64,000 nt of DNA from Erodium maritimum. Taxonomy: Eukaryota > Streptophyta > Magnoliopsida > Geraniales > Geraniaceae. Shown here in pieces: positions 1 to 64,000 of this stretch (position 1 is its first letter; each line of letters opens with the position of its first letter). Both the position numbers and the translations under genes were made by a program. A model generated the notes under the pieces. It had not been told where the DNA came from and searched no databases. It saw only the letters and a list, made by a program, of their open reading frames with translations. Location: positions 28,189,730 through 28,253,729 of the forward strand of contig OY997592.1 in the NCBI GenBank assembly GCA_963921825.1, in the 5' to 3' direction.

Positions 1-90
1 CGACTTGGACATATCAATATCTACCACTTCTAGATAAGATTTGAACACATGCATATCCATTTCTCTAAAAACATTTGATTCATCTTCCAT
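1..90 (-). CDS. Possible 5' end of a minus-strand gene, cut by the window edge
   Basis: Reading leftward from an ATG at 90-88, thirty codons stay open to the window edge (begins MEDESNVFREMDMHVFKSYL). Just upstream on the same strand is a pyrimidine-rich stretch ending in ATTTCCAG, which could be the acceptor of an intron in the 5' untranslated region. The leader before the ATG is ordinary plant-like sequence. I do not recognise the protein; thirty codons are too few to assign a family, and chance openness is possible. Confidence 0.3.
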   Translation of the reverse strand, partial: MEDESNVFREMDMHVFKSYLEVVDIDMSKS

Positions 91-1298
91 TTTGTTAAGG
101 TTGGATCTCCCCCAATCCTGGAAATAATGAAAGGTAAAGGTTTTGGGAGTTCTTCTCTAGATCTCCAGAAATCATATTTGTTTTCCGATTGAATCGTGAA
201 GGATTTGTTTTTTTTTTATTAGATTTAGATTGTTACTTCTGTTTGGGTTTGGGACAAAGCATATTTGGCTTTTTGTTTGGATTTGGGAGTAAATTAATGA
301 GAAATTTTTTGGGGTTTTAGTTTGGGTTCGAAATCTGCTCTTCTATTCCATATCTGTTTTGTTCTTCTCAATCTAACGATGTGAGTTTCAAATCAAGCCA
401 TCTCGAATAGTTCTTCAAAATTGAAGAACTATATCTGCAAAATAATGTGCTTGCTGATTTTTTAAATTAATTAAAAATTAAGAAAAGTGATATATAACAA
501 ATAAAAAAAACTATTTTATATTAAAAAACTGATTTCAAAAATAAAAACATATTTTTTAACAAAATTAGATTTTTAAAATAAAAATCTTATTTTTTATAAT
601 AAAATTTTATTTTTGAAAATAAAAATCTGATTTTTAAATAATACAACTGAATAAAAATGATTTTTGAATAATAAAAAGGATTTTTAGAAATAATAACTGA
701 TTTTTGTTAATGAAAACTAATTTTATTTTAAAAGTATGATTTGAAATTTTAACAAATCAATTATATATTTTTAAAAATTAAATCAAATTTATAAAAAAAC
801 ATATTTAGAATTTAAAAATAATTTTAATAAGTTAGATTAAAATATGAATTTTAAAGAAATAAATTAATGAGAAAGAAAAATAAAAAATGAATTAAAAATA
901 AAAAATAAAGAAAATAAAATAAAATAATTAAAGAAAAGGAATGACAATTTGTGTAATATTGATAGGTAGTTGAGGATATTTTTGTTATATAACAAAAAAA
1001 GACTAACACTGACTGACAGAAAGGGTTTCTGGTTACGAGTTGTAACTTTAGGGTATGTTTGGTTAAAAAAGAAGTTAAGGGTAAACATCAGTTAAACGTG
1101 TCAACTTAAGGGTATGTATTTGTAGTTTTTCCTAAATTTAACAATATGAATATATTACTGGTTTTAAGGTATCGAGGCGCCGTTTCTAGATAGCAGAATT
1201 CTAAGGAACAATTAATTGTGTTTATCCATTCGTCCCTAGTCTAAACGGATATTTAGAACTAGTATGATAGTTGATTAGAGGATCATATTTTACTGATC
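91..1298. other. AT-rich intergenic DNA, no gene seen
   Basis: 91-470 is T-rich leader-like sequence that could be promoter and 5' UTR of the minus-strand reading frame at 1-90. From about 480 to 950 the DNA is extremely AT-rich, with loosely repeated words of the type ACTGATTTTT / AAAATAAAAATC every 25-35 bases, like a decayed AT-rich minisatellite. Around 1040-1130 the phrase TAAGGGTATGT recurs. No open frame longer than chance. Confidence 0.5.
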
Positions 1299-1715
1299 AT
1301 GCATATAGACATATGGGTCAAGATCAGAAATGTTAATGATAGACCATTTACCGTCCTTAAAAAAATTGGTAACACAAATTATAAGATCGAATTGCCCCCT
1401 CAGTTAAGGGTCCATCCGGTGTTTCATGTGGGAAATCTGAAACCCTTTCATAAGGATGCAGGCACTCCTGAAAGATCGGTGTCAACTCGAGCTCCACCCG
1501 CAACCTTCTACTCTCATGACCGGAAAGTTCATGCCATTTTGGACGAGAGACGAGTGTCTCGAAAGGGAGTTCCAGCACATACTCAGTTTTTGGTTCATTG
1601 GGAAGGTCTTACCCCAACCGAAGCCACATGGGAACCAGCTCATACACTATGGTAGTTAGAAGATGAAGTAAGGAAGTTCCTCGTTGAAACCGCAACGAGG
1701 ACGTCAGCGGAATAG
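1299..1715 (+). pseudogene. Ty3/gypsy integrase C-terminus with chromodomain (broken)
   Basis: This is the tail of a gypsy Pol polyprotein. The frame at 1299-1655 shows the linker typical of plant chromoviruses (FTVLKKIGNTNYKIELPP, then HPVFHVGNLKPFH), followed by a chromodomain-like end (FLVHWEGLTPTEATWEP). The frame is stopped by TAG at 1653-1655, where relatives carry glutamine after LW, so a single C-to-T change explains it. Reading on, the same frame continues LEDEVRKFLVETATRTSAE to a natural-looking stop at 1713-1715, 11 bases before the LTR. Everything upstream of about 1290 (reverse transcriptase, most of integrase) is missing. Inactive remnant. Confidence 0.85.
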
Positions 1716-1726
1716 GTGGGGGAGTT

Positions 1727-2470
1727 TGTCACGGTCCTAGACAATCCGAGTCAATCCATACCGGATCGTCCAAGACCGTGCCCGGCCTAGGCCAAGTTTG
1801 GCCGAGGTTCACCCACACCAGCGCCCAAACCAGGTCCACATTGGGCCCGGTCCCTTCATCCCACGCCAGGTCCACATTGGGTCGGCCCCTCTTCAACGCA
1901 CGTCCAAAGCCCCTCGTCCCGGTCCTCCGTCTCGGTTCCTCACGCGGATCTGCGCACGCGCGCCCAGCGGCCAGCCGGACCTGCCAAAAATAGCAGGTTT
2001 CCTCTTTCGGCCCGGGCCAAGTTAGGACCCGCGTCCCTGCCTAGGGAACCGCGCGCCAAGGTCCGCCAGACCTTCCACTTTGGCCGGTTTTCTATTCTGG
2101 CCAGGCCTAATCCCCTTGGGTCCGAACCCTCTTCAAAGAAGACTAGATTTAGGGTTTCCTTTTTCGCTTAGGACAATTGTGCTGCCTCTTTAAGGCCTAG
2201 GGTTGATGATGTAAGGATTCCTACTCCACATTGGCATAGGAACCTTTCCCTCTATATAAAGAGGGATCCTCCTTTGGACAAATCATTATGCCTTTTGCTT
2301 GTAATAAGTTCTCCATCGAATAAGACCTCATTGCTTGCAAAATCGTTTCTCTCCTTTTGCATACTTCCCCCGTTCTCTTTTTCAAGGATTTTCTTAGGTC
2401 ATACGAGTCCCATTCTCGTGCTCAAGAGCCATACTAGTCGAGGGGCGTACTTCGCTCCTCTCGGAAAGTA
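1727..2470 (+). repeat. 3' LTR of the chromodomain gypsy element
   Basis: The LTR begins TGTCACGGTCC at 1727, directly after a purine tract (GGTGGGGGAG, 1715-1724) that would prime plus-strand DNA. It contains a TATA box (CTATATAAAG near 2252-2261). Short frames in it are not genes. The right end is uncertain because no matching 5' LTR or target duplication is visible; I place it near 2470 where GC content falls. Confidence 0.65.
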
Positions 2471-3000
2471 AAAAGTTGGATGACCCACTTTGAGAATAAT
2501 GCATAGATTAAGGACATGAGTATCTCTCAACTACCAAAGTATATTTTAGTCTTATAACGTTGAAATCACCATATATCCTATATGTGTTGATTCATGTCTT
2601 GACACAATCAAATGCTACTCTTGACAAGATGGTCACAAAGATTGTGTATAGATATCACCGGGTCCATTGATGAACGAGAGATTGTAAACTGAAGCATGAT
2701 CATGCGAGTGAAAAAGAGTTGTCACTAAAATTGGGATCAAGAAACGAAATACGGAATATAAAACAAGGATGATGTTTCTATATCTTGTGTCTAGTCATGA
2801 TATCACAAAACGACAAAGGATAAGGATATTTATGATAATAGGTTATGCCAAAGAGAAATGTCAAACTTCATATGACTTGGGTGATTATGAATCTTCCTAG
2901 GAGTTATCCTTAACTTGTGAACGAAATGAGAATTCCAGGCTCACTACCAACGTCATGTGAACCTGGATGGTCACATATAATAGAGTAAAGCCCATGAAGA
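2471..3000. other. Unclassified, no gene seen
   Basis: Mixed-composition DNA without an open frame above chance. Phrases such as the palindrome-like GCATGATCATGC near 2694 suggest decayed transposon or leader sequence, but I could not match it to another part of the window. Confidence 0.3.
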
Positions 3001-3950
3001 ATTGGACTTTGGAGGTTCGACTTAAATAAATGAAAATGAACGCTTATTGGATCGTGTAGATTATTTTAACTAATTGTAGCATGACTCTTTCATGCCCTGG
3101 ATTAATGAACCTCAGATTTGTTTTAAAAAGAATAGTTGATACATTTATTCTGGAGGGATCTTTGGTGACTGATCTCTTGGGGGTTCGGGGTTGGGTTGGG
3201 GGGAGGTTTGGGGAGAGATTGTGAGCTTTATTGGTAAGGTAGGTCATTTTTCTAGTGCTTTGATCCGGTTCTGGTACTTTGTTTGGTTTGCTTCCTAAGA
3301 GTGGGTAGCAGCTGCTGTAGTTTTTTCCTCCTGAAGGTTTGGGTAGAACTTGTTTAGGATGAGTGTGTTTGTTTATCTTCTCTTCAGTTTTGGTCCTCTA
3401 CTTGGTTTTTGGATCTCCACTCAACCTTTTGTTTCTTATATTTGCTTTGAAGCTGTCACACTTTCTGTAGAACTGTTTGGACTTTTTAGGAGATTTGCTG
3501 CATAATTGTTGATGGTTGTGGTTGCTGCATTTTTGTTGATGGTTGTTTGTTAGCCTTTGGCTCGGGGGAAGGTTGATGATCTGAAGATTGTTGGTCTGAA
3601 GGAAATGGTTCTGGTATTCAATCAGTTGGAGGCTGTTTTCTACTACATTTTAGCATGGGCTGCCTATTATTGCTGATTCTGAAGTGGTTTAAACAAGTGT
3701 AGGGTTTCTTCAGATGCAAGTAAAGTCGTTTAGATTTAAATTTTGGGTAGCATGTGGGACAAGAAAGGGTTTGGTTGGGTTTTTTTGTTGGGTTTCTTGC
3801 TGGTCAAGATTGTTGTATTTTAGGGTTAAACTTGCTTTGATTGTTGGTTTATTATTTGTAATATCCTTGAGGGCACTCCCTTGGCCGATACTTCATACTC
3901 GAAGTCTCGATTTTATAAAAATCAAAAAACTTGCTGATCAAAAAAAAACT
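3001..3950 (+). mobile_element. Probable 5'-truncated LINE, 3' untranslated end
   Basis: The stretch is G/T-rich without a long frame and ends with the arrangement common at the 3' ends of plant L1 elements: a short T-rich segment, TTTTATAAAAATC, then GCTGATCAAAAAAAAA at about 3934-3949. No coding domain remains and no convincing target duplication was found. The call rests only on the tail. Confidence 0.35.
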
Positions 3951-5119
3951 GAAAGATCATTGAATTAAGGCAAAGGAGAAGCCCAATAAGTTTGACACAA
4001 TGTATAGACAATGCGAAGAAAATTGTAGTCCCAATAAGCCCGATGGTTAGGATTTAGAGGTAATCGATGCCTGATAAATTTAAAAATAAATACTACCATT
4101 CTATAAAAGAATATTAGCAGAGGCTAATGAACGAGAAAGACAATAAATTTAAGAACAAAATTTATAACTAATGTAATTTATTATAATTTTGTTTAAGTAG
4201 TTGCATTGTCTAGGAATTTCGTGTTTGTAATTTCCAGGTCATTTAATTTACGTGGCTTCGAATATATTTTCGACACTATTTTCTTTGATTCCAAATTTTT
4301 TTGTTCGTTGCATTATTTACGTAATTGAAATAATTTGAGATAATAAATTGTAGTAATGATTTTGATAAAAAAAAATTAAAGCTTTAAAAGATGAATGGTA
4401 CAATTTACAACTTTGTTGACTCACACATTATTACTGGAAACTAAACAAAAAAAACATAAAAACAATAAGAAAATAAGAACAATCAAACCACATAGCTAAA
4501 TAAGGGCATGAAGCTTAAAAAACCAGAACTGCTACACGTTGTTAATAATATGAAATATGGGTAATTGTAATTGACTACTATAACGTATTAAAGAAACTCA
4601 CATGACTATTCTAACATATCAGAATTACGCATGCATGCCTTAACGTATATAAAATTTAACAGCATTCACATTTTAAGAACTATTTTTGTTAACTTTACTA
4701 GCAAAATGACCAAATGCCCCTAATTAGTCCAAAAATTTACACCAACCCTAAAAATAAGATTTTAATTATATAGTAAAAAAAATCCAGTTGTTAGTTTTCT
4801 TTTTATTAAATTTTATTTTAAAATAATATTTTAATAATATATAAATTTAAAACTTAAAGAATTCACTTTTCAATTTTCCTTTTATCATATTTATTTTTAT
4901 AAATTAAATTAAAATTTTGAATACATACGTCTAGAATGTGCGATCAATAGGGGTTGAATCACGTTGTCGACAGTCGTGGAACAACCGTCATCAAGCTTCT
5001 CTACATCATGCCTATCCTCCGACGCTTTCGTTGTCGACAGTCGTCCATACCTCCTTACTGCACCCTTCACCACTGCACCAACCTCTGTCATGTCGTGGAA
5101 CAACCGAATCTAGCAAGAG
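3951..5119. other. Intergenic, mostly AT-rich
   Basis: 3951-4900 is AT-rich with no gene. From about 4930 to 5119 composition becomes GC-richer and contains two spaced copies of GTTGTCGACAGTCGT (near 4962 and 5032) and of TCGTGGAACAACCG (near 4974 and 5093), suggesting a small rearranged duplication just upstream of the dehydrogenase pseudogene. Confidence 0.4.
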
Positions 5120-5663
5120 ATGAAACTCTCCATGGAGCCCATCATCAAGCCCTGCTCACCGCCGCTATTCTCAACACTTCACCCATCGGTGCCCGCTAAG
5201 ACCCTCCCCCCTCTCACCCCACACATCATACCAAGAAACATGCTACATCGTTTTCACGAGGAAGATGGAGATGAATCGATCAAACTAGGCCTACTTTCGT
5301 CCCTTGCTACCGCACAAAGGCATCTTCCCTACAACATCTTCGTCGGACATGGAGCGACTATCGACCGGTCGCTGGTAGTTCTTGCTAATGAAGATGTGTT
5401 CAAGACAGCTTCTCGTACTGGGAAGAGTTCTGCAGAATATGTTCTGACCTGTCTAATGATTGGAAGCGAAGGAACCTTGGGGGTAATAACAGAAGTCACC
5501 ATAAAACTTCAGAAAATCCCCCAACATTCAATGGTTGCAATGTGTAGTTTCCCCCACAATTAAGGACGCAACGGATGTTGTTATTACCACTATGATGTCT
5601 GGTATATTGATGTCAAGGGTAGAGCTATTGGATGAGGATCAAGTAAAGGATATTAATCAATAT
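5120..5663 (+). pseudogene. DLD: Fragment of mitochondrial-type D-lactate dehydrogenase (cytochrome)
   Basis: From 5372 the frame matches the FAD-binding part of plant D-lactate dehydrogenase, the mitochondrial flavoenzyme that oxidises D-lactate and passes electrons to cytochrome c: VVLANEDVFKTASR, then GSEGTLGVITEVTIKLQKIP. At 5551-5555 a run of five C is one base too long and causes the stop at 5561-5563; skipping one C restores TIKDATDV followed by MSGILMSRVELLDEDQVKDIN up to about 5660. The N-terminal catalytic half and the C-terminus are absent. The 5' part of the frame (5120-5371) does not look like the enzyme to me. No intron interrupts the homologous stretch, so a processed copy is possible but unproved. 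Confidence 0.8.
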
Positions 5664-5681
5664 ATATATATATATATATAA
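5659..5681. repeat. (TA)n microsatellite
   Basis: About ten TA units directly abut the end of recognisable dehydrogenase homology, so the repeat may mark the break point of the pseudogene. Confidence 0.85.
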
Positions 5682-5718
5682 GGAGGGCCCACCTAAATCC
5701 AATTTTAAAAGTTTTTAA

Positions 5719-6921
5719 GAGCATGTACAATGGAAAGGCTCACTAGTAAGGCTTACTAGTAAGGCTTGCATGTTGACTGGACAAAATAGTGGGACTTTGG
5801 ACTCTGAATAGTGGATGTTTTGCAATGAGAGGCTCACTGTGAGGCTCATTATTGTTAGTGGATGCTAACTGATGCTGAGTGGTTAATTAATTGATATTTT
5901 GCGGTTTTCTTTTATTCTTTATCAGAAATAGTTTAAATTATATAAAATGTAAATAAATGTGAAAAAAAATAATGAATGACAATAAAAAAATAAGAAATAA
6001 ATTTAACACGAATAAAAATGAACTTGAACTTTTATCCATCCCCTTTTAATACAACACAAAAAATATATGCTCAAGAATCATTGTGGTGGTATAGCCGATG
6101 GTGTTTGTTGTTGTCGAAGTGCTTCAATTCACTTTCAAGGGTATTCAAGACTCTTCGAAGTCGGGCCTTGCACGACTTGTACTCTTCCAAAGCGTCTTCG
6201 GTGAAGTAAGAGGTATCCGTTTGCACTATGGACTTGTACATGGCGAAATTTTCTTCCCACTTTTCGGTTAGCAAGTGTAACATGCGAGTCCTTTCTATGT
6301 TGACTTCCTGCCTTGTACGTTCCAGCTCCACGAAGGTAGTTAGTTATCTGGCTTTCTAGGATGGTCCCCTTCTTTGCTGCCTTCGCTGCCTTCTTTCCTT
6401 GCAGCCGCGTTCGGCGAGTAGGTTGAGGGGGACTTGCATCAGCCGAATGGGAGGGGGTTGTTTCGCTGAGAGGGACCTCACTCCCCTCGTTGTGATCGGA
6501 AGCTGCCATTCTGGTTGTTGAGACTCACCACCAAGAGGTGAGTAATCTTCCCTTGTGCAAGGTGGGGTTGAGCTATAAGTCCCAACCTCATCCAAGTGTT
6601 GTCGTTGTTGGCGTTGTTGTTGGCGGATAGTAACCATGGTGCCTTCCTTGGCAGCGAACTTCTCATTGCCCTCAAGCTCGGTAACCCAGTGATCGAGGTC
6701 AAAATTTCTTGGGTGGTCCTTCGGTCTGTCAGCCGGCTTGGTTCTGGCCCACATGTCCTTCGAATTTCTCATGTGATCCTCATGGTTCCAGCCGCTATGG
6801 AACTCGGCCTTGGAGGTCTTCAGATAACAGAGGAACCTCCTTGTCTGCGACTGGCATCTAGCCTAATGTTTCTTGATAGCATTCCACTCGTAGCGGCGGT
6901 ATCCTCTTGTCGCGTTGAACT
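5719..6921 (-). mobile_element. PIF/Harbinger DNA transposon, one end preserved
   Basis: The left terminus GAGCATGTACAATGG follows TAA (5716-5718), fitting the GAGCATNTNCAATGG-type terminal repeat and the three-base TWA target of plant PIF/Harbinger elements. Subterminal DNA repeats CTCACTAGTAAGG / CTTACTAGTAAGG. The element carries a decayed ORF1 on the minus strand. The right end is missing: copia LTR DNA begins at 6922. No DDE transposase frame is present. Confidence 0.6.
6071..6900 (-). pseudogene. PIF/Harbinger ORF1 (Myb/SANT-like DNA-binding protein), frameshifted
   Basis: ORF1 of PIF/Harbinger elements is the Myb-like partner that helps the transposase bind DNA and enter the nucleus. 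Upstream of 6772 the broken frame reads like the family's middle region (SRWNAIKKH-type words, then SGWNHEDHMRNSKDMWA), then FDLDHWVTELEGNEKF. A second frame holds the basic linker RTRLQGKKAAKAAKKGT (near 6360-6425), and a third the coiled C-terminal part (ELERTRQEVNIERTRML, 6260-6330) ending at 6071. At least two frameshifts and one stop separate the pieces, so it is inactive. Confidence 0.6.
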
Positions 6922-8593
6922 TTTTGGGTCTCGAGGTAGGGTTGGAGATGAACCAACTCGCAGCGGAAAATCAATGAAAACCAAGAGACGAATAAAATCA
7001 TGAAACAACTAACAAAGATTGGATTCACAAGAGAAAAATTCAGCACTATTTCTTACCAAAACAAGAACACTGGGTAACGAATGATTTGGCTTGAGTCTCT
7101 AAGACGCCTATGTATCCACATGGGAATCAAAGCCACGTAGTTCTTCTCTTTGAGGACTCAAGAACACAAAATGGAAATGAAAGCTTGCATTGGCAAAAAT
7201 TGGGGAGGGGAGGGAGAGAAAATTGTGTTTCCTATTCTTGTCTTGTTTTTGTTATGTTGAAAAAAGATGACTTAAACATAAAAAAAAATACTTGTCAAAC
7301 TAAAAGCATGAGACAAGTATGGTGACAAGTAAGGTGTAAATAGAACAAAGTATGGCTAGAAAAGATGGGGTTAGGTGGTGAATCACCAACACCTTAATCC
7401 TTGTCTTGCTTACTTGGTACTAATTATTCAAGACTTGATTAATTAGTTCCATGGGCCTTTCATGGGCCTCTTGGAACATGGCCAGTGGCCATTTCCAACG
7501 AGATCTCGTGATTCGCGCATCGCCTTCAAGCCTTCCATACCGAAAATGTACAACATTATCCGACGCGGTCAATCCCAAGACTCCAAGCCTTGTCTTGATC
7601 CGTAAAATCCTATTCACTTACGGGCACATGACCCAAAACCCAGTTTTGGTCATGTCCCGAGACAACTCCCTTTTGGGCATTCTCCATAAATGTGTCAATG
7701 AGTTTCACCCTCCGGTGTGACCCTTAGGTTTACGCATGTCAATAGATCAACGTAAAATCTCATTTTACTTGATCCTATTTAAGTGGAAACTAACGAGACT
7801 TTAGTATTGCCTGACACTGCATAACGAATCGACCATGTCGATTCTAACCTTTTCGTCGTCCCTCTCATTATCCTCTTTATCTCCGATATCCTGATTGAGA
7901 TAAGGCATAGAGCCGTCATACTTATTATTCTCAATCATTGTTCCTTGATATGTGAGATGACTGAATATATAATACCCAATATCATGTGCATGGCCATGTT
8001 ATTCTTTTAGTCACTCTCGATCAAGCGGCCGAGAACCGATATCTTTCCCATACCGTAGTATGAGGCATAAATCCCTTAGCCATCTTTTGTGTCACTCATG
8101 CAGTCCATCCCCAAGCCAATCCTGGCCGTTATGGAATCCTTATTACGGACAACGTTAGGATCAGGTCAAACTTAGTTGTTTACTGCATAGTGATCACAAA
8201 GGCTCCTTGGTCTAAGGATACATGACAAGCTACGACAATGAATATGTTCATGACTTGATCTATGACACATATTCATGTCGGGTCGTCCAATATCATGTCC
8301 CACTTGATATCTACGATCAGACTCCGGAATCCCATTCCAATGACTAACAGAACGTAAGACATAAAGAGCCATCTTTCATATTAGTCGCTTCTAGTGAAGC
8401 TTTGTTGACTAGGGACCCATCGAGTGTGGTCTATCTCGATCTATGGTTCTATTCGCATAGTGGGCATAGATCAGAACACACATCGATATATTACTCCAAC
8501 ACATAAGTAATATAAAGCCGCTTTAATTTTATTGTTAACGATGATATATACATTTAGACATTTAGGATTGAACTACGGGCACTAAGACTAACA
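6922..8593 (-). repeat. 3' LTR of copia D1
   Basis: About 1,672 bp. The boundary at 8593 is clear: the minus-strand start TGTTAGTCTTAGTGCCCG is preceded by the purine tract. The other end reads CTCGAGACCCAAAA rather than the family's usual ...CCCAACA, so its last bases are mutated or lost. Small open frames in it recur in every family copy but have no protein support. Confidence 0.88.
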
Positions 8594-8611
8594 ATCTCTC
8601 ACTTGCCCTAG
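8594..8611 (-). other. Polypurine tract of copia D1
   Basis: On the minus strand the sequence is TAGGGCAAGTGAGAGAT immediately before the LTR start, the usual plus-strand priming site. Element A has GGGCAAGTGGGAGAT in the same place. Confidence 0.75.
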
Positions 8612-8623
8612 TTCAAATCTAAA

Positions 8624-9060
8624 CTCCAATATGTCCCCATCCACTTTATATGTCTAACATGTTTAGGCAGCGACACTGCCTTAGTCAAAGGGTTAGCTAT
8701 GTTATCATTTGTTGCAATATAGGTTATCTTCACTTCACCTCAGTTCAGTATTTCTCTGATAGGGTGGATACGCCGTAGTACATGTTTGGATTTGTTATGC
8801 GATCTGGGCTTTTAGCTTGCGCAATGGCCCTTGTGCTATCGCAAAATGGATTCACCGGGTTGGATGGGCTTTTAATTGCACCCAACCCTGCCGTGAATTT
8901 CCAAATCCACATAGCCTCCTTAGCTGCCTCTGCAGCATCCATGTACTTGGCCTCTATCATAGATTCGGCAATGGTATCTTCCTTTAAACTCTCCCAGCTA
9001 AAGCTCTGGCATTCAGCGTAAACACATATCCTGACTGACTTCTAAAGTCATCTGATTTGT
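8624..9060 (-). pseudogene. Copia RNase H region, D1
   Basis: The frame at 8960-8745 reads EAKYMDAAEAAKEAMWIWKF and then CDSTRAIAQAKSPDRITNPN, matching the end of copia RNase H (the EAEY and CDN motifs). The Asp-Ser replacement in CDN and nearby stops show decay. It hydrolyses the RNA of the RNA-DNA hybrid in active relatives; here it is not functional. Confidence 0.75.
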
Positions 9061-9299
9061 CTTGGAAAACTAGCGTCTACTCATCCTTCGACGCCTAGTT
9101 CAACATCATCTTTCCCTCGGGTTAGACTGATGTCTACTAGTACAACATAAGGCTTACAAGACATTCGGTCTCGTACATGTCATGGCATATATGATCGATC
9201 CTGCCCCTAGGCGCATGGGATTCACATCATTCTTTTCAGCTCATCAGGTGTCTTAGCACACTGAGTCTTGCTGATATGAATGCCATGACTAGTGGGTAA

Positions 9300-10145
9300 G
9301 AGTCCTTTCTTTGAATCGAGCATTGAGAACCTACTCAATGCCTTGTTCACATAGGTTCCCTAACTTAAATCCAAGACGCTCTTGGTGCGATCTCTACATA
9401 TCTTAATCCCTAAGATATACGAAGCATCGCCTAAGTCCTTTATTAAAAAATACTTCCTCAACCAAGCTTTAGTCTCGTGCAATGTTGGGATGTCGTTTTC
9501 AATGAGAGCCAAAAAGGTAATCTTGCTCCCACTAGCCTTCTATAAACGCAAGATTCATCCTCGTTCTTTATTAAGCCAAATCCAATTATAGCTTCATCAA
9601 AACGAAGGTTCCAACTTCGAGAAGCTTGTTTCCATCCATAAATGGATTTCAACAACATACAAATCTTTCCCTTATTCTTCGGATCGACAAAACCTTCTGG
9701 TTGAGACATAAAACGTCCTCAGTCAAACTTCCATTTAGGAAAGCGGTTTTGACATCCACTTGTCATATCTAGTAATTATGATACGCAGTTATGTCAAGAA
9801 GAATTTGGATCGATTTTGACCATAGCCACTAGGGAGAAGGTTTCCTCATAGTCAATCCATTGGATCTGCCTATAACCTTTCGCCACCAGTCGAGCTTTGT
9901 AGGTCAGAGGGTTTCTGTCCATGTTCATCTTCACCTTGAAGATCGATTTGCATCTGTTGGTCCTCACACCATTGATGGGATCAACCAGTTCCTAGACTCG
10001 GTTGTCCGACATGGATTGCATTTCCTCCCTCATAGCTCCCAGCCATAACTCGGAGTCGGGCCCATCCACGACTTCTTGAAAGGTGGTTGGATCATCGTGA
10101 TCCACCATGACTTCATTTTCACCTCCGGATACCATGTCTTGGAGG
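9300..10145 (-). pseudogene. Copia reverse transcriptase, D1, catalytic motif deleted
   Basis: Pieces in several frames show the copia RT: EGFVDPKNKGKICMLLKSIYG, SRSWNLRFDEAIIGFGLIKN and, upstream, the DNRVW...DPINGVRTIGCK block. The family normally has FLVL-YVDDILL-IGND here; D1 reads FLAL directly followed by IENDIPTL, so seven codons including YVDD are missing in frame (about 9500-9520). One stop and several frameshifts add to this. The stretch 9011-9954 is identical to 20870-21813 in D2. Confidence 0.85.
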
Positions 10146-10293
10146 TGGACGACTGATCATTTCAGATCGCTTTGGACCTTCCGGAATTGTAACAGGAATT
10201 GGTTCTTACTCTACTACCATCTCTGGCTCCCTTTCTACTGGGTTGTCAACTTGTTTAGACGGATTTGTACCATCCTGAATTTCTTCGAGATGA

Positions 10294-10640
10294 TCAGTCC
10301 TCCCAATGTCGTCTTTGGAAACAAAACTCCTTTTCCATAAAGACCCCACCCTGAGCGACGAACACCATGTTCTCACTAGGTTTGTAGAAGTAGTATCCCC
10401 TTGTTGCTTTAGGATACCACACGAAGGTGCATATCTCAGATCTTGGTTTGAGCTTAGACGAAACCAAATGTTTCACATAAGCCTCGCAACCACAAATCTT
10501 TAGGAAGGACAAAGCGGGCATCATCCCGTACCATTTCTAAAATGGTGTCCCTTCCACACCCTTCGTCGAAGCCCTATTCACCATTAACGCGGCCGTCTCT
10601 AGAGCATAACCCCAGAAAGAAATCAGGAGATCAGTCCAAC
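10294..10640 (-). pseudogene. Copia integrase C-terminal region, D1
   Basis: The frame at 10524-10294 reads LSFLKICGCEAYVKHL, then LKPRSEICTFVWYPKATRGYY and a FVAQGGVFMEKEF-type segment. This block lies between the integrase core and reverse transcriptase in copia polyproteins. It is separated from the integrase core by stops and deletions. Confidence 0.75.
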
Positions 10641-10702
10641 TAATCATGGAACGGGCCATTGTCTAACAATATCCGATTTCTCCGTTTGGCTACACCTTTC
10701 AA

Positions 10703-11491
10703 CTACAGTGTCCGAGTTGGAGTCCATTCCAAAAGGATCCCATTCTCTTTTAGATGATCTAATAACTCTGTGGTCAAGTATTTTCCACCCCGATCCAATC
10801 GAAGTGCCTTAATACCTTTGTCGAGCTGGTTTTCTACTTTAGTCTTAAACTCTTTGAATTTATCAAAAGCTTCAGACTTATGTCTCACCGAATAGACATA
10901 ACCATATTGACTGTAATCATCAGTAAATGTGATAAAGTAGCTAAAACCCGACATGGAAAGTGAACTTATTGGTCTACACATATTCAAGTGTATCAGCCCT
11001 AATAATTCACCCGCCATTTCACCGCGATCAATAAAGGGCGCTTTAGTCATTTTGCCCATCAAACAAACCTTGCACCTATCGATCGAATGGAATTCGAATG
11101 GACCTGAAAGCCCACACTTCTGAAGTACTGATAGACGTTTCTTGTTTATGCGGCCCAAATGACAGTGCCATAACAGAGTTAGGTTTAAATCGTTGGATTT
11201 AGACCTCTTGGTATTAACATAATATATAAAACTTGAGGCATTGTTACCCATATCTAATAGGTACAATCCTCCAACCAAGTCAGTACTGGTATAAAACATA
11301 TCATTGCATAGAATATTGAAAACTCTATTTCCAATATTAACATTATATCCTTCCTTGTCAAACACGGATACAGATATAATATTCCTACTAAAAGTAGGCA
11401 TGCAATATACATTATACAATACTAAGACAAGGCCACTTGGCAAAGGAAGACTCATGGATCCTACAGCAGTTGCCACAACTCTGAGGTCCAC
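10703..11491 (-). pseudogene. Copia protease end and integrase core, D1
   Basis: A 262-codon open frame. First part: pre-integrase (VLYNVYCMPTFSRNIISVSV, GLYLLD). Then the zinc-binding region LLWHCHLGRINKKRL ... CKVCLMGK, where the second His of the HHCC pattern is Arg. In the core the first catalytic Asp is Asn (IHLNMCRP instead of IH-S/T-DVCGP); the second Asp is kept (LRLDRGGKY). The frame ends soon after WTPTRT, before the catalytic Glu. Although long and open, it cannot be an active integrase. Confidence 0.85.
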
Positions 11492-12080
11492 TTCGTGCTT
11501 TCCAAACCTCTCCCACTTTCAGCCACTATATGTTAGTGCATGTGTGAGATTCAGTCCTGGTATCTAATACCCATGAATCTTTGGAAGTAGAGAGATGTAG
11601 CTTTATAGAGTTAATACCGAGTGAAGGCACGGTCCCACCGCCATTCCTTAGCTCATCTAGGTTTCTTGATGAAGGCGCAGTCCTACTGCCCTTCTTCAGA
11701 TCATCCAGGTTATTTGATGAAAGCGCAGTCCCACTGCCCTTCTTCAGATCAGCCGTGAACTTCCTGTAATCCCGGTTCCAATGACCAGGCTGTTGGTAGT
11801 AGACGCAGACATTCTCAGGTGTCTCATCTTTCCTGCCAAGTGTGCATAGGCCCCGCCCTTGCCACTTGCAATTCCCTTGTTGACCATTAGGATATCCTTG
11901 GATCCTAGATCCCTGATATATTCTTCTCAGCAGTTAATGACACTTCATGTAACTTTGATATGGTCTTGGAGACAGCCTTGTCAAAGACATATTTTTTTGT
12001 GTTCAGACTTGAGGACTATCCTCAAAATTATGTACCAGTCCAAATAGTTTGTCCCATTTAGCTTGACCCTATCAAGAATG
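11492..12080 (-). pseudogene. Copia gag end, zinc knuckle and protease start, D1
   Basis: Reading leftward: the start of gag (TIL...RVKLNGTNYLDW-like), then a direct joint to the C-terminal gag words (ISELHEV..TAE), so most of the capsid domain is absent. The zinc knuckle reads CVYYQQPGHWNRDY, with Tyr at the second and fourth cysteine positions. It is followed by three 16-residue repeats rich in GTAPSS and a degraded protease. The first gag codons lie beyond the inserted solo LTR, at about 14925-14955. Confidence 0.75.
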
Positions 12081-12954
12081 GTTTTTGTAAAGGCCGCTCC
12101 GATTTAAAAAGGATTAAGATTTAAATTGTTCGTTGGAACGTCGAGGTTAAAAAACGAGTTGAACATTGGAACATTTGCAAAAAAAAAGGAAAAGAAAAGA
12201 AATTCAAAAAAAAGGAAAGAAGGGAGCTGTTTCTTTTTGGGCCAGGATGACTTGGGCCCAGTCAGAAGGACCAGCCCAAGCCAAGCCCAGCCAGGCCAAG
12301 CCCACACTCATCCCAACCCTAACTCCCGTCTCCTCCTTCTTCTGCGTGTGCATGCCTCCCGAGGCAAAGCCAGCGCTGTCCTCATCCTCTCTCGACCCTT
12401 CCTCCCCTCTCTCTCTCGCACTTCTCCTTCTCAGACCCGCACCGAAAAACACCTCGTCGTGTCTTTCTCTTCCGAGTATAGTTCGAACCACGCCGGGATG
12501 AACACGGGACGCCATCGCCGGAGACTCCTCGCCCTGGTTCTCCCTCCCGGATTCGAGTCGCGCCGCGCATGCGACTGAGAAGAAAGCATGGGTTAGTGCC
12601 GCCGCCGTCCCTTTTGGCATCCCCGACCACGGCCAGCCTAAAACCCCTCGCGACGTTGTGGATTTGGGACGGGTTCTGCCGGGACGACGTCGGGGAACAC
12701 CTTGTCTCGCCAGATCTGAGCTGGAGGGAGCGTTGGACCGCGCGTTAGCCACCGTTCACCTTCCTGACGCCCCTCCTAGCCACCGCCGTCCCTTCTCCAG
12801 GCTTTCCTACCACCACCGCCGCCCTGTCGAGGCCGGAGAGTTCGCCGGAGTGGTCTCGAGGATGCCCGAGTTCCCTCGTGCCAAGCCGAGCTCAAACTCG
12901 TCTGAGCTACGGGCCTTGGGCCAGGGCGACGTTGGGCTTGAACTCGGGCCTTGG

Positions 12955-13165
12955 GCCCAGGATGGACTTTAGGCCGGATCAGGATTCGGGCCAGGCCCAG
13001 GTTCCTGGACCGGGTCTGGACTCGGGTCCGGACTTGGGTCGGAGCCGGGTCTGGGTCGGGTCTGGGGCCGGGTTCGGGTCGGTTCCGGGTCAGATTCGGG
13101 TCTGGGTTCTGGATCCGGCTTGGGCCTGGATCCGGGTCGGATTCGGGTCGGATCCGGGTCAGGGC
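12955..13165 (+). repeat. GGGTCGGATCC-type GC-rich short repeats in solo LTR C
   Basis: Irregular tandem words such as CGGGTCGGATTC, CCGGGTC and GGGTCTGG repeat over about 200 bp. They give the spurious Gly/Ser/Arg-rich translations seen in all frames. Confidence 0.75.
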
Positions 13166-14057
13166 AGTTTTAATTAATTATTTTAATTAATTTTAAATGG
13201 GAGTTTTAAACGGATTTAAATCGGAGGATTCAAATGACTGAATCGGTAAAATTAAAGGACTGAACTGACAAAATTAGAGGATTGTTACGAACTGGACCGT
13301 GACTGATTACCGTCCTTTTGTTAAACCTAGGCTTGGACCTCGATCGTGGAGAAGATCGGAGGTAGGCCCAAACGTCAGCAGCTAGGAGACGCAACTGTTG
13401 GTTCTTCTTGAGGTAGGGAAAGTAGCGAATATCGGTTTAATTACAGAAAGTTACTAGTATGCATGTTAGGTAATATTAAAACTGGAATGAACGTTTATAT
13501 TATAAAAATAACCGGACGAGTCTTAGTAATATGTAGGATGTGATTCACTAGTGTTAGCCTCTTTCGATATTCTGGGAAATTGTCGTGCTAGTAGAATGGC
13601 CATGTCGAGCCGTAGGTTGTGTGCTGATTGAAATGCCTGATCTGTTTGAGACGCATGTTGTGTGACTTAGTGTCGTTAAGTTTAAGAGTCAAAGCATTTT
13701 TATATTCGGTGTAACATGTTGTTGCTATGCATGGGCAAGTGTGTCGTGACTGTTATGATTTGAATCATTGGTTGTGATATTGTCGGTGAGTGATAGACCG
13801 ACGTGTCATGTGATTGTGGTAAGATTGTGAGTTTGGTGAGACGTATTTGATCTATGGCATTACGATGCGTGTTATTATCTTGATGTGTGTTCCAAAAGGA
13901 TTGTGTTCCGGTACGGTACCTACACCGAGGGGATGTGCCGGTGTAGGGTAGCAACTATGCCGACGATGTGGTCCCACGTATGCGCGGTCCCCCGGTATGT
14001 TATTCTGGTACGATGCCTACATCGAGGGGGTATGCCGGTGTAGGACATCTAGGCCGA

Positions 14058-14252
14058 CGGTTTGTGTTGGGCCTACGGGTCATATTGGGCCGACGGGCCA
14101 TATTGTGATTGGGCCTACGGGTCGTGTTGGGCATACAGGTCGTGTTGGGCCTACGGGTCGTATTGGGCCGACGGGCCATATCATATTGGGCCTACGGGTC
14201 GTGTTGGGCCTACGGGTCGTGGTTGGGCCTACGGGTCGTGTTTCTACCCCAA
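14058..14252 (+). repeat. 18-bp minisatellite in solo LTR C
   Basis: About nine to ten units of GGGCCTACGGGTCGTGTT and variants (TTGGGCCGACGGGCCATA). The unit length is a multiple of three, so it translates as collagen-like GPTGRV repeats, but it lies in an LTR. The related LTR at 17912-20789 lacks the array. Confidence 0.85.
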
Positions 14253-14919
14253 TGATCTATGGTCATTTGGGGACATTTCCGGGCCCCTCAATGAGATGCG
14301 TTCCTAGAGAACGTTTCCGGTCGCCCCGACGCATGTGTCTCCTCTGGACCGAGGGGCTGTCCGAGATGATACGACGACTTTCTGGTATAATATGTTGGAG
14401 TTCGGGGACTACGGTACGGGACGTTTATTGGTTGCTTTTGTGTGTGATGTGTGTGCTGTTCGGTTAATGTATTATTGTGTGAAAGCGGTCGCTTGAGTAT
14501 GTTGTAAGTTTGGCTATGAACCCCGGGTTGGCAGTTAGGTATGTTGTACTAGTATGCCCTACTTGGACGGTTACTCATGGTGGTGAGCCGTTGTTCATTA
14601 CCTTAACTACTTTCTCTACTGGGCGAAAGCTCACACCTTACCTCGTTGTGTTTCAGGTGTTGAACGGGATCTGTGCTAGTAGGACACAGCTGAGCTTGGG
14701 AGCTGGCGAGGGTCTTGTCTAGTAGGTCTAGAGACGTGCAGTTGTTTTTGAACTATTTACTGTTTTTACGGTTTCTTAAGAGTTGTTGACTCTTTTAATC
14801 GAATCTATGAAATTACAGTATTATTATTTTTTAAGCTTTATTACCTTAATTTTCGCTTTATATATTATTATTTTAGTTCACGTCTCGAGTCCGGTCAAAA
14901 CCGGATTTGGGGCGTGACA

Positions 14920-16458
14920 GTTTTTTAATGACAAACTATTAATGTTCGCTGAATTTTCCATTTGATCTACAACAGATAAAATTCAATCTGTAAACTGAAT
15001 AAATGTTATAAAGATCAAGCTTAAACACCAACAATCGATTCTAAACCTTTAGAATCTGAAACAAAGATCCTTGATTCACTCGATTAAGCTGAACTAATGC
15101 TCACCACTTAATCGAGCTATGTAGGTAGGACTCCATCCAATCACTCTTGGCTAGGGTATGTACTTATGTACATGACTTACCCTATATGTTACCCTAGCTC
15201 AACCTCAGGCTGAGAATCGTAGTCGGGTCCACCAATTTTCAACTATGGCCTGTCACTATGTAGGTGCTCCGTTAATGCGCACGACACCCACATATGTCGT
15301 CCAAAACTACTACCACGCTTTCCCATGGATGCTACGCTAATGCGCACGACACCCATAGGATGAGGAGGTAGTAAGGTGTTGATAATTGGGAGGTATCGGA
15401 CATGACCCGTTTTTACTTGTCTGGTTGTGTTTAAAACTTTGGCACATCCTAGATGCGATGAGCACATCAACTACATTCCAAATGCAATGATACCTCAAAT
15501 TACATCCAATGTAATTCTTCCTTCGAACCCGTCAACTACATCCAATGTAATGACGGTTCTAAGGGCTCACAAACAAGGAATAAAATTTCAATTTTATCTT
15601 TGCATGTGAGGTGATATGCTCGGTAAATAAAGTTAAAGCATGCAATTCTAAAACAAATAGAATTAATCATGTATAAACTAAACCAAGCATAAAGCGATAA
15701 ATGTGCACATAATATCCCCCTTAACTAACTCCCACTAGCTTCTTGAGCTCCACCGACTCCAAACCGATGCCAACACCCGAAAAGCAACCAAATGACCTTT
15801 TCGCCCTTTCTTCCTCTTGAGAAAAATATTACAATTTAATACACGACTCGCAGGTCGAGAATAAATAAATATTACAAATAAGTGGTTCGACGACCACACC
15901 TTGAAAGAATAATTACACGCTAACTCTAACGGCTCGCAGGCTGTGAAAAGCGATAAATAATTAAAACGAGTTCGGGCTATAATGTGCATCATGCCAACAT
16001 CACATCACACATCGTGTTATCAAACAATCATGTGATTTTCCGGTTTTATTTAATAGCCAAGTTTCGATTTTTTTTGATGTTCGGTCTATCCAAACCGTTC
16101 AAAAATGATACTTTTCAACATTTGATCTTCGAGTTCGTCATGACGGTTCCAAATTCATCATAACTAACAAAACGGTTTGTCCTTGACATATCAACCATCC
16201 AATGGTCATGCTTGGCCTAGCTCCGTCCAACGGAGCCCCGTTCGGTCCCGGTTTCGGCTCCCCGAGAGTCCCGCTCCCGAGACCCAAAAAATCAAACTTT
16301 TTCAAAACATTCCAGATTTGAAATAATTTTCAAAAATTCATTTTACATGCATTGAATCCATAAACAAGAACTTAAAACATGTTATCAAACAAGTTGGCAA
16401 ATTAACATGTCAAAACCGAAACTTTCAACACCGTCTTGTGAATCCCGAAGGTAGCACG
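14920..16458 (-). other. 5' leader of copia D1
   Basis: Untranslated leader between primer site and gag, closely matching 56715-58257 of element A in reverse. It holds two copies, about 65 bp apart, of a repeat beginning TGGGTGTCGTGCGCATTA on the minus strand (near 15280 and 15350), and several copies of ATTACATTGGATGTA. No conserved coding frame. Confidence 0.75.
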
Positions 16459-16470
16459 GCTCTGATACCA
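16459..16470 (-). other. Primer-binding site of copia D1
   Basis: On the minus strand TGGTATCAGAGC, complementary to the 3' end of initiator-methionine tRNA, one base from the LTR boundary at 16472. Confidence 0.9.
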
Positions 16471-16471
16471 C

Positions 16472-17701
16472 TGTTGGGTCTCGAGGTAGGGTTGGAGATG
16501 AACCAAATCGTAGCGGAAAATCAATGAAAACCAAGAGACGATTAAAACCATTAAACAACTAACAAAGAATGGATTCACAAGAGAAAAATTCAGCACTATT
16601 TCTTACCAAAACAAGAACACCGGTTAACGAATGATTGGCTTGAGTCTCCAAGACGCCTACGTATCCACATGAGAATCAAAGCCACGTAGTTCTTCTCTCT
16701 GAGGACTCAAGAACACAAAAATGGAGGTGGGAGCTTGCCAAACCCGAAATTGTATGGAGAGAGGGAGAGAAGTTGTGTTTCCTATTCTTGTCTTGTGTTT
16801 GTTATGTTGGAAAAAGATGACTTAAACATAACAAACTCCATACTTGTCCAACTAAATGCATGGGACAAGTATGGTGTCAAGTAAGGTGTAAATAGGACAA
16901 AGTATGGCTAGACAAGATGAGGTTAGGTGGTGAATCACCAACACCTTAATCCTTGTCTTGCTTACTTAGTACTAATTAATCAAGACTTGATTAATTAGTT
17001 CCATGGGCCTTGGTTTCATGGGCCTCTCATGGGCTTCTTGGAACATGGCCCTTGGCCATTCCCAACGAGGTCCCGTGATGCGCTCATCGCCTCCAAACCT
17101 TCCATACCGAAAATGTACAACATTATCCGACGCGGTCAATCCCAAGACTCCAAGCCTTGTCTCGATTCGTAATGTCCTATTCATTTGCGGGCACATGACC
17201 CAAAACCCAGTTTTGGTCATGTCCCGAGACAACTCCCTTTTGGCCATTCTCCATAAATGTGCCAAGGAGTTTTACCCTCCGGTGTGACCCTTAGGTTTAC
17301 GCATGTCAATAGATCAACGTAAAATCTCATTTTACTTGATCCTATTTAAGTGGAAACTAACGAGACTTTAGTATTGCCTGACACTGCATAACGAATCGAC
17401 CCTGTCGATTCTAACCTTTTCGTCGTCCCTCTCATTATCCTCTTTATCTCCGATATCCTGATTGAGATAAGGCATAGAGCCGTCATACTTATTATTCTCA
17501 ATCATTGTTCCTTGATATGTGAGATGACTGAATATATAATACCCAATATCATGTGCATGGCCATGTTATTCTTTTAGTCACTCTCGATCAAGCGGCCGAG
17601 AACCGATATCTTTCCCATACCGTAGTATGAGGGATAAATCCCTTAGTCGTCTTTCGTGTCACTCATGCAGTTCGTCCCCAAGCCAATTCTGGCCGTTATG
17701 G
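16472..17701 (-). repeat. 5' LTR of copia D1, truncated
   Basis: Begins (in window direction) TGTTGGGTCTCGAGG and matches the family LTR for about 1,230 bp, then stops at GGCCGTTATGGAA where gypsy leader sequence starts. About 450 bp of LTR are missing. Confidence 0.85.
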
Positions 17702-17895
17702 AAACCCTGCACAGATAAACAAGGACCACAATACTCAATAGTTCAACCAACAACCAAACCGAGACTTTCTCGTCTCGTTCATACGCTTAGGACATCTCTA
17801 AATGGCGTAACCGACTTATCGACACTTGACTGCCTAACTCTACCCACCTAATTGACGTACGGTCCGAGGTTTGAAAACATTTTCAAATGAAACCA

Positions 17896-17910
17896 GGCTC
17901 TGATACCAAA
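17896..17910 (-). other. Primer-binding site of gypsy element E
   Basis: Minus-strand TTTGGTATCAGAGCC, complementary to initiator-methionine tRNA, placed one base from the LTR boundary at 17912. Confidence 0.88.
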
Positions 17911-17911
17911 T

Positions 17912-20789
17912 TGTCACGCCCCAAATCCGGTTTGACCGGACTCGAGACGTGAACTAAAACAGTAATAAAATTTAAAAGACGGTAAAGTTAAAGAGCTTAA
18001 AAATAATATACTGCGACTCAAAAATTTGAATTAAAGAATCAACAACGCTAGAGTAAACCGTAAAGACAATAAATATTTCAAAAACGTTGTACGTCTCTGG
18101 ACTCTCTAGCCTAGGACCCTCGTAAGCTCCCAAGCATCGAGCATCCGGCTAGTACACTTCCCGCTTAGAACCTGAAAAACAACAAGGTAAGGGGTGAGCT
18201 TTCGCTCAGTAGGAAAAGTAGTTAAGGTTATAAGCAAGCGCTACCACCACGGGTAATCTTCCAATTAAGGCATACTAGTACAGCACACAACTAATTTCCA
18301 ACGGAACTCGTAACCACAATCCTCAACTCAAAACCGAACCACACTTACAACCACAATCACCCAAACAGCACAAACAGCAACCAACACACCGATTAACAAG
18401 TCATCAACATAAAGTAAACTGTAAAAGTACAACACGTCCCGTACCGCAGTCCCCTACTCGGTCGGCTGTCCAAAGCCCGACACCCTCATATCGTACCGAA
18501 ACATCATCGACCTAGATATCTTCCCGTCAAACAACCGAGGCACAATCTCAAATAGTCATACCGGAATCTCCATCGGCCTAGACCTCTTTCTCGGAACTCC
18601 TTCGGGCAAAGGATAGGTAAAACAACTTTCCCGGAACTCCTTCGGGCAAAGTACAGAACACGTAACTGTCGGCCTAGATGTCCTACATCGGAATACCCCC
18701 TCGATGTAAGCCATCGTACCGGAACCACTACCCGGGGGACCGCGCATACATGGGACCACATCGTCGGCCTAGGTACTACCCTACACCGGCGTACCCCCTC
18801 GGTCATAGGTACCATACCGGAAACAACTCCTCGGAACACACATCAAGATAATATCACAATTACCATAAATAAACACGACTTACCAAGCCCAACAATCTTA
18901 CCACAGCCAGTCACGTCGGTCTATCACTCACCGACCATATCACATCCAAGGGTTCACATCAACACAAGCACGGCACACTCGCCCACACATAGCAACAACA
19001 GGCTCAACGGATATATTAAATCTTGTCTATTAAACCTAACGACACCGACTCACACGGCAGACATCTCAAACAATAACAGGCAATTCCAAAACAACACACA
19101 ACATATGGCTCGACATGGCCAATCTACCAGCACAACAATTCCCAAGTATCGAAAGCAGCTAACTAATGAGTCACATCCTACATGTTACTACGACTCGTCC
19201 GGTTATTATCCGATATAAATGTCTTTCCAGTTTTATTAAATCCTAATATGCATACTAGTAACTTTCCGCAATTAAACCGGTATCCGACCGGTATCCGCTA
19301 CTTTCCCTACCTCTTGATGAACCGACAGCTACGTCTCCTAGCTGCTGACGTCCTGGCTTGCTAGCTCCGGTCTTCTCTTCGATTCAAGCCGGACTCTAAC
19401 TTTACACAGAAGGCTACAATTAAAACCAGTTTCACAAATTAATTTAAAAGGTTACGACGGTCCCGATTTAAGTTCAAAAGTTGCCTTTTAGACTCGAGCG
19501 GCTAAAAGCGGGATTACGACGAATCAGGTTCGGGCACCCGAGCACAGAACCCGGTGCATGTTTCCCGAGGAACAAGTCCAAATGCACGGATCCCAATGCA
19601 TGAGTTTCGAGGCACGAGTCCCGAGGTATGAGTTTCGTGGCACGAATCCCGAGGTCCGATTCTGCATTCCGTTTTTTGTCCCGTTCTAAGTTCGATTAAC
19701 ATCCAGTTCAGTCGTTCCAGTTACCAAAACCGTTCACAGTCCAAAACGTCTTAAAACAAAACTGATTTTTCGTTCTAAACACAATTTCTTTTACTTTCTT
19801 TTATTCCAATATGATTTTGATTTAAATTATTTTTCCTTTTTATAAATCATTTTCTTTAATTTTCCGGATTCAACAAAACTTTCCAAAAAGTCCAGATCCG
19901 AGAAAAACAAAGCACGAGAACGAAAAGTAAAAGGGAGAGGAAATTCGGGAAAAGAATCCAGTCACCGGCGAAGACATCGTCGGCATTCAAACCCCGTGGG
20001 TGAGATTCTCACCGTGGGGAAAGGATGACGATGGCGGCGCGGTGGTGGCGCGTGGATCCGGAGGCGGCACGGGGAAGAGAGAGAGAGGAGTCGGGATCGA
20101 AGCGGTTGTGCGAGGGAGAGAGAGAGAATCCGGAAGAAGAGGGTCGCGCGAGATCTGAACGGAGAAGAAGGAGGAGGTCCCGACAGCTCGGGGACGGGGC
20201 TAGTACCGGCGAGTTCGCATGAGTGAGAGGGTGAGAGAGACGGTGGTGTGAGGGAAGGGAGAGACGGCGACGACACAAGGCGTGAGAGAAGGAGCTCGGG
20301 AAGGGGACTCGGCGGCGTGAGGGGAGGAGGAGACGGCGAGAGACGGTGGTTGGGACGGCTCTGCGAAGAAGAAGAATGAGAGAGAGAGGGGGGGTGTTCG
20401 GCAGATTGGAGAAGAAGAAAGAGTTCGATTAGGGTTTCTGACCTAACTTTTCCTCTTATACTTGAAGCCCTCAAACGGGCCTGGGCCTCTAAGCCGGCCT
20501 GGCACGCGAGCTGGGCGAAGGTGGGCCGCACAGCCCAATGCAAAGCTTGGCTGGGTCGGCCATGCCTGGCCGGGTCTTCTGGTCGGGTCAGGTCCGACCC
20601 AGTCCGACCCAATGCCCTTTACCCTCCTTTTTGTTTTTCTTTCTGTTTTTTTTTTGCGAAAACTCTCAAACTTCGATCCACTTTCCCACCACGACGTTAC
20701 CAACAACCGATCCGATACTTTTCAACCTCGAAGATCCGAACGATTAAATTTTAAATAAAATAAAACTTTTTAACGAGGCGGTCTTCACA
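17912..20789 (-). repeat. 5' LTR of gypsy element E (2,878 bp)
   Basis: Ends read TGTCACGCCCCAAATCCGG at 17912 and GGTCTTCACA at 20789; the minus-strand LTR is therefore TGTGAAGACC...GGGGCGTGACA, same family as solo LTR C. The 216-codon Ser/Pro-rich minus-strand frame at 20612-19962 lies in its transcribed leader part and is low-complexity, not a recognised protein. Confidence 0.88.
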
Positions 20790-21316
20790 TGCAGCATCCA
20801 TGTACTTGGCCTCTGGCGTAGATTCTACAATGCTAACTTGCTTTACGCTCTCCCAGTTAAAGCTTTGTTATTCAGCGTAAACACATATCCTGACTGACTT
20901 CTAAAGTCATCTGATTTGTCTTGGAAAACTAGCGTCTACTCATCCTTCGACGCCTAGTTCAACATCATCTTTCCCTCGGGTTAGACTGATGTCTACTAGT
21001 ACAACATAAGGCTTACAAGACATTCGGTCTCGTACATGTCATGGCATATATGATCGATCCTGCCCCTAGGCGCATGGGATTCACATCATTCTTTTCAGCT
21101 CATCAGGTGTCTTAGCACACTGAGTCTTGCTGATATGAATGCCATGACTAGTGGGTAAGAGTCCTTTCTTTGAATCGAGCATTGAGAACCTACTCAATGC
21201 CTTGTTCACATAGGTTCCCTAACTTAAATCCAAGACGCTCTTGGTGCGATCTCTACATATCTTAATCCCTAAGATATACGAAGCATCGCCTAAGTCCTTT
21301 ATTAAAAAATACTTCC

Positions 21317-21994
21317 TCAACCAAGCTTTAGTCTCGTGCAATGTTGGGATGTCGTTTTCAATGAGAGCCAAAAAGGTAATCTTGCTCCCACTAGCCTTCT
21401 ATAAACGCAAGATTCATCCTCGTTCTTTATTAAGCCAAATCCAATTATAGCTTCATCAAAACGAAGGTTCCAACTTCGAGAAGCTTGTTTCCATCCATAA
21501 ATGGATTTCAACAACATACAAATCTTTCCCTTATTCTTCGGATCGACAAAACCTTCTGGTTGAGACATAAAACGTCCTCAGTCAAACTTCCATTTAGGAA
21601 AGCGGTTTTGACATCCACTTGTCATATCTAGTAATTATGATACGCAGTTATGTCAAGAAGAATTTGGATCGATTTTGACCATAGCCACTAGGGAGAAGGT
21701 TTCCTCATAGTCAATCCATTGGATCTGCCTATAACCTTTCGCCACCAGTCGAGCTTTGTAGGTCAGAGGGTTTCTGTCCATGTTCATCTTCACCTTGAAG
21801 ATCGATTTGCATCCGATGGTCCTCACACCATTGATGGGATCAACCAATTCCCAGACTCGGTTGTCCAACATGGATTGCATTTCCTCCCTCATGACTCTCA
21901 GCCATAACTCGGAGTCGGGCCCATCCGCGACTTCCTGAAAGGTGGCTGGATCATCGTGATCCACCATGACTTCATTCTCACCTCCGGATACCAT
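21317..21994 (-). pseudogene. Copia reverse transcriptase, D2, YVDD deleted
   Basis: The 113-codon frame 21994-21653 holds the N-terminal RT block (DNRVWELVDPINGVRTIGCK, then YKARLVAKGYRQIQWIDYEE). A frameshift leads to the block ending at 21317 (EGFVDPKNKGKICMLL...). As in D1 and A, FLAL runs directly into IENDIPTL, so the catalytic YVDD is absent. Confidence 0.85.
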
Positions 21995-22113
21995 ATCTTG
22001 GAGGTGGACGACTGATCCTTTCAGATCGCCTTGGACCTTCCGGAATTGTAATAGGAATTGTTTCTTACTCTACGACCATCTCTGGCTCCCTTTCTACTGG
22101 GTTGTCAATTGGT

Positions 22114-22806
22114 TTAGACGGATTTGTACCATCCTGAATTTCTTCGAGATGCACAGTCCTCCCAATGACGTCTTTGGAAACAAAACTCCTTTTCCATAAT
22201 GACCCCACCCCAAGCGACGAACACCATGTTCTCACTGGGTTTATAAAAGTAGTATCCCCTTGTTGCTTTGGGATACCACACGAAGGTGCATATCTTAGAT
22301 CTTGGTTCGAGCTTAGTCGAAACCAAATGTTTCACATAAGCCTCGCAACCACAAATCTTTAGGAAGGACAAAGCGGGCATCTTCCCATGCCATTTCTAAG
22401 ATGGTGTCCCTTCCACAGCCTTCGTCGGAGCCCGATTCACTATGAATGCGGTCGTCTCTAGAGCATAACCCAAGAAAGAGATTGGGAGATCAGTCCAACT
22501 GATCATGGATCGGATCGTATCCAATAAAGTCTGATTTCTCCGCTCGTACACAACATTCAACTGCGGTGTTCCGGGAGGAATCCATTATGAAAAAATCCCG
22601 CTCTCCACCAGATGATCTAAAAACTCTGTGTTTAAGTATTTTCCACTTTGATTAAATCGAAGTGTCTTAATACTTTTCCCGAGACGGTTTTCTACTTCAG
22701 TCTTGAACTCTTTGAATTCATCGAAAGATTCAGACTTATGTCTCATCAAATAGACATAACCATATTAACTGTAATCAACAGTAAATGTAATAAAGTAGCT
22801 AAAACC
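22114..22806 (-). pseudogene. Copia integrase C-terminal fragment, D2
   Basis: The frame 22380-22114 reads LSFLKICGCEAYVKHLVSTKL and YPKATRGYYFYKPSENMV, the region linking integrase to reverse transcriptase. From 22380 to 22806 decayed integrase core sequence can be followed against D1, with more substitutions than in the RT part. Confidence 0.75.
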
Positions 22807-23657
22807 TCTTCAATCTGATTATTGATCTTCTTGTGGAGAGGCCTGACGGATACTTTACAGGTCTCTACCAATCTGACCCGCAAGTTTGTCCCTATCTCGG
22901 CAACATGTGATATATGCGGGAGAGAACCTGAGACAGTGGATCACCTATTTCTCGAATGTGGCTTCGCTAAGACGTGATGGGCGCATGCGGGTGATCTTAT
23001 CCCGCACGACCTTGGGGGGACATTTGTGCAATTGTGGGGGAGGATCAAGAGAGGGAGGTCCCGGGATAAGGTGGTGGAAATCCTATATATCCTATGGGAA
23101 ATCAGGAAAGCTCGAAATGAGCTCAAATGGAGAGGGACGGCCCTGACAACCTTGAGGGTCATTCCCTCAGCGGCCGCACATCTCTAGGCGTGGAGGGAAG
23201 CGAAGGACGCCACCCCGCAACCTCAGCACACACCTTCTATTTGGCCGGCGAATTGGACGCGACCTCCCCCAAGTACGGTTGTTATCAATGTGGATGTGGT
23301 TGTCTTTCAAGATACTCAACAGTCCACTTGGTGCCTTATTGTTAGGGATCACAATGGTACAGTCCGATTGGTTGCAAACAATACCCTCCTGGGGGTCTGG
23401 GAACCACTGATGATAGAAGCATGTGCCCTAGCGACAAACCTGAAAAATTCCCCGAGCTTGGGGCCCAATATCATTATCCGCTCAGATGCCTAGTTTCTAC
23501 TTAACCTCATCGCCACGGGCGACCCACCAGTATCGCCTATTGGGACATTCATCATGGACATTCAGGAGCTTATTTCTCACCAAGAGGGGACTACCCTTCA
23601 ATTTGTAAAAAGAATTGCGAACAGGGCGTCCCATTGGTTTGTCAGAGAGGCTCGTTC
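22807..23657 (+). pseudogene. LINE ORF2 C-terminus: zinc-binding RT region plus plant RNase H-like domain
   Basis: First comes the reverse-transcriptase zinc-binding region: CDICGREPETVDHLFLECGF (from 22906), matching the C-x2-C...H-x4-C pattern. The following frames read LWGRIKRGRSRDKVVEILYI and WEIRKARNELKW. Then a plant RVT_3-type RNase H domain: INVDVVVFQDTQQSTWCLIV, EACALATNL, IIIRSDA, and FVKRIANRASHWFVREA to 23650. Stops (TGA in the zinc region, TAG at about 23491 where Gln is usual) and frame changes make it inactive. Confidence 0.82.
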
Positions 23658-24748
23658 TAGGGATGGCAATAATACCCAAGCCCGACGGGGACCCGACCTG
23701 CCCGACCCGAAAAAATCGGGCCAGACCCGGCCCATTGTACAAACGGACCGGGTACGAGTTTGTTTGATCGGGCTTTTACCGGGCTCGGGTCGGCCTTGGG
23801 ATTTGTACTACCCAGCCCAGACTCGACCCGATAGGTTACTAAATAAAAAAACTAAATTTATTTGTTAATTTTTACGTTTCTAACCTATATACCGTGAAAA
23901 ATCAATTCGCTATTTATTTGTTAATTTTTTACCGGTTTATGTTACTTTATATACATATATATACACGCAAGTTTGTTTCTATATGTATTATATATAGTTG
24001 TATAGGAGCAGATAAAAGAGAAGTTTAATTTTCTTACTTTTATACGTAGTTGAAAGAGTAAATAAAATTACGTGTCACACACGTTTGTTCTTATACGTAT
24101 TATACAATATATATATGTAATTACATGAATATAATCATACATATATATAAATTATGGTGTTTTATGCATATAAGGTATAATTACATGAATAAACTGTATA
24201 AAACATGTTATGTTAGTAGTATATTTTATTGTTTTTTTTATATATGAATACTTATTTGTTGTATAAATTACTTTATTTTCGAATTTATTGAATATGGATT
24301 CTCAATCCAATTTTATTTATACTCTCGTGGTTGTGAATAGTAATGAACCCTTGAATGGGGATCATGTGGTTAACTTACCGGTTCATAATAATGAAGATGT
24401 TGTCCTTAGCACAAATCCGGAGCCGGTTTGATGTTACTTGTTTTACCTATTTGAGATGTTGAGATTATATGTTTCATATAAATATATGAAACTTTTACGC
24501 ATCATGTATACATGATTTGTCAATGTAAATTGAGTAGTGAAATAAAATTATGGTGTCTTAGAAGGAAAAAAAATACAACTCTTATATTGGGCGGGTAGGG
24601 TAATACCCGACCCGGTCGGACCACAAGCGGGCCAGGCAGCAAACGGGCCATTATCGGGTCCCGGACGGGCTCGGGCCACAGGTAGGAAAATCGGGCCGGG
24701 TACGGGTATCACAAAACCCGGCCCAAACCCGACCCATTACCATCCCTA
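23658..24748. mobile_element. Non-autonomous hAT element (1,091 bp)
   Basis: Termini TAGGGATGGCAAT...ATTACCATCCCTA are inverted repeats, followed inward on both sides by GC-rich words of the CCCGACC / GGGTCGGG type. It is flanked by a direct CTCGTTC (23651-23657 and 24749-24755), one base short of the usual 8-bp hAT duplication. The inside is AT-rich. A 45-codon frame at 24294-24431 (MDSQSNFIYTLVVVNSNEPL...) may be a vestige of a transposase N-terminus; I cannot confirm this. Confidence 0.85.
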
Positions 24749-24849
24749 CTCGTTCAATGCATGTTCTTCAGTAGTCAGGTCTTGTACCTGACACACTCCA
24801 GTGTATCGTGAACTCTGATTTTTAATAAAATGTCGTACTTTTCGTACAA

Positions 24850-25040
24850 AACATAATGATTTGCCCCTCCAAAATCTGAATAACTTAGAGATCACTTGGC
24901 TTGAAAGCTAAGATGAGTCCTAGTATCTAAATCCCACTTGAGTAACAATGCTATTCCACTTTCTTGTGAGAAACCAAAGCAATCATGCGTATTCTTGTCG
25001 TCATGATCCCCAAACTGCAAAAATCTTTTCAGCCACAACA
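24850..25040. other. Upstream region of the b561/DOMON gene
   Basis: Unique-looking sequence between the LINE tail and the TATA box, probably promoter. No repeat or frame recognised. Confidence 0.4.
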
Positions 25041-25050
25041 TATAAACAAA
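25041..25050 (+). promoter_or_regulatory. Probable TATA box of the b561/DOMON gene
   Basis: TATAAACAAA lies about 215 bp before the ATG at 25256, which would give a 5' UTR of roughly 180 bases. Position and consensus are right; no direct evidence of use. Confidence 0.5.
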
Positions 25051-25255
25051 GCAACAACCAAAATTCAAACCACACTGACTCTATTTCCACTTAACCACCA
25101 TAACCATCTACCACACCTTCAACTACTACCGTGCCTTGAAAGCCAAGTACACTTTAAAATTTAAAATTCTCTCCACTTGCTAGCCCCATCATGGCTCATT
25201 ATAGAATTGTCCACCTTAAATATTGCTAAACCAATTCAAATCCCCTCTCACCACC

Positions 25256-26470
25256 ATGAATCTCCTCCACCTCCTCGCCGTCCTCTTGACCTTCTCCGAC
25301 CTCCCGAGTGCGTTTTGTGGCCATTGCAGCACCGTGACTTCCTCCAAAACCTACCAAAAATGCATGACTCTCCCGACCCAACAAGCCTCCATTGCTTGGA
25401 GCTTCCACCCCCTCAACTCCACCCTCGACCTAGTCTTCTTCGGCAGCTTCATCTCCCCCTCCGGGTGGGTGGCCTGGGGCATCAACCCCTCCTCCCCGGA
25501 GATGACCGGAACCCGCGCCCTCATCGCCTTCCCGGACCCCAACTCCGGCCAGCTAGTCCTCCTCCCCTACGTACTCGACCCCGCCGTCAAGCTCCAGAAG
25601 TCCCCCCTCCTCTCCCGCCCCCTCGACCTCCACCTCCTCTCCTCCTCCGCCGCCCTCTACGGGGGCAAGCTGGCCACCGTCCACAACGGCGCCTCCGTCC
25701 AGATCTCCGCCACCTTGAGACTAAACCCCAACAACACCAGGATCCACCATGTTTGGAACCGAGGCCTTTACATGCAAGGCTACTCTCCCACCATCCACCC
25801 CACCACCTCCAACGACCTCTCCTCGATCGCCACCGTCGACGTCCTCTCCGCCTCCTCCTCCCACGCCACCACCACCAACCACCGCGCTACCCTCAAAACC
25901 ATCCACGCCATCCTAAACGCCGTTTCATGGGGCATCCTCCTCCCCGCGGGAGCCGTCACGGCGCGCTACTTCCGCCACATGAACGCCCTCGGTCCGGCGT
26001 GGTTCTACGCCCACGCCGGCGTCCAGATCGCCGGATTCTTCCTCGGGACAGCGGGGTTCGCCGTCGGAATCCGGCTGGGGCAGATGTCGCCGTACGGGCT
26101 GCACAGGAAGCTGGGTTTCGCGGCGTTTTTTCTGGCGGCGCTTCAGACAGCGGCGCTGCTTTTCCGGCCGAAGACGACGAACAAGTTCCGGAAGTACTGG
26201 AAATCGTACCACCACCTTGTGGGGTATGCGTGCGTGGTTGTCGGAGTGGTGAACGTGTTTCAGGGGTTTGAGGTTATGGGCGCGAGTGGGTCCTACGCGA
26301 AGTTGGCCTACTGCTTGGGCTTGTCCACGATTCTTGGCGCGTGCATAGCACTGGAGGTGAACGCGTGGGTGATGTTTTGCAGGAGATCCAAGGAGGACAA
26401 GATGAGGAGAGAAGGGTTAATTAGTAACAATGGTGGCTCCGAAAAGGCCAACAGTGGAATTTTTACTTGA
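25256..26470 (+). CDS. Cytochrome b561 and DOMON domain-containing protein, intact
   Basis: A 404-residue plasma-membrane redox protein of the plant CYBDOM/AIR12-related family, which carries electrons across the membrane from cytosolic ascorbate to apoplastic acceptors. Start: the ATG in CACCATGAA at 25256; the frame is open further upstream but has no earlier ATG. Residues 1-22 form a signal peptide (MNLLHLLAVLLTFSDLPSAF). The DOMON domain spans about 45-185, with candidate haem ligands Met83 (PEMTGTRAL) and His181 (PTIHPTT). The b561 domain spans about 212-375 with five predicted membrane helices and one conserved His in each of four of them: His217, His253, His283, His320. A basic cytosolic tail follows. 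No intron, frameshift or missing key residue. Third positions are strongly C-rich, unlike the flanking AT-rich DNA. Confidence 0.93.
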   Translation: MNLLHLLAVLLTFSDLPSAFCGHCSTVTSSKTYQKCMTLPTQQASIAWSFHPLNSTLDLVFFGSFISPSGWVAWGINPSSPEMTGTRALIAFPDPNSGQLVLLPYVLDPAVKLQKSPLLSRPLDLHLLSSSAALYGGKLATVHNGASVQISATLRLNPNNTRIHHVWNRGLYMQGYSPTIHPTTSNDLSSIATVDVLSASSSHATTTNHRATLKTIHAILNAVSWGILLPAGAVTARYFRHMNALGPAWFYAHAGVQIAGFFLGTAGFAVGIRLGQMSPYGLHRKLGFAAFFLAALQTAALLFRPKTTNKFRKYWKSYHHLVGYACVVVGVVNVFQGFEVMGASGSYAKLAYCLGLSTILGACIALEVNAWVMFCRRSKEDKMRREGLISNNGGSEKANSGIFT

Positions 26471-26496
26471 ATAAACATCAAACTCAAGATAAATAC
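26470..26496 (+). terminator. Probable polyadenylation signals of the b561/DOMON gene
   Basis: AATAAA overlaps the stop codon (26470-26475) and AAGATAAATA follows at about 26487-26496. The overlap is too close to be the main signal alone; cleavage probably lies downstream. Confidence 0.4.
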
Positions 26497-26499
26497 ATT

Positions 26500-27430
26500 C
26501 TGATCGCAGAATCATATCATTTTTTCTCACCTTTTAATTGCAATGTGCCCAACACCAGTTAAAACATTTTCTTTTCAACCTTTTGTTTTGATCTTGTCAC
26601 TTCGTTACTGATGATATAAGCGACTCACCAATAATATCATTCAGTATACACGGCATAAACAACAAAGGATTTGTAAACTCAGTTTGTCACCCGACTAAAA
26701 ATTGTAATTAGTTGCACAACATAACCGACTAGACGTAGTAAATTCAGTCGCTATCTCTTGACAACTAAATGCTTTGTTTTTTATTCGTTTTTTTGATTCG
26801 AAGTACAAATCAATGTTTTTTTATGACCAAAAACATTATATAACTTTTTTACAACAATATCAATCCAATTACTATAAACTTGTAAATTATGGGCACTGTT
26901 TGTTTGAAGCTTGTTTTTTTATTCAATGTATTTAATAGCGACTGTATCTGTATGTAGTCGCTATTGAAACTGGACAGAGGACAACTGCTCCATTTTTTTT
27001 ATTCGTTTTCTCGATTCAACATGCAGTTCTGTTTTTTTTTGTGATCAAAGACATTATATAATTTTTTTTAAACAATATTAATCTAATATCTATGAACATG
27101 TAAATTATGGACACCGTTTGCTCAAAATTGTGTTTCGATTGGATGAATATTCAATAACAACTGAATCCAAATTCTATCGTTGTTAAAACCTAGTAAAGAC
27201 TGAATTCAAAACCTTCAAATTCTCTCAAACCTCATTACCCCTACCACTCTTACAACCTCTCAAAGCCTTATGACCTTTTTAAATCCTTAAATCCTATTAA
27301 CACTACCACCCTCCTAACTATAGAAACCTTCTTAAATCCTTCAAATCTTTTTAAACCTATATCATCTCTCAAACCTTTAAACCATTATCAACCTTTTGAT
27401 TATAAGAACACTCTCAAACTCGTTTGGCAC
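26500..27430. other. AT-rich intergenic region with diverged repeats, possible CACTA remnant
   Basis: Contains a diverged direct duplication (next entry), the perfect 10-bp inverted repeat AATAGCGACT/AGTCGCTATT near 26934-26966, and more AGTCGCTAT or GCGACT words (26615, 26744). Such words are common in the subterminal DNA of plant CACTA elements, but no CACTA terminus or transposase is visible. 27180-27420 is pyrimidine-rich with loose CTTAAATCCTT repeats. Confidence 0.4.
26757..27135 (+). repeat. Diverged tandem duplication, unit about 220 bp
   Basis: 26757-26910 and 26976-27130 align by eye: GACAACT, TTTTTTATTCG, a CGATTC-type word, CATTATATAA, AACAATAT, and TGTAAATTATGG occur in the same order and spacing in both. 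Confidence 0.7.
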
Positions 27431-28107
27431 TCTGAAAATTAACTCTCAGAATGGTACGACAAGCGTACCGGTCGTCAAGTAGTATTCGGGGTTTAGTCCG
27501 AGATAACGTACCTAAGAGAGCAATTAAACAAGCATTTTAGTTAATTAATTCGTTGGTCGAGCTATTCCTATATCTATAATTGGTTTTGTTTTAGAAAAAA
27601 AAAAACTTCATGCAAGTAATGAGAATATATGAATGATCCCAAAACAAAGCACAAAATCACAGCGGGATTGTAAATCAGAGATAAAAGGCGATCTAGGACA
27701 TTAATGGGGTTCGAATGTGATGAACAACTTAACAGGGTTCGGTATACATTTGCAACTAATATTATTATAAGGGCAACGGAAATTCTCTCAATGTAGTCCT
27801 GAAAATCTCTCAATCGTATTAGGACCATAATATAATCAATCCGCCTAATTATCTCTAATATAGCTGTAGAGCGGTATATAGCATTATAATCTATGAATTC
27901 CTCTAACTTTCAAGTTTTACTCCTATAGTTATTGCACTCGTGCCAGTCTAACCATATTCTGGCTTAGATTAAAACCCGAACTATCTAATTCCTTTTCCTC
28001 CTACTAACCTCATTTCTCAATTGTTGGTTAACAAGATTTAATCAATTATCACGTGATCAATGCGACAAAGCAATACGAACATAATTAGATAGTCAAAATC
28101 CTAATAC

Positions 28108-30850
28108 TGTCACGCCCTGAATTCGGTATAACCGAGCCCGGAACGTGAACGGTGAAACAATAAAACAATTTTCAAACATTTTAATAAGCCGCTTAAAATC
28201 ACCACTTTGAGTTAATCAAAATAATATTTTACAACTTAAAATACGTCCAAAACAAGCGGACAAAAAAACCAAAGCGTACGTCGCTAAACTCCCCAAAACC
28301 CGGACTCCAGCTCCCCGCTCTTCAAGCTTCGAGAGTTCCCCCTAGTCCGCCTCGCGACCAGTACCTGTAGGAAAAGCAGCTAGGGATGATCGTTCGCTCA
28401 CCACCACGGATACCAGACTGACTACGGCATACTAGCAGAAATGCCGGAAACACCAACAACAAACAAAACACCGGGGACTACTATCCCCAAACTCAAATAA
28501 CCTGACTATCACACGAAAACTGTTACTTTCCCCAACCATCTAACCACCCGTACCCGTAATGTAGACCTGACACAGTAAAGACGACCTCAAAGAATACAAC
28601 ACAACAGTGATCAAAGTCACGCAAACCACAACCACAAGCCTCAGCACTTTACCGATCACGCGCCGGAAGGTACGACACACCTGACGGGGACCACAACCCT
28701 CTGCTCTTTACCGACCGCGCATAGGAGGGTACGACACACCCCTCGGGCATAAATCCAGCCTCAACACTTTACCAATCACGCGCCGGAAGGTGCGACACAC
28801 CTGACGGGGACCACAACCCTCTGCTCTTTACCGACCACGCATTGGAGGGTACAACACACCCCTCGGGCACAACTCTAACCTCAGCATTTTACAGATCACG
28901 GGCCGGAAGGTACGACGCACCTGACGGGAACCACAGCCCTCAGCACTTTACCGACCGCGCACCGGAGGGTACGACACACCCATCAGGCATAGCTCAACAG
29001 TTATAACCAGAACAATCACAGTCACAACCAAATAACACACAATACCCCGCAAATAGAAAGAAAATATGACAACACGACTAACTACCACTCGGCAAGTCAG
29101 TCAACCAATACGGGTTCAACTCCCCACAAGCACTCATGGCCACCCACAAACACAAACAATTCAATCAACCTACGGGCACCACCAAAAGCCACAAGCACTT
29201 CTAATGTTCGATATGTTCACTTATCCTATGACACCACTAAGTGTCGCATGCATTTCTATTGTTCGATACGTTCATTAATCCTACGACGCCACTAGGTGTC
29301 ACATGTATTTCTATTGTTCGTTACGTTCACTGATCCTACGACACCCAACATGCATTTCTACTGTTAACTTTCCCTAGTCAGGGCCGAGATCCGGCTACTT
29401 TTCCCTACCTCGTAATGCTTTCCCAAAAGTCCACGCCCAAGCTCCGGCGCGCTCGCGATCACTCGCCTAACCTTCTCTTTCCGCGGTCGGCGGCACGATC
29501 TAATAAGAACACAATTAAAACATTATTTAAGTTCGCAGGCAAAGCTGAATTTTAATGAATTTGACGCCCAAAAGAAACCCCGACAATGTCGATCACTCCC
29601 AAACTTCCCAATCACTCGACATTGTCAACAACGCGCCTGGAAAGGCCCGATTCGCCCGGCTCGGCGAATCTGCCCGAGATTGGAAAACGCCCTTCCGGGA
29701 CTCCGAAAATTCCCGTTTTCGTTTCTACGATCTTAGAATAATTCAAGGGTTCCAATGCAATCGGCGGAATCAATTTCCTACTTCCGAGCGATTTAATTCG
29801 CGTATAAAGTTTCTAAACCCGAAATTTCCAACTTTCACAATTTAATTCCATAATTCGTTCCGGATGTGAATTATCGACTTGGGGATAGTCCAAAACCACC
29901 CGAACACGAAAAACCCGAGACCCGACACGTGGGCCCTACCCGGCCACCATCACCCGTGGGTGGCTGGACCGGTTTCGGACCGGTTCACCACAGTGGTGGC
30001 CGGTCCCAGCTCCGACCAGCCACCACCCACGGTGGCCGGAGCTCCCCCGAGCCTCCGGATTCCGGTCATTTTCTCCCCAAAACGTCCCCAACGAACCCTT
30101 CACCTCAACTCATCCATATTTAACTCGTTTAAACACAAACCCTAACTTTCAACCATACCAAAACGAGAAACAAATAGGTTCTCACCGTAGGGAATGGCGT
30201 TGGGAGCTCGATTCTACAACCGTTGAGACGATCCGTCTGTTGGATCGTCGGGAAAACCACAAACCCTAACCCTTTCTTCTTCTCCTTTTCCCTTTTCTCC
30301 TTCTCCTTCTTCTCTCTTCTTTCTCTCCTTTTTCTCTTTTTTTTTGATATGGCCGAACCCTCCCACTCATCCTTGCCTTTGTTTTGTTCAAAAATACCTA
30401 CCACCACCACTTGTGTGACAAGTGGCAAGTGGGTCCCACCCTTTTAAAAAAATATCGAAAGATATTTTTCTGTCAGATTCGCGAAATTCGGCCGTCTCGG
30501 GCCCCGAACGGGCCCATTTTCCAAGAAATTACGAAATTTCACGTGCTACAAGGAAACGGCCCAACTAAGACCGCTGTAACGACGACGAATCTTTTTGGAT
30601 CCAAAACGGGCCTCGAACGGACCAAAACGTCACTCGGTTGACTTTTTCGAAAAAAAGTCAACTTTTCCCAAATTGGTCAAAAAGTTGCCCTGAGTCCCCA
30701 AGAACTCACTTTGGTCGATATCGGGGTCAACTTAAGTCCGATATGACCCTCGGGGTCAAATTTAGGTTCATTTAGGTGTTTGTCCCAAAAATTTTAATTT
30801 TCCTGTTTTTCCGCCGATTTGACCGGCGTTGACCGGGAGCGGTTCTTACA
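28108..30850 (-). mobile_element. Solo LTR of a Ty3/gypsy (Tekay/Del-like) element, same family as F
   Basis: 2,743 bp, TGTCACGCCC...GGTTCTTACA in window direction (minus strand TGTAAGAACC...GGGCGTGACA), flanked by AATAC duplications (28103-28107 and 30851-30855). It matches the LTRs of element F at both termini and in the gene-like leader. No internal region. The short frames near 29555-30145 and 30223-30447 are antisense or low-complexity parts of the LTR. Confidence 0.9.
28640..28990 (-). repeat. Tandem repeat of about 120 bp in the solo LTR
   Basis: Three units, each with ACTTTACCGATCACGCGCCGG, a GACACACCTGACGGG segment and a CTTTACCGACCGCGCA segment ending CCCTCGGGCA. The 120-bp unit is itself a doubled, diverged half-unit. 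Confidence 0.75.
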
Positions 30851-31239
30851 AATACTAGTTTAACAAACGCATAATCGAACCCAACTAAATCTATTCAACA
30901 CATCGTTCCCCTAACCCTAGATCATATTGAGAATTTAGTTCATAGCAAGAATATAAGAACACAAGGAAATAATAAGAACGATGGTAATCATATTAATCAA
31001 TAAGATAATACAATATCAAGTTTTAATAAAAACCTACAAAAAAAAAAAACCTTCGTTGTTGAGTTCGTATCTCTTATTTGATCTTCAATTCTTCTCCAAA
31101 AACTCCAAAAGCTCTCTCCCAAACGTGTTTTTAAGCTTCCAAGTCGTGATCCCCTTACATTCTGACCTAAAATCCTATTTATACTCGCTTAAAACTAAAG
31201 GAAAAATAGGAAAATAACACTCAAAAACTGACAGAATCC

Positions 31240-31450
31240 CAGTCGTGCACGTCTCACGCACGCTGTGCGTTGGGTGTGGGTCGTGCACGTCTCACGCACG
31301 CCGTGCGTCGACCAAAAGTGGCCAACTCCGTCCCTCTCTGTCCAATCTGCACGTCGTGCGCCCAGCGTGCACCTCGCACGATGTTCGCATGTCGTACGTC
31401 TGGCGTGCGTGGTGCATGTTGGGTGCACGTCGTGCGCTCAACGTGCACCT
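31240..31450. repeat. CGTGCACG/CGTGCGTG-rich segment of the Tat-like LTR
   Basis: GTGCACG, CGTGCG and CACGCACG words recur about every 20 bp. The phrase GTCGTGCACGTCTCACGCAC occurs twice (near 31241 and 31281). The stretch lies upstream of the TATA box on the minus strand, that is in U3. Confidence 0.65.
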
Positions 31451-31640
31451 CAGAAATTCATGCCCCTTTTTTGCCTCTTTTTGCTCCGTTTCCGATCCGA
31501 AATTCCCGATTCCTTTGGAGATCGATCAACTGCACAAAACAAGAGAGATACTCATCAAACTACACCATCCCGGGACTTAAAAGCTCAATAATGTGGGCTA
31601 AAAACATCTTAAACAGATGTATTTTACTTTCACATCAACA

Positions 31641-31773
31641 CCCCACACTTAATCACCCAAAACATGTGTACCCTTCATAACCCCAACTACACATGGAAAG
31701 TACTCTACTTTACTTCAGTAAATTTATGAGAAGATGAAACCCCTTACCTGGAAGTTCTCACAACCTCCCTCCC
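31641..31773 (-). other. Polypurine tract and adjacent internal DNA of the Tat-like element
   Basis: The minus-strand TTAAGTGTGGGG (31652-31641) directly precedes the LTR. The internal sequence runs on to 31773, is cut by element F, and resumes after 40664. Confidence 0.5.
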
Positions 31774-34700
31774 TGTAATAACCACTCCCAGTCAACGCCA
31801 GTCAAATCTGCGAAAAACAAGAAAAATTAAAAAATTTAAGCAGACACTTAATTAAACCTAAGATTGACCCCGAGGGTCATACCGGACTTAAGTTGACCCC
31901 GATATCGACCAAAGTGAGTTCCGGGGGACTCAGGGCAACTTTCTGATCCATTTGGAAATTGTTGACTTTTCGCTGGAAAAGTCAACCGAGTGACGCTTTG
32001 GTCCATTCGAGGACCGTTTCGCATCCAAAAAGCTTAGCCGTCGTCGCAGCGGTCTTATTTGAGCCGTTTCCTTGTAGCCCGTGAAGTTTCGTAATTTCTT
32101 GGAAAAAGTGCCCGTTCAGGGCCCGAGACGGCCGAATTTCGCGAATCTGATTGGAAAATATCTAGAAGATATTTTCCAGAAAGGGATGGGACCCACTTGC
32201 CACATGTCACCAATGTGGTGGGGTTAGGTTTATTGGACAAAACAAGACAAGACCACATGATGGTTAGTTTGCTTTTTAAGTATTATTTTGTTACTTTTTA
32301 AAAACAAAACAAAAGGGAGCAAATGGTGATGTTCGGCCATATTGGAAAAAAAGTGGGTTTTGGAGAGAGAAAATAGAGAGAGAAGGAGAAGGAGAAGAAC
32401 AGAGAAAAGAGAAGGGGGTGTTTGGAGTTTTGGCTTTTCCCGTCGATCAAGCCGTTGGATCGTCTCAACGATAGAAGAATCGAGTTCACACCGTCATTCT
32501 CTACGGTGAGCACCTAACCGATTTTCGTTTTGGTACGTTTGAATTTTGGGGTTTGAGTTTAAATGAGTTGATTAAGGTTGGGTTAAGGATTGGGGTTCGT
32601 TAGGAACGTTTTGGGGCGAAAAGGAACATTTTTCGTTGTGGCCGTGTGGGGCCCACTTGGTCGGGCCTCGGGTTTTTCGTGTTCGGGTAGTCTTGGACGA
32701 TCCCCAAGTCGATAATTCACACCCGGAACGAATTATGGAATTAAATTGTGAAAGTTAGAAATTTCGGGTTTAGAAACTTTAAACGCGAATTAAATCGCTC
32801 GGAAGTCAGAAATTGATTCCGTCGATTGCATTGGAACCCTTGAATTATTCTAAGACCGTAGAAACGAAAACGGGAATTTTCGGAGCCCCGAAAGGGCGTT
32901 TTCAAAACCCGGGCAGATTCGCCATGTCGGGCGAATCAGGCCTTTCCGGGTCCAATATCGACAATGTCGAGTAATTGGGGAGTTTGGGAGTGATCGACAT
33001 TGTCGGGGTTACTTTTGGGCGCCAAGTTTGTTGAATTTCAGTTTATTCCTGCAAGTTTAAAAGTGCCTTAAAACTGTGTTATTTTAGATCGTGCTGCAGA
33101 CAGGGGGAAGGGAAAGCTAGGCGAGTGACCGAGATCACGCCGGAGCTTATTTTGTGCGCTTTGGAGAAAGCATACGAGGTAGGGAAAAGTATCCGGATCT
33201 CGGTCCTGACTAGGGAAAGTTAACAGTAGAATTGCATGTGACACTTGGGTGTCGTGGGTTAAGTAGGTTATCGAATATTAGAAATGTATGTGACACTTGG
33301 GGTGTCGTGAGTTAAGTAGGTTATCAAAGTTTGGAAATGCATGTGACACTTAGTAGTGTCGTAGGAGCAGTGAACTTATCGATGTTAGAATTACTGGAGG
33401 CATATGACCATGCCCGGAGGTTGATTGTGAAACTTGTTGATATTAGAACTGCTGGAGGCATTGGTGATGCCCGAAGGTTGATTGTGTAATTTGTGTCTTG
33501 GGTGGCCATGAGAGCCCGTACTTTACTGTTGTGTCTTGGGTGGTCATGAGAGCCCGTGTTTTACTGCTGGTGTCTTGGGTGGTCATGAGTGCCCGTGGGG
33601 CTGTTGAACCCGTGTCTTTACTGTTGGTGTGTCTTGGGAGGCCGTGAGTGCCCGTGGGGTGTTGAGCCCGTGAGTTACTGTTGGTGTGTCTTAGGAGGCC
33701 GTGAGTGCCCGTGGGGTTGTTGAGCCCGTGAGTTACTGTTGGTGTGTCTTGGGAGGCCGTGAGCGCCCGTGGGGTTGTTGAGCCCGTGAGTTACTGTTGG
33801 TGTGTCTTGGGAGGCCGTGAGTGCCCGTGGGGTTGTTGAGCCCGTTAGTTACTGTTGGTGTGTCTTGGGAGGCCGTGAGTGCCTTTGGAGTGTTGAACAT
33901 GTGTTGTTGCTGTTTGTTGAGCTTGCTTGTAATTGTGATTGTGGTTACTTGAGTGAGAGAGGTTATTGAGACAGGTCGACCGCCTGGCCCGACTTTGTGT
34001 CGGGTAAGTGCGTGAGTGAGAGAGGTTACTGAGACAGGTCGACCGCCTGGCCTGAGAGGTTCGGCAAAGCGTGTGAGTGGGAGCGGTTACTGAGACAGGT
34101 CGACCGCCTGGCCTGAGTGGTTCGGCAAAGCGCGTGAGTGAGAGAGGTTACTGAGACAGGTCGACCGCCTGGCCTGAGTGGTTCGGCAAAGCTCGTGAGT
34201 GAGGGAGGTTACTGAGCAGCTGGTATGCGATCCTTTGTGATCTTTTTTGGTGTGTGATCCTTTGTGATTTTGGGTGTTGCGTGGTGGTCTTTTGAGTCCT
34301 TGGAAGAGGTCGTGATCGTTGTGTTGGGTTTACTTTACGTGTCCGAGTGTTGTGTCGGTTGAGGAAAGTATCAGTGTGTGTGTGTCAGTCGGGTTACTTC
34401 AGTTTGGGGATAGTGATCCTGGTGTTGAGTTCGTTGGTGGTGTTACCGGCATTGTCTGCTAATTATGCCGTAGTCAGTCCGTTATCTGTGGTGGTGAGCG
34501 AACGCTCACCCCTAGCTGCTTTTCCTACAAGTACCGGTCGCAGGTTGGACTAGGTGAGCTTCCGAAGCTTGAAGAGCTAGGAGCGGGATTCTGGGTTTAC
34601 TTTTGAGTCTAGCGACATATACCTTGCATTTTGTCCATCTGTTGGGACGTACCTTTAAGTTGTAAATGATTATTTCTGATGGACAAATGGCGATTTTAAA

Positions 34701-34784
34701 GTGATTTATGTAAAAGGTTTCAAATGTTTTATTGTTTTAAGAGTTCGCGTCCTGAGTTCGGTTTACTGAAATTGGGGCGTGACA
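31774..34784 (+). repeat. 5' LTR of element F (3,011 bp)
   Basis: TGTAATAACCACTCCC...GGGGCGTGACA. It is close to identical to the 3' LTR outside the minisatellite section. A purine-rich GAGAGAGAAAATAGAGAGAG segment and the frames near 32298-32513 belong to the untranslated leader. Confidence 0.92.
33370..34215 (+). repeat. Minisatellites of the 5' LTR of F
   Basis: Three neighbouring arrays: GGAGGCATNNNNATGCCCG-type units of about 43-60 bp (33400-33480); about five units of 58 bp containing CTTGGGAGGCCGTGAG (33620-33900); and about four units of 60 bp containing GAGACAGGTCGACCGCCTGG (33950-34215). Copy numbers differ from the 3' LTR. Confidence 0.85.
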
Positions 34785-34786
34785 GC

Positions 34787-34799
34787 TTGGTATCAGAGC
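34787..34799 (+). other. Primer-binding site of element F
   Basis: TTGGTATCAGAGC two bases after the LTR end, complementary to initiator-methionine tRNA. Confidence 0.9.
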
Positions 34800-36180
34800 T
34801 CGAGGTTTCACACCTCAGACTGTACGTCAATTAGGTGGGGAGAGTCGAGTCAGTTAAGTCCCTTCGTGCGTTGGGTACGCAAGTCGGAACCCGTGTGTAG
34901 ACCCGTAGTGGTTTGAGTCCTGTTTGTGATTGTGCGTATGTGCAGTGTTTGATTGCTGGTGTGTTGATTGTTTGTTGTTGCGTGAAACGTTTTTAAGTTG
35001 TCGCGACTCGACTCAGGAGCTCATGTAGTCGAACGTGACGGTGCTGATATCAAGTCGGTACAACGTAGTTCGGGGACGCCTGGACCGGGTTGTAACTACG
35101 TGATGTCAAGTATGAGGTTTTAAAATGAAAAGGAGAAAGTTTTAAAATTGACTGGCCCGGTGGGCGTGTTTGATTTTGGTTGGCCCGGTGGGCGTGGTTC
35201 GACTTTGGTTGGCCCGGTGGGCGGGTGTCGTGTTGTTGTTGTTGTCGTTTGGCCGTGTTGGCTTATGATTGAGGTTGGGAGACTTGGGTTTGGTCTTAAA
35301 TTGTTATACGTGTGTTGTTGAATTGTTGGTCGAGTTTGTGTGTCGTCCAAGGTTTCTCTTTGAGGTTAAAAAGGAGTAAGGGTCGAGTTTAAGACGTTTT
35401 TTGGAAAACTGGTCTGCGCGAGAGGCACGGATCCCGTCACGGATCCGTGACGGATCAGAGGGTTTTGGCCATTTTAGGGCCTTTGTCATGGCACCGTGAC
35501 CCCAACCGTGACGGGGTCTATCATGGGTCTGTGATTCCTGTTTTGTTCCACTGTCCTGTTTGTGCAGTTTGAGTGTTGGCTTTGCGTGGCGGTGTTCACG
35601 GTTGTGTTGGTTGTAGAGGTCGTAAGTTCGGTGTTAAGGGATGAGGTCTTGGGTTCGAGACTCATCAATAACCTGCGGTAGTGATACATCGCCTCGGTGT
35701 GAGAGTCTCACCATGGAGAGGGGCTAGGGTGGGTGCGCTGCGGCGCCATACGAACTAGGTTTCCCTATGTGAACGGGTGTTCGAGGTTTCCTTCACGTGA
35801 GTGGGTTATTTGAGGTTTCCTTATGTGATCGGGTAATTGGGGTATTGATAGTGTGAGCAATAGTGTTTGCTTAGTTGAGAGCGTGATCCCCGTCTTGAGG
35901 TGTTGATAGCGTGAGCAGTGTGACGTTTGGCATCAGGTTTTAAGGTAGTGGTTTGCCCTGGTTAGATCGGTAAGTCTTTAGTGCGTTACTAGTATGCCAT
36001 AATCGAACGGGTGTCCGTGGAGGTGAGCATAACGCTCATCCCCTTTACTACTTTTCCCGCATGGGACGAGTAGCGAACACTGGTTTGGTTGCGGAAAGTT
36101 ATAAGTAAATGCCTAGAGGACCGTGTGAGGGCTGCACTAGACCTTACCAGAGTGACTAAAGGAGTGGGTGTTCGGTCTCC
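34800..36180 (+). other. Leader and gag-less 5' internal part of element F
   Basis: Contains three copies of TTGGCCCGGTGGGCG (35150-35225) and an AGGTTTCCTTATGTGA-type repeat (35755-35830). I see no gag motif such as a zinc knuckle. 35940-36080 (GGTGAGCATAACGCTCATCCC, then CTTTTCCCGC) resembles LTR sequence of this superfamily, suggesting rearrangement. Confidence 0.5.
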
Positions 36181-37440
36181 GATTTGGACGTCATTTTTAT
36201 TGGATACCGGGATGTCACATTCGTTTGTTCGTCGAGTTGAGCTGAGAGGTTGGGGCTGAGTTTAGAGCCGTTGAATCCACCCCTGCGTCTGGACACGCCG
36301 GTTGGTGGTAGGGTGGTGATTGACTAGGGTCCGTCCTACCTGCGGAGTTGGAGAAGCGAACCGATACAGGAGGTTCGAGAGAGGGCTCAAGAGCCCTGAT
36401 GCTGGATCGAGTCCTCACCCCGAGGATCGGGTATGTTCGGAGTTGGTAGGCACGACGACGGTAGTGGAGCGAGATCTTAGAGAGACTGCGAGGATCCGTG
36501 AGGATCGGCAGCGACTGAGCTTGTGCGTGTATCCGTGGGAAGGATGCTTACGAAATGACAACCTTTAAACGTAATCTTGGGAATGGATTGGCTGGCGAAG
36601 TGCCGAGCCAATACCGACTGTTACTGGCGACGAGCTGCGAGAGTCGCAGCATTCGCGTATGACAGTGCACGTGGGTAGCACTAAGAGGAGCGCGACATCA
36701 GGTGGCATGTCTAGTGGAGCGGGATGCGGAGAGCGGTCGCGGAGTTAGTATCGCGATGCCTCACTCGTCGGCAGGTGAGAGCCGAACAACAGCGTCCCGT
36801 TGGATTATTGCAGCCACTACGGGTTGCACAGTGGAAATGGGGGCACGTCACGATGAGTTTCGTGAGCGGTTAGCCGAGTTCGCCTACAACAACAGCTTTC
36901 AGGCCAGTATCATGATGGCACCGTTCGGAACGTTGTGTGGTAGGTCGTGTCGGTCGCCCGTGTGCGGGGCGGAAGTGAGGAATGAGGGTTCACTGGGTCT
37001 AGAACTGGACCGAGAGACTGTTGAGTCGGTCGTGCCGAAGCGTGAGCGGTTGAAGACCGCGCAGAGTCAGCAGGAGCTATGCTGACAGACGGCGCCAACC
37101 TCTCGAGTCAACAATCAGTGGTCATGTATCCCTGGAGGTGAGTCTGAAGGGTGGACTAATGCGTTTCAATCGCGGCGGAGGCGGGTTAGCCCCGCGGTGT
37201 ATCGAGCCTCTCGAGGTCTTGAGTACGTCATTAAATGGACAGATGTTGAGGTAACGGGTGATGTCCCGTATGAGGAGAAACCGGTTTGGGAAACGGATCC
37301 ACGAGAGCAGGCCCTGCGCGGAAGGGTTATCCGCTTAGAACGGGTGCGGTGGCGGCACCACGAGGCTGAGTCGACTTGGGAACGCGAGGACGAGGTTAAC
37401 GTGAAGTACCCCGACTTGTTCGACTCCCGAGGTACGTCTG
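36150..37440 (+). pseudogene. Remnants of protease, integrase and chromodomain of element F
   Basis: Protease active site LLDTGMSHSFV near 36195-36230; protease-RT linker VILGMDWLAKCRANTDCYW near 36571-36630; integrase end LAEFAYNNSFQASIMMAPFG and CGRSCRSPVC (frame 36702-37085); chromodomain-containing C-terminus LEYVIKWTDVEVTGDVPYEE, then VRWRHHEAESTWEREDEV (frame from 37197). The reverse transcriptase and RNase H that should lie between the linker and integrase are deleted. The order and motifs are those of Tekay/Del chromoviruses. Confidence 0.85.
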
Positions 37441-37466
37441 TTTTAAATTTCGCGGACGAAATTCCT

Positions 37467-37480
37467 TTAAGGGGGGTAGA
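37467..37480 (+). other. Polypurine tract of element F
   Basis: TTAAGGGGGGTAGA directly before the 3' LTR start at 37482. Confidence 0.8.
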
Positions 37481-37481
37481 T

Positions 37482-40400
37482 TGTAATAACCACTCCCGGT
37501 CAACGTCAGTCAAATCTGCGAAAAACAGGAAAATTTAAAAAAATTTAGCAGACACTTAATTAAACCTAAGATTGACCCCGAGGGTCATACCGGACTTAAG
37601 TTGACCCCGATATCGACCAAAGTGAGTTCCGGGGGACTCAGGGAAACTTTCTGATCCATTTGGAAATTGTTGACTTTTCGCTGGAAAAGTCAACCGAGCG
37701 ACGCTTTGGTCCATTCGAGGACCGTTTCGCATCCAAAAAGCTTAGCCGTCATCGCAGCGGTCTTATTTGAGCCGTTTCCTTGTAGCTCGTGAAGTTTCGT
37801 AATTTCTTGGAAAAAGTGCCCGTTCAGGGCCCGAGACGGCCGAATTTCACGAATCTGATTGGAAAATATCTAGAAGATATTTTCCAGAAAGGGATGGGAC
37901 CCACTTGCCACATGTCACCAATGTGGTGGGGTTAGGTTTATTGGACAAAACAAGACAAGACCACATGATGGTTAGTTTGCTTTTTAAGTATTATTTTGTT
38001 ACTTTTTAAAAACAAAACAAAAGGGAGCAAATGGTGATGTTCGGCCATATTGGAAAAAAAGTGGGTTTTGGAGAGAGAAAATAGAGAGAGAAGGAGAAGG
38101 AGAAGAACAGAGAAAAGAGATGGGGGTGTTTGGAGTTTTGGCTTTTCCCGTCGATCAAGCCGTTGGATCGTCTCAACGATAGAAGAATCGAGTTCACACC
38201 TCATTCTCTGCAGTGAGCACCTAACCGATTTTCGTTTTGGTACGTTTGAATTTTGGGGTTTGAGTTTAAATGAGTTGATTAAGGTTGGGTTAAGGATTGG
38301 GGTTCGTTAGGAACGTTTTGGGGCGAAAAGGAACATTTTTTGTTGTGGCCGTGTGGGGCCCACTTGGTCGGGCCTCGGTTTTTTCGTGTTCGGGTAGTCT
38401 TGGACGATCCCCAAGTCGATAATTCACACCCGGAACGAATTATGGAATTAAATTGTGAAAGTTAGAAATTTCGGGTTTAGAAACTTTAAACGCGAATTAA
38501 ATCGCTCGGAAGTCGGAAATTGATTCCATCGATTGCATTGGAACCCTTGAATTATTCTAAGACCGTAGAAACAAAAACGGGAATTTTCGGAGCCCCGAAA
38601 GGGCGTTTTCAAAACCCGGGCAGATTCGCCATGTCGGGCGAATCAGGCCTTTCCGGGTCCAATATCGACAATGTCGAGTAATTGGGGAGTTTGGGAGTGA
38701 TCGACATTGTCGGGGTTACTTTTGGGCGTCAAGTTTGTTGAATTTCAGTTTATTCCTGCAAGTTTAAAAGTGCCTTAAAACTGTGTTCTTTTAGATCGTG
38801 CTGCAGACAGAGGGAAGGGAAAGCTAGGCGAGTGACCGAGATCACGTCGGAGCTTATTTTGTGCGCTTTGGAGAAAGCATACGAGGTAGGGAAAAGTATC
38901 CGGATCTCGGCCCTGACTAGGGAAAGTTAACAGTAGAATTGCATGTGACACTTGGGTTTCGTGGGTTAAGTAGGTTATCGAATATTAGAAATGTATGTGA
39001 CACTTGGGGTGTCGTGAGTTAAGTAGGTTATCAAAGTTTGGAAATGCATGTGACACTTAGTAGTGTCGTAGGAGCAGTGAACTTATCGATGTTAGAATTA
39101 CTGGAGGCATATGACCATGCCCGGAGGTTGATTGTGAAACTGTTAATATTAGGAGTACTGGAGGCATATGACCATGCCCGGAGGTTGATTGTGAAACTTG
39201 TTGATATTAGAACTGCTGGAGGCATTGGTGATGCCCGAAGGTTGATTGTGTAATTTGTGTCTTGGGTGGCCATGAGAGCCCGTACTTTACTGTTGTGTCT
39301 TGGGTGGCCATGAGAGCCCGTGTTTTACTGCTGGTGTCTTGGGTGGTCATGAGTGCCCGTGGGGTTGTTGAACCCGTGTCTTTACTGTTGGTGTGTCTTG
39401 GGAGGCCGTGAGTGCCCGTGGGGTTTTTGAGCCCGTGTTTTACTGTTGGTGTGTCTTGGGAGGCCGTGAGTGCCCGTGGGGTTGTTGAGCCCGTGAGTTA
39501 CTGTTTGGTGTGTCTTGGGAGGCCGCGAGTGCCTGTGGGGTGTTGAGCCCGTGAGTTACTGTTGGTGTGTCTTGGGAGGCCGTGAGTGCCCGTGGGGTTG
39601 TTGAGCCCGTGAGTTACTGTTGGTGTGTCTTGGGAGGCCGTGAGCGCCCGTGGGGTTGTTGAGCCCGTGAGTTACTGTTGGTGTGTCTTGGGAGGCCGTG
39701 AGTGCCCGTGGGGTTGTCGAGTCCGTGTTTTACTATTGGTGTCTTGTGTGGCCATGAGTGCCTTTGGAGTGTTGAACCTGTGTTGTTGATGTTTGTTGAG
39801 CTTGCTTGTAATTGTGATTGTGGTTACTTGAGTGAGAGAGGTTATTGAGACAGGTCGACCGCCTGGCCCGACTTTGTGTCGGGGAAGCGCGTGAGTGAGA
39901 GAGGTTACTGAGACAGGTCGACCGCCTGGCCTGAGAGGTTCGGCAAAGCGCGTGAGTGGGAGCGGTTACTGAGACAGGTCGACCGCCTGGCCTGAGTGGT
40001 TCGGCAAAGCGCGTGAGTGAGAGAGGTTACTGAGACAGGTCGACCGCCTGGCCTGAGTGGTTCGGCAAAGCGCTTGAGTGAGGGAGGTTACTGAGCAGCT
40101 GGTATGCGATCCTTTGTGATCTTGTTTGGTGTGTGATCCTTTGTGATCTTGGGTGTTGCGTGGTGGTCTTTTGAGTCCTTGGAAGAGGTCGTGATCGTTG
40201 TGTTGGGTCTACTTTACGTGTCCGAGTGTTGTGTCGGTTGAGGAAAGTATCAGTGTGTGTGTGTCAGCCGGGTTACTTGAGTTTGGGGATAGTGATCCCC
40301 CGGTGTTGAGTTGGTTGTTGGTGTTACCGGAATTGTCTGCTAATTATGTCGTAGTCAGTCCGTTATCCGTGGTGGTGAGTGAACGCTCACCCCTAGCTGC

Positions 40401-40664
40401 TTTTCCTACAGGTACCGGTCGCAGGTTGGACTAGGTGAGCTTCCGAAGCTTGAAGAGCTAGGAGCGGGATTCTGGGTTTACTTTTGAGTCTAGCGACGTA
40501 TACCTTGCATTTTGTCCATCTGTTGGGACGTACCTTTAAGTTGTAAATGATTATTTTTGATGGACAAATGGCGATTTTAAAGTGATGTATGTAAAAGGTT
40601 TCAAATGTTTTATTGTTTTAACAGTTCCGTCCTGAGTTCGGTTTTCTGAAATTGGGGCGCGACA
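37482..40664 (+). repeat. 3' LTR of element F (3,183 bp)
   Basis: Same termini as the 5' LTR but 172 bp longer. By eye the extra length is one more GGAGGCATATGACCATGCCC unit (39150-39195) and about two more 58-bp CTTGGGAGGCC units (39390-39770). Point differences elsewhere are few, so the insertion looks fairly young. Confidence 0.92.
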
Positions 40665-40669
40665 CTCCC

Positions 40670-41456
40670 GATTTTATTTTCGTCATTGATGTTCTCACGG
40701 GTGGAATAACTCAACAGTAGCAACACATTTCCCACTCTTCCTTCATCACCTTCGACTTGTTCTTCCAAGCAAAAGCCATGAACTCTAGTGCAGAAAAATC
40801 TTCACTGTCCTCGTGAGTATGTGGATATACTGTTTTAGTGAACCACAAATAAGAAGGTAAGGATATGAAGATTACAATGTGAGTATTTTCGCACTTTCCA
40901 AAATAATTTTGTCATTTGATTGGCACATACTAACAGATCTGTTTTTTTTACAGAAGCAGAGCAAAGTGAAAACAATATATAGTTAGGGGGTTATATGAAA
41001 GAAAAATAATCATTCCTTTATAATCTTGTTTTTAGCCACTTTGACACTCTTATAACTCTTTAACCCTCATAACTTCTATTAACCCCCAATGTAATTTTCT
41101 TTTTTGTTGAAAAAATGGTTATAAAAATAAAAAAAATTATTTGAAATGAAGTTTGAAAAGGATTCATTTGACTGAAGTAGATAGTCAATCAAAGTGGTCA
41201 ACTGTTTGGTAAAATTTGGTCACCTAACTTGGACAACGATTTAGGATCGTCGCCAAATTACATGTCCCACTACTTGGCCAACGTTTTTTTTCGCCATACA
41301 TGTGACCCAATAGGGCAATCCATTGAAAATTTCGTCGGGCAAGTAGGGCCTTTGGTCGACAAATGTTTTTTTCGCCGGACAAGGTTACGACTTGACTTCA
41401 ATATTTTGCTGGCCAACCCTTTAATGGTGGCGTGATTTTTTTTATGTAATTAAGGT
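40670..41456. other. Tat-like internal remnant, then unclassified DNA
   Basis: 40670-40800 continues the sequence interrupted by element F. Its minus strand has a short open stretch (EDSEDFSALEFMAFAWKNKS...CCYC, then a stop), possibly the end of a polyprotein or a gene scrap; I do not recognise it. 40800-41456 is AT-rich. 41170-41430 has several TTTTTTTTCGCC and CCAACG/GGCAAG words without a clear unit. Confidence 0.35.
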
Positions 41457-43256
41457 TAAAAATATTGATTTGTAACCTAGGTTTCTCATGAAGGACAACG
41501 AGTCCCGTTTGTCTTTCTCCTCCTTTTGTTCGATTCTTCTTTCATCTTACGATTCCTATTGCCATATCGTATCACGATGTGTGAAAGAGTCCAAGGGGAT
41601 CAAGCTTGTAGAAGGTAATGATGGTCGTGTCTGGACTGCTACGACGAAGAACTCAACGTCTCAAGATGGTCCTAATCTTGGCTCCACAGGAACAGTTAAG
41701 GTAAGAAGGCCTGGTCGAGGACGTGCTCAACGCAGCAAGGTTTCTCTTGAGATTACAATGAAGGACGGATATGCTGAGCTTTCGAGGGGGAGGAAGAAGA
41801 CAGAACTCTCAACACAACCTGGGTAGGCGAGCTCTGCTCAGGGCTGGGAGGATGATGTATATCCACTGGAGTAGAGATCGTGGCAGAGAAGCAGGGTTGT
41901 GCGATTTTTCTCTACAACCTCCCGTTTGGCACCTATTCGGAATGGGTCCGGAATTCGTTGGGGACGTTTGTCGAGGTAGTGTTTGTCAATGTTATTAACA
42001 GACCGAACCGGAAAATTCACTTTCTTTGGCTTTGCGGAGCTTAAACTCAAAGATTTGACTCTACAGGCAATAGAGCTTCTCAATGGCCATGACCTTTTGT
42101 AGCTATGGCTCGGCTTGGAAAAAGGAAATTCCGATCAGAATCGCATGCAATTGGACGTGTTGAGGTGATTTCGAGTGCCCTTGGTTTAGCACCAGCAAAA
42201 CAGAGCTTAATCGATGTTAACGTGAATGTTGTCCCTGATGCGGTGGAGACGGGATACGTTGCTCCCATTGTCGCTGAGCATGAAGATCGGATTGAGGACC
42301 CTAGGGTTGGGAGTCCGTTTTTTTTTTCATGTCGAAACAAAGATCGGATTATTGAAGCGTACTGTTGTCGTCTTTGAAGCTTCGGGATTCTCAGAATCTC
42401 AGAGAGATTTCTGCAGTGTGTTCGTGATTCTCTATATTAGTTGGAGATGGATGGAGAAATCACCTGCAATTCCATATGCGTCACTTGTAAATCGGGATAG
42501 CTTGAACGAGGTAAGTGAGACAGAGATTTCGCTTCTTATTCTCACTCAATCGCATGAGCATGATCCGAAGATATTGGACCAAGTTCAAAGTATTGGGCCT
42601 ATAGACCATGCTCTAGTGATAGTAGAGCTTCATGGTCTTTTGAACAGTATGGGTGTTGATCTGTCAATCACTGCGATTCAAAGCAATGTTACAGCTCAAA
42701 CAAAAAGACGTGGTCATCCAAAGAAGGGACAGTCAAAGGAGATTGCTTCTCCAACTGCTTTTTTTATCAAACAAGAGCTAAAACTTCTGTTGATAAAGAA
42801 GGCAATTCGGGAAGCTTTACTGTTGATATTGCTAATAAGGATAGCTCGGGTTATTGGAGTTATTGCGAGAAAGTTGGAAAAAAGGTTGTTGACCTTGGTC
42901 CTTTGGTGCTCGAACGGTTCAATTCTCTAGACGTCCCGCAGCGTGTTGAGGAGGATGTCGAGGATAGTGAGGACGAGGAATACCCTGAACCGATTACAAG
43001 AAAAGCTCTAATCCCTGTTTCGGTATCTAACCGGTTTATTTTCTTGAACTCGGATAGGACGCAAGCAAGGAGGGCGGCAATTAGATGTGGCAGCTTTCTC
43101 TTCTTTCTTTTGCTTTCTTGCTTGGGTTTATTTTGATATATGTTTTGCTCTTGTAGCTGTTTTGGTCCGAGGAAAAATGTTTTTTTTAGGATCGTTTTCT
43201 TGTAGTGTTCTACTGTCTTGTAGAACACTTGGTCAATAAATTTTAGCTTATAAAAA
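41457..43256 (+). pseudogene. Decayed RRM-encoding sequence, probably LINE ORF1 with LINE 3' end
   Basis: Around 41905-42100 two frames joined by a one-base shift give an RNA-recognition motif: RNP2-like AIFLYNLPFG and RNP1-like FTFFGFAELKLKDL, then LQAIELLNGHDL. Plant L1 elements often start ORF1 with an RRM. Downstream, broken frames follow (42105-42377, 42226-42930, 42903-43136), with an acidic stretch VEEDVEDSEDEEYPEP. The 3' end has TTGTAGAACACTTGGTCAATAAATTTTAGCTTATAAAAAA, like a LINE tail. No ORF2 reverse transcriptase is present. A retro-copy of a cellular RRM gene is the alternative. Confidence 0.5.
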
Positions 43257-43632
43257 AGTTAGTAAAAATGGACGGAATATTCCATTCATTAGTCATGTGA
43301 CCTCAAGTGTCATATAATGAATGGTAAAATGACATTTTTTCCCTTAAGCATTTGGCGTCTATATATTTTACAAGGAACAATAACGAGGGTATAATGGTAA
43401 TGTTCCTTATAAAATGTATAGAAGTCAAATAATTAAGGGAAAACGTCATTTTACTATCTGTTATATGACACGTGAGGTCATATGACTAATGAAATGGAAT
43501 ATTCCGTCTATTTTTACTAATAAAATCGCGTGACCAATACTTAAGGTACTGCATTTGTCATTTTGAAACGTTGAGTAGTGCACTGCAATATTCGTGACTA
43601 ATATTTAAGAGTAAGTTTCGATATTTAACCCA
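43229..43632. mobile_element. Fold-back MITE, copy 1
   Basis: Two arms of about 130 bp are reverse complements with few mismatches: TAGTAAAAATGGACGGAATA at 43260 answers TATTCCGTCTATTTTTACTA ending near 43520, and ACAAGGAACAATAAC / GTTCCTTATAAAATGTATAGA flank the centre near 43375-43425. The right outer end continues to ATATTTAACCC at 43632. The rc of that end resembles Mutator-like termini (GGGTTAAAT...). Its left outer end is less clear because it merges with the LINE-like tail. A second copy is at 49168-50608. Confidence 0.8.
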
Positions 43633-44740
43633 AAAAATATATATAGATTTGTATTTAAAAAGATACAAGTAAAGAAAAGAAATAATATCCTGTATAAAAT
43701 GCTAAAAATAAGTGTAATGTCTTAGTTGGCCGGTTTTCTGATTGTTTATAAACAATCCACTCGAGAGGAGGCCATCCTTTTCATTTTCAGTTGTTTGTTT
43801 GGTTCTTTTCTGATTTGAATTAATCGGGCTGATCCATTTTTTCGGTTTAACTGTTTTTTGTTGCTCACATACACAAGTACATTCAAGAGTGAACCCCGGA
43901 GCCATGATCATGTTGCAATACTCATCATTCAACAGCGGTTTTCCATTGATTCTAAAAAGGTAAGAAAAAGCAAATGTTCCATTGAACCTCTATTGTAAGA
44001 TACTGGATAGAATAAAGAACAAAATGGTCTGTCTTTCAAGAATCATACTACACTAAACTCTCAATCCCAAAACTCAGATATAATGGCTCAACTCTTGGAC
44101 AGATCAAGGTGAAAAACTACTAGTACTCGAGAGTGGCCAAATTAGTGACTATCGAACAAATCTATAGCAAACCAAATGAGAGTAAAAAAGTCCACATCAC
44201 ATACAAACTATTGGCTCAAATTTCAATGGAGAAACAAAGAATTATGAATAAGTGGTAACTTATTGGGGACCCTATGTGGGTATCCCTAAAATGTTTCACA
44301 CTCTAGTAAATCATAACAATCTCACTACAAATTGCGGAAAAACAAATTCCTTCCTCAACAAAACCAACTTTGCCAAGGGCATTACAAATAAAGAAAACGC
44401 TACTATCAAGGGAAAAAAAATTGAAACTACTTTTTTCATGTATCTCCGCCTCACCAGGGATGCACGATACACTTGTGACTATAACCGCAACCTGATTTTA
44501 CATCTCACTCAAAGTACCGAAAACAAGACCTAAAATTGGTAACTCAAAACTCAAGCCTCAACACAAAATCCATTGTAACTTCTATCTCTAAGTTTTATGC
44601 TTCAAAGCAGGCATTCCGGTTAGCCCTACATAACCAGATTTCTCTTACTGTAGTGTAACGACCAGAGAATGTGTGGAGTACACATTTCACCAGCTTAACT
44701 AAATTATCTTTACCTATTTATCATGATATCCAAAATAGTC
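43633..44740 (-). other. 3' UTR and downstream region of the hnRNP1-like gene
   Basis: No independent gene seen. The part next to 44740 is expected to be the 3' UTR on the minus strand. The short frames here (43702-43932, 44252-44533) show no recognisable motif. Confidence 0.45.
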
Positions 44741-47364
44741 TTATGCAGCAATGCCTGAAATAAAGAGAAAAATAAAAAGGAACTTGTAAGCATAAAAATA
44801 TATGTGTACTCCGGAAACGAAAGGTGATAAACAAAATGGCAATGGTACAAACAACATAACCCAAATTTAAATTATTAAATTTTTTATAACATTTATTAAG
44901 GGGTTTATATAACTCCTAACTCAAGCTCAACTTATTTCCTTGCGTGGTCTTAAGTAAAAGCTCTTGACAGGTATACCACACAAAAACAAGTAAGCCAAAC
45001 ATTTTGTAGATATGCTCACTCTCATCAGTAATGGCACAAACATCTGGACCACACCATTTAGTCGAGTACTTCATCCCAAAAATCATCTAGCAGTACCATT
45101 AAGCAAAACAATATATTTTACTTCTTTCAGTCTTATAGCAAGAGCTCGAATTCCATTCTATATTACTTCATTTTACTCTTACCCCTATTTAAACTCCTAT
45201 GTTAAAAAATTCTACCATTATATTGATAACAAAGTCCATATCCATCTCTTCCATTCGACTTTGATATCATGGACAGTGGCACAGATTGTACATATAAAGT
45301 AAAAAAACAATGAGCCGTCCCCCGAAATGATGCACATAGACATGCACTTCCATGGGCCTAAATTATGTTTGATAGTTTGCAAGTGAAGAAGAAGAGCCGA
45401 TTGCTCATTTTAATGAAACAGTATGTCTGAGATTAAAAGACATGCGCACAAAGATATATAGGTTGTTTATAGCTTGAACAAAACAGTTATTTATAGTTCT
45501 ATGAAGTTAACTGACGATTTACCCATCAAAAGAAGTTCACTGAGAATTTAGTTTATCTTTCATTGAATTAAAATCACACCTTAGCTAAGTATCCTAATCA
45601 GGCTAAAAGAAATGTTGCAAAAGGATATTAGTTGAAGAGTTGTTACCTCTATTTGGCTGTCTTTTATTAACACTATAATCACCAACATAACCAGGAGAAT
45701 TTTTCTCTGGAACCTTTGGAGCTGCACTGTCAAGTCCATAACCAAAGGGACCAGGCCTGTCTCGCTCAGAGTTTGATGATGGCCAGGTTGGGTCCTCATA
45801 AACTGAACCACCACCATAGAAGTCAGCAAAGGCTCCATCATACCCACCATTTGATGCAGAATATGATGATGCTGGGGCTACACCCGCACCAATGTTCCTT
45901 CCATAACCTCCAGCTCCTAAACTGTAACTGTCATTTCCGCCTCCTCCATAACCCAGATTGCTATTACTGTTAGGAGCATTATTTATTCCATCTTGAGCCG
46001 AAATTCCACAGGTCCAATTATCTGCACTATTACCGAATGTGCTTCCATCAATGCTCCCACTTCCCAATCCCATGTAAGCACTGGAATTTGCAGAGTTTGT
46101 GCTGTTATTAAGACCCCCATTTCCCCACAAGTTACGAGTCAGTGAACTGAAAAAAGAGCTGCTGCCTCCATTGCCACCATCATAACCTATAGGACCATCA
46201 TATCTATTTGAATTACCTATATAGTAAGGGTTCACTCCTCGTCCATAACTGAGATTACCATTAAAATTTACATTACCCCCATAAGTCGGGCTTAACCCAG
46301 GGTCAAAATTCATACCCACTCCATAACCAGAACCGAACTGAGGAAACCCACTCAGACCACCAGCAACTGGACCGAACCTACCATCCATCCTAAGTCTATA
46401 TCCTCCGATTGGACCTGGAGCATATCCCTGAGTATAGCCATTAAGAAAGCTATCGACCCTGCTCAGACCATAATTATAGCCACTATGTGGGCTTCGGCTA
46501 GGACTCGGTGATAACTCTTTAGGGACTGCAATTTTGACCTCGACCATTTTACCATTCAGCTCATGAAACGTCTTCTGCAAAACCTTGTCCACTGCTTCCT
46601 CTGAATCAAAAGTGATGAACCCAAAGCCTCTTGGCCTCTGGGTGTTGTGATCATACATGACCACAACATCTGTTATTGTTCCAAACTGATCAAAATACTT
46701 CTTGAAGTCGCTCTCTGTAACAGTGGATGCTAAACCTCCCACAAATATCTTTCTAGTACGACCTGGACCGGGAGAACCATGGTTGCTACCACTGCTTCTA
46801 TTTAAAATGTTCTGATCATCCCTAGGAACAGCCTTCTTTGCCTCAACCTGGGGATAGCGAATTCAACAATGATGACACAAGGCCAATATTAAGTTGTTAA
46901 ACATAAGGTACGCAGCAACAAAGTACAAGTCAGAAATAAAATCTATAATGTAACAAATAAAAAAAGAATGTTCACTTGATTCATTTTGGAATAGATTTAG
47001 GTTGACAACCTCAGGAAGCCGATCTCATGTCAATTATAATTTGGTAATTGTCAATAAGAATTTAAAACTCTGTTATCTTTAGTCTAGTTCAAAGAGGGAA
47101 GAGAGGAAACCAGACACAAATTTACTCCTACTATGAACTTACCATTCGACCATCAATGTTATGCTTCTCCTTTATTACCCTATCAGCTATGGCATGATCA
47201 GCAAAAACAACAAAACCAAAACCACGAGCACGACCCGTGGTCCGATCCTTCATAATCACAGCTTCCACAACTTCGCCAAAACTGCCGAAGTACTCCTTCA
47301 GCCTCTCTTCATTGGTATCCCATGATATTCCACCGATGAATAACTTACCATGATCGGATTGCAT
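44741..47364 (-). CDS. hnRNP1-like RNA-binding protein with two RRMs, three coding exons
   Basis: Plant hnRNP A/B-type (RBGD-like) nuclear RNA-binding protein, probably acting in splicing, transport or stress-linked RNA control. Exons on the minus strand: 47364-47143 (74 codons, donor GTAAGT), 46847-45647 (acceptor CCCCAG, donor GTAACA), 44754-44741 (acceptor TTTCAG), giving 478 residues and the family ending GIAA. RRM1: RNP2 LFIGGI at 8-13, RNP1 RGFGFVVF near 47-54. RRM2: RNP2 IFVGGL at 108-113, RNP1 RGFGFITF at 147-154. The rest is a Gly/Tyr/Asn/Ser-rich low-complexity tail typical of proteins forming condensates. The ATG at 47364 follows a likely 5'-UTR intron (acceptor TGTGCAG near 47376, donor CG|GTATGAG near 47782). 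Retaining intron 2 would end the protein after about a dozen novel residues. Confidence 0.9.
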
Positions 47365-47890
47365 TTTCTCTGCACAGAAAATAAAATTTTCACCCTAAGT
47401 TCAAAGCTTTACAAATGCAAATCTTAGAGGATTAAAAAAATGGCAAAGTGCTTCGCATTCCCACCAGAACAAGACGATTCCATAGTGGATTCAACCCAAA
47501 AACACAATGGACCATCATAATCAAGCAATTCTAATCAGCACCAATGAAATTGAATGAAATGAAGAATCAAAACAATCTCTTTCAGATCAAGTGAAGACAA
47601 TACCTAATTTGGACAAAACAATCACTCAAAACCAGCAATTGGCTGTCAGATACAAACATAAATGATCTGGGGATCAATTTAGAAACAGGGAACCTTAAAA
47701 AAAAGAATCAAATGACACAAAATTGAGGGCGTCAGAAAAAGACCCAGAAGCAAATTCAGTCACATCAGATCCAAAACTCATACCGATTCCGAGAGACGGA
47801 GGACCCAAGTCAAGTTTCGCAACAAAATCGCAGATTGAAGACGACCCTGATGGCAAATCTCGCAGAAGCTAGGATCTGAGAGGAGGGACA
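47365..47890 (-). other. 5' UTR and 5'-UTR intron of the hnRNP1-like gene
   Basis: On the minus strand the leader exon would run from about 47890 to 47783 (ending TCTCGGAATCG), then an intron of about 405 bp to TTTTCTGTGCAG, then AGAAA before the ATG. The splice sites fit plant consensus. Confidence 0.55.
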
Positions 47891-47982
47891 ATGAAAATCA
47901 GAACAGAGGTGCTCATCATCCTCTGTATGCCCCCACCCTTTTTCTCACCTCTTCTCTCAAATCTGCCAATCAACTTTAATGC

Positions 47983-47998
47983 AAGAAAATATATATTT
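47983..47998 (-). promoter_or_regulatory. Possible TATA region of the hnRNP1-like gene
   Basis: AAATATATATTT lies roughly 100 bp upstream of the inferred leader exon on the minus strand. AT-rich surroundings make this weak. Confidence 0.3.
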
Positions 47999-47999
47999 A

Positions 48000-48450
48000 A
48001 CAACAGAAATTTTCCAGACAGAAAATATTGGATATGGGAAGTTTTAGAGATAGAAACACACACAAAAATAATCTTATTTTACCAAATCTCTGGCGAAGAA
48101 TTATGCAACTCTAAAATGGAATATAGTTGAATTCTAGTGATTTTGTCTTGACATTTTTTAAAATAGGTCTGAAAATAAGCATTAAAAAGATCGCAAAATG
48201 GATTGGTTTGATCTGAGAAATGAGAGAAAAGGATCGCTTGCTCTTCCGTTCATTCGCCTTTTATACTTACTGGGTAAAATACCATTTCAGCCCACTTTTA
48301 CGTGAACCCCATCTTATCTTTCTTGCCCTCATCCACGTTCATTCTGCTGACTTTTTACTCTTTCTCAGAACAAAATTTCTAGCAAGACTTTCAACTAAAA
48401 TTAATTTTAAAGTCCTAACCTTCATTTTTATTAATCCTTATGAAAAACAT
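48000..48450. other. Intergenic, nothing recognised
   Basis: AT-rich sequence between the hnRNP1-like promoter and the small hAT element. The 77-codon frame at 48220-48453 has no recognisable motif. Confidence 0.4.
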
Positions 48451-49022
48451 TAGGGGTGGGCATTGGGAGGTTAACCACCCAATGAAACTTTTTACGAACC
48501 CAACTCGATATTACCGGTTTGACATATCTTGAAATCAACCCTAACCTAAAAACCATTTTTTACAGTGAAACCAATCAGTTCACTGATCGGTTGGTTAGTG
48601 GTTTTAACCAACCAACCACTTTACCACATGTAAGTATAAATTTAGATACCAATAATCATACACATATTTTTATTTCAAGCCAAAACATATTACTACATTC
48701 TCCAAAACAAAAGAAAAATTACATATAAGTCATCGTGTTTTATGTTAGCAATCCGTGTGAAACAAAAGAGTGTTCATGGTTCATTCATCTATATCAGATC
48801 AGTGGCTATTATGAAGCCACATTTATATGCTGAACAGTACCGGTTTGGTTGGTTAACCGATTGTTTGGCGTTTCAAGAACAGACAACCAACCGTTAACTT
48901 TTCGGTTCGATTGTCAAGAACCCGCAACCAACCGTTAACTTTCTGGTTTCGGGTTTTCCGATGCGGTTTGCGGTTGGTGGTGGTTGGTTTTAGCGGTTTC
49001 GGTTTTTTTTTGCCCACCCCTA
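48451..49022. mobile_element. Small non-autonomous hAT element (572 bp) with exact 8-bp target duplication
   Basis: Termini TAGGGGTGGGCA...TGCCCACCCCTA are perfect 12-bp inverted repeats, flanked by AAAAACAT (48443-48450 and 49023-49030). Subterminal DNA is full of GGTTNGGTTAACC and CGGTTTGCGGTTGG words on both strands, as in many plant hAT MITEs. No coding capacity. Confidence 0.92.
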
Positions 49023-49167
49023 AAAAACATATATCATTAAACCCCTCCTGAATTTTAGGTGGGCATAGAGATAAATTCCAATTTTCTCTACTACTAAATG
49101 AAGATTATTTTGCAAATAAATTAAGAAATGAGGTTATGGAATCAAATACATTACCAAATAAGACTAG

Positions 49168-50608
49168 TTAAATATCGAAACTTATTCTTATGTATTGGTC
49201 AAGAACAGTACACTAACATCTACTCCTATTATGACTTTTCTTTCTGCAGAGGCGAATCCTACTGGTTCACCTTCTCCTTTGCGCCACCTCCGTCGGCACC
49301 CACTGTGGCTCCGGCCACGAGGGCTACCGGTGGAGCTCTTCCCCACCGCTGCTGTACCCAACTTTCTCCCGTTTCTGTCTACTCCGTCCGTCCTCCCCGA
49401 GCGTCCACCGGAGCACAGCCGACCTTGTATCGCCGCAACCCCTCTCCGGCCATCTCTGCCCTCCGCTCAAGTTGTTGCCCCTCATCCTCGCTGGGCAGAT
49501 CTAGCGACCCAGCACTCTAGCCCGTCAGATCTGCTGGAAAAACAACGCACCGACACACCCTCAGCCCCTACCGACACCACCGGCGTTGGCCTCTTTGTTG
49601 ACGACTGCGACCGACTCATCTGCCCCCTGATATATACCCCCAAGATGATGTTCTTCCACCTCGTCGGTCGGATCTGCCGGCCTAACACTCAAGTCGGCCA
49701 AATCTGCAAGTAAAGCTCTCCGCTACTACGCCCCATGCCGACGGTGGCCGACCTTTTAACGACGACGAAGACCCAAGCGCCTCCGATCGAGGCTCCTTGC
49801 CACGCTTTTCTGGTAAGGCGGTCAGATCTGCTCCTATTTTTCGCCGGAGATCCGCAGTCCGAGCCATTCAGTTATGCTCCTACATATTATGCTCTCCCGA
49901 CCAGTCTCGTGCATCCGCCTCAATAGGATCAGATCTGTGCTCGTCGGCGCCGCCCACCTCTCCCCCTCGCTCTGATCCTAGCCCCCGACATCAAATTCCG
50001 GTCGAAAGTAGCTCGTGGTCGTCGTTTGTTGTTTATTTTATTTGTAGTTTTGTATGTTCTCGTTTGTAGCCCCTACTGGAATCTTGGATATCCGGTAGAT
50101 GTGGATGTTGCCTTTGTTGGCGTGTTTGGTCGGCTCTTTCCATCGGCAGATCTCTCCGGAGAGTCGATAAGAAACACCGACCTGGTAGTTGTTTATCTAG
50201 GCGTTGCGTCGTCTTTTCTGAGAGTTACTCATCTCGCTGGTCATCCATCGAATATCCGAAAATGACCCGTGGATGCAACGCTTGTTTTATTTGGTCTAAT
50301 TTTTAAGGTTTGTTAATTTATTAATGAATATTTCCGTTCAACAAAAGCACAGTACATTACCAACGATTTAAAATGACAAATGCACTACCTTAAGTATTGA
50401 TCACGCAATTCATTTAGTAAAATTGGACGGAATATTCCATTTTGTTAGTCATATAACCTAATGTGTCGTTTAATGGGTAGTCAAATGACGATTTTCTCTT
50501 ACTTATTTGACCTCTATACATTTTATAAGGAACAGTAACAGGGAATAATGGTAATGTTGCTTATACAATGTATAGAGGTCAAATAAGTAAGGGTAAAATC
50601 ATCATTGT
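49168..50608. mobile_element. Fold-back MITE, copy 2 (reversed), split by a LINE-like insertion and truncated
   Basis: The outer end GTTAAATATCGAAACTTA (49168 on) matches, in reverse, the right end of copy 1. Sequence continues to CAGTACACTAACA at 49217, is interrupted, and resumes at about 50349 with AATGACAAATGCACTACC and the arm TAGTAAAATTGGACGGAATA near 50417. The second arm stops at about 50608, where copia LTR DNA begins. Confidence 0.75.
49218..50348 (+). mobile_element. LINE-like retroelement insertion in MITE copy 2
   Basis: A GC-rich segment with Pro/Ser/Arg-rich frames (49195-49713 and others) followed by a T-rich 3' part ending TTTATTAATGAATATTTCCGTTCAACAAAA. It is bounded by an imperfect duplication, ACAGTACACTAACA (49204-49217) and ACAGTACATTACCA (50349-50362). 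The structure fits a non-LTR retroelement whose coding part is lost or which is non-coding. No reverse-transcriptase motif is visible. Confidence 0.5.
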
Positions 50609-51549
50609 TAGAATCGACAGGGTCGATTCGTTATGTAGTGTCAGGCAATACTAAAGTCTCGTTAGTTGCCACTTAAATAGGATCAAGTAAAATGGGATTT
50701 TACGTTGATCTATTGACATGCATAAACCTAAGGGTCACACCGGAGGATGAAACTCATTGACACATTTATGGAGAATGGCCAAAAGGGAGTTGTCTCGGGA
50801 CATGACCAAAACTGGGTTTTGGGTCATGTGCCCGTAAGTGAATAGGACTTTACGGATCGAGACAAGGCTTGGAGTCTTGGGATTGATCGCGTCGGATAAT
50901 GTTGGACATTTCCGGTATGGAAAGCTTGGAGGCGATGAGCGAATCACGGGACCTCGTTGGAAATGGCCACGGGCCATGTTCCAAGAGGCCCATGAAAGGC
51001 CCATGCAACCAAGGCCCATGCAACTAATTAATCAAGTCTTGATTAATTAGTACTAAGTAAGCAAGACAAGGATTAAGGTGTTGGTGATTCACCACCTAAC
51101 CCAATCTTGTCTTGCCATACTTTGTCCTATTTACACCTTACTTGACACCATACTTGTCCCATGCCTTTAGTTGGACAAGTATGGGTTTTGTTATGTTTAA
51201 GTCATCTTTTTTCAACATAACAAACACAAGACAAGAATAGGAAACACAACTTCTCTCTCCCTTCCCTTGCAATTTCGGGTTTGGCAAGCTCCCACCTCCA
51301 TTTTTGTGTTATTGAGTCCTCAAAGAGAAGAACTACGTGGCTTTGATTCCCATGTGGATACGTAGGCGTCTTGGAGACTCAAGCCAATCATTCGTTACCC
51401 GGTGCTCTTGTTTTGGTAAAGCTAGTGCTGAATTTTTCTCTTGTGAATCCATTCTTTGTTAGTTGTTTCATGGTTTTAATCGTCTCTTGGTTTTCCTTGA
51501 TTTTCCGCTGCGAGTTGGTTCATCTCCAACCCTACCTCGAGACCCAACA
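50609..51549 (+). repeat. 5' LTR of copia A', 5'-truncated
   Basis: Starts within the LTR at TTAGAATCGACAGGGTCG, so the first ~745 bp are missing; it ends ACCCAACA at 51549. Confidence 0.85.
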
Positions 51550-51550
51550 G

Positions 51551-51562
51551 TGGTATCAGAGC
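51551..51562 (+). other. Primer-binding site of copia A'
   Basis: TGGTATCAGAGC one base after the LTR, complementary to initiator-methionine tRNA. Confidence 0.9.
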
Positions 51563-52486
51563 CGTGCTACCTTCGGGATTCACAAGACGGTGTTCAAAGT
51601 TTCGGTTTTGCTTGAAAGTTTCGTTTTTGGCATGTTGTTATGCTAAATTGTTTGATAACATGTTTTAAATTCTTGTTTATGGATTTAATGCATGTAAAAT
51701 GAATTTTTGAAAATTATTTCAAATCTGGAAATTTTGAAAAAAAAAAAAATTCGAGTCTCGGGAGCGGGACTCTCGGGGAGCCGAAACCGGGACCGAACGG
51801 GGCTCCGTTGGACGGAGCTAGGCCAAGCATGACCATTGGATGGTCGATATGTCAAGGCTAAACTGTTTTTTCAGTTATGACGAGTTTGGAACCGTCATGA
51901 CGAACACAAAAATCAAATGCTCAAAAGTTTCATTTTGAACGGTTTCGATAAACCGAGCATCAAAAAAAAATTCGAAACTTGGCAATTAATTAAAACCGGA
52001 AAATCACATGATGTTTGTTAACATGCTTGTTTGATAACACGATGTGTGATGTGTTGTTGGCATGGTGTACATAATAGCCCCGAGCTCGATTTAATTATTT
52101 ATCGCTTTTCACGGCCTGAAAGCCGTTAAAGTTAGCGTGTAATTTTTCTATCAAGGCGTGGTCATCGAACCACTTGTTTGTAATATTTATTTATTCCCGA
52201 CCTGCGACAACACCATCCAGCCCGGTGAATCCATCTTGCGACAACACAAGGGCCATTGCGCAAGCTAAAAGCCTAGATCGTATAACAAATCCAAACATGT
52301 ACTGCGGCGTATCCACCTCATCAGATAAATACTGAACTGAGGTGAAGTGAAGATAACCGATATTGCAACAGATGATAACATAGCCAACCCTTTGACTAAG
52401 GCAGTGTCACTGCCTGAACATGTTAGACATGTAAAGTCGATGGGGACATATTGGTGTTTAGATTGGAACTAGGGCAAGTGGGATAT
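51563..52486 (+). other. Leader fused to RNase H tail in copia A'
   Basis: The leader follows element A up to CCCGACCTGCGA, then continues with CCATCCAGCCCGGTG of RNase H. TGCGACAACAC at the joint (52203-52213) is repeated at 52237-52247, suggesting repair with a short templated filler. A purine tract GGGCAAGTGGGATAT precedes the 3' LTR. Confidence 0.8.
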
Positions 52487-54173
52487 TGTTAGTCTTAGTG
52501 CCCGTAGTTCAATCCTAAATGTCCAAATGTATATATCATCGTTAGCAATAAAATTAAAGCGGCTTTATATTACTTATGTGTTGGAGTAATAAATCGATGT
52601 GTGCTCTGATCTATGCCCACCATGCGAATAGAACCATAGATCGAGATAGATCACACTCGATGAGTCCCTAGTCAACAAAGCTTCACTAGAAGCGACTAGT
52701 ATGAAAGATGGCTCTTTATGGCTTACGTTCTGTTAGTCATTGGAATGGGATTCCGGAGTCTGATCATAGATATCATGTGGGACATGATATTGGACGACCC
52801 GCCCTGAATATGTGCCATAGATTAAGTCATGAACATATTCAGTGTTGTAGCTTGTCATGTATCCTTAGACCAAGGAGTCTTTGTGATCGCTATGTAGTCA
52901 ACAACTGAGTTTGACCTGAGCCTAACGTTGTCCGTAACAGGGCTTCCATAACGGCCAGGATTGGCTTGGGGATGGGCTACATGAGTGACACAAAAGACGG
53001 CTAAGGGATTTATCCCTCATACTAAGGTATGGGAAAGATATCGGTTCTCGGCCGCTTGATCGAGAGTGACTGAAAGAATAGCATGGCCATGCACATGATA
53101 CTGGGTATCATATCTTCAGTCATCTCACATATCAAGGAACGGTGATTGAGAATAATAAGGATGACGGCTCTATGCCTTATCTCAATCAGGATATCGGAGA
53201 TAAAAGGATAATGACAGGGACGACGGAAAGGTTAGAATCGACAGGGTCGATTCGTTATGTAATGTCGGGCAATACTAAAGTCTCGTTAGTTGCCACTTAA
53301 ATAGGATCAAGTAAAATGGGATTTTACGTTGATCTATTGACATGCATAAACCTAAGGGTCACACCGGAGGATGAAACTCATTGACACATTTATGGAGAAT
53401 GGCCAAAAGGGAGTTGTCTCGGGACATGACCAAAACTGGGTTTTGGGTCATGTGCCCGTAAGTGAATAGGACTTTACGGATCGAGACAAGGCTTGGAGTC
53501 TTGGGATTGATCGCGTCGGATAATGTTGGACATTTCCGGTATGGAAGGCTTGGAGGCGATGAGCGAATCACGGGACCTCGTTGGAAATGGCCACGGGCCA
53601 TGTTCCAAGAGGCCCATGAAAGGCCCATGCAACCAAGGCCCATGGAACTAATTAATCAAGTCTTGATTAATTAGTACTAAGTAAGCAAGACAAGGATTAA
53701 GGTGTTGGTGATTCACCACCTAACCCAATCTTGTCTTGCCATACTTTGTCCTATTTACACCTTACTTGACACCATACTTGTCCCATGCCTTTAGTTGGAC
53801 AAGTATGGGTTTTGTTATGTTTAAGTCATCTTTTTTCAACATAACAAACACAAGACAAGAATAGGAAACACAACTTCTCTCTCCCTTCCCTTGCAATTTC
53901 GGGTTTGGCAAGCTCCCACCTCCATTTTTGTGTTATTGAGTCCTCAAAGAGAAGAACTACGTGGCTTTGATTCCCATGTGGATACGTAGGCGTCTTGGAG
54001 ACTCAAGCCAATCATTCGTTACCCGGTGCTCTTGTTTTGGTAAAGCTAGTGCTGAATTTTTCTCTTGTGAATCCATTCTTTGTTAGTTGTTTCATGGTTT
54101 TAATCGTCTCTTGGTTTTCCTTGATTTTCCGCTGCGAGTTGGTTCATCTCCAACCCTACCTCGAGACCCAACA
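52487..54173 (+). repeat. 3' LTR of copia A' (1,687 bp)
   Basis: TGTTAGTCTTAGTGCCCG...CTCGAGACCCAACA, complete and the same length as both LTRs of element A. Confidence 0.92.
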
Positions 54174-55009
54174 AATCAGAGCCTGTTTTTACTTCCTCTT
54201 TCTTTTCTTTTAAAACCATCTTTCTTCCTGTGGCCTTCTCTTATAACTCAATGGAAGATCAAGACAACACAACTCCTAATTTTACTGTTTCCTCTCACCC
54301 TCGTTCGAGTCTTCGTCCAGTATAACTATCTCCAACATACAAACTAAGGTCCGTATTCTTGACGGTTCTTGCGTCACCTACACTCAATGGGTGAAGTTGT
54401 TCCTTCTTCACTGCAAAGGATACAAAGTTACCAGCCATGTTGATGGCTCCCCACCTCCTCCCAAAGATTCACCAGAACTTGAAGCATGGTGTGAGATCGA
54501 CGCCTATGTCCTCCAATGGATTTATAGCACTATCTCCGACGATATTTTAGGACGGATTCTCGAACCCGAATCAATTGCTCATGAGGCTTGGATACGTCTC
54601 AAAACTCATTTTCATAACAATAAAGGCTCTCGCGCAACAGCTCTCGAACATGAGTTCAACACTTTAACCTTATCATCTCAACCATCTCTTAAAGCTTATT
54701 GTCAACGTCTCAAGGATCTCTCTGATCAACTACAAGACGTCGATAGTCCCATCAACGACCAACGTCTTGTCCTCCAAATGGTTCGAGGCCTCCCAACAGA
54801 ATTTGATACAGTGAGGTCTTATATAAACAAACACTACCTACATTTGATATTGCACGCAACATGTTACAACTTGAGGACCAACGCCACTCAGCTCGTCCAG
54901 ACAACACACCATCTCTTGCATTCACCGCCCCGGCTGCCATGTCTCCTGATCACTCCTCCAATAAGCAACCTACCTCAGGCCGTCACTTCCGACCCCGACA
55001 TCACAACAG
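54174..55009 (+). pseudogene. Gag of copia element B, 5' part
   Basis: A different copia lineage from A (RE1/Ale-like by its gag). ATG at 54251 (MEDQDNTTPNFTVSS); a one-base shift near 54321 leads to the main frame: VRILDGSCVTYTQWVKLFLL, LEAWCEIDAYVLQWIYSTIS, then AHEAWIRLKTHF and LKAYCQRLKDLSDQL, all hallmarks of the UBN2-type gag domain. Another shift near 54830 restores PTFDIARNMLQLEDQR. It is interrupted at 55009 by element A; the continuation is at 63483. B's own 5' LTR is not in the window. Confidence 0.85.
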
Positions 55010-55014
55010 CCCTT

Positions 55015-56701
55015 TGTTAGTCTTAGTGCTCGTAGTTCAATCCTAAATGTCCAAATGTACAAATCATCGTTAGCAATAAAATTAAAGCGGCTTTATATTA
55101 CTTATGTGTTGGAGTAATATATCGATGTGTGCTCTGATCTATGCCCACCATGCGAATAGAACCATAGATCAAGATAGAACACACTCGATGGGTCCCTAGT
55201 CAACAAAGCTTCACTAGAAGCGACTAGTATGAAAGATGGCTCTTTATGGCTTACGTTCTGTTAGTCATTGGAATGGGATTCCGGAGTCTGATCATAGATA
55301 TCATGTGGGACATGATATTGGACGACCCGCCCTGAATATGTGCCATAGATTAAGTCATGAACATATTCAGTGTCGTAGCTTGTCATGTATCCTTAGACCA
55401 AGGAGTCTTTGTGATTGCTATGTAGTCAACAACTGAGTTTGACCTGAGCCTAACGTTGTCCGTAATAGGGCTTCCATAACGGCCAGGATTGGCTTGGGGA
55501 CGGGCTACATGAGTGACACGAAAGGCGGCTAAGGGATTTATCCCTCATACTGAGGTATGGGAAAGATATCGGTTCTCGGCCGCTTGATCGAGAGTGACTG
55601 AAAGAATAGCATGGCCATGCACATGATACTGGGTATCATATCTTCAGTCATCTCACATATCAAGGAACGGTGATTGAGAATAATAAGGATGACGGCTCTA
55701 TGCCTTATCTCAATCAGGATATCGGAGATAAAAGGATAATGACAGGGATGACGGAAAGGTTAGAATCGACAGGGTCGATTCGTTATGCAGTGTCAGGCAA
55801 TACTAAAGTCTCGTTAGTTGCCACTTAAATAGGATCAAGTAAAATGGGATTTTACGTTGATCTATTGACATGCATAAACCTAAGGGTCACACCAGAGGAT
55901 GAAACTCATTGACACATTTATGGAGAATGGCCAAAAGGGAGTTGTCTCGGGACATGACCAAAATTGGGTTTTGGGTCATGTGCTCGTAAGTGAATAGGAC
56001 TTTACGGATCGAGACAAGGCTTGGAGTCTTGGGATTGATCGCGTCGGATAATGTTGGACATTTCCGGTATGGAAGGCTTGGAGGCGATGAGCGAATCACG
56101 GGACCTCGTTGGAAATGGCCACAGGCCATGTTCCAAGAGGCCCATGAAAGGCCCATGCAACCAAGGCCCATGGAACTAATTAATCAAGTCTTGATTAATT
56201 AGTACTAAGCAGGCAAGACAGGGATTAAGGTGTTGGTGATTCACCACCTAACCCAATCTTGTCTTGCCATACTTTGTCCTATTTACACCTTACTTGACAT
56301 CATACTTGTCCCATGCCTTTAGTTGGACAAGTATGAGTTTTGTTATGTTTAAGTCATCTTTTTTCAACATAACAAACACAAGACAAGAATAGGAAACACA
56401 ACTTCTCTCTCCCTTCCCTTGGAATTTCGGGTTTGGCAAGCTCCCACCTCCATGTTTGTGTTCTTGAGTCCTCAAAGAGAAGAACTACGTGGCTTTGATT
56501 CCCATGTGGATACATAGCCGTCTTGGAGACTCAAGCCAATCATTCGTTAACCGGTGTTCTTGTTTTGGTAAGAAATAGTGCTTAATTTTTCTCTTGTGAA
56601 TCCATTCTTTGTTAGTTGTTTCATGGTTTAATCGTCTCTTGGTTTTCATTGATTTTCCGCTGCGAGTTGGTTTATCTCCAACCCTACCTCGAGACCCAAC
56701 A
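55015..56701 (+). repeat. 5' LTR of copia A (1,687 bp)
   Basis: TGTTAGTCTTAGTGCTCG...CTCGAGACCCAACA. Contains a near-central perfect palindrome (arms ACTAATTAATCAAG and its complement, one-base spacer) at about 56175-56203, present in all family LTRs. Open frames of 66 and 70 codons (sense) and 94 codons (antisense) recur in the copies but lack protein support. Confidence 0.95.
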
Positions 56702-56702
56702 G

Positions 56703-56714
56703 TGGTATCAGAGC
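56703..56714 (+). other. Primer-binding site of copia A
   Basis: TGGTATCAGAGC one base after the LTR, complementary to initiator-methionine tRNA. Confidence 0.93.
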
Positions 56715-58257
56715 CGTGCTACCTTCGGGATTCACAAGACCGTGTTCAAAGTTTCGGTTTTGCTTGAAAGTTTCGTTTTTGGCATGTTGTTTTGCTAAAT
56801 TGTTTGATAACATGTTTTAAATTCTTGTTTATGGATTTAATGCATGTAAAATGAAATTTTGAAAATTATTTCAAATTTGGAAATTTTTAAAAAAAATTGA
56901 TTTTTCGGGTCTCGGGAGCGGGACTCTCGGGGAGCCGAAACCGGGACCGAACGGGGCTCCGTTGGACGGAGCTAGGCCAAGCATGACCATTGGATGGTTG
57001 ATATGCCAAGGCTAAACCGTTTTGTTAGTTATGACGAGTTTGGAACCGCCATGACGAACTCGAAGATCAAATGTTCAAAAGTTTCATTTTTGAACGGTTT
57101 CGATAAACCGAGCATCAAAAAATTTCGAGACTTGGCTATTAATTAAAACCGGAAAATCACATGATGTTTGATAACATGCTTGTTTGATAACACGATGTGT
57201 GATGTGATGTTGGCATGGTGTACATAATAGCCCCGAGCTCGATTTAATTATTTATCGCTTTTCACGGCCTGCGAGCCGTTAGAGTTAGCGTGTAATTATT
57301 CTTTCAAGGTGTGGTCGTCGAACCACTTGTTTGTAATATTTATTTATTCCCGACCTGCGAGTCGTGTATTAAATTGTAATATTTTACTCAAGACGAAGAA
57401 AGGGCGAAAAGGTCATTTGGTGGCTTTTCGGGTGTTGGCATCAGCTTGGAGTCGGTGGAGCTCAAGAAGCTAGTGGGAGTTAGTTTAGGGGGCTATTATG
57501 TGCACATTTATCGCTTTATGCTTGGTTTAGTTTATGCATGATTAATTCTATGTGTTTTAGAATTGCATGCTTAACTTTATTTACCGAGCATATCACCTCA
57601 CATGCAAAGATAAAATTGGAATTTTAATCCTTGTGTGTGAACCCTTAGAACCGTCATTACATTGGATGTAGTTGACGGGTTCAAAGGAAGAATTACATTG
57701 GATGTAATTTGAGGCATCATTGCATTTGGAATGTAGTTGATGTGCTCATCGCATCTAGGATGTGCCAAAGTTTTGAACACAACTGGACAAGTAAAAGCGG
57801 GTCATGTCCGATACCTCCCAATCATCAACACCTTACTACCTCCCCGTCCTATGGGTGTCGTGCGCATTAGCGGAGCATCCATAGGGAAGCGGGGTAGTAG
57901 GTTTGGACGACATATGTGGGTGTCGTGCGCATTAGCGGAGCACCTACATAGTGACGGGCCATAGTTGAAAATTGGTGGACCCGACTACGATTCTCAGCCT
58001 GAGGTTGAGCTAGGGTAACAGATAGGGTAAGTTGTGTACATAAGTGCATACCCTAGCCAAGAGTCACATTGGATGTGATTGGATGGAGTCCTACCTACAT
58101 AGCTCGATTAAGTGGTGAGCATTAGTTCAGCTTAATCGAGTGAATCAAGGATCTTGGTTTCAGATTCTAAAGGTTTAGAATTGATTGTTGGTGTTTAAGC
58201 TTGATCTTCATAGAATTTATTCAGTTTACTTATTGAATTTTATCTGTTGTAGATCAA
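56715..58257 (+). other. Long 5' leader of copia A
   Basis: About 1.5 kb of untranslated leader. It has a 26-bp direct repeat (beginning TGGGTGTCGTGCGCATTAGC at 57852 and 57917, 65 bp apart) and several ATTACATTGGATGTA-type words between 57650 and 58080. Both are kept in the D1 leader. Their position suits RNA packaging or dimerisation signals, which is inference only. Confidence 0.7.
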
Positions 58258-58620
58258 ATGGCAAATTCAGCGAACATTAATAGTTTATCATTAAAAACCA
58301 TTCTTGACAGGGTCAAGCTAAATGGGACAAACTATTTGGACTGGTATAGAATTTTGAGGATAGTCCTCAAGTATGAACGCAAAGAATATGTCCTTGACAA
58401 GGCTGTCTCTAAGACCATATCAGAGTTACATGAAGTGTCATTAACTGCTGAGAAGAATATCTCAGGGATCTGGGATCCAAGGATATTCTGATGGTCATCA
58501 AGGGAATTGGAAGTGGCAAGGGCTGGGCCCATACGCACTTGGCCGGAAAGATGAGACACCTGAGAATGTCTGCTTCTACTGCCAACAACCTGGTCATTGG
58601 AACCGGGATTACAGGAAGTT
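58258..58620 (+). pseudogene. Truncated gag of copia A
   Basis: Starts MANSANINSLSLKTILDRVK (a typical TNT1-like gag N-terminus) through NYLDWYRILRIVLKYERKEY, then joins directly to the gag C-terminal words TISELHEVSLTAEKNI, so most of the capsid domain (roughly a hundred residues or more) is missing. A frameshift gives a stop at 58489-58491. The zinc knuckle at 58571-58612 reads CFYCQQPGHWNRDY: the fourth ligand is Tyr instead of Cys. D1 has the same internal joint and the same Tyr. Confidence 0.85.
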
Positions 58621-58632
58621 CACGGCTGATCT

Positions 58633-58770
58633 GAAGAAGGGCAGTGGGACTGCGCCTTCATCAAATAGCCTGGATGATCTGAAGAAGGGCAGTAGGACTG
58701 CGCCTTCATCAGGAAACCTGGATGATCTAAGGACGGGCGGTGGGACCGTGCCTTCATTCGGTATTAACTC
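58633..58770 (+). repeat. 48-bp (16-residue) tandem repeat between gag and protease
   Basis: Three units, starting at 58633, 58681 and 58729, each coding for a DLKKGSGTAPSS-like linker. D1 has the same three units in reverse near 11620-11750. Confidence 0.85.
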
Positions 58771-59675
58771 TATAGAGCTACATCTCTCTACTTCCAAAGA
58801 TTCATGCGTATTAGATACCATGACTGAATCTCACACATGCACTAATATATGGTGGCTGAAAGTAGGAGAGATTTGGAATGCACGAAATGGACCTCATAGT
58901 TGTGGCAACTGCTGTAGGATCCATGAGTCTTGCTTTGCCAAGAGGTCTTGTCTTAGTATTGTATAATGTATATTGCATACCTACTTTTAGTAGGAATATT
59001 ATATCTGTATCCGTGTTTGACAAGGAAGGATATAATGTTAATATTGGAAATGGAGTTTTCAATGTTCTATGCAATGATATGTTTTATACCAGTACTGACA
59101 TGGTTGGAGGATTGTACATATTAGATATGGGTAACAATGCCTCAAGTTCTATATATTCTGTTAATACCAAGAGGTCTAAATCCAACGATTTAAACCTAAC
59201 TCTGTTATGGTACTGTCATTTGGGTCGCATAAACAAAAAGCGCCTATCAGCACTTCAGAAGTGCGGGCTTTCAGGTTCATTCGAATTCCATTCGATCGAT
59301 AGGTGCAAGGTTTGTTTGATGGGCAAAATGACTAAAGTGCCCTTTATCGATCGCGATGAAAGGGCGGGTGAATTATTGGGGCTGATACACTCGAATGTGT
59401 GTAGACCAATAAGTTCACTTGCCAGGAGGGGTTTTAGCTATTTTATCACATTTACTGATGATTACAGTAAATATGGTTATGTCTATTCGGTGAGACATAA
59501 GTCTGAAGCTTTTGATAAATTCAAAGAGTTTAAGACTATAGTAGAAAACCAGCTCGACAAAGGTATTAAGGCACTTCGATTGGATCGAGGTGGAAAATAC
59601 TTGACCACAGAGTTATTAGATCATCTAAAAGAGAATGGGATCCTTTTGGAATGGACTCCTCCTAGGTCACTGTAG
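58771..59675 (+). pseudogene. Protease and integrase of copia A
   Basis: The protease active site, normally DTGC, reads DTMT (58813-58824) after STSKDSCVL, so it is dead. The frame 58878-59675 (265 codons) covers pre-integrase (YNVYCIPTFSRNIISVSV) and integrase. In the HHCC zinc site LLWYCHLGRI both His positions are replaced. The first catalytic Asp is Asn (IHSNVCRP, codon 59394-59396), the second is kept (LRLDRGGKY). The frame ends before the catalytic Glu. D1 shares the Asn and the Arg changes. Confidence 0.87.
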
Positions 59676-60213
59676 TTGAAAGGTGTAGCCAAACGGAGAA
59701 ATCGGACATTGTTAGACAGTGGTCTGTTCCATGATTAGTTGGACTGATCTCCCAATCTCTTTTAGGGGTTTTGCTCTAGAGACGACCGCATTCATATTGA
59801 ATCGGGATTCGACGAATGGTGTGGAAGGGACACCATTTTAAAAATGGTACGGGATGATGCCCGCTTTGTCCTTCCTAAAGATTTGTGGTTGCGAGGCTTA
59901 TGTGAAACATTTGGTTTCGACTAAGCTCGAACCAAGATCTGAGATATGCACCTTTGTGTGGTATCCCAAAGCAACAAGGGGATACTATTTCTACAATCCC
60001 AGTGAGAACATGGTGTTCGTCGCTTGGGGTGGGGTCTTTATGGAAAAGAAGTTTTGTTTCCAAAGACGTCATTGGGAGAGGACTGTGCATTTCTAAGAAA
60101 TTCAGGATGGTACAGATCTGTCTAAACCAATTGACAACCCAGTAGAAAGGAGCCAGAGATTGTCGTAGAGTGAGAACCAATTCCTGTTACAATTCCGGAA
60201 GGTCCAAGGCGAT
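59676..60213 (+). pseudogene. Integrase C-terminal region of copia A
   Basis: The frame 59854-60096 holds LSFLKICGCEAYVKHLVSTK and YPKATRGYYFYNPSENMV, the segment between integrase and RT. Before and after it, short matching pieces appear in other frames, showing several small deletions. Confidence 0.75.
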
Positions 60214-61078
60214 TTGAAAGGGTCAATCTTCCACCTCCAAGATATGGTATCCGGAGGTGACAATGAAGTCATGGTGGATCACGATGATCCAGCCACCTTT
60301 CAAGAAGTCGTGGATGGGCCCGACTCTGAGTTATGGCTGGGAGCCATGAGGGAGGAAATGCAATCCATGTCGGACAACCGAGTCTGGGAACCGGTTGATC
60401 CCATCAATGGTGTGAGGACCATCGGATGCAAATGGATCTTCAAGGTGAAGATGGACATGGACGGCAACCCTCTGACCTACAAAGCTCAACTGGTGGCGAA
60501 AGGTTATAGGCAGATCCAATGGATTGACTATGAGGAAACCTTCTCCCTAGTGGCTATGGTCAAAATCGATCCAAGTTCATCTTGACATAACTGCGTATCA
60601 TAATTACGAGATATGGAAAGTGGATGTCAAAACCGCTTTCCTAAATGGAAATTTGACTGAGTACGTTTGTATGTCTCGGCCCAAAGGTTTTGACGATCCG
60701 AAGAATAAGGGAAAGATTTATAAGTTATTGAAATCCATTTATGGATTGAAACGAACTTCTCGGAGTTGGATCCTTCGTTTTGATGAAGCTGTAATTGGAT
60801 TTGGCTTAATCAAGAACGAGGATGAATCTTGTGTTTATAAGAAGGCTAGTGGGAGCAAGATTACCTTTCTGGTTCTCATTGAAAACAATATCTCAACCTT
60901 GCACGAGACTAAAGCTTGGTTGAGGAAGTGTTTTTCAATAAAGGACTTAGGCGATGCTTCTTATATCTTATGGATTAAGATATGTAGATATCGCACCAAG
61001 AGGGTCTTGGATTTAAGTCAGGGAACCTATGTGAACAAGGCATTGAGTAGGTTCTTAATGCTCGATTCAAAGAAATGA
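60214..61078 (+). pseudogene. Reverse transcriptase of copia A, YVDD deleted
   Basis: First frame 60214-60585: LWLGAMREEMQSMSDNRVWE, GCKWIFKVKMDMDGNPLTYK, WIDYEETFSLVAM. One extra A in CAAAATCG (near 60562) breaks it; skipping it gives TAYHNYEIWKVDVKTAFLNG into the second frame, 60620-61078. There FLVL is followed at once by IENNISTL, while relatives have YVDDILL in between, so the catalytic aspartates are deleted in frame (about 60873-60885). The rest (SRSWILRFDEAVIGFGLIKN, then KDLGDASYILWIKIC) is well preserved. Confidence 0.9.
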
Positions 61079-61776
61079 CTCTTACCCACTAGTCATGGCA
61101 TTCATCTCAGCAAGACTCAGTGTCCTAAGACACCTGATGAGCTGAAAAGGATGATGAGAATCCTGTGCGCCTGGGGGCAGGATCAATCATATATGTCATG
61201 ACATGTATGAGACTGGACGTCTCGTGAGCCTTATGTTGTACCAGTAGACATCAGTCTAACCCGGTGGAAAGATGATGTTGAACTAGTCGTCGAAGGATGA
61301 GTAGACGGTAGTTTTCCAAGACAAATCCAGATGACTTTAGAAGTCAGTCAGGATATGTGTTTATGATGAATGGAAGAGCTTTAGCTGGGAGAGCGTAAAG
61401 CAAGATACCATAGCCGAATCTACGACAGGGGCCAAGTACATGGATGCTGCAGAGGCAGCTAAGGAGGCTATGTGGATTTGGAAATTCACGGCAGGGTTGG
61501 GTGTAATTAAAAATCCGTCCAGCCCGGTGAATCCATTTTGCGACAACACAAGGGCCATTGCGCAAGCTAAAAGCCCAAATCGCATAACAAATCCAAACAT
61601 GTACTACGGCGTATCCACCTAATCAGAGAAATACTGAACTGAGGTTAAGTGAAGATAACATATATTGCAATAGATGATAACATAGCCAACCCATTGACTA
61701 AGGCAGTGTCGCTGCCTAAACATGTTAGACATGTAAAGTCGATGGGGGGACATATTGGAGTTTAGATTGGAACTAG
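61079..61776 (+). pseudogene. RNase H region of copia A
   Basis: Pieces in shifted frames: HGIHLSKTQCPKTPDELKRM, SQSGYVFMLNG-like words, then TGAKYMDAAEAAKEAMWIWK and CDNTRAIAQAKSPNRITNPN, and finally ANPLTKAVSLPKHVRHVKSM before the purine tract. Several stops; part of the middle is deleted. Confidence 0.75.
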
Positions 61777-61790
61777 GGCAAGTGGGAGAT
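61777..61790 (+). other. Polypurine tract of copia A
   Basis: GGCAAGTGGGAGAT directly precedes the 3' LTR. Confidence 0.85.
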
Positions 61791-63477
61791 TGTCAGTCTT
61801 AGTGCTCGTAGTTCAATCCTAAATGTCCAAATGTACAAATCATCGTTAGCAATAAAATTAAAGCGGCTTTATATTACTTATGTGTTGGAGTAATATATCG
61901 ATGTGTGCTCTGATCTATGCCCACCATGCGAATAGAACCATAGATCAAGATAGAACACACTCGATGGGTCCCTAGTCAACAAAGCTTCACTAGAAGCGAC
62001 TAGTATGAAAGATGGCTCTTTATGGCTTACGTTCTGTTAGTCATTGGAATGGGATTCCGGAGTCTGATCATAGATATCATGTGGGACATGATATTGGACG
62101 ACCCGCCCTGAATATGTGCCATAGATTAAGTCATGAACATATTCAGTGTCGTAGCTTGTCATGTATCCTTAAACCAAGGAGTCTTTGTGATTGCTATGTA
62201 GTCAACAACTGAGTTTGACCTGAGCCTAACGTTGTCCGTAACAGGGCTTCCATAACGGCCAGGATTGGCTTGGGGACGGGCTACATGAGTGACACGAAAG
62301 GCGGCTAAGGGATTTATCCCTCATACTGAGGTATGGGAAAGATATCGGTTCTCGGCCGCTTGATCGAGAGTGACTGAAAGAATAGCATGGCCATGCACAT
62401 GATACTGGGTATCATATCTTCAGTCATCTCACATATCAAGGAACGGTGATTGAGAATAATAAGGATGACGGCTCTATGCCTTATCTCAATCAGGATATCG
62501 GAGATAAAAGGATAATGACAGGGATGACGGAAAGGTTAGAATCGACAGGGTCGATTCGTTATGCAGTGTCAGGCAATACTAAAGTCTCGTTAGTTGCCAC
62601 TTAAATAGGATCAAGTAAAATGGGATTTTACGTTGATCTATTGACATGCATAAACCTAAGGGTCACACCAAAGGATGAAACTCATTGACACATTTATGGA
62701 GAATGGCCAAAAGGGAGTTGTCTCGGGACATGACCAAAACTGGGTTTTGGGTCATGTGCCCGTAAGTGAATAGGACTTTACGGATCGAGACAAGGCTTGG
62801 AGTCTTGGGATTGATCGCGTCGGATAATGTTGGACATTTCCGGTATGGAAGGCTTGGAGGCGATGAGCGAATCATGGGACCTCGTTGGAAATGGCCACGG
62901 GCCATGTTCCAAGAGGCCCATGAAAGGCCCATGCAACCAAGGCCCATGGAACTAATTAATCAAGTCTTGATTAATTAGTACTAAGCAAGCAAGACAAGGA
63001 TTAAGGTGTTGGTGATTCACCACCTAACCCAATCTTGTCTTGCCATACTTTGTCCTATTTACACCTTACTTGACATCATACTTGTCCCATGCCTTTAGTT
63101 GGACAAGTATGGGTTTTGTTATGTTTAAGTCATCTTTTTTCAACATAACAAACACAAGACAAGAATAGGAAACACAACTTCTCTCTCCCTTCCCTTGGAA
63201 TTTCGGGTTTGGCAAGCTCCCACCTCCATGTTTGTGTTCTTGAGTCCTCAAAGAGAAGAACTACGTGGCTTTGATTCCCATGTGGATACGTAGGCATCTT
63301 TGAGACTCAAGCCAATCATTCGTTAACCGGTGTTCTTGTTTTGGTAAGAAATAGTGCTGAATTTTTCTCTTGTGAATCCATTCTTTGTTAGTTGTTTCAT
63401 GGTTTAATCGTCTCTTGGTTTTCATTGATTTTCCGCTGCGAGTTGGTTCATCTCCAACCCTACCTAGAGACCCAACA
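61791..63477 (+). repeat. 3' LTR of copia A (1,687 bp)
   Basis: TGTCAGTCTTAGTGCTCG...CTAGAGACCCAACA. The same length as the 5' LTR; differences include T-to-C in the first few bases and C-to-A in CTCGAG near the end. Confidence 0.95.
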
Positions 63478-63482
63478 CCCTT

Positions 63483-64000
63483 GTCGCCCATCATGGCAAG
63501 GAAATTACATAAACAACATCATATCTCCTCGCCCCAATCACCGGCCATCTTCTCGCGTCCCGTCTTACCCGTCATGGACTCCACCACCATGGCATACTTC
63601 TTGGACACCACCTTCATGTCCGTACCCAACTCAGCAAGGTTGGGCATCACCTTGGCCTATGTATCAACCAACCACATCACCACCGCCTCACTCAAGTTCA
63701 CATTCATTAATTGGCCTAGCACATACTGTTGGTTCCAATGATCTTGAACCAACAACCTTCGGTCATGGCTCCTCTACTTCTTTGGTTGCTCCAAATGACA
63801 TCTCAAATTGGTACATGGACTCAACAGCTATGTCCTACCTCACCTCGGACTCAGGTAACCTTTCCCCACCTCTCAATACTAGTAGTATTCACTCCATATA
63901 TGTGGGTAATGGTATGACTATACCGGTTCACGGCTCGGGTACGACTAATATATCTCTCCCTCACCGTCCTTTGTATCTCAACCAAGTCCCACACACACCT
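63483..64000 (+). pseudogene. Copia element B, gag end and protease, continuing past the window
   Basis: Continuation of element B after the second CCCTT. From about 63770 the frame reads APNDISNWYMDSTAMSYLTS then GNLSPPLNTSSIHSIYVGNG and ISLPHRPLYLNQVPHTP, the copia protease region just before the pre-integrase domain. The active-site triplet, DSG in relatives, is DST here, and the following AT-H is AM-Y, so it is probably inactive. Integrase and RT would lie beyond 64000. Confidence 0.8.

What the first reader, a model, noticed from the sequence alone, without database searches (positions are those of the whole stretch)
55015..63477. A coding-dead copia lineage that appears to have multiplied with its lesions
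Seen: element A (plus strand) and D1 (minus strand) share the same gag internal joint, Tyr at the last zinc-knuckle Cys, integrase Asp-to-Asn (IHSNVCRP / IHLNMCRP), Arg at the second zinc-site His, and direct FLVL/FLAL-to-IEN junctions lacking the seven codons YVDDILL; D2 also has the RT deletion. Known: YVDD and the first integrase Asp are essential. Inference: an already dead copy was the progenitor and was moved in trans by an autonomous relative, keeping intact LTRs, primer site and leader. A is young (LTRs about 1% apart), so the process was recent.
Basis: partly seen in the sequence, partly recalled or inferred. Interest (0 to 1): 0.72.

Follow-up and report, generated by a model that had tools for sequence, protein, structure and literature searches.

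The report
Coding-dead copia family still multiplying
A plant mobile element whose own genes are all broken has nevertheless spread to thousands of places in its genome, very recently, apparently by borrowing the machinery of a related family that still has working-looking genes.

Summary
Element A (55015-63477) is a copia insertion with a CCCTT target duplication and LTRs differing at 18/1687 sites. A and D1 share the gag joint, zinc-knuckle Tyr, integrase His-to-Arg and Asp-to-Asn, and the seven-codon RT loss, plus a second integrase catalytic loss (Glu-to-Lys), a changed protease DTG, a stop, frameshifts and an RNase H deletion. Correction: D2 is no independent witness; its RT deletion lies in a 947-column tract identical to D1. 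In the whole genome the RT-deletion joint is at 4,773 places, a family-flanked intact YVDDILL at 856. Of 20 sampled deletion copies 16 have both LTRs, 14 of those have their own perfect 5-bp target duplication, and LTR pairs differ at 0-14 sites; the integrase Asp is lost in 19 of 19 readable. A sister family exists, one fetched copy open through gag-pol. It resembles the dead family most in U3 and leader (about 5-6% divergent), least in coding and R/U5 (about 9-25%). Help in trans is the best explanation; packaging and the helper's identity were not shown. The kind is known (BARE2-like parasitism); this is a strong new example.

The parts
55015..63477 (+). Element A: full-length, coding-dead copia element
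   Evidence: self-comparison, LTR pair and target duplication
55010..55014 (.). 5' copy of the target duplication CCCTT
63478..63482 (.). 3' copy of the target duplication CCCTT
55015..56701 (+). 5' LTR of A; the first ~1,250 bp (called U3 here) stay about 5% from the sister family, the rest (R/U5) 12-25%
   Evidence: the U3/R boundary is placed by the similarity drop, not by transcript data
61791..63477 (+). 3' LTR of A
   Evidence: 18/1687 differences from the 5' LTR
56703..56715 (+). primer-binding site TGGTATCAGAGCC (initiator tRNA-Met type, label recalled)
   Evidence: same site in sister L053 and L055
56716..58257 (+). leader, mostly 2-10% from the sister family
58258..58488 (+). gag remnant; deletion joint at about 58424|58425 (about 410 nt absent relative to the sister, read by eye)
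   Evidence: joint seen in 18 of 18 readable sampled copies
58571..58612 (+). zinc knuckle with Tyr at the last Cys
   Evidence: Tyr in 18 of 18 readable copies
58814..58822 (+). protease active site DTG changed to DTM (DTR in D1)
   Evidence: Met 14, Arg 5 of 19 readable
59226..59228 (+). integrase zinc-site second His changed to Arg
   Evidence: Arg 19 of 19 readable
59394..59396 (+). integrase catalytic Asp changed to Asn
   Evidence: Asn 19 of 19 readable
   Evidence: Lys 18, Leu 1 of 19 readable
59673..59675 (+). TAG stop shared with D1
   Evidence: stop in 18 of 19 readable
60854..60886 (+). RT active-site joint FLVL|IEN (60877|60878), seven codons YVDDILL absent
61250..61282 (+). RNase H deletion joint (about 77 nt absent relative to the sister)
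6924..17708 (-). D1: older copy of the same dead lineage, 5' LTR truncated, split by an insertion at 12087-14921
20790..22809 (-). D2: mosaic pol fragment; its RT deletion lies in a tract identical to D1 (about D1 9011-9954 and D2 20870-21813)
50604..54173 (+). B: young deletion derivative of the same family (most of the coding region gone, 5' LTR cut down)

Best explanation
A belongs to a large non-autonomous copia family founded by an element that had already lost gag, protease, integrase, reverse transcriptase and RNase H function. Its RNA is made from its own LTR promoter, packaged and copied by proteins of a coexisting relative, most likely the sister family with open gag-pol, and integrated by that relative's integrase. 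New copies therefore inherit the lesions. Shown: the lesions, their sharing, separate integrations with target duplications, very recent LTR pairs, no sign of selection on the coding region, and a sister family with an open copy and similar U3 and leader. Inferred: transcription, packaging, reverse transcription and integration in trans, and the identity of the helper.
For: The RT-deletion joint occurs at 2,388 + 2,385 = 4,773 places, reversed-pattern control 0; intact YVDDILL with the family flank at 401 + 455 = 856, control 0. I fetched 20 of the 100 listed deletion places. Of the 20, 16 have two full LTRs, 14 of those 16 have a perfect and different 5-bp target duplication, and LTR pairs differ by 1,0,1,0,0,1,2,1,1,5,5,4,1,1,0,14 of about 1,688. 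Readable copies: Asn 19/19, Arg 19/19, Tyr 18/18, Glu lost 19/19. Three more loci picked as A-like LTR pairs on C9 and C4 carry the RT joint and the Asn, Arg and Lys changes, 3 of 3. No coding constraint is seen: changes by codon position 91/99/103 among the 20, and 33/32/31 for the 96 A-D1 differences in five open stretches of A, synonymous share 0.30 against 0.26 expected (0.18-0.34). Sister: 3 of 8 loci open for 830 aa or more from integrase to the end of pol; one of three longer loci has a 1,350-aa open stretch with all motifs sought, LTRs differing at 1/1676 and target duplication CCGAG. Dead (without D1) and sister differ at fixed sites in 15/525 of U3 but 225/2395 of coding (Fisher p 6e-8).
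Against: No RNA, particle or transposition data. The 20 copies are zero-mismatch matches on one contig, from the top of the list, which favours young copies; the three further loci were chosen as LTR pairs 6.58-6.78 kb apart, which favours the deleted length. The gag-joint count over the genome did not complete. The 4,773 and 856 counts use patterns of different length and degeneracy and count places, not full elements. R/U5 of dead and sister differ by 12-25%, unexpected if all cis signals had to match the sister. Of the three longer sister loci, L053 is broken and L054 is open only in pieces. The eight sister copies alone show no significant coding constraint (24/29/40, p 0.12).
Confidence: 0.88

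Rival explanations
1. The lineage is moved in trans, but by a more distant copia family rather than by the sister described here.
For: R/U5 of dead and sister differ by 12-25%; other copia families exist in the genome (a gag of another type flanks A).
Against: U3 and leader of the dead family are about 5-6% from the sister, LTR start and primer site are the same, and the sister has very young copies. No other family was compared.
Confidence: 0.15
2. A, D1, D2 and the other copies spread by segmental duplication or unequal recombination of DNA, not by transposition.
For: Tandem spacing at about 6.77 kb occurs (one search list); L027 and L030 border further family sequence and lack matching flanks, as does L057 on one side; D1-D2 tract identity.
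Against: 14 of 16 sampled copies with both LTRs have their own different 5-bp target duplication; A-D1 similarity stops at the shared 3' end of the element.
Confidence: 0.02
3. The lesions spread between old independent copies by gene conversion, and similar LTRs reflect conversion, not youth.
For: A 947-column identical D1-D2 tract shows exchange, or an assembly error, in this window.
Against: A-D1 divergence is even along the coding region (variance/mean 0.98, p 0.48); sampled copies have near-identical LTRs together with intact, different target duplications.
Confidence: 0.03
4. U3 and leader stay close to the sister because of selection on cis signals alone, with no recombination between the families.
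For: Both regions hold promoter and primer/packaging functions (recalled); D1's U3 is also close to the sister, so the similarity is old; in a U3 tree sister and dead copies do not intermix.
Against: About 1.25 kb of U3 is low nearly throughout, with an abrupt rise at R, which looks more like an exchanged block.
Confidence: 0.45

Closest known systems
BARE2, parasitic on BARE1 (barley; PMC3735527, passages read)
   Same: Copia lineage with a fixed inactivating deletion, replicative RNA packaged into the partner's particles, said there to predominate over the partner in barley genomes
   Different: BARE2 lacks the gag start codon but keeps a possibly translatable pol; here gag, protease, integrase, RT and RNase H are all broken. 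Packaging is shown for BARE2, not here
Non-autonomous Athila families of Arabidopsis (PMC2410132, passages read)
   Same: Whole families thought to be moved in trans; recombination between autonomous and non-autonomous members
   Different: Gypsy elements lacking pol, some keeping gag/env under selection; here the coding body is present but shows no selection
SNRE in soybean and Dasheng in rice (named in PMC3701649, passages read; original papers not read)
   Same: Non-autonomous LTR families thought to amplify with enzymes of other elements; LTR swapping is in the title of the soybean paper
   Different: SNRE is said to carry a foreign solo LTR inside; the internal structures of these families were not compared here
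LARD / TRIM elements (recalled)
   Same: Mobile with cis signals only
   Different: These lack recognisable coding sequence; here most of gag-pol is still recognisable

Membership tests
Copia LTR retrotransposon | Domain order gag-protease-integrase-RT | tested here: met
   integrase and RT above Pfam cut-offs; gag and protease placed by motif and by alignment to other copia loci, their Pfam matches being weak or below cut-off
Copia LTR retrotransposon | TG...CA LTRs, primer-binding site, 5-bp target duplication | tested here: met
Trans-mobilised parasitic lineage (BARE2-like) | Inactivating lesions fixed across many separate insertions | tested here: met
   full lesion sets seen in a sample of 20 + 3 copies only
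Trans-mobilised parasitic lineage (BARE2-like) | Coexisting coding-intact relative with related cis regions | tested here: met
Trans-mobilised parasitic lineage (BARE2-like) | RNA packaged into the partner's particles | not testable with these tools
   needs particle RNA
Trans-mobilised parasitic lineage (BARE2-like) | No selection on the coding region | tested here: met
LARD / TRIM | No recognisable coding domains | tested here: not met
   one search finds integrase, pre-integrase and RT domains above Pfam cut-offs
BARE/Angela lineage of copia | Placement by RT phylogeny | not tested
   only LTR length (about 1.7 kb) suggests it, from memory

The most novel reading that the evidence does not exclude
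A retroelement in which every protein function is lost has become the dominant form of its group by taking U3 and leader segments from the coding-intact sister. Promoter and packaging region follow the helper while R/U5 and the coding body drift, so the family renews itself as a parasite. The exchange would predate the split from D1, since D1's U3 is also close to the sister and the U3 tree shows no later mixing.
Probability: 0.3. Interest if true: 0.65.

Novelty: new member of a known kind. Interest (0 to 1): 0.52.

Why it matters
It is an unusually clear natural case for asking how far a retroelement can decay and still spread: gag and all enzymes are lost, thousands of places carry the mark, sampled insertions are near-present, and a coding-intact relative sits in the same genome. 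The alternation of similar (U3, leader) and dissimilar (R/U5, coding) segments points to which RNA parts a helper may recognise. It also warns that LTR age alone is no guide to whether an element is functional.

Tried and rejected
Viral contigs gave no relative: 0 of 23, 0 of 1 and 0 of 40 pattern stretches confirmed, and 0 exact LTR-PBS matches. Phage records: no match. Plasmid records: no DNA match, but by protein two records for RT and three for integrase; two of them look like plant copia contamination and gave an intact reference. 12 of 72 pattern stretches in bacterial or archaeal contigs also encode copia RT. PDB: no RT match, one convincing integrase.

Rejected: D2 as a third independent copy; D1 as the direct parent of A, because in a near-star LTR pattern most D1 changes are private to one D1 LTR; segmental duplication as the main process; a hidden function of the dead integrase frame (A-D1 differences 15/12/13 by codon position, 12 synonymous and 27 non-synonymous codons); a proper target duplication for B (flanks do not match). 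A hypermutation reading was not pursued: fixed sister-to-dead changes are G>A 58, C>T 37, A>G 31, T>C 25, which ordinary decay also gives. I did not obtain genome-wide counts of the gag joint or of the sister's gag.
Full report
What is there. A (55015-63477) is a complete copia insertion: 1,687-bp LTRs with 18 differences, TG...CA ends, a primer-binding site and a CCCTT target duplication. Integrase and RT pieces score above Pfam cut-offs; gag and protease are placed by motif and alignment. D1 (minus strand, 17708 to 6924) is an older copy, split by a 2.8-kb TG...CA insertion with an AAAAC duplication and lacking the first part of its 5' LTR. Its LTRs differ at 80/1215 sites, or about 51/1066 without one patch of 29/149. 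A and D1 differ at 228/3490 internal sites, evenly spread.

Shared lesions. Against a solved integrase (Ty1's, by recall) and public copia loci both A and D1 also lose the catalytic Glu (Lys). The protease DTG is DTM in A and DTR in D1; a TAG, frameshifts and an RNase H deletion are shared too. Relative to the sister family the gag deletion is about 410 nt with its joint near 58424|58425 (read by eye), and the RNase H deletion about 77 nt; internal lengths are 5,089 in A and 5,588 and 5,590 in two sister copies.

D2 is not independent. D1 and D2 are identical over 947 aligned columns that include the RT joint, yet about 6-17% apart elsewhere; the chance of this at 5-8% divergence is below 1e-20. 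D2 lacks the TAG and frameshift of A/D1 but has Lys at the integrase Glu site, outside the tract, so that lesion is either older or arose twice. Its left part is far from both dead and sister copies. Gene conversion or an assembly error are both possible.

Whole genome. The window's assembly has 763 Mb in 40 contigs. A's first 286 LTR bases gave 1,777 first-look candidates, of which 40 were scored; among the listed places seven pairs, the window's own included, lie 6,772-6,782 bp apart, as in A. The RT-deletion joint, up to 3 mismatches, is at 4,773 places with no hit for the reversed pattern. A 35-place pattern for intact YVDDILL plus the family flank is at 856 places. If all 4,773 were full length they would be about 40 Mb; this is an upper bound and my inference.

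Sampled copies. I fetched 20 of the first 23 of the 100 listed places, leaving out three near neighbours (all zero mismatch, contig C1). 16 of 20 have both LTRs complete; 14 of 16 have perfect, mutually different target duplications; the other two, L027 and L030, border further family sequence as in tandem arrays. LTR differences are 0 in four copies, 1 in seven, 2-5 in four and 14 in one; at a recalled rate of 1.3e-8 per site per year this is 0 to about 0.3 My. Lesions: integrase Asn 19/19 readable, Arg at the zinc site 19/19, zinc-knuckle Tyr 18/18, Glu lost 19/19 (18 Lys, 1 Leu), stop at 59673 in 18/19; gag joint 18/18 readable. The first zinc-site His is Tyr in 13 and His in 6 of 19, so this lesion looks younger. 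Three more loci, chosen on C9 and C4 as A-like LTR pairs (a choice that favours the deleted length), carry the RT joint, Asn, Arg, Lys and TAG, 3 of 3; one has target duplication CCTTT, one GGCCG/GGCCA, and one has a cut LTR and no match.

No coding selection seen. The 96 A-D1 differences in five open stretches of A fall 33/32/31 on codon positions; changes among the 20 copies 91/99/103. Fixed dead-sister differences are 63/57/109, so the sister side, or the time before death, was constrained. Among 8 sister copies the counts are 24/29/40, not significant by themselves.

The sister family. 8 loci with +-1.5 kb: YVDDILL in all by design, and a stretch open for 830 aa or more in 3 of 8; one of these, L049, matches RVT_2 and rve. 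Of three longer loci, L055 has one open stretch of 1,350 aa with all motifs sought and LTRs differing at 1/1676; L053 is broken, with LTRs differing at 13/1676; L054 is open only in pieces, shows no 5' LTR in the stretch fetched, and its one LTR is followed by another primer site. L053 and L055 have perfect target duplications.

Mosaic relation. Dead against sister: U3 mostly 2-9%, R/U5 12-25%, leader mostly 2-10%, coding 9-19% (whole-element profile from L053, LTR and leader also from L055). Fixed differences, D1 left out, are 15/525 in U3; in coding 225/2395 (p 6e-8). In the U3 tree sister copies form one group and dead copies another, with D1 outside both at the midpoint root, so there is no sign of recent mixing. 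D1's U3 is also close to the sister, so the similarity predates D1's insertion. An old exchange of segments, or selection on cis signals, could both give this.

Mechanism. An element without gag, protease, integrase catalytic residues or the RT active site cannot make its own copies (established knowledge of these enzymes). Because separate, recent insertions carry the same lesions, the template was already dead and the proteins came from elsewhere. The sister is the best candidate helper on sequence grounds only.

Known background. BARE2 is packaged in BARE1 particles (PMC3735527, passages); pol-less Athila families are thought to move in trans and do recombine (PMC2410132, passages); TARE1's authors cite SNRE and Dasheng as families moved by other elements (PMC3701649, passages). 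So the kind is known.

Noticed in passing
window 9011-9954 and 20870-21813 (approximate, minus strand): D1 and D2 share a 947-column identical tract inside otherwise diverged copies: recent gene conversion or an assembly error.
   Followed up: partly
L001, L002 (records NZ_CP115454.1, NZ_CP115302.1): Two records filed as actinomycete plasmids encode copia polyprotein; they look like plant DNA contamination. Twelve bacterial or archaeal contigs (L003-L014) also encode copia RT.
   Followed up: partly
window 50604-54173: Element B: LTR pair 4/943 different, most of the coding region deleted, 5' LTR cut between two GTTAG repeats. Its internal part differs from A by 49/929 although its 3' LTR differs from A's 5' LTR by only 39/1686, which suggests recombination.
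   Followed up: partly
G000 C1 42503046-42528914 and 14735614-14749168: RT joints mostly spaced about 6.77 kb: probable tandem LTR-internal-LTR-internal arrays of the dead family.
   Followed up: no
window 12087-14921 and 17709-20789: A TG...CA insertion in D1 (duplication AAAAC) and a partly similar (about 79%) inverted relative beside D2; possibly solo LTRs of another family.
   Followed up: no
window 54391-55017: A is inserted beside a gag reading frame of another type (Pfam Retrotran_gag_2), so probably inside another copia element.
   Followed up: no
window 31774-34784 and 37482-40664: A 3-kb duplicated block with 58-bp tandem repeats, copies about 91% alike.
   Followed up: no
D1 3' LTR, about LTR positions 1350-1500: A patch with 27-29 differences in 149 sites from the other LTRs, far above the rest of that LTR.
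   Followed up: no
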